From: Antedon bifida | Lineage: Eukaryota; Echinodermata; Crinoidea; Comatulida; Antedonidae | DNA length: 64,000 nt | Direction: 5' to 3' | NCBI GenBank assembly: GCA_963402885.1 | Contig: OY727096.1 | Location: 13,435,820 to 13,499,819 of the forward strand | In this document: positions 1 through 64,000 of the stretch, in pieces | How the letters are laid out: every line of letters starts with the position of its first letter | How positions within the stretch are numbered: the stretch's first letter is position 1 | The notes under the pieces: generated by a model | What the model saw: the letters and a program-made list of their open reading frames with translations, nothing else | What the model was told of the DNA's origin: nothing | The model's database searches: none | Program-made: the position numbers and the translations under genes

Positions 1-134
1 ATCCTATAGGAGCTGTAAGGTCTACCTGCACAAGGTTCCATGTTTGGTGTAATGAACCATCACATTTATTATCCTATAGGAGCTGTAAGGTCTACCTGTA
101 CAAGGTTCCATGTTTGGTGTAATGAACCATCACA
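1..134. repeat. 70-bp tandem duplication over the end of the GALNT coding sequence
   Basis: Bases 1-64 and 71-134 are the same sequence with one visible difference (C at 29, T at 99), giving a 70-bp period. Unit 71-134 is the genuine C-terminal coding end of GALNT, and unit 1-64 lies past its stop codon. Because 70 is not a multiple of three, the extra copy is out of frame. It may be a real recent duplication or an assembly artefact, and it may extend beyond the window. Confidence 0.85.
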
Positions 135-215
135 ATTGCTCAATGTAGGATAGTCTTTAGGAGACGAAGCTTTATCAAGACAAAGTGTAGTAGGTCGATG
201 AACTATCTCTTTAGT
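69..215 (-). CDS. GALNT1: GALNT coding exon 11: ricin-type lectin domain, gamma repeat, and stop
   Basis: Residues 536-583 plus TAA at 69-71. It reads [20 protein letters not shown], then [20 protein letters not shown]. The acceptor TTTTGCAG follows a T/ATT-rich tract. The open frame extends upstream through the intron to 356, but only the part after 215 joins in phase to exon 10. The last 60 or so coding bases are also present just past the stop (see the duplication at 1-134). The 3' end of the transcript is outside the window. Confidence 0.93.
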   Translation of the reverse strand, partial: TKEIVHRPTTLCLDKASSPKDYPTLSNCDGSLHQTWNLVQVDLTAPIG

Positions 216-3200
216 CTGCAAAATAAAAATAATAATAATAATAAAAAAAAATGTTATAGAAATCAGACTAATCTTCTTGAGACAGCCATTTCCGTCTAGG
301 GAAGAAGACAAATCAGATGATCGAATGAGTCTGCTTGATGACCAAAATGTGATCATTCTTTTACATATAAATGTGCTTTATACATGATATTGATTGACTA
401 AATAAATCATCAGTGGCATTGGAATCGCAAGTGAGATTAAGAGAGCCAGTCACTAAAAATCAAACATTAGGTGGCAAGGGTCAAAAATTCAAATTGGCTC
501 ATATTTTGCACATTGGTGGTAGACCTTGATGTATGTAAACCTGATGTGTAGTTTGTTTGGTATTAAAAATATCGCTTAGTTTTCGAGAAAATCGGAAAAT
601 AACAATTTTCGGCCAGATTTTTACTAATTAATTACTAATTAGCATATATAAAACTTTTAAAAAGTTGGGTAAAAACAACGCGTTTTTTTTCATGTGCGAC
701 AAATTTTTTTTTAATAAAAAAATCCTCAATCTAAAGTATAGATACTAATATTTATGAATCAAGTTTAAAAAAAATTGGGGAAACTATTTTGCGCTCCGCG
801 CAAGAGCCACAAATTTGTAAGAAATTCAAAGATGTTATCTCTTGGCAAGATCAATCAGATCTTGCCGAAGAACAGAACAGAACAAACATTAAAGATAAAC
901 TGAAAGTTCCTGGAATAAATGTGAATTAGAGGTGATAGAGGATGTGGAGCGTATCGAAAGAAGTCAAATTTGTGCAATATTTCGAAGATAAAAGTTTACA
1001 GATTTAGTAATATAACTGATGTGTGCTTGCATGTTTAGAGATTCATCAAGTTTTATACCAAGATTAGTAACTAATTGAGAAGGATGTATGAGTGATGAGC
1101 CAATAGTAATAAAATGGGGTTCAATTTTGGTACGAATATGATTAGTACAGAAAATTATGTATTCAGATTTATTATCGTTTAATTTGAGGAGATTGGTCGA
1201 AAGCCAGGTATGGATGTCTTTAAGGCAATTCTCAAGGCGTTCAATAACAATAAGTAGATTATGGGGATCAAAGGGAATATACAACTGAATATCATCAGCG
1301 TAGAAATGATAAGAGATGTTGTGACGTTTGATAATTTGGGATAAAGGAGATATGTATAAAGAGAAAAGAATCGGGCCAAGGATGGATCCTTGAGGGACTC
1401 CGCATTCCATATATTTAGGTGACGATCTAACACCATTTATTTCAATGAATTGTGTACGGTTTTGAAGATATGAAATAAACCAGTTCAAAACAATGCCAGA
1501 AATGCCAAAATACGAATGAAGACGATCAAGAAGTATTTGGTGGTCAACTGTATCAAAGGCAGCAGATAGGTCAAGCATTACAAGGGCAACTGCTTGCTTA
1601 CTGTCCATAGCAACTGTTATGTCATTTAGTATCCTAAGAAGAGCTGTTTCAGTACAGTGAGCCTCTTTATATGCTGATTGGAATGGGTCTAACAAATTAA
1701 AATTAATAAGGTATGACATTAACTGTGTGGAGACAACTTTCTCAATTAATTTGGCATGAAAAGGTAAATTTGAGATAGGTCTAAAATTTTGGAATTGTTC
1801 CGGGTCAAGTGATGGTTTTTTTAACACGGGGATGACAACAGCCGATTTTAGCTGGTCGGGAAAAATACCAGTGGACAAGGACAAATTAATAAGGGAAGAA
1901 AGTATGGTGGCAAAAACGTCTTTACAAGTCTTCAGAAGTGGAGTGGGAATGGGGTCAAGAGAGCAAGACGCCGAAGATGAGGAGGAAATGAGCTTAGCAA
2001 CCAGAATAGGGTCAACCCAGTCAAATGAGCAGAGAGTAGCAGTGTTAGTGGTGGTTATGTTAGTAACAACAGCATGGTCAATGGGATTTTGGGATAGATT
2101 AGTGCGAATAGCAGCAATCTTGTTATGGAAAAAATCAGAAAATTGTTCGGCCAGATGGAAAATATTGGAATTACTCGGAAAGACTTGTTTATTAATACCT
2201 TTAAAAAATTTATCAATAATATTAAATAATTTCCTAAGATCACCATTACAGTTATCAATTTTAGAAGAGATGAATTTTGATTTAGCATTACGTAATTTAG
2301 CATTAAACATTCTTTGTTGATTAGCAAACTTATTCTTATCAGAAAAAGATTTTGTTTTACGCCACTGACGTTCAAGTTTGCGTAATAATTGTTTACATGC
2401 TCTGAGATTGTTATTATACCAAGGTTTGTTTTTACTTCTTTCTCGGATACGAATTTCTTTTTCCGGAGCAAACAAATCAAGAATACAGATAAAGTTGCTA
2501 TTAATTAATGAGTTAAGCTGACTAACTGATAGTAACGATCTATTTTGTTCTATAACATTTTCAAAAACCTTAACTCGTTCACAGAAATGTAACAGATCAA
2601 TGGACCTAATGTCACGACGCCTAATGCGCTGTGCAGGTGGTTCATTTTTTTTGTTGACTGTTCGGTCTACATTAACTTTACACTCAACGACACAGTGATC
2701 ACTAAACAAAAAACCAAGATTATTAACATCAAATATGCGAGTATTACAATCAGAAATTATAAGATCAAGTAGGTTACCAGACCTATGAGTAGGATTTTTA
2801 ATATGTTGGACCAAATCATAGTCATTGAGAATGTCAATAACTTGACGAGATTTACTGTTCTGGGAATCAGTTAGGTGAACGTTGAAATCACCAAGATGTA
2901 TTGTAGGTCGGCTTTCGTAGAGGTACCTGTCGATCGACGCTGAAAACTCATCAATGAAAACATTTACGTCAGATGAGGGTGGTCTGTAAATTGCAATGAT
3001 CCTTAAATCCAAAGATTTGGAGAGCACTTCACAGCATTCATACACAGTGGTGCCGTTCTCAACAAACTCAAATTCAAGATACGATTTAAAAAGTATTCCA
3101 ACTCCACCGCCACGCTTACCTTTCCTGGTGGTATGTATGAAAGTGTAGTCAGATGGAGTTACGGCATTTTCAATAACTTTATCATCTTGATGGAGCCAGG

Positions 3201-6200
3201 TTTCAGTAATTACTATGACATCATAGTTATGTTCCTCAAAGAAATCGTACAGCTCACTAGTTTTATTCCGTATTGACCTGGCGTTCAATAGACATACTGA
3301 AATTAACGTGCCAGCCGGTTTAGACAGTGACGTAAGCTTATCCGTAGACAGGTCTACTTTTCTTATGGACACGCTTCCCTGCCTTTCGACCTCTGTGGGT
3401 TTTTCTTAAAATTCCAAGGCTTGTACAAAGTTGTTTTGTTGTATCGCCGATCGGAAAGCCCGTTGCCCCTGGATGGAGACTGAACAATGTTTCCACAGAG
3501 TATCTGATGGGTTGGCCTTCAGCAAGAACATTTGGATTTGCAGCAAAAGTAAGTAAAGTGGTCACAATGATCCACATGAACTTTATCAGATCCATTTCTA
3601 GATTATATGGCGTGATAGCATTTAAGACTATATAGCTGTATTGGGCAATTGAAAGTGATTTTTATTGCTCACACATGCAGCGTGCAGCTACTAACCTAGC
3701 GCACGACAATGCGCTAACTCAAAATCACTCGCTTATGCTTTGTCAAACCATATTATTAAAATAATTCCATCCTCTCATAGCTTATAGGATGAAACTGAAA
3801 AACACAACTTGTTATCGTTTTCTTGTTTGTCGAACCTGGTCGAACTTATTCAACGAGCATGTTTCAAAACATTAGCCACAGTAGACAAAAACACTTTACT
3901 GAGTGCGAAGCGTATATTCGATAGACAACGATTTCTTCATTGACGTTGACAAAGGAACTGATTTGTTATCCAGTTTAGTGTACTTCTTACAATATAAAGA
4001 CATGTTGACAATAATTCTTATATATAACTGTTGTCTGATGGCTTTAAGTTCAAACAACATGGAGATTTTATGTTCTTTTAAATCGATTCGATAGAAAAGA
4101 CTAATTCTTAGTCGAGCAGCCATGTTTACCTTGCCCGCTGATATTCATAGTTGGACTGTTTGTCCCTTCCATCGATCGGATATTGGGTTAGGTTGGTCTA
4201 GAGGAAATAACAACATATGTATACATACAGAGTGCCGCCAGATCTCTCTAATCACATCCAAAGCAAGATAAAGAGGGATCCAAGTGCGATAGGGGTATTA
4301 GCAAAGAAGATTCGCAACTAATATTAAAGAAAATAGGAACTTTCCTGCAAGTTGGTTCAGGTAAATATAATTAATTTTTTATATTTTTATATATTTTATG
4401 TCATTTAAACTGTTAAACAAGAACCTGTAAGTAAATGTTTTTACGCTTTTTATTTGTTCAACTTGCCATAAGATGCTGAAGTCATTGTTACCTGTAACCT
4501 CGAAAACTGAAACAAATAGCCCTAGTCTCGTCGATCAGATGAGCGCACGCAACTATAAGTTAAAAATACCGTACAGTATGACATTTATGAATACGCATTT
4601 ATTGGCGGAATGTGTTTCATGTTACTTTGTTTACTTTGTCTGAAATTCATGAAGCTTTAAACACTGCTCTTCTGAAGAGAAAGATGACATGCAATACGTA
4701 ATTACACAGTCAGTCCAAGACATCGAGACGCTGCACGACATGATATTTTAGGAGATTTGAAACGCAAAAATGTTAGTGGGAAACATAACAGGCTTGATGA
4801 AGCTAAGCGAGTTATAATGTTGAGATCAGATAGTAATTGCTTAATTTCATTATGGGTTAATCGTTGAAATTTGACCACAAATTTATTTTTAGTTTGTGTT
4901 TATATTAAAACGTAATTCCAAATTATTTAGGACCTTTCAGTTTGACTTTAAAGTTTCTTTCTCGTAGTAGCAGTTTGGCTTAAAGCGCTAAATAGAGAAC
5001 AATAGGTACATCTGATTGATATTGCCGACAGATAAAATCTTTGAATTTCTTACAACTTTGTGGCGCTGGCCCAATTTGTTTTTACTTGATTCATAAATAT
5101 TAATATCTAAACTTTAGAGGAGTAGTTTTGTTTAAAAAAATGTTGTCGCACATGAAAAAAAACGTGTTTGTTTTTACTCTACTTTTTAAGAGTTTTATAT
5201 ATGCTAATTAGTAATTAATTAGTAAAAATCTTTGGATTTATTGAATTTTTTTGGCTGCTAAAATTAATGTAAATTATACACCAAAAATTAACAAAATTGG
5301 CCGAAAATCATTATTTTTTCGATTTTCTCGAAAACTAAGCAATATTTTACCAAACAAACTACACCTAATAGTTTTCCTTACATTAAGGTCTACCAATGTA
5401 CAAAATATGAGCCAATTCGAAATTTTGACCCTTGCCACTCTTAATTAATTATTTAAAATGTAACCATGCTTCACCCTTTATTAAGATATAGGTATAGTGC
5501 CAAAAGGAAAATGTCACTATAACATTACTTTTTACTTACATCCTCTTTGTATATCCATTCTTGATTTCCACGTTTACCGTGACATTTAAACAAAATGATT
5601 TCTTTATAATTAGTATCCTTTGATGAATCCAAACACAGGTCATCATGTTTTATTTCATTTGTCTTGCTAAGTGCAAATATCTACAAGAAAGAAATATTTA
5701 AACAATAACAAAAGAGACTGTAAAAATGACAATGGGATTATTTACTTTTTATGATGTCTGTTACTATATTACATGTAAATGCGAGAACATGATTGGTCGA
5801 AATGGCATCATGTGACTAGCTCTCCAAAAAAATATAATTCCCTAGGGAAGTTATATCTTTCTAACCTACCGGTCTTTGACGTAATTGGATTGTGTCCATA
5901 ATGATCGTGAGTAAATGCAGATTACAATCGATTACTTACGAATTGCAAAGGTAAATCCGGTCTAGTGATCGACATTAAAAATCAATGGAGAGAATTAGAC
6001 GAAGGGATTTATTACAAGATACTTTATTGTCAAAATTTTACAATTTTGAGATATGTTTTGTACCATAGTAGATCATTAAATAATACAAAGTATATAAATA
6101 AAAAATGAATACAAGTTACTATCTTTTAAAGTTTACAGTGTTGAAAATCTGAAACGGTTTGTCGAAATTTTTTTTTGTGTTAGTCTAGATATAGGTTGCT

Positions 6201-9200
6201 AGGACCATCTATACTTGAATTGGGCCTCGCGGCTGTATGTGATTTTCACGGGCTGGTGATTTCCCATCGCAGCGGCCAGAACCGGCATTTGGGCTTAATT
6301 CACTCAAAATAAATAATAAACTGGTACAGAGCCATAGACTAATCAGTTTCCTCCAATTCAAAATCATGTTTAAACCAAAAAAGTCAACAATCACAGTGCA
6401 ACAACTACACTATACCTGGTTGCCACCTTGGGCGTGACATTTAAAGATCCCTATCTTATCATGCTCTTTTCGGCCCATACTGTCTAAACATTGATTTGTT
6501 TCACCATTCCTAATCTGAAATTACAAAAAAAAATTGTAACAGTAAACACATGACTTGCCAGTGAAAAGATTTAGAATTAATCTCATGTAAGTGGTATGTT
6601 GGCAATGAAAAAAATTATGGTACAGTAAAAGGAACACTGTTCAAACTTTGGACGCAGTTATAAACGATGGATTTTCGAAACAACAATATCGTGAGACAAA
6701 AATTCTCAAAATGCTTACAAAAAACTAAACATGCATTAGTATACAAATAATAAAGACACTATACCTACAATTTTCGTTGTTTTGTAAAAATAATGCATAT
6801 ATATTATTTAAAAACATTAAACCAGGTCATTCTTTGTCTTAAAAAATTTGACATTAAAAATGGTTAATTATGATAGAAAGAGAGAAACAATGCACAATCT
6901 AAGTAGCTCGCGTCGAATGTCTTAGGCCTAGCTTAGCTAGGCTTAGTTGTTTATGCCTAGCTGGTAAAAAGCGGTAACGTAGGAACATTGTACGCTAGCT
7001 ATAGGCCTAGCCCTGTCTCATTGCTGAATTAATTGTCTGTCCTTTTTTGGCAGAATCCGTTAATACAAATTGGAGAAGACCTCGCATTTGAAAATTACGG
7101 CTCTTTATTTGTTTATCCTATCGGTCGAAAGTGGGGGTTTATCACATCACAATATGAAAATATAAATCTGTGCACGAAGCATGCTGGTATTTAAAAAAAG
7201 CCTCATACTCTCCAAAAGAAGGCTATCAATATTATATCTGGATCACCACCACTGTCGCACTCATCAATTTATTCTTGAATTTTCGCCTTATGAAACTCAA
7301 TGACATTAATCTCATCCAACAAAGTCATTTTGTCTTCTCCTCCATTAACCATGTCCTGTTATCCTTTTACCTTCAACTTGTCTCTCCATCAATATCAAAC
7401 ACGATCTCATAATAATATTTCTGTACCTACTGTACCCATAAAACCAACTCATTCCAACACAATATTTGATACCCCGGACCCACATTATGGAATAATCTAC
7501 CTCCCTCCATTTTAGAATCTGCCTCCAAAAATTATTATTATTACTTTTCCATACTGTCTCTTTATTTTACATTTATTTTGTTATTTATTTATTTTTTAAG
7601 GCTTGCCCAAGATGTTTATCTTCATCTTTCCAGGCATCTGCCTTCATTCTTTGATCTATTATCATTATTATATCCATTGTATTTTTCCTTTCCTTTGTGT
7701 CAGAGTTAGTAAATAAATGTTACGAAATGAAAAAAAGAAAATGAATGAAGAACGCGATCAGTCAACGTCGAGTGGCAAAAATTCTCAAAATGTTTACAGA
7801 AAGCTGAACGTGCATTATAGCAGTTCATTATCACCATTAGATATCAATTTTCCATGAAATAGGGCTAATTCCAAATAACATGTGATGCATAATTGACCAA
7901 TCAAATTGCAAGAATCATCATACTATTTGATCATTTTAGGTTCACATAATGGTTTGATCATGATCAGTGAATGTGAACCTACCTAGTGTGAACTTACCTC
8001 ACCAATCATTACAACATCTAATCTAAACTGTGATTCTGGGTACACATTATCCAAGTACCAATCAAATGGTTTGCATTGCAGTTTATCTCTTAATTGCTGT
8101 CGAAATTTAACATCACCATATGCTGTTTTACGAACACCTGAGAAAATACGAAAATGTATAAATTGTTATTATTATATCTATTTTTTTAAATACATTAACT
8201 GTGTTGAGGAAAAATATAGGCCAACAATAATAATAATAAATTTGGACTTTTAAGCACATAATGCATATAAAGCTTCTATGAGCTTCACATAAAAATAAAA
8301 GAATCCATGAAATAAATAAAATAAAAAGAGCAATTAAAATGAGAGTGACAGGCCATAAAATACAAGGGTGTCATTTTTTCCATAGGTAGTGAAATGTGGA
8401 TTATTTTTTATAAGAATCTCAAGCTTACATACCCTTATACAGTACTAAATAATTAAAACCTTTACCTAACCCTCTAAATAATGTTTCAAATGATAATATA
8501 TAAACAAAGACATATTGATGGGGTATACTAGTGTTACTATTATTCACCCTCTAATGGCTGTGCTTGCAAAAAACTGATCTCAATTTAAACTAGTCCGGTC
8601 GTGTCAACAATAAGTCTTATTACTAAAATATTAAAAATACTAAATGCTACTGAATCATTAAAAAACAACAACAATCTGATGAAAATGGAGAAAATAATGA
8701 CAAAGTACCTGGATTAATTTTATAATAAAAATGTTTATATTGGTCCATCCACACCTCAGCTAGTCTTTGATTATTACGATTAATAATTTTACCAGTTCCT
8801 CCAGGAAAAGAATAAGGGGTAGACTTTCTAAATACATGGCCAACATGGGAGCATGTTACAATCTCAAGTACACCACCACACATCCATATCTAAGAAAAAA
8901 AAATAGAATGTCATGTTGCCTCCCTCTACAGTTACAACTGAAAACAAGAAAAAAGCTTTATGTCCTACCATGTCCTATTTGTTTTTTCTTGTAGGCTTGA
9001 TATAGAGATATGCTTTCATGAATTGCCAACTTATTTTGTTGCTAATTTTATATTTATTTATCTATTATGTTGTGTTATGTGATTCTAAAGAAGGAATGTT
9101 GGTTTTGAATTGAATTGTGCCTTGCTCCATCTAAGATGAAAGTTTACAACCTATACTGCAATATATTTATCAAGTTTATGTAATTCAAATCAGTTTTAAG

Positions 9201-12200
9201 GCAAGTATTCAGTAAATACCTTTTGCCTCTGAATCTTAGAATTCTAACTTCAATCAACAATACTTACCCTAAAAGAAATTTCTAAATTTTCTCCTCCCCA
9301 CACATCCATTCCAGAATCGTAAGTTCCTAACTCTTCAAAGTAGTTTTTGTCAATTGCAAACAAACCTCCAGCCATAGTCGGGGACCTAATAAGGATAATG
9401 TGTTAATAACATAATTTTACCGTCACATTCAACACTCATTAAAGACAAACAAACAAATATTAAATTGAAGATATATATCAATGACAAACATAAAAGAGGA
9501 GAAACAAGAACTTTTTGACAAATTTACCAAAAATGCACTTCAGTCTAGACAAAAAATTGTTGTTTTTTTTAATGTTTCAGACCTTATTATTCCACAGTTA
9601 AACACAGTAGTAAATTAGTAGTAGATTGTGTTACTATTACACTATACAAAAATAACTGGAGAGGCTCATTGAAAACACTCAGTTGCTATTTATTGAAAAG
9701 CTTCACTACATGTTCCCACGGTGCAATTTCGATAGTGTTCAAATTGGTTTAATGACCAGCAGAGAATTTTATAATATTATGTTGACAAAATAGTAATGAA
9801 AGTCTTCCTATACCTAAGAGGTAATGTGCGATCCCCTTTCCTTCTTTCATTCTCTCGTTGTGGAATACCATACCATCTAAAATTTAGTTTCCAGTTAAAT
9901 CCACCATATGTCTGGTCTGAACCGGCATGGTAACCAAAATTTTCATCACTTATAACATCTATGATTGGACACACAACCGTTTTTCTAAAAGAAAAAAAAG
10001 ATAAAGAAATTGTATGTTGTACAGTAGCCTAGTAGACTTACTTTTGTTAGATGGTGGACATCCCTAAACTATTTCAACAACACTATGGTGGACAAAGTGT
10101 AAAAAATGATGTCATTTCCGGGTTATTGAATCGAATGTAAAAGGGAAATTTTCACAACACAGGTTTGTTTTTAGCTCGGCAGTGTGAAAGGGATAATACA
10201 TAGAAACCAAGGATACACATCATGTTGGAGTACCAGCAGGGGCAGATCCAGGATTTTGTGAAAGGGGGTGGGGGGTGCAACTGTAAAGAGTCCAAAATCG
10301 CCTCAACTCAGCCCCACGATGGTTGGGGCTGAGTTGAGACGATTTTGAAAATGTAAAACCTCTAGATGGTCGGAAATGTTATGTTATAAAAAATTATTAT
10401 AAATGTATTAAAAATTGATATTTTAAATATGAAAACTGAGGTATTAGCCTATTAAAGGGTGACATTTTCCCTATAGGCCTATTTTGAGTAAAAGCGTCAC
10501 AACAGGGCGTTTCGCGCAAGTCGGCGGGAAAAGGTGCTTTTCCAGGACGATATAACATTTTGTTGCGATTTCATTCACTCAGTATTTAGTTTTGATTGCG
10601 TTGCGTTCAAGTTCAATGTGAACATACATCTAGGGGAAGCCCCGAAAAAAGCGCAAATTCAATGCTTATTATAGCTCATTATTTATTTACATCAATTTGT
10701 TGAAGAAATTAAATATATACATAGGTTGGGTGGGTGGCCTAGAAAAAAATCGGTTGCTATAATGTATACTACAGTACACAGTTACCACAGTTATTGTAGG
10801 CCTACGATATTATTATTAACATATCCTCTATGATGATGATCTGTAGGTAACCACAGCGTTCCATTTTTGACGTATATACACCATTTATGCTTGCTGACTG
10901 CCAGCGATCTAAACAATAGGTAGGCCTAGGCGGTTGTATGGCGGTGTCCTTTATATGAATCGTTCGTACCCCGAGTATGGTACGATACACGCGTCAATAT
11001 CATGTTACATCCAGGGACCAAAATGCGTTTATTTTTCAGGTTCATTTAGCAACTCTTACAAATTTACAGACAGCAACGGCAATGGTGACCTCTAATAAAA
11101 AGTAAATTAGCACAGTGCTGAAACAATGTATTTTGTGAACAAAGTGAAAGTACTTTGCTCTTTTTTACGCTTCTTTTCCCGATTTTTTTTCTCCTTATGG
11201 TAGGATAATTTTTTTTCCTCCAGATTTATAGGGCGGAGGGTGCGCCCCTCCCCTGGATCCGCCACTGACTAGTGTTTATTGAAGAAGGAAACTGGAACTG
11301 GAAAATGGAGAAAGAATTTTTTGAGAGCATGTCATCGTTTATTCAATATATTTCCTGAAAAGAGTCATGTTAAAGGTGCTTATTTGAGGCAAATCCTTCA
11401 AATTGTCAGTTGAGAAACAAATTATAATATCATTATTAAAACTATGGACGAGTTAGGTTATCCGCACGACAAATGCCACGTGCAAGTCATACGTTAGAAT
11501 ATTGCGCACAGAAAAACAAGAAAAGATGATGGTGTTAGTGTGCTCTCTGTTTTGTGTCTAAGTATACACACAGTATACACTATACTGTATACATACTATA
11601 TACAGTGCAGCATAGATGAAATTACGAGACCCATCTTTTAATCCAATTTTTAACATGATAATGTCATCAAAATGAAGCACGTAGATAGCAATTTCGTAAG
11701 GGAATTATCTGAGCAACAACATATTAACATGTTGATGAAATTTGAATACGCAAAATTTGAAAATACAACTTTTATAATTCAACTGGCCATATGATGATGT
11801 CACAACATCCGATGTGCAAAATTTGTACATGAATTCGTATCTACAATTCAACAGCTTCCAGAAAAAGTTTTAATCATGAGTATATCTCTTTTCATTCTGA
11901 GAAGCTATAACATATTGAAATTTACTGTAATCATGTGACCCAAGCGTTTCACGCTTTTGATCATGATGACGTCATCAAACATTTTAAAAATGGTAAACCA
12001 TGCAAAAGATAATTGATTGACCTAGACAACATCAGAATTTTTAAAATTTTTCATCAAAAACGTGCACGAATCGTCCAATTCGAAGTGCTTGTATGACGTG
12101 ATTTTAAGTCAAATTTGTTTAAAAATTGGTAAAATTACTATAAAAGGCTGGAAAAACATAATTCATGTGAAAAAAAGATGTTTTTAGTGCTACGTGCGCA

Positions 12201-15200
12201 CCGTGCGCGTAGAAATTTGCACGCGCATGGACATTTTTGACATGTTTAAAATGACCTGAAACACATGGATTAGAACTTGATTTTTCGCATTTAAAGATTT
12301 TAAACGCGCGTGCGTGTGTGACTTTCTGTAAAACATGCCTTTTTTTTCCGCAGAAAGTTAGCGCATAATATAAATTACACTTTTCGTTTCAATTTAAATT
12401 GATTTATGGTTTTCGATCTATGTTAAATACGCTAAATTCTTAAATTCGCGCGTAACATAACTCTGCGTGACTCTAAAGTCATATAACGAAGTCTTGCACA
12501 TCTACAGGTCAATCTTATGACAAAGTTACACAATCTTATGTTGGCAAGAATTAGATACGCTGCCAACAAAATTCGTGGAAAGAATGAAGAATAACATAGA
12601 AAAAAAAAAAAAAAAAGATCCTGACAATAACAAGGGGTTATCCGCCAAGTAATAATAATGCATGGCCTCTGTCCCTCATCCTTTAGTGAGTTTGTGAGAT
12701 CAAGTGAGAGGTGTGAAGGGCGGTTAATACATTGGAAGGCAAAGACCAATACATTTTTAAATTCATCGTTTGTTATTTTCCCTAGATTATGGGAGCAACT
12801 TCCCAATGAAATTAAACAATGTGCTACAATTTCAGACTTTAAAGCCCAACTCACCAAACATTTGATCTCAAAATATTAAGTTGTAATTGTTTATATTATT
12901 TATATTGTTTATTCAATGCAGCTTATTTTTAATTGGTGTATCTCATTATAACTTTGTTTTGTTTTGTTTTATTTTGACTTAATTTGTGCTACTTAGTTTT
13001 GTTATTTTTGTATTTTATAAGTAATGATGGAGTAAGAGCAGTTTTCTGTTTGGGCTCATGCCTATTACTTGCTCCTGGCAAGATGAATTGTAAAATGTAC
13101 TTTATGAACTTTTGCCGAATAAATATTATTATTATTATTATTATTATTAAGTGCGACCAGTAGTTACGGAGATACATACTGTACATGCCCTTGGTTGTGG
13201 GTCTGTGGTTGTTCGTTGAACGATAATAATGACTAGATTTGAACTCGTCACTATGGACGAGTTAGGTTATCCGCCACGCAAACGCCACATGCACGTCATA
13301 CATTAGAATATTGCGCACAGAAAACGATTATGCCATTGCGGCCTTGAAGAAAATAAGATTTTAGCGCATAAATTACAATTAAAGTTTCAATTCAAAATGT
13401 TATTACGTTTTCAATCTATGTTAAAATCGCGAAATTCATAAAATCGTTGTAAAAATGTTAGCTGCACAACTTCATGTGAAGAAACAACTAGAAGAACCTA
13501 TCGCCTTTAATTAGAAACGACGATGAGTATCCTAAACCTCTTGTCTAGTTAGAGTTTATAAATTTGTATGCATTTGTTTTTTTTTCTTAGTCTCTTCCAT
13601 TTAAATTTCCCTTGGATTCGGGGGACGAATCCCTTTAAGGTGGGGGTTATGTAACAAAAAGTGCGCCCTCTACAGCTTACAGTTTATTTATAAGGAATGC
13701 CCCGGGTCATGTGAGTTGAGTTGATTTAGAGTACTGGACCTAAACGGACGTATGAACCTAGACTATTCTCGGTGTTGTACCTGTATTTCTTTTATACTTG
13801 TGGAGATTTCATTCACTTTGATTATGAAGGGTGAGTGTTGTACGAAATAAAACTATTGGAACCGGATCTATTGTATTAGTGTTTTATTGATTAGTTTTGA
13901 TGTGTACACCAACTAGATAGGTCAGTGGGACACACCTGCTGTGACTTGATAATATAAAAACGTTACACTATTTATAAATTTACGTAAGGGCAAAATTTGG
14001 TAAATCGCGAGTTACTTCTAGAATGTTGGTATATAAAGTTGATTCATACTTTCGGTACTGATTTTAACCACCTGATGTAACCCTGTTTACTAATTAAGTT
14101 GAGTTAGGTAATTAGTTATTGACAATTAAAACGAATTTAGGTTCAACGATTTGCCCCAAATAGGGTTGTTTTCCAATCGTGGTATACACTGTCTAATGGA
14201 TGTTCATCTTGAAAAATACCTGCACACAATAATACAAGGATACTTTGCATTTACCTATCTCCTTCTACGATAATTGTTTTTAATAGCTGAAAACCTGTTG
14301 AGCATCTCGAGTACAGCATCAAAATGTTGAAGACAGGCCGATTTTCTTTAAAAAATACTATTTTGATAGATTTAATATAAGTTAATACAAAGGTATTGAT
14401 TTGCGATGAATGGAACATTCCAATCTCTCAGTCTCCCAGTGGTTTAACACAAGTAGGTAAATTTATGAGCCCTTGGGGTATAAACTTAAAACCTTTAAAA
14501 AATATGTATTAACCATATTTGGATTGCAAATTTCTTACTGCGAGTGTGGGTACTGTTAGTTAAACACATATACAAACTAGAGGGTACTCCGAGAGTACAA
14601 ACCTCCGCCTACTGTAAAATTCCCCTACATAAAATGTCCCCGGAAAGTATATATATATTTTTTTAAATTTTTTTTATTAGTTCTACTTTAAGTGTAAATA
14701 AGCTAACTGCACACTACAAAGTTGTGGACCAGAGTTTGGTGTAATGGTTATATCCAGCCTCTCACAGTAGAGATCGCTGGTTCAAGTCCCGCTGAGGTTT
14801 TTTTTTTTTTATTATTTTTTTTTTTCTTTTTTTTATGGACCTTGATCTTTGACCCTGACCCTTCAAAATTTAACCCCAATTATATGATGAGTCATTGATC
14901 ATTGTGGCTAAGTTTGGTGAGAATCGGATCAAAACTGTGGTCTCTAGGCAATGAAATAGTTTTTTGTTAGTTGTGACCTTGACCTATGACCTTTTCCCCT
15001 CAAATTCGAACTCGTCCGAGCTTTTGGGGCATAGATCATTGTGGCCAAATTTGGTGAGAATCGGATAAAAACTGTGGCCTCCAGGCTGTTCACAGACACA
15101 CACACACACACACAAACATACAGGGGTGAAAATATAACCTCCTTGGCGAATGTAATAAACTTTATTACCGTGAGTGTGGGTACTGTTAGATATACAGTCG

Positions 15201-18200
15201 ACTCTGCCCAAGTCGAATTTGCCTGCTCTATGTTCAAAATTTTGTTTCTATGGAACGCCAAAAGAGCAACATTAATAAAGGGCTAAAATTATGTGGAATC
15301 CATCTATTAAACTCATTTTTTGGTGAAAATCATGTTCAATTTAATATATTTTGTCACTGTTAATACAAATAAAATGTTACTGTTGATACTTTACATGGTT
15401 TCGTTAACTTTAAGAATAAAATCGTCGAATCGAATCGAATTCATCGTATCCCCTTAGATCGCCCTTATGAAGTATCAGCATTTTTATTGACAAATTAAAC
15501 ATGCATTTCACCAATAAATGCATTAAATGTAGACGCATTCCATCAAGTTTTTAGCCCTATTGTTGCTCTTTTGGCGCTCCATAGAAATGAAAATATAAGT
15601 TGAGTATGCTAAAATGTGCAAGAAACACGTCTGTAAAATCACCAACTTTTATTTATAAATAATACCAAGTATTTATTTGTTACTTTTTATGTGAATCTCT
15701 TTCATAAAAGTACTTTTGAGGCCTAATTCTAAGGTGTTGGTATTCAGAATAAAGTTAGTTTAATTATTTTGGAGTCAAAATACAATGTAGGTGCCGAATG
15801 GAAACACCGCCTGAAACCAACACAATGGAGTAAATATATATCAACAAACAAACTGTCCAGTTTGTTTGTTGTGAAACAAAGGTATATATTTACTCAACAG
15901 GCGAAAATATTATGAGTTTATTTCTGTTTGTGATAAGTATTTAATTAAATTTATGGTAAAAAGCTAAATGAAACCTACTATGTTTAAAATTGTGTATAGA
16001 TAAACAATTATTGTTTTTAAGCTGTGGTATATCTTAGAATTTGTAATAGGTCTTGGGTCTTAGGTTTCGTGATCTTAGGTTTCGTGACACCCTAATTTTG
16101 AGTGGTACCTCACTCATCTATCCCCATTCTTAGGCCTTCCCTCGGGGGGTCTGGCGGGCCTATTGCAGCAGACAAAATGTCTGTCAGTGGTAATATTGGT
16201 ATAAGGATGCCAATGGGCATCCCATGGTGGTGAAATTAGGTGGTATCTCTATCATCTAAGTGATGCCGATTTTTTAGCAACTTTCGGGGTCCCCCGGTCT
16301 AGACGCAGCAGGGGGTACCTGGCAGACTCCCATTAACATTGACTTCAAGTGACCCCCAACACACTTAAATAGTCAGATGTTTGTACCTAGTTCATCTAAC
16401 CAAATTTCTCTGGGCTGCCGGTCAATATATACTACTATGTTTTTACCGATTTGGTATGGATGACGTGGGTTGAAATTAACGTGAAGGGGTAACTTTAAGG
16501 GATCTGACATGACCTTTCGGATCGATATTTTGTCAGTTTTTATTTTTTTCCACTATGTTTTGACAAAATTTAGATCATTGGTGAGATGGGGTGAAATAAA
16601 CCGTTTTTGGGGGGTTTTCGAGGGAGTCTGGAGACTAGGCTGACAAACTTTTTGTTATGTTTTTGGTAGTATTAACAACATTAAGTGGTCAAACCTTCTG
16701 GGTGGTATGGGGTGAAATCAGATGTTACAGGCTCTTGGCCTTACTTATAAGGTTGGCGGTTGACATGTGTTAAAAATAAATCTATTGACCAGCACCCGGT
16801 TTATTGTGTGTGGTAATTTGTTTTGTTATGTAAGGACTGTGACCACCATTATCAAATGTACCCAAGATTTGAATATTATAAATCCAGCCCTGTGTTGTAT
16901 GCATATTCATTCACCAGTGCAGACGCATTCAATTTCATTTCCCCCCTTTTTTAGTGTGCCAGTACAAATACAACAAGTACAAATATATAAGAAGAAAGAA
17001 AAATAACAAATATTAACATTCAAAATAAGATATGTTAAACGCACATATCCCCCAAGATGGGAACACTTACAAACTGTTCACAGATTGTACTGAACCGCCG
17101 ACACTTTCTATTGTCAGGATGATGGGAAAAATTTATACAGTACTTAAATAAAAATAAATAACATTCAAAAACAACAAGAATAAGTAATTACGCAAAAATA
17201 AAACCAACCTGTCTAAATAAATTCTTGTAAGAAGCGGTTCAAGCCAACCTTTAGTGCATTCACAATGTGCATCAAGAAATGTAATGACCTTGCCAGTAGC
17301 TACAGATGCCCCTCTAAGACGTGCTCTAATCAAACCACTTCTTGTTCCCATTCTCTCAACTCTTACTTCTACTGGAAGCCGTGCTATATATGCTTCTAAC
17401 TCCATGCCAAGGAAATCTGAGGTAAAAAAAAAACCAAAAACTACTAGAGATTTGCATTTTTTTTTTAAATTAAAAAACTCATTACATTTTTAAAGATTTC
17501 TGATACTATAATTAAAATAACAATATAAATCTCATAATAAAATCTGTCAATTTCAAATGTACTTAGTGCTATGCTTAATTTTTTTTAAAGCCAAATCAAT
17601 ACTTTTTAAAAGATCTCATATACTATTTAAATTGATGGAATATTTTATAACGCAATAATAACAAATTGACTGGAAAACATATACATATAGATTAATCAAT
17701 TTTTTAAATTAAAAATAAATAAGAAAAATTTTACAAAAAACGGCGCTCAACTATTTGACGTAGCAGTTTAATTGGTTATCCGCACTTGTTATTGTCAGGA
17801 TCTTTTTTCTTTCTATCTTATTAGTTATCAGCATTCAGCGGATAACTCTTTGTAATCGTCCTGTTTCTTTTTTTTTTCTTTATATTATTCTTTCTTTCTC
17901 CTCCATTTTTGTGTCTTGTGTATCTCAAAAACGAGTAAACATAACATTTCATCTTTGTCATTATATGAACATTTACGTGAAGTTGTGCACTTCCTATTTT
18001 TTAATGACTTACACAAGATTTTATGAATTTCAATGATTGAACATAGGATAAAAACTAAAAGTGATTTTTAATTGACACCTAATTAATTCTTATCAAGGGT
18101 CAACTTTTTGTGCACTAAAAATGGCATGTTTTACAAGAAGTTACGCGCGCACACGCATTTCAAATTTCAAAATGCGCAAAATTAATTTCTAATCAACTTT

Positions 18201-21200
18201 TTACCCGATTCATGACATTTTGCGCATGTCAAAAATTTCCGCGTGTGTGAACAATGTTACGCACGGAGCCTGAAAATTATGCCTATTTTGAATCTATTAT
18301 AGCTCCTCAGGATCAACGGTGACCCCAAATTTTGTTTAATTTAATATGCTACCACTTTTCTTGCAGCACAACCACTGTCGTTTGCTTTCGCACACAATGG
18401 TGGACACTACGGCGGTATACGGCCATACTGCGTTGAAACACTAGTTCTCGTCAGATCACTGAAGTTAAGAAACGTTGGGCTCGGTTGCGTTCTGGATGGG
18501 AGACCATCTAGAAATCGCGGCGGGTGCTGTATATACTGGAGAGTGATGGTGTAAATGGTAATATTGGACTAGCATGTGATAGGCATGGGTTCGAGGCTAT
18601 CTGTACCACACTAATTGCATCCTTAGTCAAGATGTTTTACTCTCATTGCCTCGTCCTTCGGATGGGATGTAAAGCCATTGGTCCTGTGTACTTAACAGTG
18701 CACGTAAAAGGACTTGGTACACTATTCGAAAAGAGTAGGGGATCGTCTCCCGGTGTGCTGATCTGCTGGCTGCCGTGGGTCCGTGGAGAGCCTAATCCGA
18801 ATTTCCTCAGTTTCCAGTTAAGCTTGAGGACAAATATAAATCCTTTACCTTCACCTTTATGTAAGCAGATATGTTGTAGATATGAATTCATGCAGAATCT
18901 TTACCTCTCGGGTGTTCTGACGTCATCGTATGGCCACACTTTCGTTATTGCTCATCACATTCAATAGAGCGCATCACGCTTATCCGTATTCCATTTTCCC
19001 CGAGATTTTAATATTGTCTAGGTCAATCAACTATCTTTCGCATGAGTTAAAAATATTTTAATTTTTATGCATCATCACGTCTAAAAATGGCTGCTGTGGG
19101 TCCGTGGAGGGCCTAATCCGAATTTCCTCAGTTTCCAATTAAGCTTGAGGACAAATATAAATCCTTTACCTTTACCTTTATGTAAGCAGATATGTTGTAG
19201 ATATGAATTCATGCAGAATCTTTACCTCTCGGATGTTCTGACATCATCGTATGGCCACACTTTCGTTATTGCTCATCACATTCAATAGAGCGCATCACGC
19301 TTATCCGTAGTCCATTTTTCCCGAGATTTTAATATTGTCTAGGTCAATCAACTATCTTTCGCATGAGTTAAAAATATTTTAATTTTTATGCATCATCACG
19401 TCTAAAAATTTAAATAACTAGAGTCACTTATTTTCATCTTTACAGTAAATTTCAATCTGTTATATAAAAAGTGATAATCATGATTAAAACGTTTTCTGGA
19501 AGCTATTGGATTGTTGATACGAATTCATGTTAACAATTTGCCAATCACATGTTGTGACGTCATCATATGGCCAGTTGAATAAAAAAAGTCGTATTTTCAT
19601 ATTATGCGTCATAGTTCATCACATTTAAAAGAGCACGCATCTATATTTTATGTATTCAAATTTATTCTACAAATTAATATGTTGTTGCTAAGATAATTTC
19701 CTTTGAACTTGCTATCTTAGTGTTTCATTTTGATACCCTCGCCATGTTAAAAATTGGAATAAATGGCGGATCCCGTAATTTCACCTATTCTACACTGTAT
19801 GTAATCTATATATAAATTATGGTTAATTCTGACATAGGCGAGCACAATGGAAAAACTTTGGTACCTACCTGATCTATCTCAGATGTACTGCGAAATGTAA
19901 ATTTGATAACATTAGTTTTCACTATTACGATATTGTTCCATATTTCTATCTTAGGAAGATATTATAAAGAGTTTTTAAACAAAATTCCTGATTTCATCGG
20001 TACATTTTCAACTCAATTTCAATTGTACCGGTCAAAGTAATTTCCGGGTTCACGATGAGTTCAACTTGCAACTACCTGGTTTCAACTAAGTTGGCCGTTA
20101 CGTTAGTGGCTATAGCCATTTTAGTTTTTTGGATCCGCACCGCACGTGTGAAGGTACAGTAGTTAAAAAGTAAAAATTAATGAAGATCAAATTAAATATA
20201 TGCCATAAAGCATCGGAATATATTGTGGGGAATATTATTATAAAATTACATAGGGAGATCTGATAAGACATTTTGTTTAAAATCGAGGGAAATCCCGATA
20301 GCCAAGATTTATTGAGTAAGCTGGCAGAAATAACTGTTAGTGTAGACTATCTGTGTCCCGTTAGGACCGGGATATCTGCCCATGTTGCAAGCCGTCTAAA
20401 ACATCTTCTTTTTTGGGCTGAAACGGCCCACTCTGTCGCGGAAGTTAGTTTCAAAAAGATGTTTAGATTAAATAATGTATTAATTATTAGGATGATATGT
20501 ATTTGAATAAACGCCTCCCCAATAAAACATCAATAAAACCCAACTATCTAATAAACGCCCATCCACATTACACACACTGTTGTATTATATTTATAATAAC
20601 ACAATTATACTATTTACCATATTATTAAAACTAAACATCCCTCGAATAAGCACCTCCCTCAAATGAACTCCGCCTCCTCACCTCTGCCCTATAAGGGCCC
20701 TACCAAACAATAAACACTAAACTTTAAAATGTTATTAATCAGGTTTAGTTTTACGAATGTCAAGCATTTCCAATAATGGTAACCGACAGAAATCGTACAG
20801 GAGTCATTATCATTCCGAGAACCATCATCTACACTTCCTAGAGGGGGAGCGAGCGAAGTGAGCTCACCCTCTAGTATGTGTAAAGATTATACTGTGTATA
20901 CTGTATATAGTATGACACAAAATAGAAAGAATTCAGCACTAACAACATATCATATTCTTCAGTTCAGGTCAGCTCTAATCTTTTTCTGTGTGCAATATTC
21001 AAACGTATGACATGCATGTGGCTTTGTCATGCGGATAACTAACTCGTCAAAGTGACGAGTTCAAATCTAGTTCTTCTTTCTTTCCCAGAATTTTGTGTCA
21101 CATGTATCTCTAACTCTTGTCAACATAACATCGTATAACTTTGTCAGAAGACTGACCTTAAACTGTAGATGTGCAGGAAACTTCGTTATATGACGTTACA

Positions 21201-24200
21201 GTCGCACAGCGTAAGTTATGCGCGATTTTATGGTTATATAATTATATATATCCTGAACAAAAATGTATTTTTCAATGAAACATTTTGAAAGCTTATTTAA
21301 TAATATGGAGACAAGCTTTACATGATAAAAATGGCATGCTACGCAAAAAATTATGCGAGTATGCGTATTTAAACTTTTAAAATGCGCAAAATTAATTTCT
21401 AATCAATTTCGCGTACATTTCAGGCCATTTTGAGCATTTTAATTTGTGGTTTGTTGTTGTTTTGTGACATTAGTCTGCGATGGTATATACAGTAGTAGTA
21501 TTTATACAGTATGTTATTAAAACAATATTATGTTACATAACTATATTACATAAAACCTGTTCTTACGTTATTATTACATCTAATATCAACATTATTTACT
21601 AGTATGTGTTTAGCATTTTATTAATGTTATTAAAACGCTATTGTGTTACATTACTATATAAAAATTATCAAACGTTTTTAGAATGCTTTTTTTTACAAAA
21701 ACATTTTGTGAACACCAAATTATAACTTTCACGAATATTGTCAAAACGTTTCCTGAGATACCATTAATTCACAGGACTTCCATTTACTTTGATTGTCAAG
21801 GCCGCTTTTCATATTATGCATATCAAAACAGTATTTAGGATTGAATACACAATAAACAAATAAATGTATGCATCACTATTCTATCCCTATTGAAGCTAAT
21901 CCAGGGGCGGATTGCAATAAAGGTCTTAACCGCGGTCTTAGACTTAAGCCCAAGATGAAACCCTTAGCAACGATGGTCTTAGATTTAAGACCATTGCAAT
22001 AAGAAGTCTTAGCCTTAAATGTCAGCGCCGTGGTCTTAGATTCTAAGCCTCCTCCAGGCAGGCTTACGCTAACCGCGCGACGCGAGCGCTCCTAGGCTAG
22101 CTAGTAATTTCATGGCGAAATTAACTTCTTTAAATACTGCTGTGAATTGATTTTATGATACTAGTGTAGAAAAGGGGTATTGAGCTATAAGACGTGTATT
22201 ATTATTTTTATCTACCAATTGTTTCAATAGATAAAATCTATATAGGCCCACACCTACCTGACGATCAATTACTATTAGCGGTCCACAACCGCACCAACAA
22301 TTAGCTGTACGCATATTGTCCATACGCGGCCTAGCGATACACTATTTTGACCAAGAAAAAGACTGCATATAGTAGCATATTTAAAATTTATTTTTTTGAA
22401 ATATTTGTTTGTAAACTTTAAGAATGTATTAACCAATATTTACTATCAAATTACATACAATTTTGTTGCCAATATTTTTAATTATTTGCTAAAATCTCCT
22501 AGTATTTACGTAATCGTAACGCTATTGAATAGGCAGTGTGTCCATTCATGCATTAAAATGGCCGCAATATGTCCTACTGAGGAGCTTGTCGCTACTCCTT
22601 ATTGTTAAATAACTCTATTTGCACTTGTTGGTATAGCGCCCTCATTTGTCGGTAACTATAGGCTGGTTTGATTGTTTGAAATTCTTTCCTAATAAAGTCT
22701 CAGTTAAGACCGCTATATTGCAATCGACTTTGCTGAGAGGCTTAACTAAGACTTTCACGAGGGGCTTAGGGCTTAGATCTAAGCCTAAGACAAAGTCTTT
22801 ATATTGCAATCCGCCCCAGGTGCAACAACCTGCTGCTAGTAGTATGTAGGTACAAAACAATAAGAAATCATTGCATCGCATTGCACAAAAATATCAACAT
22901 AAAACAGTAGATTTCAGGAAGGAAAAGGTAAATTGTTTAAAATTACACAAAATAGAAAATTAAATTGAAAAATTGAATTAAAGTTCAAATGAAGCATGTA
23001 TTTCTTAGCTGATGATGAGATTTAGCTTACTAAATATATACATATTTACAGGAGGATAGGGGCTATTTTTCCCTGAATACCAGAATAGAAACCTATTATC
23101 TTATTTTCAACAGAACTCATTTTTGTGAGAAAAAATACTGAGACAGGATGTTCTATATCATCATCATCAGCCGTTGTCAGTCCACTGCTGGACGAAAGCC
23201 ACAGCATGTTTCTGCCACAGTGCACGATCTCTAGCTGCTCCCTGCCACTGCACTGTACCCCAATACTTGTCTAGTTCATCTCGCCATCGTACTCTTTGTC
23301 TTCCTCTATTTCTACTCCCATCCATCGGTCTCCATGATGTCATTAGCGAAGTCCATCTATTGTCTCTTCTCCTACTGATATGTCCAGCCCACTTCCACTT
23401 ACTTAATTTGATAGTTCTTATAATGTCTTGAACTTGTGTTTGTTTTCTCACCCATTCATTTGTTTTTCTGTCTTTATATGTGATTCCGAGCATATTTCTT
23501 TCCATGTTCTATATAGCTGATTTTGATTATATCAATTCTTTTTGGTATGAGAAATAATGTGTTTCCTGCTGAAATAACATTTCCAGATCATGTGACTGTA
23601 GATATGTCTTTCAGTAAATTCCTTGAATGTTCTTTAACATTAACTTCTGATAAATCATATCACATGGCATACGTTTGACTAAAAATGACAACATTGAAAT
23701 TGCTTCAAGTGATTGTGTGACAAACGGTGACACAATAAAGTATGCAGGTGGATTATGTTTATGTTACTCAAAATGTTTCAAAAACACAAACATTGGTAAT
23801 AGTAGAGCTTGGTGAAAATGATCTAGGAACATACCAATGTACTTTTATTTTTTAAATGTATTGTCCTCCCCAAAACATAAAAAAAATGAAGATTAATAAA
23901 ATAAGAATTTGAATATGCCATTGTGTAGTCTTGCATCACTTCCGTAAAAAATACATAATGTTTTCGCTTATAAAATAACAAAATAAACTGTTAATTTCAA
24001 CAAAAAACTCATTGGCTGGCAGCCAATTGGACTATTGTTATTTTAAATTACAGTTTTTCAGGTAAAAGTAATTTTTTTTTCGATCCAATTTTTGGTCAAC
24101 GTGAATATTCTATTATGTGACATTAAAATTTAATTATTTTTTCAGAGGGACAATACATTTTAAATGGCCAAGAAACTAATGTCAAAGCCTCTACAAGAAC

Positions 24201-27200
24201 TGTACATTACAAGTATGTTCCCACACCAGTGTGTTCTAACCAGTGATTTGTAATAGCCGAACGCTGGATAGCAATCTATAGTGTTATAGCAGTTCAAGAA
24301 GTGATTCTCCATGGAGAGGGAACCAACAAGATGGTGGCTGCAATCGCCCAATCAGATATGCCCTACGCAGTACGCACTACTACGCCTGTGTTGAGCCTAT
24401 CTGCGTGAGAACGATACGCAACGCAGCGCATTAAGCGTATAAACGCAAACGCATTCTATATGATCCTCGTATACAAAAAATGCTAGATTACCAAGAAATT
24501 ATTAATTCTATTGCGGTTAACAATAATTATTTTATTTTATAAAAACTTCACTGTGCTTTGACAAGAATATGTGTTGTAATTTATGTGGTCTTAATGTATT
24601 ATATTAGATTATTATTTTTTATATTAAATAATGTTTTTGAACACATTTACGGCCGCCATCTTGTTGGTTCCCCTCCTGTTGGGAATCACTTTTCAGTCTG
24701 GGGTACACCCTCTAGTGTTCTTATTACATCTCTCGGTTCTAACCCAGAGAAAACGATTGTGCTGCCTGATGACATAATAACATTGCGATGTGATTCAGAC
24801 CCTGCAGATCCGCAAATAGAAATGATGTGGTCAATAGATGGAAATACCATTTCAACTAACAGTCAAAACGCAAACAATCCTTTAAGCCTGAACTATGTAC
24901 TGACAGTTCCTAATACAGAAGGTGTTATTTCTTATATATGTCAGACTACATTGGATAATGTTCAGATAAATGATAAATTCTGGAGCAATTTTTTAAACTT
25001 TTAGCTTTTTCGTTATAAATAAAAATCACAATTTATCATTGTTTCTGTAATTAGTTTGTATTAAATATTTTCTAAAGGCCCTGTCACTTCTTGATGATTT
25101 AGACAGCGAGTCATGAACGTTTCAAATTTTCTCTAAAACACTGGAATTTTCAATTTTTTTACATTTACATGACGTATTCATAACGAGTTGGATGTGTACA
25201 TAACGTACAAGGAACGTGTACATAACATTGTGATACCTTTGGTTAATGTAGACCAACATATTAACAACGTTTGCAAGTTATGCCGAACGATAGAGTTACT
25301 TATGCATAACGAGCGTCAGTGTGTTACTTCTGATCGAGTACCGTATCGTGGTGCCATATAAACGATTTTTTTTAAATAATAATTATTTAAACGCTGACCA
25401 TACGGTATCTATACTACGTTAGATGTAATATAAACAAATAAAAAATGTTTCAATTCATTCGGTGAAATATGAAATTATATTAGAATTTCATCTTTCACCT
25501 CATGAAATTATTTGTACCATCGCACTCATAAACATTCATTATTGGCATACTACTATTATACTAATACTTAGGGCATATTCATTGTAATATAATATGATTC
25601 AAATAAACCAAGCATGGTAAAACAAGTTTCAGTTATAATTTATTTTTAATATTTATAATGTAACTAGCAATTATACCCGTTCCAGGGCGGGTTTCAAATG
25701 TAGCTTAAAACCTTCCCTAAACTCACCAACCTCTAACCCCCATCCCGTTTTAATCACTCCTAGCACTTGAGTGATTAAAAAAAATCCTTCCCAGTATTCC
25801 GGTTCGTCGGTTATGTTGATATTCCATTACTCCAGACTCACAACCCCTCAGTGACAGTTTTAGAATGTAGTTTAAAACATTTCCAGTACAATTCCAGTTA
25901 TTTTGAAATACTCAATTACTTACCTTGAACCTAAAATACAGTATGTCTAATTGCATCCGGGACATCATTGTGTTTTGGGTTTTTGGGTTTGCGGTTGTTT
26001 GCACAAATGTGACTTTTTGCACATTTCACGGCTCAACAAGGGTACTAATTTTTCATTAATTTGTTTTAAAAAATAATGTAATCTCAAAATACTCTTTATT
26101 TAGCTGTAGCATATCAGCTAGCAATGACATTCAAACTAAGAATTGCCTTCAAATAAAGACCATTTGCATGCCATATGTCAGTGATTTTGTTTGGTTTGAT
26201 AATACTATAGTTTTAGATCTTCAAAAAGCAATTTCAAGTACATATTGTTTATAGTTCCTGCAAAGGATTAAAAAAAACTTTTCAACTGTACAACAAAAAG
26301 AAAAGTACTAAGCGTAAAAGCAACAGTCATCTGATTACGACTATGAATAGGGGAGTCTATAGCCTAGGTAAACATAATCAGCAGAATAATAGACTATGCA
26401 TGATTAAATACTACCTCTATTGAAGCCCACTCAGGTATAACAAACTTGGTACTAGTGTGTAGGTGATACAGACAATTCAAACATGACACAAGAATTTTCT
26501 CGAATTGTATAAAAAATAACACAAAATATTTCCAGAAATAAGGTAAGCTGTTTTGAATTGTAGAAAATTGAACCATACAATATATATTTTTGTATCATGT
26601 CACAGTATAGTTTCCAACTATTCTACTCTTTGTACACATTATTCCTTGTAACTACCTTACTGTACATACCATCCTAGAAAATTATTTCTTCTGTTTAATT
26701 TCAACATAGGTGCACACTCAGAGTTAGTTTTTTCTTGCATTAAAATTGTACTTAAAAATTCTGTATCATAAACCAAATTTCGCTACAGTTTAATCTGATA
26801 CAAACTCTAACTCTACTATTACTTTTGTTTTTCAGCAGAAAATGTATAAAGTGGATGTTTTTGTGAAAAATACAAACAGGATGAGTTCATCATGGCTATT
26901 CTTATTTGTTATTTTTGGTATGGGAAACAATGTGTTTCCTGCTGAAATAACATTTCCAGATCATGTGACTGTAGATATGTCTTTGAATGGATTCCTTGAA
27001 TGTTCGTTAACATTAACTTCTGATGAATCTATTAATCCACATGGCATACTTTGGACTAAAAATGACAATATTGAAATTGCTTTAAGTGATTCTGTGACAA
27101 ACGGTGACACCATAAAGTATGCACTAGGTGGATTATCTGTTACTCAAAATGTTTCAATAACACAAACATTGCTAATAGTAGAGGTGGGTGAAAATGATCT

Positions 27201-30200
27201 AGGAACGTACCAATGTACTTTTATTTTAAATGGTCAAGAGACTAATGTCAAAGCCTCTACAAGACTGTACATTACGAATTATGTTCCCACACCAATGTGT
27301 TATACACCAGAGAAAACGATTGTGCTGCCTGATGACATAATAACATTGCGATGTGATTCAGACCCTGCAGATCCGCTAATAGAAATGATGTGGTCAATAG
27401 ATGGAAATACCATTTCAACTAACAGTCAAAATGCACACAATCCTTTAAACCTGAACTATGTACTGACAGTTCCTAATACAGAAGGTGTTATTTCTTATAT
27501 ATGTCAGACTTCAAATACATTAGATAATGTTCAGGCTTGTATGATAAACTTACTTGTTGAAATTCCTTTAAATCTTTTGATAATGCAAACACCTGAAATA
27601 GCAGTTATAGGCCAAGATGTAACATTTACTTGCCTTGTGTCAAGTGGCACTGTTACATCGTATGCATGGACATTTCAAGATGCAGGAATCAGTTATAATA
27701 TTGATGGTAGTGCTTTGACGATTCACAATGTTCAGGCTAGCTACGATGGTTTGAACTTAATTTGTACAGTGGCCACAAGTACTCAAGAAGAAAGAAAATC
27801 AATTACACTAACAGTATCAACTCCAATTACAACTTTAGCACAGACTACACCTACAAGCTTACCCACAACGGAAGCTCGAAGGCAAATATCGAAGTTAGCA
27901 ACACAAGCTATTAGAACAACTGAAATAATGCCTAAAATCACCAGTGTAGCATGGAATGAAATCACATCAAATCCAGCTATGTCTACTGCCAAATCAGAAA
28001 AACAAGAATCTACATCAGTAGATACAATGGTTATCATAATTGCTGCAGTTATTGGTTCATTCTTTCTACTGCTTATCATCTGTATTTTAATAATTTGCTT
28101 ACGAACAGGCCCTCAAAAACGGCCATCTGAACAAAATCTAAGTGCACGCATGGAATATTACAAGAACGTTAGTGTAGAGAATGAAGTAAAAGGTGACATG
28201 GTTGTAAATCATCTTGATATTAATTTTTTACCAAACAATTTTGATATCTCTGTACTTCAAACTGAAAATGATATATATTATAAAGATGACGGATGGGAAC
28301 CTCCACCTTCAACTCAGACCACCACATTGTAGTTGAAACATACTGTAAAGCTAACAAACAATTATGGAGACAATCAATGTAAAAAAGACAACAAAAAAAA
28401 CCAGTGAAATGCATTTACAGTAGACAAGCACTCATCAGTAAATTATTTGTAATTTTGGAAATGTGAATTAGGATAGTGCTTTTACAGTTTATTGTTAGTT
28501 ATTGTTATCCACCAAAGCTGATTTGCATTCATATTGTATTCGTCCTCTAATGTTTAGTTTATTTGGCAGTTTGGGTATAGTGGGGAAGTTGGAATATCAT
28601 CAGAAACTTTTTGTAAATGTATAATAGTTGTTTCAAACTATGGTTTTCTGGTGTCTTTTTGATAATTGACTTGGAACTGGATAACAATTATTTCATTACA
28701 TACAGAATATATAGAAATAACAGTATATAATCAAGAGAAGTGTATATTTGTTTAAATCAAGTTAGAATTGATGGGAAGGAGTAAATCACTAGAATGAATA
28801 AAACATTTAAATTTTTTAAGAATATCAAAAGGATTTCTTTCAATTATATACAACTACTGGCATGGAATGAATAATAAACAGATGTTATCTATATTAACTA
28901 TTAACTATATGTACGTATCCCTCTGAAACTGCTGAATGGTAGTAAATGCTGACATTTGGCAGTCGTAATTCCGGTGGTATCCGGGGAGAGGCATATCTGT
29001 CCTTTTCAATCTCAAGTGTGTGGGCGCTAATTCATAATTTACTTACAAACGATATTGATGATCGTTTAAATGGTAAAAGATATGGCTCAATTTCACATTT
29101 TTATATATATAAACACATTAAGCCTAATGTGTTTACATATATAATATATATTATAAATCCAACGGCAAATTACCGAAAAAATGACAATGCTGTGGGTATC
29201 AGTGGCTGGATCTCAATGGAGATACAAAAAAAAAGCGAAAAGCTAAATCAAAACGATAAAGTAAAACAGCCAGAAAAGTTACACTAGCCCTTTATCAGTG
29301 CAAGTGAAGGAATTTGGATAACGTCATAGTATAAAAACTGGCAAGTGCTGCCTGGGTGGACAGGAATACAACAAAAGGTGACAGGGTGGAGTCAGAATAA
29401 GAGTAGAAAACAAAGAAGGTAGATGGTAGAGATATAAAGAATTTTGGAATGAAACTGAAAAACAGCTTAAATGGTGGTTAATATTGAAACTTAAATTTTG
29501 GTAGTCAATGGAATAATTTTACTGATCTGGGAGTATGTTCCTAACGTTAAGTCCAAAATGTTTTGTGGTTTTAAGTTGTAATTCCCAGTGGTTTTCTTTG
29601 TCTTTGCGAGTTTTGTCACTCCATACTCAGTATACTGTATATACTATTATAGACAGAATTCAGCACTATAACAACATGTCATATTCTTCATTTCAGGTCA
29701 TAATGCCATAATCTTTTTCTGTGTGCAATATTCCAACGTATGCCGTGCATGTGGCGTTTGTCGTGCGGATAACCCGAACTTGTCTAAGTGACGAGTTCAA
29801 ATCTAGTGTTTTATTTATTTTATTCCTGTCCACTCAGGCAGCACTTGCCTGACTATATCTATCTATCTTTGTCCAAGTGCCTTCACTTGCACTGATGAAG
29901 GGCTAATGTTGCCCGAAAGCTCTGCTAACTTTTCTGGCTGTTTTACTTTATCGTTTTGAATTAGCTTTTCGCTTTTTTTGTATCTCCATTGAGATCCAGC
30001 CACTGAAAAAAATTTTACATTTATATTTTTTACGATTTATTTAAAAAGTGTGTTTACTAGAAATGCTAGCGCTTTGTGAGACTTGTCTATTGAGACCCAC
30101 GAAGTAGCTAGAAGTAGTATAACGTATGTGATGACGCGATGGAATAACTCAACCATATCGCACTCAAAACGTTCCTCTGTGGTGTGACAAGCGATGGGTT

Positions 30201-33200
30201 GTGTGTGTGTGTGTGTGTTGATTCTGCAGCCTATTGATATACCTATATTAACCCTAACCACACTTACTAGCTAGGTATCGAGTCAGTCTGATAATTGTGG
30301 CAGTCGTTTATGAATGCCTAAATTTATGAACTTTTATATTAATTTACTCACCATCGTCGTTGAGTACAAGTTTTAGTCCGGTGAATTACTATAACATCAT
30401 CGTCTTTATTCACCAAAAATCAATGCGATCGTATTAAAACAGTTTTTAGTTCTTCTATATGGTTGAATGATTCTAGAGCATCATACGTCATGTTTCTAGC
30501 TACTCTTTGAGTAAATAGACAAGTCTGGCAAATTGCGAACATTTCTAGTAAACATACTTTTTAAATAAATCATAAAAAATATAATGTTGAATTTTTTTCT
30601 TGTTTCTTTTGCCTATCTGGATATTGAAGTGTTTCTTCAAAATACCAGACTAAACATTTTGGCAAATTTAAGCCTAATACAGGTAAAATTAGCAATTGAA
30701 GTGACGGTAACTATCTCTTGTATGTTAACAACAGTGAAAACCCATTAAGTACATTTACTAGGTCATTTTTTTGCGGCTATAGCTCACGTTTTTGGTCACG
30801 ATCCAACCAGTGAATTAGGCCTACTGATGTGTACATGGTTACATACAAAATAAACTTTATTAGGCCTACTCATACAACATCAAATAAAAAGTTATGAAAT
30901 CAAATGATTATCGTAGAGTAAATAATAGGCATCATGCAGTAAAACTAAGTCTTATTTGAGGCTTAGGGAATGCAGTTGAAAGAGTGTGAGTTATAACCAT
31001 ATATGGCACTAAGTCAGGATTGAACTCCGGACATTGGGATTGGAAGGCAAACACCAACCTCCATGATACAGCTCTACTCCAATGGCTGTCAATGGTGAAA
31101 ACATAACGGCACACAACATAACATAAACATGCTTCGTAGTTTCTTTTCTCCAACTACAATTTGGTTTTTAATTACTCCTGTAAACAGCTTGATTACATCA
31201 TTTTACCGACAAACGAAACTTTATAGTTTTTATGCGTTTTCATAAATAAGTGAATAAAACATACATATTTGTGTTTTCATTGACGAGGTTATAATAGTAA
31301 CTTCAGTAACTATTACATCACTACTGATAAATCCCGACAGCCCGCCAGGATCCCAAAAAAATCATGATTATCCCCAAATTACGATCCTGATCCTGGTAAT
31401 AAATCCCATCGGGATGACCAAACCCTAACGAGATTCGGCGATTCGGATGGGATCCTGTTTTTATGGGGAAGCACATTTGTCACAGCATCTTACGGCTACG
31501 GCTGTATGGTGAGTGCGTGTGGCAAAATGGTAAATATTGCAATTGTTCTGAAACCATATGTACATCCTAAATATGGTTCACGGTAAAGTGTAGGCTTAAC
31601 TGAGACTTTCTCATGGTCTTAGATTAAAGCTTAAGCCTAACCCTAGGTTTTTATATTGCAATCTGCAATGTATAAATGTATAACCTTTTTAATCATATAA
31701 GGCTTGAAACTATTGATTTAAATGACGCATGTCTTCCATTCCATACAAAAAGATTCAGTGTAGTCGCCAAATACTGACCATGCATGGGACCATCAACTGT
31801 GGTCTGTCCAAGAAACTCGTGGTCAGATTTTTTTTTGGTGAAATACAAAAATCAATCATACATGTTCTTTATGAAGTTTTATTTTCAAGAACACACCTGT
31901 TTCTCAAGCATACCAGAGTGGGCCATATTTTTTAAAATTTGAAAGCAAAATATGGTAACATGGTATTCTGTGTGCTGTAGTAAACTACTTTGATCAATTA
32001 ATTTAATGTTTGTAAGTTATTTTGTCAATAAATAAATATTCTAAATATATGATGGTGTATGACTGTGTTTTATCAAGATGATATACAATTATGATGCTGT
32101 GTTCATAATACTTCATATGTCGAATAAAAAAATATTATTCAGGATTTTAAAAAATGTTTGATACACTTTAATCATTATAAAAAAATGATATGTATGGCAC
32201 TAGTTCACTGATTTTTACAGAAACAAAAGTATTTGATTTCCCGATTAGCACAGTGTAACCATAGTGTGGTAAAGTGCCTGTTTTACTTTTTATCAATAAT
32301 AATTCAAACATCAATAGGGCCTAAAATTAGGTAGCCCAGGACAGTTTTTACAAATTTTAGGTCAGTCGGGTTGGGCAACATATAAACAATTGTGTTTTCA
32401 GGCCTGATGGTTAAACAATTGTGTGAAAAAATTACAACTTTAAAGCTTCCTCTCAGCTGACAATTATTTCTATTTTCATATGAAGAATAACTATGATTTG
32501 ATTGTCTGATGGTTGGTACTCATGGGTGTTCATCCTAACTTCCTTAGTGTGCTGTAAATCTCATTGTATTAACAGTTATCAAAATCAAAGCCAGGAAGCT
32601 AGTGAAAGTTATCCAAACAATGACATCATCTTTTAGGAATTAGCACAGACTTTACATTACTGAGAAATAATCATTAACCAATTTGTACAACTTTAAAGCA
32701 CTGTTTGAAGTTGGTGAATAGTTTCATCAATATCACAAGTAAGTTTTATAATTAAATTCAGAGACAGAGGGAAACTTTCAAATAATTGCATAATAGGTTA
32801 CGGTTACTTCTACCTTTAGCTTTACTTCACTATAGTTGATATTGAGTAGAACTACTGAATTTGAAACAGTTGAAACAAATATAATATCTTTAAGTAATGT
32901 ATAATAATATAAAGTCTTTCACCAACAGTATATTATGTTGTAATTTGTTCTTTTTTAAAGATATGTGGCTGCAGAAAAAGTTTGATAAGGTTTGGATGTT
33001 AACTATTTCAATTTTGTATGTATTTGCGAATGTTAAATGTGCAGAGATAACTCATGGTATAGAAGATACTGAAATAACAGAGGACGAGACTACAAACTTT
33101 ATCTGCACTGTCAAACTGGAAGAAACTGAAAAACAATACCAACTAGCATGGGAGAGAGACAGCATATTTATTGCTCTTGGAAATGACTTATACTTTGAAA

Positions 33201-36200
33201 AGAAACGATATTCAATCAATGTAACCATTGTAGAAGATACACTGTATTATTATAAAACTAGCATTCTGAAAATTAGAAAAGCTAAACTAACTGATGCAGG
33301 CATATTGATGTGTTATTTACGTTCTAACGACCATCTATCTGTGGCAACATCTGCACACATTACAGTTGTTAAATCAATTCCCAGACCTCGCTGTAGCAAA
33401 ATACCAACAGAAGTGATAATTGGAGAAAATGTTACAATTGCATGTACAGCAAAGCAACTATCACATTCTATTGAGCTAAACTGGTGGTCACGGAAAGTGG
33501 AAGACAATGAATTGAGGTTAGTTGAAGGTAATCAGAAAGTGGTTGGAAGAAAGTTCACTTTGAATTACACATTTACAGTTCAAGCAGGTGATAAAGGACG
33601 GACATTCAAATGCAAGGCCACTCATGTTAACAAGAATAAGTCTGATTTTGTGTCTTGCACGTCTAGAGTCACAAAGACATTGACCTCATATTTGAATGTT
33701 AGTGTTCAACAACAGAATTCATTAAGTCCTGGTGATGTGGCATGTTTTGAGTGTCTTGTGAAAGAAAATCTAAAAGATGTAGAAATGAAATATACATGGT
33801 CCTCTTTGTTGGATAATCCACTACCACAGTTTCATGACTTTATCCAGTGCTTTGGCAATGTATCAACATTCAATGCTGGAGAGGCAGTTAATTGTACAGT
33901 AGAACATGGAGGTAGGAGTGGTACGGATTCTTCACAGCTTAGGATGAGTACAGAAACAATAGGAAATGTATTATTTACTACTTCTAGTCCTACGGATGAT
34001 ACACCAAATCCCATATTTGGAACTAACTCTGCTTTCCTTTATATTGTGATTGTTATGAGTCTTTTCCTTTTAATGGTATGTCTTGTAACAATTCTTCTCT
34101 TTTGTATAAAGAAACAGAGAAATATAAATAAAAATGAAAAAGATAATTGTATAAAACCAGACATTGAAGAAAAAAATAATACCAATAACTGTACAATTGA
34201 TTCAAAACCAGTAGACCTAGTAGAAACTAATGATGAAATTAACACTTGCAATGACCAATCAGATTACCAAAATCAACGAATTAGTCTTTATGACAATGTT
34301 CCCATCGAAGAAACTTCTGCTGAAATTTCCATTTCAACACGTCCAGATAAAATTCATACACTAAACTTTAAACATCGGGCATCCACTTTAGAACAAGATA
34401 CTATCAAGAATAGTGTTCATGAAGTGCAAACATCTTTGCAAATGACAGATCTGGAAAATATCAGGTATGGCGGCATAAATCGATCTCATACTCAAAAAGT
34501 CAAGCCTAGATTAACAATGAAGCCATTGTCTAAAGCACTATCTTTGGATCAAAGAAGAATGAAGAAAAACTTAGTTGAAATGAGAGCTTTAAATGAAGCA
34601 CACAATACCAGAGAAAATAAAGAAGCAAAGGAAACCACATATATAAATATTGATATAAAAAACAAACCAGAAACCCCAAGCCCTATCGTTACAATGAAAC
34701 CAGAATTGAAAACTAAATCAGCTACCCTGTCTACTCCATTAGAAGCAATTAGGACATTAAACATTGAGGGGTTGCAGTATGCTGACTTGGATTTACTGAA
34801 TTGTGGAAATAGTATAACACAACCAACTACAGAAATAACACAGTATGCAGAGATTAGAAGACTGTCAACTGATGCTAAATAAACAGATTTATTCTAAAAT
34901 AATAGTACAATAAACTTATGGCGTGTATAACCTAAACAATTAAAACTAAACAATATAGTTAGCATGTGCCATTTAAAAGTTTTATCACTAACACTAGTAA
35001 CAAACAGTGTGTTAATCAAAACCTGAGGCTTGAGCAGCCGCGTAACAAGGGGGTCTTGTCAGGGGGGGAAAACAGGGGCTGATCCTTCCAGACACCAAGT
35101 ACTTGAGCCACAGCCCCCCCATGGTGGGGGCTGTGGCGAAGCGAATTTTGGTAAATGACACCCCTAGATCGTCGGAAATGGTACTCTCGCACATAAAATT
35201 CATGATAAATGGCGCCTCCAACTAGGGCCTAGTAGCTAGTAGTTGGCCTGGAAATAACACTCCCATTTATTGCACAGCAATCAGCAAAATGATCGTACAT
35301 TTTCCACCGTTAAAAACACAGGTGACATAACATTTGAACACGTGAAAACCCAATCTAACATTGGATCCGCGCCTGGCAAAGGTAGTAATTTTTCCGGTTA
35401 GAAGACTGAAAGATTGAGTATTGGAGCGACAGCCAGCCATGAAAGTACGTTCGTTTTGCTGATCACTAGCGCGTTACATACGATTAGTAGGAGTGTATTT
35501 TTTTAAGGTGACCTCATGTCACACGCACAGCACAGCGTCACAATTGTGTATGAGATGCCGGCCCCCGCGCGTGTTCTATGGACCGGAACCGCGCTTGGTA
35601 AACATGTCTCTTCAACGTATATAAAAAAAAACACAAACAAATACGACATATTAACGCAATGTATAATATTAAGATTAGCCATATACTCGTGTGTTTGAAC
35701 TAACTAATAAACTATACAGTAGTCTACAAACATTATGGTGTTACATGTACTAGTAATTTTATTCTATGCGAAAAGAAAGTGAATGCCTGTCCGGGAGTGA
35801 ATGAAATGCTGTAATGCCCTTACAGGTAGGCAGGCCCGTAACCAGGGGGATCGGGGGATCGTACGATCCCCCGCTGAACAGCGAGTTCCGCTTGGCCTCC
35901 CACTTTTGTTTTTGCTGGGCATACATACAACACTACGATTGTTTACAAGTCAAGCCTTAATAAATTTAATTAATATAAATCGACATAAGAATATAAAGTA
36001 TATTTTAACTAAAATATAAAAACCTAACACTAAAATTTACAAGATAAATTCTATTTGATAACTGCTGAACATCGTGGTTCTGGAGCTAGCCGTACACAGA
36101 GCATAGTTGTTTGCTTGACATAAAAGGGTATTCCCCTACACAGGTCGCGGCGTGCGTGTGACGTAACGTGCCCAGCCAGCTTGATAGAGAAAGCATGCAA

Positions 36201-39200
36201 CTCACGCAAGTGCAAGATGCAATGGTTGAGTGAATTCAGGGATCATCTTAATTCCATGGTTTGTTACCTAAACACACCAAATGATGGTGAATATGCCTGT
36301 TAAAATCTCAATGATACGATCCCTTAATGTACCATGTTGTTGCTAGTATGCTTTAAAAGGAGGAGGGATCTAGCCTAGCTTCGGTCGGCAAGAGAATGCC
36401 GTCCACTGACAATTTAAGGTCGGCAATAAGGTCGGCAATTGAAATTCGTGGGCTGGAAATTACATCAAATTATATAGTTATATAGGAAATGCGATTTGCA
36501 GCCATACATAGGCCTATAGAGAAAAAAAATTTGAGGGTATGGTTCCACTAAACAACTTAACGATCCACCCCGCCGTCAAACCTGGTTACGGCCCTGGGTA
36601 GGCAATTCGGCAAATGCATGGCGGCTTAGATAAAAGACGCCAAAAACCACAGTCAACTGACCGCATGTTAATGTACTGATAAGCAGTGCGTCTTCCCACG
36701 AGTTGTCAGTCAGGATTTTGTGTATTTCATATCATCTTACTTGAATATCATACTGTACTGTGACTCATTTGACTCATTTGAAGCCATATCATTATATCGT
36801 ATATTTTATTCTTATCTTATATTTTTTTTTCTTTCTTCTATCCCTTCTTTGTATTTTATTTTATTTTATTTTTTTTACTTGTTACCCAGCCCGATCGAAC
36901 GCTTCTCAACCCGGTAAAATCCGCCAGGGGGGTATTCCGCCCCCCCTGCCCCCCGCCTGTTACGCCACTGCGCTTGAGTCTTCATTGACACATATTCTTA
37001 GAAAGTCCATCAGAGATTTTAATATGAACTCAATGCGAGTACCATGATCAAGTAATAATGGGTACAAAATTTGTGGACAATAATGGGATTATAATAAGAT
37101 AAGATAATAAGATTTATAGAGCGCATGGCGCTTATAGATAAAAAGAAACAGCAGAGACTTTTCTTTTTCAGATCAAAATTTAAGTTATCACACCTTTATT
37201 ACTCGTTCTGATTGTATACTTTTCAAATTTGAGTCTCAAATTGCATTAATAATGCCTTGTGACCAAATTTAGACTAAATTAGGTGGTGGGATTATATTCA
37301 GTCATGTTTTTATTTCATTTATTCCAGTCCACTCAGGCAACGCTTGTCTGCTTAATATATACTTTGTCCAAGAACTTTCAATTGCACTGATGAAGGGCTA
37401 GTGTTGCCTGAAAGCTCTGCTAATTTTTCTGGCTGTTTTACTATATCGTTTTGATTTAGCTTTTCGCTTATTTTATTTTGTATCTCCATCCAATACCTAC
37501 AGCATTGTCATTATCGTCAGTAATTTGCCTTTGGATTCATATATTATAAATTTATATAAATACATGCATACATTATTTTAGTACCATAATTGTAAAATCA
37601 AATATGCTTTAATAAAACATTAAAAAAAAATAAAACAATGTTTTATTTTTGTCATTTTAATGTCATTAATTAGAAAAAAGTTTGAGTGAGACGATACACA
37701 CAAGAATATAAACGGACACAGAAAATAAAAAGGAAAAACAAAACATTTCTGAAACTGAAACAGAGAATTAAAATAATTAAACTAAAAACTTTTACTTCTA
37801 TTATATAGCCTGTGCAAATATGTGAATGCGATTGGTTGAAACTGCATCACATGAATACCATCATGATCCTATTGTTACATATCCTCGCGGATTTTGATAT
37901 TGACTGTATAATTATTTTTAAATATTTTAACTATGAATACATAGCGCCCTCATGTTTTATGAGCCCCAGCGGCGTGGCGGGTCATGGGTCTATCCTTGAT
38001 TTTAAAATAGGGGATGGTTTAATAGGCACCAAATATCTGAGCCACAGGCCCCGTGGCAAAGCGATTTTGGGTAAATGACACTCTAGATGGTAGGAAATGT
38101 TACTCTCCGACATAAAATTCATGATAAAATGGCACCCCTCACTGCACTAGTCTAGTTGGCCCGGAGGCATTATTTTTTTTCCTATTAGGTTAAGGCAGAA
38201 AATATAGAAGGTTTGCATATATCATGAATGCATATCTGAGCTCATGACGTCATACTTGCAAAACACACTCTCTGATGCACAGATCGGAGTTACTTCCTGT
38301 ACTTTTTCTCTCGATGTTGTTAAAGACTAGACCTGCAATTTTTGACGTTTTGTAAAAATAATGCATATATATAACTTTAAACACATTAAACCAGGTCATC
38401 TCTTGTCTTAAATGTGCGTTTTATTAAGGTTAATTATGATAAAAAGAGAAAAACAATGCACTACCTAAGTAGCTCATGTCGAAAGTTCTCTCGTAGATGT
38501 TTATAGGCCTACTATAGCTTAGTTTTGTAGGCCTAGCTGGTAAAGAGCTAGCTAGCTATAGGCCTAGTCTGACGTTACATATAGCCTATAATATCTATAC
38601 AATAGTAGCACTAAGTCAGAATTCTATCTCTTCATAAACTGCAAGGCCGAAACTAACGCCGTTCGAACTGGCGCACCTTTTAATTTCCCTCTATCCATTA
38701 CTCTATATTAGAACGGCAAATTTGTATGAAATGTGTTTTTAGGACAATTTTTTTGCAACTTTCGTAAATTCTCGGCCATTTTCCTAGGTCACAATTAAGT
38801 CACTCGGGTAATTAGCAATATCGAGAAAAGAAAGCAGCACATATCAGCGCAGCTGCAGTTATAGTATAGCGGTAGTGCTGCCATGCGCCATTTCAAATGA
38901 AACGAGCGGTAAGTATAAAACTGTATTCTTGCTCATGTTTCTCGCACCTCCCAAACATAAGATTGAGCACCCTTTTAAACATTTTTCTAAACACCAAATG
39001 CAGTGATAACACTAGGCTAGGTTATGTTTCTTACTAATTAATATTCCAAAGCTGCTATGTAGGCAATTGTTAATTGAATGCGGGATGATTAGGCCCATGT
39101 GTGACTGGACGATTCGGCCCACTTTAAGGCTGATATAATGTCTGACTAAGAGAGGTTTCTCATTCCATTTATAAACCAGATTCAACTAAGTTGAATAACA

Positions 39201-42200
39201 CGGCGACCAAATTATTTTCAGAGACCAAGTTACCGGACAGTCATACATACTTTTTGCATTAAAATGTTCTAGATTTTTAGCCTCTTCTGTTTTGGACTTG
39301 CTTGTTTGTATTGTTGAGCAAAAAGAGCTAAGACTATGTTGAAAAGAAATATCTTTGTGGGAGGTCAAAATGCTATATTTGCCCTTCCTGACCCCCCTTC
39401 CATTCCCGCGCTGCTGATGAGCCCTCTATAGATGCGCTGAAAGACCGTTTGTGATTGGTCACTCACAGGAGTAACCTGGTACGTGCGACGCACTGAAAAT
39501 CTGGCGAATTGACTCGATAAAGAAGATAAATTATTAGTAATTATAGTTAGGCTAAGCTACAGTACCTAGTAATTTTATTACTGTAAAGTGTAGAATTATT
39601 GATGGAAATTCTTCTGGTAATGTACTAAGGAATCATTATAGTATTTATTTGCCATAATATGTTCATTTTTCGCAAGGTAAGGTGAACGCTATGCCTGGGC
39701 AGGCTTACTTACTTAGGCTAGCTCAATTAAAATTTATATCACAATCTTCATGAGCCTTTGTTGTAAAAATAAATTATAAAAGCATGATTGATTGATTGAT
39801 TGATTGATCATTTGGCACTTAAATAAACTCTCAATACAATGTATGTAGATGAAAACTAATACACAAAATTATTAATTGTATAAAAACAAACTATTCATAT
39901 CAATAATTATAGTTCCAATAAACAAATAGCAATGCATTGATACTGTAATCAATAACAATTCATCACCCAGACATAACACACAATCACTTGGGAAATATTG
40001 AAACCTGATTGATTTCCTTTACAAGTTTCCTGGATGGTCTAAATGGTACTAGTCATTCTGTGTATAATACATTGTGGTTATCTATATAGCAGAGTACTCA
40101 TATGTATTGAAAATCATTCATATATGTTTTCTGACAAGAATAATAACACAAGAGATCAAACTCTTTAAACAGACTTTTAATAATAGTGGGAAGATGATTC
40201 AACTAAAGTTCATTTGTACTTTCTTGTTTTTTTATCTGATGAATTATTTTCAAGTTGTAAAATGTGCAGTAATAACTAAAGATCCTGTAGATGTAGTAGC
40301 TTCTGCAGGTGAGGAGGCAACGTTCAGCTGTATAATCAAAATGAATAAAAATGTACCAAAAGAGCTTACATACACTGTTGGATGGTATTCAAGTGAACAG
40401 TACATTTCTAATGGCAATCGAATGGAAATAAACAATAACAGGTATACAGTTGACACAACATTCATATTTAAGCCTGGTGATGGTAAGTATATTACCACTA
40501 CTTTGAGGATTACTGATGTGAAGCATATTGATGCAGGAAGTTTTCTTTGTCTTGTTCTTCAGAAAACAGGAATTCAAAGCTCAGCAAAACTTACTGTCAA
40601 ACAAGTTCCTGAGCCAAGATGCATGGATTTGCCGAAAACGGTTACATTGACTGAAAGAATTGCACTTTCATGTATGATAGGAGCAGGCAATCATGATACA
40701 AGACTTACATGGTACAAATCTGACTCTGAAGGATTTATTAACTCTGCAACATTTCCTCAATCAACAGAAAAAAGTTACCTTAATATAACAATACTGGCAA
40801 GTAAAAATGTAAATAATTATTTTACATGTATAGCATCATCCTTAGAAGGTGGACAAGCAGAATCATGTTCAACAAATCTAATGAATATTGTTAAAGAAGA
40901 AACTTCATCATTACCGGTAGTTGTTTCTACACAAAATACAATGCCAATTATGTCTGGAAGTGAGGGATGTTTTCAATGCATAGTAACATGTGACACATGT
41001 GCTGGTCTAATAGAATTTACTTGGGAATACAATGGATCATCATCTTTCTTACACTCACAAAGAAGCAATACACGTTGCATTGCAAGCATTTCTTTGATAG
41101 ATAATGGGAAGGTGTTAAAATGTAGAGCAACATTTGATTCAAAGAGTGGTTCAGGAAAAATAGTAATTAAAGTAGTTGATGGATTAACAATGCCTATGAC
41201 TCAACCAGTTGCTACTCAAACATATTCAACTCATTCAACTAATCAACACCAAAATGAAGTTCAGAAAACTTTGAAAACAACTAGTTTTTATATACCCATA
41301 GCAATTGTTGTAGTAATCATAATCATTACAATTTGTGGCTTTTTTGGATTCTATTTATATCGTAAATATAAACAGACACCAAATATCACTGAAGATAAAC
41401 TGAATATGAAAAATATAATTACATCAGGATCACTTAATAATCAACAGCAATACACTCTTGATGTATTTCCTATGTATGCTAAAGTTCAGAAAGTTAACAA
41501 CCTATCAGAAAAACAAAATATTGATCAGAATAAATTACCTGAACATGAGAATCCAATATACGCGCCTGTAGAAATACACAAACAGACATCAGATAAGAGA
41601 GTTAACACAACAGTAGCGATTAAAACAGAAACCAGTGAAAACCAAGTTAATCACTGGAAAAGCCCAAGTGGAGATGTATATGCTTGTATACAAAAGAACA
41701 AGGCTTCTACATTACCTGCAAGTGTCAAAACTAAAAACGTGCCAGACACAAAACCTAAAAAACTGAAAAAAAATGTTAACCAGAGTAGAGAATCTGCAAT
41801 TGAAGGAAACGATGATATTTCAAGGAACATACCAGAAAATGAATCTAATAAGAAACTGCAAGAGAACATTTCTGACAAGCCTCGAGATAAGGATCATCCT
41901 CATGTTAAAAAAAAACATTCAAAAAAGTTAGCCATGTCAAAAGCTTCACCACATGGTTCAAGATCAAAGTGTGTTGACCCACAAGGATTAATGTATGCAG
42001 ACTTAGATTTTATGAACACAGCAAAAACTTCCATGTCCACTGAAATCAGTGGAGTTATTTATGCTGATATAACTAAACATTAAATGTTAAGTTATAAATA
42101 GTTTATTAATTAATTATAACAAAACCCCATATATAAAGGAAAAGTTAATGCATGGAGTAAGGTTAATGTGGCTACCATCAATTACCATCTATTATTATTC

Positions 42201-45200
42201 ATTTAACATTAAACATAATTAATACTATATTATACAATAGAATGCTATCTTCTATTATATAATACCTAAATAAATTCTGTCATTTGATTAGACGATTGTG
42301 GGTCACATGGCGTGCAATAGTACGCACTATTAAACAATCGTTTATTACTGTTAAATACAACAGAGCCACCTGTTGTCTTGCCTCTGTTTTGTTTGTAAAC
42401 ACCACCGAGATATGCATCAGCAGTAGACTTTTGTGTAGATCGTTTTTAGGATTTTGATTAATCAATGGGGACATCCCTACAAGACGTGGAATCGTTGGAA
42501 AAACATAATTATTAGCCTACATATTAGTTCCAGTTGCCTGTCGAAGTTTCGTATTGCTGCAACCTAGTTAGGCCTAGTGGGCCTAGGCCTGTTAGTATTA
42601 GAATAGGCCTATGCGTTTTAGCCTTGCAAGGCCTAGGATTGTTTGGTCGTTTGTTGACATAATTACCACTATAGTAGGTGCGTTTATAAAATCCACGTTT
42701 ATAAAATCCACATAAAAAATAATATTTAATATAATTATTAAAAACCAAATGTTACTGTTTTAATCAATGACTTACATACATTATAATTATTATAACACCC
42801 CTTATATATTATTCTTGCAATTGGATTGGACAAATATGCACCACATATCTAATAGTGACAATTAATGAGATGTAATGCATGTAAAGTGGGAATCTAACTC
42901 TCTTATGATTTCCTTCTCAGAAGGCTCAAGCAAATTAGAGTTGACAACACTATTTTAATCCTACTTTATCAAAGTATTATTTTGAGTATTTTAAAATATA
43001 GAGATACCACGTAAAATTGCACAATGTATCATTAAAACAGATTCTAACGCCATGTTCACTGATTTTACAAGAAGTATATTTTAAGAAAAGTTGAAAATAT
43101 TATGAAATGTCCTACTACATTACTGTTACAATTTTAATAGATCTGGGTTGGCATTTATCAATATTTGCTTATATTTTTGCTTAAGCTGAAATATTTAAGA
43201 AGTGCTTAAGCAAATAACTTAATCTTATTTATCAAACCGTCTTAGCAGCAAATTATGTCTTAAGACGAAAAATTCTTGCTTACGCATGCGTATTAGCTTT
43301 TTTCTCTTAGCGATGGCGGCGCTATAACATTTTATCTCCGTATTTTCACTCCCAACAAGAGAGGGCGCATTCTGGCTACTATTGTTTTTATTACTTGAAA
43401 TAGAGAAAGAGCACAACAGTCGGAAATATACATACGAAAATCATTCGCTTTAAACTTAAATCAAATCAACATTTATTTATTTTTATCAATGACAGCGACC
43501 CTTGGCAGCCGATACAGTTTTCTAAAAGTTAGTCAATTGGGTCGTACCTATCCCGAAAATATTAGTTTTGCTCGTCCAATTTCTAGGCCATCTTTATGAA
43601 GATCGATATCATTATTTTAGCGTCCGTAGTACAGCGGAAAACGCACTAGCGTAGCCTTTCCGAATGTTCAATGTTCCGGCCTAGCGCGCTCGCGTTGTCA
43701 AAAAAGAATGTTTCTGTTGCAGAAATGAGATAAGAACGAAATTTTTCATCTTAAGGCAGGGTGTTGTTCGTCTTAGATTTAAGACAAAATTAAGCAAATT
43801 TTTTTGCTTAGATATATTGATAAATCTGACTTAGGCAAAATCAAGGATTTAAGGCAAAGTTAAGAAGATTTTTTTGCTAAGCAAGTTTGATAAATCCGGC
43901 CCCTGGCATTAGACAGACCCACAAAAACCAATATAATGTAGAACTATCCTGTCCTTTGTTTGTAAATAGCATTAATATGTACAATTCTAATGTTCGCCGA
44001 TATAACTATTTGTTATTATTTTAAATTTTAATCATTTCAACAGTATTTTACAGAGCATGGCATTTTTATAATCTGAAATTTTAATAGTTTTTTAACAGTA
44101 TTTTAACATATTAATAGTATTTTAACATTTCCTTAAATTCCAATTTTTTATTGTTTTATTGTCTTAATTATGGCAAGCAACCAAATTTCCATTTTAAAGT
44201 GGACCAATAAAATGTCTTGAATTTTGAATCTTGTAAAGCTTAAATGTTTTGAAAATTGTTGTCACGCGAGGTTGGAGACTGAAAATCAAACTGTTTTACT
44301 CCATATCTAAAATTGGAAGACTGCCTTTTTGAATGGCTTATTACTCTATAGGTTAGCTAGATCAACTTTTGTATCCACTTTGAGGTCCAGAGAATTTGAC
44401 TTGAAATTGGTTTAGGATGGTCAAACAATCATTTTTGGCTTGGTTACACATTTTGAAAATGTGGCAAAAGGTCAAAAGGTCGGGGTAAAAGGTTATAAGA
44501 CAAAACACCAATATGTCCTTAAATCTCGACAACCACTGGTCACTGCGAGGTAATTTGGTCTCAAATTGATCAGAAGGTATACATTTATATTCAGTCTAAT
44601 GGGAAATTATAGTCAAAAATGACCGGAAATACCATTTCTGACCTTTTACCCACAACCCAGAGCATTATATGCATCTCCATAACTACTGGTCGTAGACAAT
44701 TGAATTTGGTCTTAAATTGTTCAAAATATATATTTTGTTATTGGTTACATATTAGAAAGGTCAAAGGGTCAAGGTCAAGGGTTATATGAACAAATAAAAA
44801 AAAGGTACTTGTATCTCGACAACCACTGGTCGCAGCAAGTCAATTTTGGTCTGAAAATGTTCAGAAGGCATGTATTTGTATTCAGTCTAATGGGGCATAT
44901 TAGTAAAAAATGATCAGAAATGCCATTTCTGACCATTGACTCACATACCAGGACATCTTCATATCTCTGTAAGTACTGGTCGTAGAAACTTAAATTTGGT
45001 ATCAAATTGTTTGAAATATACATATTTACATTCATTGTAATAGAAAATTTGGTTAAAAGATGAACAGAAATACTATTACTAATGTTTCAAACAAAAAAAA
45101 CATATCTCTACACAACAGTAATGTTATGCAATAACTGATGCTTTAATGGTTTCATTATAGGAATTAAAACAAATCCTCTACGTGTGTAATTGTACTTTTG

Positions 45201-48200
45201 CTTATAATAATGCTAGAAAGTATTGTTGACCCCCGAGGATGACCAAACATTTTGATAGAAATGTCGAGCTCAACAATTCAGAATGCTAGAAGTAACTTAC
45301 CGTAGCTTTCCGAATAAAGGGCCCGGGCATTTATTTATTCGGGGAAGGCGTTTATTTTGTTTTGCTGTAATAATGGTAATATGTATAATCAAATAAATAC
45401 ACCCTGGATATTAAAAAATACAACACAATTAATATAATAATAAGAATAACTGGATTAAACCTCATTCTATCCGGGTGCAAGTACAATCAGGTAATAAAAG
45501 GTATCAGAGACAACTCAGAGACCAATTCATTGTCATCATTCTGTATGACACTGTTGCATAATATTTTTGAGTCACCGAAAAAACTTATACATACACACGT
45601 CTGTTCCCAGTGTAGATAATAAAACAATATATATATTTCTGGAGATTTATTATCAATACCACTAGAAACTTTGACATGTTTTAGGTACTGAATGCATTGC
45701 CAATAAAAGCATCAGAAGCTAGACATTATTGTACAATAGTAATGAAGCTATGTATTGGCATTTAACAATGTGCAAAAGACAGCGTTGACTGTTGACAAAT
45801 TGGAGTCACAAACAAACAGATGAAAGAATGAAGATCCATTATGAGTGCAATTGTGTTTCAGGATAATGATGTGCAGTGGCGGATCTAGGATCTGAAAGTG
45901 GCAAACGAGGTGCGTAGCACTGCAGTAGCACCGAGCGGGGCTGGGTTTGGGGGGGGGGGGCGTTTCCCCCTCCTGAGCCTCGGAAAAAATGTGAAAAAAT
46001 AGATGCTTACACACTGTTTATTAGACTAGAGCAACTGTTTCCATCACATTTAATAACAAATCCTTCCTAAATACTGTATGGATCTGTTTCGACGAACTAA
46101 TAATAAACTTTGATCGAAAAACACTTCAAACAAAATGAAAAATTGGTAATGTGGTACTCCGAAAATGGCTTGATAGTGCATGTGTTAGTGTACTGTGTTC
46201 TGTTAACCTCAGATATATACCCTACAGCCAGGTGAATAACTCAATGTAATTTAGTATACAATGATTGCAGTAATCGCTGTGTCTATAACACAAATCAATA
46301 AAACGCCATACGTCACACACTTTTTCATGCTTAATTTATGCCTATGAAATAATAAAAGAACACCATGTTTCTCGTTTATTTTTAACGTTTATACGGCATA
46401 CCATTATTATATAAAAAACCTTCATATGCAAGAAAAAAATTCACGATATTACACTCCACTCTGTACAGGGGTATAAATATACCACGCTAACGCTTGCACA
46501 CATGGACCAGGGCGGTAATTAACTGAAATGAAAAATGGTGTATTTTTGGAGAGTGATGACGTCAGCATTCACACGAGGAAATCGCGTTTTCTTTTTAAAC
46601 TCTTTAATTCATAAATTAAGTGGGGTGGCTAGCCCCCACTAGATCCGCCACTGATGTGTCATTGTGGCATGACATGCATTTACACAATAATTATATCACA
46701 ACACATTTCATTAACTACCATAATCTACAATTTACCAAGTATTTTGACAAAATGTTATCACTTTTTGATATTAATTGTGCTGTATTTTTGTTATATCTAG
46801 TTGGTATTTATTTTATTATACAATACCATATTATACCCAAAAAAAAGATGCCTTTCCCTCCCCCTAAAAACCCTTCTGAACATTAAATGCCCGGGGCGGA
46901 TAAATATGGTAAGTTACTTCTAGCATTCTGAAATGAACAGTTGAGCTCGACGTTTCTATTAAAATGTTTGATCGTCCTCGGAGACAGCAATAACTGGTAC
47001 TTTAAAATTGAAACAATTTAAAGTATCAGACAGTAAAGGATTTGTTTTAATTCCTATAATGAAACCATTAAAGCATCAGTTATTGCATAACATTACTATC
47101 TAAGGATAAGTTGTGTAGAGATATGTTTTTTGTTTGAAACATTAGTAATTAATAGTATTTCTGGTCATCTTTTAACCAAATTTTCTGTTAGAATGAATGT
47201 AAATATTTGTATTTCTAACAATTTGATACCAAATTTTTAGTTATCCGCACCTTGGCGTATAACTTCTTCTGATTGTATGAGATCATAACTTTTTTTTTGG
47301 TTATCCGCAACTTTTGTTGCCTGTACGGTATGCAAAGAGCAAGAAATCATGTTTTATCTCTTGAATTGTGATTTTTCAGCCTTTCCAATTCATTTTAAAA
47401 AAGATTGACATCATTTCAAATTAAAATGATGTCATACGAACATGTTAATTTAGACATTTGCATGCATTTTAGTTAAAAAAGTTACAAAATATTGTCAAAA
47501 GTATGCCTATTTTGAATCTATTATAGCTCCTCAATATCAACGGTGACCCCCAATTTTTTTAACTTAATATGCAAGCATTTATGTTGTAGATATGAATTCA
47601 TGGAGAATTTTTACCTCTTAAATGTTATGACATCATCGTATGGCCACACGAATGTAAAATATAAGATTTTTGTCTTTTTCGTTATTGCTCATCACATTCA
47701 ATAGATTCGTATTGCATTTGCCCCAAGATTTTAATACTGTTTAGGTCAATCAACTGTCTTTCGCATGAATTAAAAATATTTTAATTTTTATGACTTTATA
47801 ATGTCTAAAAATTTTAATAATGTGGGTCACTTTATTTTCATAACTTTTATAACTCATCAGAATAAAAAGTAATAATCATGATTAAAACGTTTTCTGGAAG
47901 CTATTGGATTGTAGATACGAATTCATGTGAACATATTGCCAATCAGATGTTTTGCCGTCATCATATGGCAAGTCGTCTTTTGCATCATAATTCATCACAT
48001 TTAAAAGAACGCGTATCTATATTTTACAGATTCAAATTTCTTCCAAATGTTAATATGAGATAATTTCCTTTCGAAATTGCTATCTTCATGTTTCATTTTG
48101 ATACCGTCACCATGTTAAAAATTGGATTAAATGGCGGGTCATGAAATTTCATCTATGTGTACTGTATGTAATATGTATACAGATTATACTCTGTATAACT

Positions 48201-51200
48201 ATATGACACATAGACAGAATTCAGCACTAACATGTCATATTCTTCATTTCAGGTCATAATGCCATAATATTTTTCTGTGTGCAATATTCCAACGTATGAC
48301 GTGCACGTGGCGTTTGTCATGTGGATAATCTAGTTCTTTATATAATTCTTCTGTCTTTCTCCCTCATTTTTTGTGCATCACGTATCTTTAAAAATGGGTA
48401 AACATAACATTTCATAACTTTGCCAACATATGGGCATTTACATGAAGTTGTGCACGTCAGAGTTGCGCAACATGACTTAGGCGGGTTTTTATGATTTTTT
48501 ATGATTGATTATAGATTAAAAACCAAGCGTAATTTTGTGAAAATTTAAGTCATATCAAGGGCAAACTTTCTGTGGATTAAAAATGGCATCTTTTACAAGA
48601 AGTTATGCGAGCACGCGCATTTAAAATTTCAAAATGCACAAAATTAATTTTTAATCAACTTTTTACACGATTTGTTACATTTTGCGCATTTCAAAAATGT
48701 CTGTGCGTGCGAACAATTTCATGCGTACGGATTGCTACACGTAAAAACCAATATTATTTTCTTAATAATATCATTTTGTACTGTATCCTTTTTGACAGAC
48801 TATAGTATAAAAGAGCTAAAGAAAACCGCAAATCCTTATTTACAGTTTACAAATTGCTTTTAAAATGTTCAGCCTTTATCCTAGATGAAGTTCATTGTAA
48901 TGTAATCTAGAATTGGGATAACAACACTAGAGGGCGAGATTGATGACAGCAAATTGATGGAATAGAATGTATAAGATGACATAAACTCTTTTAATGTATT
49001 ATATGAAAAACTGGTCAAATATGTGTTGGGATGCCATTTTACAGTGACCTGTAACCTAAATGTTAGCTGTAATTCAAAGTAATGTTTTGTGGTAAAGGTT
49101 TCACTTCTTTATGACATTATATAGAACATATACCTTGATAGCGCAGTTAAATGAGCAAAATGCAATGCATTTTGTTTATATAAAAATAAAACTGGATAAA
49201 ATAAAAATCGACCAAACAGGATAAATTTAAATAAACCGGATAAAATAAACTGAATAAAATAAACTGGATAAAATAAAAGAGAAAAACATAGAAAATAACA
49301 AAAAGACAATTACAACAAATAAATCCTACCTCTTTCACTTGCATCATCAACAAGTACAATTTGTTTGATAAGTTGCCGTGGTGATCTATTTATGATGCTG
49401 TGTACTGTTCTTAACAGGGTGCTCCAAGCTTCATTATGAAACACAATGACAACACTTGTATCTGGAAGTTTATCAACAGGAGGATACACTTTTTTCTTAC
49501 ATCTGAAATCAGTAATTTCATTTACTAATAAACATCAAAGATGTATTGTCCTTAAAAACATAAAAATTAATAAAATCTAAACTAGAATTTAATTCGTCAC
49601 TTTGACGAATTATAGGTGATCATTTTTATAATGTTACTTATATTTAATTTTTTAAAAAAACATGCACGTACGTTAAATATATTGATTTATGCAATCCTAA
49701 TATCTGATGCATATATGCTTATGGTGCTGATTGGTGCCTATTATGTGTCATAGAATATATACTCTATACGGTACAGTGTACTGTATATCTATATACAGTG
49801 TAACATAGGTGAAATTACGAGAACCACACCATGTTCTAATTTTTTGGTATGATGACGTTGTCAAAATAAACTTGAAGATCACAATTTCGAAAGATAATGA
49901 ATTGAGCAAAAAAATATAAGGTTTGGAAGAAAATTTGGCATGTAGATGCGCAGTGCGCGCTGTTTAACATTTTTATAAATGTGATGAAAGAGATGAAAAA
50001 ACTACTGGCCATATCATAACGTCACAACATCCGATATCTAAATTTCATCAGCTGTCAGCCGTCATCAAACGAAAATGGTGGCAACTCATGATAAAGATAA
50101 TTAATTTAGCAAGCACATACTGAAATGTGAGCGAAAATCTGGCTCAAATAACAGAGATGCGCTCTATTGAATGTGATAACCTACACAAAAAGATAAAAAA
50201 TCCTAATTTTTTTATTCAAGTGGCTATTTTGATGACGTCACAACATTTTGTACTTCAAATATGTACATGAATTCATATCTACAAAATTTTCAAAAGGTCT
50301 CATTCAAAAATTACGTTTGATTTTTTATCTTTGATCAACCATAACAAATCAAATCACGCGCAAGTCACGTTGCGCAACTATGATGTCTACAATAACAATA
50401 GGTGATCATTTTATTTTAAATGATCATCTAATAACTAAACTAAAGAATAATGATTTCACTAAAAGTAAACATCATAGCAAGTAAATAATTTTCCCCCAAC
50501 TATAAAGTATAAAGTGACCTATTCAACAAAACATTTGTTTCCAATTATTTTTTTCAGGGAACATATTCCTGTACATTGTGTTGAGTTTTCTTTATATTAC
50601 ATTATTCTGATTAATTTAAATAACAAAGGCTAGCAGCAGGCATACAAAAATTGACTGACAACTTGGTTTTGAAGTTTGCTGCCCTCTCTAGACTTGAATT
50701 TTATAAAATAATAATCTATATATTAATGCTACTAAATTTTTCGCATAATTTTACGTATCTCCTCCAAAACCACTGAAAGGTACGTGCTCACATTTGGCAC
50801 ACTGATGTTTATTGAGGGGCCGCACACGATAGGCTTTGTCACTTTCCTAAATTTTAAGGATAAACACTAAAAAAAAGGCACCCAAAATGTTTGTGTCTGA
50901 GCTCATCATCTAATTTCGACTACTTTTTGTGTTGAGTCCGTAATCATAGTTATTATTCCAATACTTCACATCTTAATTCGATAACTTACAAATTCATATT
51001 TTATCATAAAAAATGTTTTACAATTTGTTTTGTGATTTTTAAATAATTTGTCAGGGGCCAGGAAGAGTGCGCTTTTATTATACTTAATCATGCCAAGTGA
51101 ATTATTTTTAAGGCAGACAAACCGTGCGGGTTACTGGTACACCACAATTTAATTACAAAAGTAGCAAGTATAGTAGGTACCAAATCTCCCATACAAAATA

Positions 51201-53907: not shown

Positions 53908-54274
53908 ATTTCAACAAAAATTACATAAGACAAAAAAATACACAATGTTCTTATTAATATATATTCCTGGACATATTTTTGCTGTTGATCGCATAAACAA
54001 TGGAATGCTGGTCTCAGAAGTATGACAGTAGAAGTAATACATCTACGGTGTTCTGTAAACAAACAAAAATCAAATGTTAGCTAAATATTTTAGTCCTAGA
54101 CCTTTTTGTATAGAAATATCAATTACAAAACCATAAACTACATCAGAAAAACAAACATCAAGTTTACAATATTAATTCTTCATTCAGATTCTTTTTTAAT
54201 TTTATAGTATTAATAGAATGCTATGAGTATACTGAAATACGGACAGTCACCAGTAGAATTCTTTAATTGCTTTA
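53908..54274. other. Region upstream of the GALNT start codon
   Basis: It probably holds the 5' untranslated exon or first intron of GALNT. No promoter motif could be assigned with confidence. Confidence 0.4.
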
Positions 54275-54480
54275 AAGAGGTATTGTCCCCAAAAAACATT
54301 AAAAACGAAGATTAATTAAATCAGACTTTGTATATATTTGTAGTTTTAATAAAGTTCACTTCCGTAGAACAAACAATTCTGCCGAAAAAATGTATGTTTT
54401 CACTTATAAAATTACAAAATAATGGTTAAATTCAACCAAAAATCCATTGGCTTTAAATTAAATTTTTCAAATACTTTTTT
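54275..54480. mobile_element. MITE copy related to 23857-24157
   Basis: It shares the start GGTATTGTCC, then ACATTAAAAACGAAGATTAA, CACTTCCGTAGAA, TTTTCACTTATAAAAT and TTCAACCAAAAATCCATTGG with the MITE in the Ig pseudogene. The right end is lost. Confidence 0.7.
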
Positions 54481-54989
54481 TTCGCGCCGCTGCTCTAGCC
54501 AGCTATGTCCCATGAGGACATTCATTAATAAGCTATTTCATAGGGTGCGTTCAAGCAACACTCCGTTCTATTAACCGTGTAGTGTAACCGGTGACCACAT
54601 GGCTTTTTAAATTTTTAACACGAAATGCATGACCCTACGTGCACTTGCGCTTTTATTTGCTAATATTTTTACCCTTGACCTGAACTTTACATGTGTAGTG
54701 AATTTCATTAATATGTGATAATGAATTATGGAGATATGATTGATAATGTGATTTCACAAAATGGCGTATAAATGACGTCACGGATGAGTGATCACGCAGA
54801 AAAGCTTATTAGGACTAAGTTAAAGTATTTGAAAATACATTGTGAAATTTTTGTGATCATTGCCATTTAACTTTTTGAGATAATTGATAACAGAAAGAAG
54901 AATATTAAAGATTTTATACAAAATTTCTAAATGATCACCTAATTATATTGACTCAAATACGGGAACATGTGTGTTATCCCCACTTTTAT

Positions 54990-55650
54990 TTACCTCCGCC
55001 AAGGAGGTATATGTAATCGGTAGTGTGTTTGTTTGTTTGTTTGTTAGCAGGATTACTCAAAAAGTAATTACAGGATCTTTACCACAATGAATATACAGAT
55101 AGATATGTGGTCAAGGACCATTCCATTAAATTTTGGGACCATGGTCCCAATTCTGGACCACTTTTTTAGTATACTTTTCAGACCTGCTAGTGTTAAAAGA
55201 TAGGACAGAATTTTTCAAAAGCCGGCGAGCAGTCTTAAAGTAACAAGTAAACTGAAATTGCATTTTCTCAGGAATTTGTCCAAAAAACTTCATTTTTGTA
55301 CAAGAGGCAAGAGTTATAATTTGTGATTTGTAATTTTAAAACATAATTTGATTTAATGTGCAGGTTTTTTGATGCGAGTAGTTTAAAAAAACTTATTTCT
55401 TTTCAAATTCACTCGTTTGATTTTCGCGTTGCTGTTCTATTGTTAGTCAACTGAAGCTATTGTTAATTGAAAGGCTTGTTTACATAACCATTACACCAAA
55501 CTCGCATACACATGCTTGTAGTGAAATTAGCCTAAATCACAAACAGCATTAAGACACACACAAATATATATATTTTTTTTTACCGCAGAAATCTTATGTA
55601 GGAAAAGTTTACAGTATGCGGAGGTATGCACTCTCGGAGTGGCTTTCTAG
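54990..55650 (+). mobile_element. Helitron-like family H3, plus-oriented copy
   Basis: It begins with ACCTCCGCCAAGGAGGTATA, has a (GTTT)n run at about 55028-55044, and ends with the hairpin CACTC TCG GAGTG, then GCTTTCTAG (CTAG 55647-55650). The minus-oriented relative is at 14577. It has no coding capacity. Confidence 0.65.
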
Positions 55651-55675
55651 TTTTCAATATATGTTAGTGATTTAA

Positions 55676-55912
55676 GATGTAATGTTAATTCACCTTATCA
55701 AGTTTGCGGATGATATGTGTTTGACTGGTCTGAAGAGATGAATTTGTATAATATAGAGAAGAAGTATCAAGGGTTTTAGATTGGTTAATACTAATTATTT
55801 GTGTATTAATTCTAAAAAAACCAGAGAGCTTATATTTGACTTCAGAAAAAATGTTAATCACATTCCACTTGTTATTGACGGGAATCATGTTGAAAATCCA
55901 GAGTCTCTCTCT
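55676..55912 (+). mobile_element. LINE reverse transcriptase fragment (FADD box)
   Basis: Across frames it reads KFADDMCLTGL, DWL/NTNYLCIN and KKTRELIFDFRKNVNHIPLV, then IDGNHVENPES. These are the catalytic FADD box and the downstream KTKEL-type motif of a LINE RT. Frameshifts are present. It may belong to the same element type as 52990-53450. Confidence 0.75.
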
Positions 55913-55916
55913 CTCT

Positions 55917-56140
55917 AAGTTGGATACACATACGTGCAAAGTGTATGCTAAAAGGTGTAAATTTCTTTATTGCTGCAAATGCCGTCAAGGGCTAATATCC
56001 GCTTAAACATTACATCATACAAACATATACATATTTACATTTAAAATTGTTGTAATTATTACTATAGTTAATATTTTAATTATTATAATAATTATTTATT
56101 ATAATTGTTATAGTTATAATTATAATTGTGATTGTTATTA
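55917..56140 (-). repeat. Duplicated segment of 52410-52690
   Basis: It shares GATACACATACGTGCAAAGT, TTTCTTTATTGCTGCAAATG, GCTAATATCCGCTTAAACAT and the AT-rich GTTATAGTTATAATTATAAT stretch. The copy includes flanking sequence outside the LINE end, so it is a segmental duplication and not a second insertion. The (CAATT)n run is deleted here. Confidence 0.8.
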
Positions 56141-56390
56141 TCTACTATATATATAAATTTACGTAAGGGCAAAATTCGGTAAATCGCACGTTATTTCTAG
56201 AATGTTTACTCGATGGTATATAAAGTTGGTTCGAATCTCGGTACTGATTTTAACCACCTGATGTAACCCTGTTTAATTGAGTTTGATAATTAATTATTGA
56301 CAATTAAAACGAATTTAGGTTCAACGATTTGCCCCAAATAGGGGTGTTTTTCGATCGTGGTATACACTGTCTAATGGATGTCCATCTTGA
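56141..56390 (+). repeat. Helitron-like 5' end, copy 2 of the 13968 repeat
   Basis: It starts TCTACTATATATATAAAT, a typical Helitron 5' terminus, and matches 13968-14215. The 3' end was not identified. The open stretch 56391-56810 has no recognised feature. Confidence 0.55.
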
Positions 56391-56810
56391 ACTACCGGGG
56401 AATTAACTGGTACTATATATAGCACTGATATTTTTTGTGCTCGAACACACCCATAGTGGTAGCTTTAGTATCTAAGGCTAACAGTTTTGCGAATTTGCAA
56501 ACTCGACTATAATTTATAGGTCCCAGCTGCTTTATTTCAAAGCGGTTTTAAAAACATTACTGTGAAGAGATGAGAAAACTACACAGATTTTGACCGACCA
56601 TTTTTCATATGATAAAAGCTTTTAAAATTTATCTGAAAATGCTAAAAAATACTAAACCACCGGATTATAAATAATAATACAATTAGCTGGAAAATTGAGA
56701 GGCTCGTTTCGTTAAGAATATCGTGTATAGCCATAATACGTGATTTTGGCCCTTTATCGGCACTTTTCCAGGTCCCAAGGGTGGCCACTAAGGAGGTTCA
56801 ACTGTATTTA

Positions 56811-57560
56811 AAAAAACAATTATCCTTAGTTACGCATAGAAACAGGTTCTAAGATAACATAAATAATACATTTTGACATAATTTGACCCAACAAATGACC
56901 CTTTCACAAGGTCAGACATTTTCTGGGATTCAGTAGATAAGTAAATTTGGGAAAAAGTAGTAAAGCTATGTAATCAATTATTTATAGTCATGAAACCCCA
57001 TATTAAAAATATTGTACTTAGTTACGTATAGAAACAGTTGAGAGAATACACTATAGGTAAAATGTTGATGTCATTTGACCTCAATATGTAAAATATAATT
57101 TTTTTTTTCATGAAAACTCCATATTTTATTTTATAAAAAAATTATCCTTAGTTACGTAAACAGGTTTAAGATAACACTAAAGGTCAATTTTTTACCTTTA
57201 TTCAGATTTGTCAAGACATTCTTTCTGAGATTATTAGGATTCAGTATTTAAAGTAAATTTGGCAAAAAGTAGAAATGTAAAACTATGTAGAAAAAATGTT
57301 TTGTATTTATGAAAAACCCCTTATTTTTTAAATATTTTCGCATAGAAACAGTTACTATGGTAAAATGTTTACCTCAAAATGAATGAATTTACAAGGTCAA
57401 GTTTGTTTGTAAATAAAGATCACTTTAAGATTATTTGAATGCAGTAGAAGTAAAATTAAGAAAAATTACAAATGCAATCAATTCTTTGTATTCATAAAAA
57501 CGCCATTTTTTACGTTTTTTAAATTACTTTCCTTAGTTACACATAGAAATGGTTGCTATG
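56811..57560. repeat. Divergent tandem repeat, units of about 150-190 bases
   Basis: TCCTTAGTTACG..ATAGAAACAG recurs at about 56823, 57010 (as ACTTAGTTACGTATAGAAAC), 57147, a worn copy near 57345, and 57532. TTTGACCTCA, ACAAGGTCAGA and CATGAAAACCCCAT-type words recur between. Four to five old units. Confidence 0.65.
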
Positions 57561-60050
57561 GTAACACTATAGGTAAAAACTGAAAATTGTTGAGAATTTT
57601 TATGAACTATCTTGTAAATGTTGATCAAACATTAATAGTTGTAGTAAAGTGGGGACCTGTCCTGTTTTGCATTCGACCTCATTTTGACCTCAAATGACCT
57701 ATTTACAAGGTCAGATTTTTTGGGAGGTCTTTCTGTATCTCGTTACACAAAATAGATGTAAAAATTTATAAAAACCATTGACGCAATTATTTCAAAGTTT
57801 AACATTATTTTCCATCAACTAAATATTTCAATGCAAAATACTGTTTTTCTGGCAATTAATTGAAATAAACCTGGCAACACATTCTCTTATTTTATCTAAA
57901 CTATTCCTATGATTCTAGTAGCATGACAAGCCACATATACATTTTATTATTGGATTAGCCATATTTAAATTGTGTTTCATGTGTTTTGTTTGTTGATATT
58001 TTGTTTGTATTTATTTGTATTTTTCGTATTTTCCTGGCAACACAAAACCTATGTACGAAATTTACCCAGTGTTTTTTTCGTGATTATTGTTGACAAACCT
58101 ATTGACTATCAAATTACAAAACCTCATTGATATAAAAACACCACTTTGGAAGTTATAGGTTCCGTCTATGAGGTATACTTTTATAAAAAAAATATTTTTT
58201 AAAAACACCCCTTTTTAAAATAATGGTATCAACCAAACTCCATTTTGTAAATTTTTTTTTTCTACACTGCTATAAACAAAAACTGTATACTGCAAGTTTG
58301 TACTTTTTCACTATAGAAAATCTGTGAAAAATGGCAAAAACATCAAAGTTTGGATAATTGACCGTTGTCATGGCAACAGAGGCTAAAAATTAAAATGAAT
58401 GTTGTAGATATGCTTTTTATTGAAATGTCTATTCATGGTAAAAATTTGAGAGAAATTAATTTTTTTACATCTGCCACCAAATCTTTGATTTTTACAGACA
58501 ATGGCTCTTAAAATGCTTTATTGTGAAAGATATTCAAACATACGGTAACAAATATTCTAATTTCTAACAATAAAATATGATATAAATGAAAATTGACAAT
58601 AAAACAGCAGGCACACCTAAGAAACCATCTGACATCCAAACAAAAACCAATACAAAATAGCAGGTTTTATGAAACATGGCATATTAAAAGTGTAATAGTA
58701 CAGTACTTGTTTGTAATCTTTTTTTTTTTAAACAAAATGTACTTATTCAAGCTTAAATAACTTGTTTTCTGATAAAGTATGTAATTACAATGTTAGTAAT
58801 ATTTTGCAATTGTGACATGTTTTATTTTAGTTTAGTTCATCCTGCTGATGCATGCAGCTATCCAACTAGTGCATTCAGGATTTTTAGGGGAAGACCCAGG
58901 GCCTAAAACCTCAATGCTTTAATTAAAGCCTCATTCGCAATTTCCTAACTTCGCAGTAAACATTCCATTGGTTAAATATTAACGTTATTTGCACTTGGAC
59001 TTTTCCACTTGTTTTAGTTTTACCATACACCAGTACTACATGTCACCTACTTTCGTTTTATGAATGAAAAAGACTGAAAACAAAATTCCCACATTTTGAT
59101 TTTCACCAGTTGGCTAGCCAGTCCAGCTGCAACAACAATTATACTCATCAGTGAAGTGGGATTCCACAATATACAGACGATAAGATATTTTTAAAATACT
59201 ATCCAAAAATATTTGTATTCGTATTTACTCATGAACATATAACCTTTCATCTTTCACCTCATGAAAATATTTGTACAATTGCACTCATAAATCTCATATT
59301 TGTATAATACTGAATGCTACTACACACTAACAGCAATGTACCACAATTTAACTTTAATCTTTAACGATTCCTCCATCATTAATCATGTTATATCTCAAAA
59401 TATCAAGAAATAATTGCTGTGTAATGATATTTAAAAGTTAATAATTAAAGTGAAATTATCATTACACTGTATGTGTAAGTGAGTTCGCATGTACAATATG
59501 TACCTAACACATCGGAATCTATAATCAAGGCTCTAGGCAATGGCACTGAGAAAGTCTTTGATTGATTGAACATAAATTGTTTTGAACAAAATCTTTCTGT
59601 ATTGAACGATCCAAGAGCTGTTGATATATTTGATTCTTTCAAGTGCAGCACATTTAATATTTTTTAACTTTAGACCTTCATTCTGATGTAAACATACATT
59701 GTCAGAAAGTGTAAATATTAATATTATCAATTTTCCTTTTACTTGTGTGTAAAGACATTTTCTCTTATGATACAGAAAATCTATTCATTCAGAAACCATA
59801 ACTCTTCAAGTAAACGTCCTAATAAACTCCCATTTTAATAAACGCACACTCCCCCACCCCTCGAATAAATGTCCCGTTCTATTTATCTTAATTTTTCCTC
59901 AAGTAAACGCCCAACTGCATGCATATACACAATATTTTATCATAACACATTTCTATTTGTAGGAATTCATTGACTTCCATGATCTACAATTTAACAAGCA
60001 ATTTTTACTGTATTTTATCACTTCTTCAACAAAGAGTAGAGAATATAAAA
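57561..60050. other. Non-coding AT-rich DNA
   Basis: No gene is recognised. 59247-59300 repeats a word found at 25489-25530. 59800-60050 carries AATAAACGCCC / CAAGTAAACGCCC-type words shared with 20510-20720 and 46665-46890. Confidence 0.5.
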
Positions 60051-60169
60051 GTTTTATTTTGAAGTTAAAAGAACACAAAAGATATGAAGGAGTATTAATT
60101 TTTTCTCAAACAATATAGAAATGCAAACACGAGTGACTTGATACAGTATGTGAATGAAATCGATATGAA

Positions 60170-60300
60170 TTGAATGACACGATATGAATGAAATGTTTTG
60201 AATGAAATGCTTTGAATTGAATGATTTGTTTTGAATGAAATGTTTTGAATGAAATGTTTTGAATGAAATGTTTTGAATGAAATGTTTTAAATGAATTGAA
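60170..60300. repeat. 14-bp minisatellite (GAATGAAATGTTTT)n
   Basis: At least four clean consecutive 14-base units at 60232-60290, with degenerate units before them. The minus-strand frame over this region (60054-60371) is repeat-driven and not a gene. Confidence 0.85.
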
Positions 60301-60839
60301 TCATATTTATGTATCATGTCCAGAAAAAATAAGTGATTCGTGAGTATTATATACAGTGCTTTAGTGATCATGATGTTATTTATGCAATTATTGGTAAAGA
60401 AAAAAAGTAACCATCAAATCATATACGGTAGGATAAAAAACTGTAGAAATTAAAGCAAACTTGATGGAATACAATTCAAACTTGACATATAGGCCATCGG
60501 GTGAAAATCCTATCGTTCAATCCTGCTCCGATCTCTTAAGATTAAGAAAACTCCTCATGATAATTATTTTAATAACATTTTAAAAGTGATAACACAAAGT
60601 TTGACCGAAAAAATGTGTGGTATAAAAAGAAAATTACATTCAAACGTTCGTAATTTGTTCTACTGGTTTTGACCCATGACCTTTTCAAAATGTTATTCGT
60701 TCATAAAGTATTATTCAGTTGAATAAAATAGTTACTGTACTTATATATACAGTATCTTCAAATAATGAAAATAATATATAAATAAATGAATTAATAATAA
60801 GCAAAAAATAGATTAAAATAGTTTTATCCTAATTTTAGT

Positions 60840-61156
60840 GCGGCAAAGCCAAATATTTACGATTTTATGTAGTGCCTATACACAATAACAACATGGCGTC
60901 AATTACGGAACACACATTTTTTTCTGAGGGTTTCAATAAAATATTGTTTCCACCATGAAAGCAGTGTTTAGGAACCACATTAAACATTAACGGATGTTAG
61001 ATTTAATAAGGTTATTGCTTGGACCAGATTGTGGATGGTATCTGCAAAAATATGAAGACTAAACTACAAGATTTCATATTCGGATTTCACCTCACTAGAA
61101 TTGATTGTTGCGGTGAATAGAAATACACTTCCCCTGGCACAACAACATTAACATTG
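60840..61156 (+). other. Candidate 5' exon of a plus-strand gene
   Basis: A stretch with an ATG in fair context at 60893 (ACAACATGGCG) opens only 21 codons, followed by a good donor consensus at the end (TTAACATTG|GTAAGT, exon end 61156). If real, it would be a 5' untranslated exon with a short upstream frame, transcribed away from GALNT. Evidence is weak. Confidence 0.25.
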
Positions 61157-62284
61157 GTAAGTTTAACACATTCACTAATAAGCAAAATTCATTTTGTGCA
61201 AGCTATGTGCTACACTGAAATTGGTTAAATATTGATATAAATATAAGTAAATCACTTGTATTTTATAGTAAAAAGAATTTTGCCAGGAAAAATTTACATC
61301 ACGAAAACTACTTAGGCCCCTAATTAATAATATTTGAATAAATAATAAATTGCCATCTCATCTATATTAAGTATTATTAATATCGGATTATATACTGTAA
61401 TTACTCTATTTTAGAATATGTAAGCTAACTTAGTAATACTTTAGTATTAGGCCTAAACTAGTATACAGTAATATAGTGTTGGATACAACTCTAGGTAAAG
61501 ATGCTAGCAGCTAGCTAGCTAGCAGCTAGTCTTAAAACATGTTTTAAGACTAAAATAGTATGTTTTTATTTATATATTATTAATAATATTAATTTTTAAT
61601 TTATTATCGCCAATAAATAAAAACTTTTTTCTATTTACAGTAGTATGGAATATAAATGAGACACCTTTTATGGGGTATAGTTTTATTTTGCTGAAGTGCA
61701 TCATCATAAAAAAAACCTACAGTACCCTGAAGTTTGTTGGTTAGATATTGATATTTTATAGAGAAAAGAATTCACAAGGCATAAACACAGCCAACATTAC
61801 TCAATGCTAATCAGTCTTGAGTACTATGACTACTCTAGATGCTATGAGCCCACCAACATTTTAAATGGAGTATTGTACAAAATGTAAAAAATGTATAAAA
61901 ACAAGAAAACAAAATTAGTATTATAATTGTTTGCAGTGGCCTAGTTATAATACTGCATTATTATCACCCAAGTTAAATAATGAAACTTGTTTTTTTTTTT
62001 TAGTATTAGAAATGATAGTGAGGCAACTAAACAATGGAGTGTGGTTTTATTTTGCTGAAGTATCGACTATTGGAAGTGCATTGTAAAATTGATTCAATTA
62101 AATATGTAAGAAAATAAACAACAAAACATACAATATTCAATCATTAAAGTATATTAAATCAAATTATACTATTAATATTATAGTGAATTTTTACATTTGT
62201 TTTTATCTTTACATGCTTAATTTCAAAGAAAATACCCACAACTGAGTTATTTTCAAACACACACACTCCTAGTATACCAGCGTC
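61157..62284. other. AT-rich DNA without recognised features
   Basis: Short palindromic words such as GCTAGCAGCTAGCTAGC at about 61502-61528. A repeated GTTTTATTTTGCTGAAGT occurs at 61680 and 62044. Nothing coding was found. Confidence 0.4.
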
Positions 62285-62975
62285 ACGTTTTCTAGCTCGC
62301 TCGTCGTGTGAATGCGGCCGTCATCACTCTCCAAAAATACACCATTTTCCATATCAGTTAATTACCACCCTGGTTCGTGTGTGCAAGCGTTAGCATGGTA
62401 TAGTTACACCCCTGTACAGAGTAGAGTGTAATATCATGAACTTTTTTCTCGTGTATGAAGGTTTTTTATATAATGATAATAATTATGCAGTATAAATGAA
62501 AAATAAACGAGAAACATGATGTTCTTTTATTATTTCATAGGCATAAAATAAACATGAAATGTCTTGTATGTACACAACCAAAAAAAATGTGTGGCGTATT
62601 TGGCGTTCTATTGATTTGTGTTATAGACACGGCGATACTGCAATCATTGTATACTAAATTAAATTGAGTTATTCACCCCACCAAAACATAGTACACATGC
62701 ACTATCGAGCCATTTTCGGAGTACCGCATTACCAAATGTTCATTTCGTTTGAAGTGTTTTTCGATCAAAGTTTATTATTCGTCGAAAAAGATCTGTATTT
62801 AGGAAGGATTTATTTAAATTTACATTATGTAACATTGTTATAAAAATGTGATGGAAACAGTTGCTCTAGCCTATTAAACAGTGTGTAAGCATCTATTTTT
62901 TCAAAAATTTTCTGAGGCTCACAAACCCACCCCCACTCGGTGCACCCCACTTGTCAGATCCTAGATCCGCCACTG
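62285..62975. mobile_element. Truncated sister copy of the 45874-46653 transposon, inverted
   Basis: It matches 45874-46570 in reverse: AGTGTGTAAGCATCTATTTT, CGATCAAAGTTTATTATTCG, CATGTTTCTCGTTTATTTTT-type and CCAAAAATACACCATTTT words in order. It ends AGATCCGCCACTG at 62975. The far end is missing. Confidence 0.8.
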
Positions 62976-63747
62976 CAAATTTCACTGTCATTTATAAAAA
63001 AATGAATGTCGATTTGATTTTTGTAAAAGCGAATGCTTCGTATGTTTTCAGAATGTGCCCTAGTGTTAATATAATTTAATTTTAAAGACATAAGACGATA
63101 AATATTCATTAGGTTATTTGCCAAGCCATATTTAGCTTTCAAGCAAAGATTATAAGCAATATGATATGCCAACCCAGTTCTGCAATTTGCAATGGATGGT
63201 ACGATGTGCCACTGTAGCTCTCATTATTGCCCTACAATTGCTTAGTACTATGCTATTTCAAAATGTAAACCCATTATTTAGTATAAGGATAATGATATTC
63301 AATTGGTTGCTATAGTTACTAAATTCTGAATATTAGTCAACTGTAATGAGTTACCTAAACATGTCTACATCTAATTATATTTTGCAATAATGCGAGGAAA
63401 TGATTATGTATTAACTACACAGTATACAGGATTGTGTTTCCCTAGCCTAAAAATCAACAAAGGCAATATAAACAAAAAACACATAGGTTTGATCCAAAAC
63501 AGAAAACTACTGCCTGCCTACTGATGGACATACAGACGGTGCTGTAGGTAAAAACAGACAGTGTATGCAGTACAGTACTTATACTGTATTTTGTATGATC
63601 ATGTACAGTACAGTACAGTATTTTAAACAATGTTTTAATTAGTTTAAGGCTGTAAGTGTAAGCTATCTCACCATATTCACTGTATTGGTTACTGTATCCT
63701 ACTATTAAAGAAGGTCCAATTCTAAATTTATACTATATTTACTACAG
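62976..63747. other. Spacer before the candidate terminal exon
   Basis: No gene or known repeat is seen. A short (GTACA)n-like run occurs at 63603-63620. Confidence 0.4.
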
Positions 63748-63888
63748 TATGTGAATTTGACGTCTGGTGGTAGATTTGAAGGACCTGATAATAATCTTGT
63801 TCATGATCAATTTGAAAAATCGCAAGCTGCCAGGAAAGCTGAATTTGGACTGACAAAATGCTCTGATGTTCACAAAATGGGGCATTAA
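63748..63888 (+). CDS. Candidate terminal coding exon of an unidentified gene
   Basis: After a possible acceptor (TATATTTACTACAG, AG at 63746-63747) an open frame of 46 codons runs to TAA at 63886-63888: YVNLTSGGRFEGPDNNLVHD, then EKSQAARKAEFGLTKCSDVH and KMGH. The composition (Gly, Arg, Ala, Lys, Asp, His in an AT-rich setting) looks like real protein and unlike the random frames nearby. I do not recognise the family. The earlier exons are not identified; 60840-61156 is one weak candidate. Confidence 0.45.
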   Translation, partial: YVNLTSGGRFEGPDNNLVHDQFEKSQAARKAEFGLTKCSDVHKMGH

Positions 63889-64000
63889 ACTAATGTTATT
63901 TTCTGGGTTAATTAATACATGCTAATCATTCTGTAAAGCCTGACTGTAATTTCTTCTTTAGCTTAACCTTATATTTCAAACAATTATACTGATTGTATTT

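Follow-up and report, generated by a model that had tools for sequence, protein, structure and literature searches.

Inhibition through ITIMs has been characterised best in the lymphoid and myeloid cells of vertebrates, and the allorecognition loci of tunicates and cnidarians are its invertebrate counterparts. Vertebrate paired receptors carry ITIM tails, have short-tailed relatives with a charged membrane residue, and are encoded by multi-exon genes. Human MPZL1 (PZR), which has one V-type Ig domain, is described as binding SHP2 through an ITIM-type tyrosine pair spaced 22 residues apart. The closest described system that we found is FcoR of the fuhc locus of Botryllus schlosseri, reported as a clustered family of type I Ig receptors of 520-610 aa that combine a sushi domain with one V-type and two C2-type Ig domains and are alternatively spliced; ITIMs, hemITAMs or single Yxx[ILV] cores may occur in their long tails, and the signalling motif varies from member to member (PMC12065747). 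In Hydractinia, the Alr genes form a large IgSF family (41 genes, PMC11999971) with a known allorecognition role, and candidate allorecognition genes of this animal bear ITIM and ITAM motifs (PMC12065747).

The window analysed here is a stretch of 64,000 nucleotides from the crinoid Antedon bifida, in which two genes, B and C, are predicted to encode type I surface receptors, each with three Ig domains between a probable signal peptide and a single membrane helix, followed by a long tail. We lean slightly towards reading B and C as SHP2-recruiting, probably inhibitory members of a large single-exon Ig family. They resemble FcoR, as described, in receptor type, similar size, clustering and the variation of signalling motif between members; however, the genes here have one coding exon, and Pfam scans of nine of the 48 complete family members gave no sushi match, either in A, B and C (E up to 1) or in six others (E up to 0.01). 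Because it is single-exon and without a sushi domain in the nine members scanned, the family was not placed within FcoR or Alr; its likeness to Alr, as a large invertebrate IgSF family, rests on published descriptions. B and C share the 22-residue pair with MPZL1, but have three Ig domains and belong to an expanded family. Vertebrate SIGLEC, SIRP, LILR and KIR have comparable Ig ectodomains, ITIM tails and short-tailed charged-helix relatives, in contrast to which the genes here have a single coding exon, and specific orthology to these four groups was not found. ITIM-type Ig receptors are already known in invertebrates from Botryllus FcoR and Hydractinia Alr, and the organisation seen here looks like a new variation on this theme. 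A literature search, with subscription papers mostly outside its reach, found no description of this single-exon family.

Domain layout and tail motifs of B and C

Genes B and C, together with a third gene of the window, A, each consist of one coding ORF running from the probable signal peptide to the stop. The features of B and C up to the membrane helix are as follows.

32963..34882, + strand: gene B, one intact coding ORF of 639 aa and a stop
32963..33040, + strand: probable signal peptide of B, ending ...NVKC (by eye and hydropathy)
33035..33370, + strand: B Ig domain 1, V-like (weak profile match; AlphaFold model)
33371..33676, + strand: B Ig domain 2, four-cysteine pattern C144, C161, C217, C232
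33677..33967, + strand: B Ig domain 3 (recognised through the family profile only)
34046..34108, + strand: B transmembrane helix, residues 362-382 (hydropathy)
40194..42083, + strand: gene C, one intact coding ORF of 629 aa and a stop
40194..40265, + strand: probable signal peptide of C, ending ...VVKC (by eye and hydropathy)
40266..40601, + strand: C Ig domain 1 (domain profile; low-confidence model)
40599..40886, + strand: C Ig domain 2, four-cysteine pattern
40899..41201, + strand: C Ig domain 3 (recognised through the family profile only)
41292..41354, + strand: C transmembrane helix, residues 367-387

This layout, including the tyrosine-motif tail, had been proposed in the initial annotation and proved real, with the third Ig domain recognised through the family profile only. 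Prediction of the Ig fold domain by domain gave a mixed result. In the AlphaFold model of the B ectodomain (mean pLDDT 60.7) domain 1 is good and domain 2 fair, but domain 3 fails; the C model is poor (mean pLDDT 54), so its structure matches carry little weight, and the Ig domains of C come from profiles. The best PDB sequence match of B is CD276, and the structure matches of the C model also list SIRP, CD22, Siglec-10 and LILRB chains, while many of the best sequence and fold matches are adhesion or guidance molecules (LRIG1, DSCAM, ROBO, Dpr/DIP, ICAM). As a whole, these lists do not discriminate between an adhesion and an immune-receptor reading.

The tails carry the following tyrosine motifs.

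34283..34300, + strand: B SLYDNV, ITIM pattern, also pYxNV
34460..34477, + strand: B IRYGGI, ITIM pattern
34634..34651, + strand: B TTYINI, ITSM pattern, also pYxN
34772..34789, + strand: B LQYADL, terminal pair, first tyrosine (Y606)
34838..34855, + strand: B TQYAEI, terminal pair, second tyrosine (Y628), ITSM-type match
41469..41486, + strand: C PMYAKV, Yxx[ILV] core
41553..41570, + strand: C PIYAPV, Yxx[ILV] core
41673..41690, + strand: C DVYACI, Yxx[ILV] core that falls short of a strict ITIM
41988..42005, + strand: C LMYADL, terminal pair, first tyrosine (Y601)
42054..42071, + strand: C VIYADI, terminal pair, second tyrosine (Y623)

All five motifs named for B in the initial annotation fit ITIM or ITSM patterns; in C, LMYADL and VIYADI stand as strict ITIMs, but DVYACI does not. 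Against 0.43 expected, the B tail has five matches (three strict ITIMs and two ITSMs), a number reached in 0 of 20000 shuffles, which rules out a chance origin. For C, the case against chance rests on conservation, because the count of two strict ITIMs by itself reaches only p = 0.044; its five Yxx[ILV] cores give p = 0.0037. The pYxN motif is marginally enriched in the B tail (3/6, p = 0.016) and was not found in the C tail (0/8). An ITAM has the form Yxx[LI] x6-12 Yxx[LI], and an ITAM reading of either tail was rejected since the core spacings (59, 58, 46 and 22 residues in B; 28, 40, 105 and 22 in C) do not fit it. A comparison of the B and C tail peptides with the PDB gave no match.

The terminal tyrosine pair and its proposed signalling

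In both tails the last two Yxx[LI] tyrosines lie exactly 22 residues apart (606/628 in B, 601/623 in C). The similarity score of the two tails is 85, versus 46.9 +/- 8.4 after shuffling (4 of 2000 shuffles reach it), and falls to 50 versus 48.0 +/- 8.4 when the last ~40 residues are removed; similarity beyond chance is confined to this terminal segment. The reverse of a tail that loses its motifs and keeps the rest was therefore found between these paralogues: only the motif-bearing end is conserved. Moreover, silent sites are saturated between B and C, with the same codon at 38 of 84 identical ectodomain residues (39.1 expected) and at 4 of 11 in the terminal segment (5.1 expected). Since the pair has been kept in spite of this saturation, it is old and probably retained by selection on the protein.

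A third member with such an ending, D, is unlinked to B and C (contig C16:15809884-15811524, 547 codons). It ends ALYADL...IMYAEI, with Y520 and Y542 again 22 apart, although ALYADL, with Ala at -2, is not a strict ITIM. Apart from B, C and D, none of the 48 complete members has a Yxx[ILV] pair at this spacing. Tail similarity is 52 versus 36.2 +/- 6.2 for C and D (45 of 2000 shuffles reach it) and 44 versus 34.4 +/- 5.8 for B and D (141 of 2000, 7%), the latter being weak when taken alone. In a weakly supported tree of 35 of the 48 members, D does not group with B and C; B and C are joined at 90/83, a join of long branches, and deeper forks have 65/24 and 87/77.

Doubly phosphorylated at Y241 and Y263, MPZL1 is reported to bind the tandem SH2 domains of SHP2 (PMC8024022, PMC5599542), and SHP-2 activation by double phosphopeptides is described as depending on linker length (PMC7078208). 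An ITIM of fly Draper-II is reported to be bound by Corkscrew (PMC9008705), and the CD22 pYENV site by Grb2, whose preference is given as pYXNV (PMC5302901). Judging from sequence, the terminal pair of B, C and D is most likely a docking site for an SHP2-type phosphatase. The V-like and further Ig domains would bind a ligand carried by an adjacent cell or particle, upon which a Src-family kinase would phosphorylate the tail tyrosines; the YADL and YA[DE]I sites could then dock the two SH2 domains of the phosphatase and open it, and the receptor with its docked enzyme would dampen, or at least rewire, the kinase signalling of nearby receptors. The membrane-proximal pYxN sites of B (SLYDNV, TTYINI) might conceivably add Grb2-type adaptors, as in CD22. 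Since other members carry YFEP-type arrays, or short tails with a charged helix, different tails plausibly connect a single family of ectodomains with several outputs. An inhibitory effect is a reasonable reading of the SHP2-type pair, although it does not follow from the pair, because SHP2 recruitment can also promote signalling. From the behaviour of the family only, we infer a possible immune or self-recognition role.

The single-exon family and competing readings

The genome searched comprises 315.6 Mb in 27 contigs, in which C has at least 31 matches and B at least 25, together on eight contigs; these are lower bounds, since only the best candidates were scored. Frames of at least 375 aa, none with internal stops, hold 30 of the 31 C matches and 24 of the 25 B matches. 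Members were picked as uninterrupted frames of at least 250 aa from the B and C matches and their neighbours, and multi-exon relatives would accordingly be missed. At least 48 distinct complete members were obtained, each as a single open frame, and many of them lie in tandem arrays; no coding intron was seen in the members read. This count excludes 10 ORFs running off the fetched stretch, duplicates, and two matches in frames shorter than 250 aa (C10:30970253 and C12:19264963). A family of ITIM-type Ig receptors had been suggested from the window; it is supported and larger than claimed. Its uniformity is another matter: in Pfam scans of six further members (E up to 0.01), C12_2474726 gave no Ig match and the C1:30816491 gene nothing but a V-set match under the cut-off, which counts against a uniform family. 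No relatives were confirmed on viral contigs.

A strict [SIVL]xYxx[ILV] motif occurs in 15 of the 48 tails, in five of them as a sole match directly beside the membrane. More than one strict ITIM is found in three members: B, C and gene L043 at C7:32.609 Mb. The Yxx[ILV] core is present in 36 tails and absent from twelve, counts that are not independent because members of one array share a tail. In 27 non-redundant tails, 41 cores were found versus 22.3 expected (0 of 2000), and 27 versus 18.2 (33 of 2000) once B, C and D were removed. Strict ITIMs without these three are not significantly enriched (8 versus 4.4 expected, 148 of 2000), and neither pYxN (10 versus 7.8) nor YxxP (12 versus 8.3) is enriched family-wide.

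Contig C7 has three tandem arrays, of which 5, 5 and 11 copies were compared; these figures take in three frames cut by the stretch end, one in the second array and two in the third. Amino-acid identity is 0.98, 0.96 and 0.92 (arrays 1-3) over the membrane helix and tail, and 0.68, 0.61 and 0.61 over the ectodomain, where it is lowest N-terminally. Median dS is 0.06, 0.11 and 0.31 in the former segment and 0.78, 1.60 and 0.95 in the latter. At the DNA level, the helix/tail core has an identity of 0.93-1.00, and windows outside the frame 0.48-0.77 (5, 4 and 9 copies). The simplest reading would be gene conversion of the 3' coding segment. In no pair did dN exceed dS, either over the ectodomain (0 of 10, 0 of 10 and 0 of 55 pairs in the three arrays) or over the helix and tail (0 of 10, 0 of 10 and 0 of 45). 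Among eight chosen close pairs, dN exceeded dS in domain 1 (14 nonsynonymous, 2 synonymous differences) and domain 3 (2 and 0) of C7_18517000/18519111, and in domain 2 (5 and 0) of C7_18469740/18471698; all of these are small counts, and positive selection was rejected as a claim.

Just two of the 48 members have a membrane helix with a charged residue in its core: C10_30971621, with a Lys and a tail of 27 aa, and the C1:30816491 gene, with an Arg towards the outer helix end and a tail of 31 aa. No other member of the 48 has a tail shorter than 45 aa; this association of charge and short tail was noticed after the fact. In vertebrates, a short tail with a charged helix and a long-tailed relative mark activating/inhibitory pairs. 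C10_30971621 and the neighbouring gene C10_30967009 are 86% identical over 898 aligned ectodomain bases. The latter has no charge in its helix, and its tail of 280 aa contains three Yxx[ILV] cores, of which not one is a strict ITIM. By analogy, such a pair is no more than suggestive, and truncation might account for the short tail.

Taken together, these members might represent a complete non-vertebrate paired-receptor system of single-exon genes, with a shared fast-diverging three-Ig module and interchangeable outputs, a view that we regard as possible but doubtful. If true, the outputs would be the SHP2-type pair tails of B, C and D, the YFEP-type tails kept uniform by gene conversion within arrays, and the short tails with a charged helix, whose members would need an activating adaptor; the arrays would supply a repertoire in the germline, with heads that vary and tails that stay constant. 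Balanced activating/inhibitory sets of Ig receptors would then appear to have arisen, or persisted, more widely. With one coding exon per gene, polymorphism, copy number and expression can readily be scored in population and RNA data, which makes the idea directly testable. The family seems a promising candidate for an invertebrate counterpart of vertebrate immune receptor families.

Other explanations have to be weighed against an SHP2-recruiting, probably inhibitory role. B and C could be MPZL1-like adhesion receptors that recruit SHP2 for adhesion, migration or ERK signalling and not for immune inhibition; their pair has the spacing of MPZL1 Y241/Y263, and adhesion and guidance molecules are prominent among their best matches. 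Nevertheless, the same lists give CD276, SIRP, CD22, Siglec-10 and LILRB, and the family size, the tandem arrays and the divergent heads on near-uniform tails fit recognition receptors better than they would a conserved adhesion molecule, and we consider the adhesion explanation possible but rather unlikely. ITIM and YxxPhi endocytic signals overlap, Yxx[ILV] cores fit both, and the family-wide enrichment of these cores would suit tails that serve mainly in endocytosis or sorting; this reading leaves unexplained the 22-residue spacing and the YA[DE][LI] context common to B, C and D, and appears improbable.

That B and C are relic or silent genes, retrogene-like single-exon copies in decay, might be suspected from the lack of a coding intron in the members read and from a decayed copy, A', near A. 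However, the frames of A, B and C (483-639 aa) are intact, with odds of random survival of ~5e-17 to 2e-22, protein features are retained despite the saturated silent sites, and 48 complete members exist. A retrogene or pseudogene reading is disfavoured by the intact frames, and we judge decay of B and C very unlikely.

Gene A and the remainder of the window

Upstream of B and C sit a relative and its partial copy.

26881..28332, + strand: gene A, relative read as a single ORF of 483 aa, with three Ig domains and an ITIM-free tail of 78 aa
23536..24965, + strand: A', decayed and truncated partial copy of A

A' matches A in three pieces at 90-94% nucleotide identity, with frameshifts and two inserts, and is by its sequence evidently a relic. 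Profiles of the three domains gave no further copy in the window below E 0.04. Just 5' of the starts of A and B, the sequence looks by eye like a splice acceptor, and a non-coding 5' exon is therefore possible for both genes. Furthermore, TAGGCCTA is 30-fold enriched in the window, with 28 occurrences over both strands (14 sites) versus 0.93, which we take to be typical of echinoderm genomes.

Receptor copies on contigs C7 and C10

Copies of the single-exon Ig receptors lie together at the following places in the genome containing the window (G000):
C7, 18.47-18.52 Mb and 24.70-24.72 Mb (stretches L012, L013, L016, L017, L018 and L028): tandem arrays of single-exon Ig receptors
C10, 30.967-30.973 Mb (stretch L019, local 3010-4962 and 7622-8746): long-tailed receptor gene and short-tailed neighbour

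When the copies of the C7 arrays were compared with one another, wide divergence was observed in the N-terminal Ig domains, and near-identity in the membrane helix and tail. In the C10 neighbours, the ectodomain DNA is 86% identical and the ends differ, with one gene encoding an uncharged helix and a long tyrosine tail, and the other a lysine in the helix and a tail of 27 aa. Between them sits a third copy, without any 250-aa open frame.

A second tail type

By a loose pattern, a second, [DE]VYFEPxDR...QVPxD-like tail type was identified in 26 of the 48 distinct complete family members, in the C7 arrays and elsewhere. The YxxP motif in these tails suggests a Crk-type SH2 site; YxxP enrichment was looked for across the receptor family and not found.

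Decayed gene A copy and other features of the window

23536-24965: decayed copy of gene A, a single-ORF Ig receptor, interrupted by two inserts
17133-17489, minus strand: glycosyltransferase family 2 protein exon (Pfam E 1e-13)
964-3405, minus strand: 813-aa ORF, LINE-type endonuclease and reverse transcriptase

The first insert (~23859-24156) carries short terminal inverted repeats and resembles a small DNA transposon. Judged by eye, the glycosyltransferase exon would belong to a polypeptide GalNAc-transferase. Separately, the palindrome TAGGCCTA is 30 times commoner in the whole window than predicted by a dinucleotide model.
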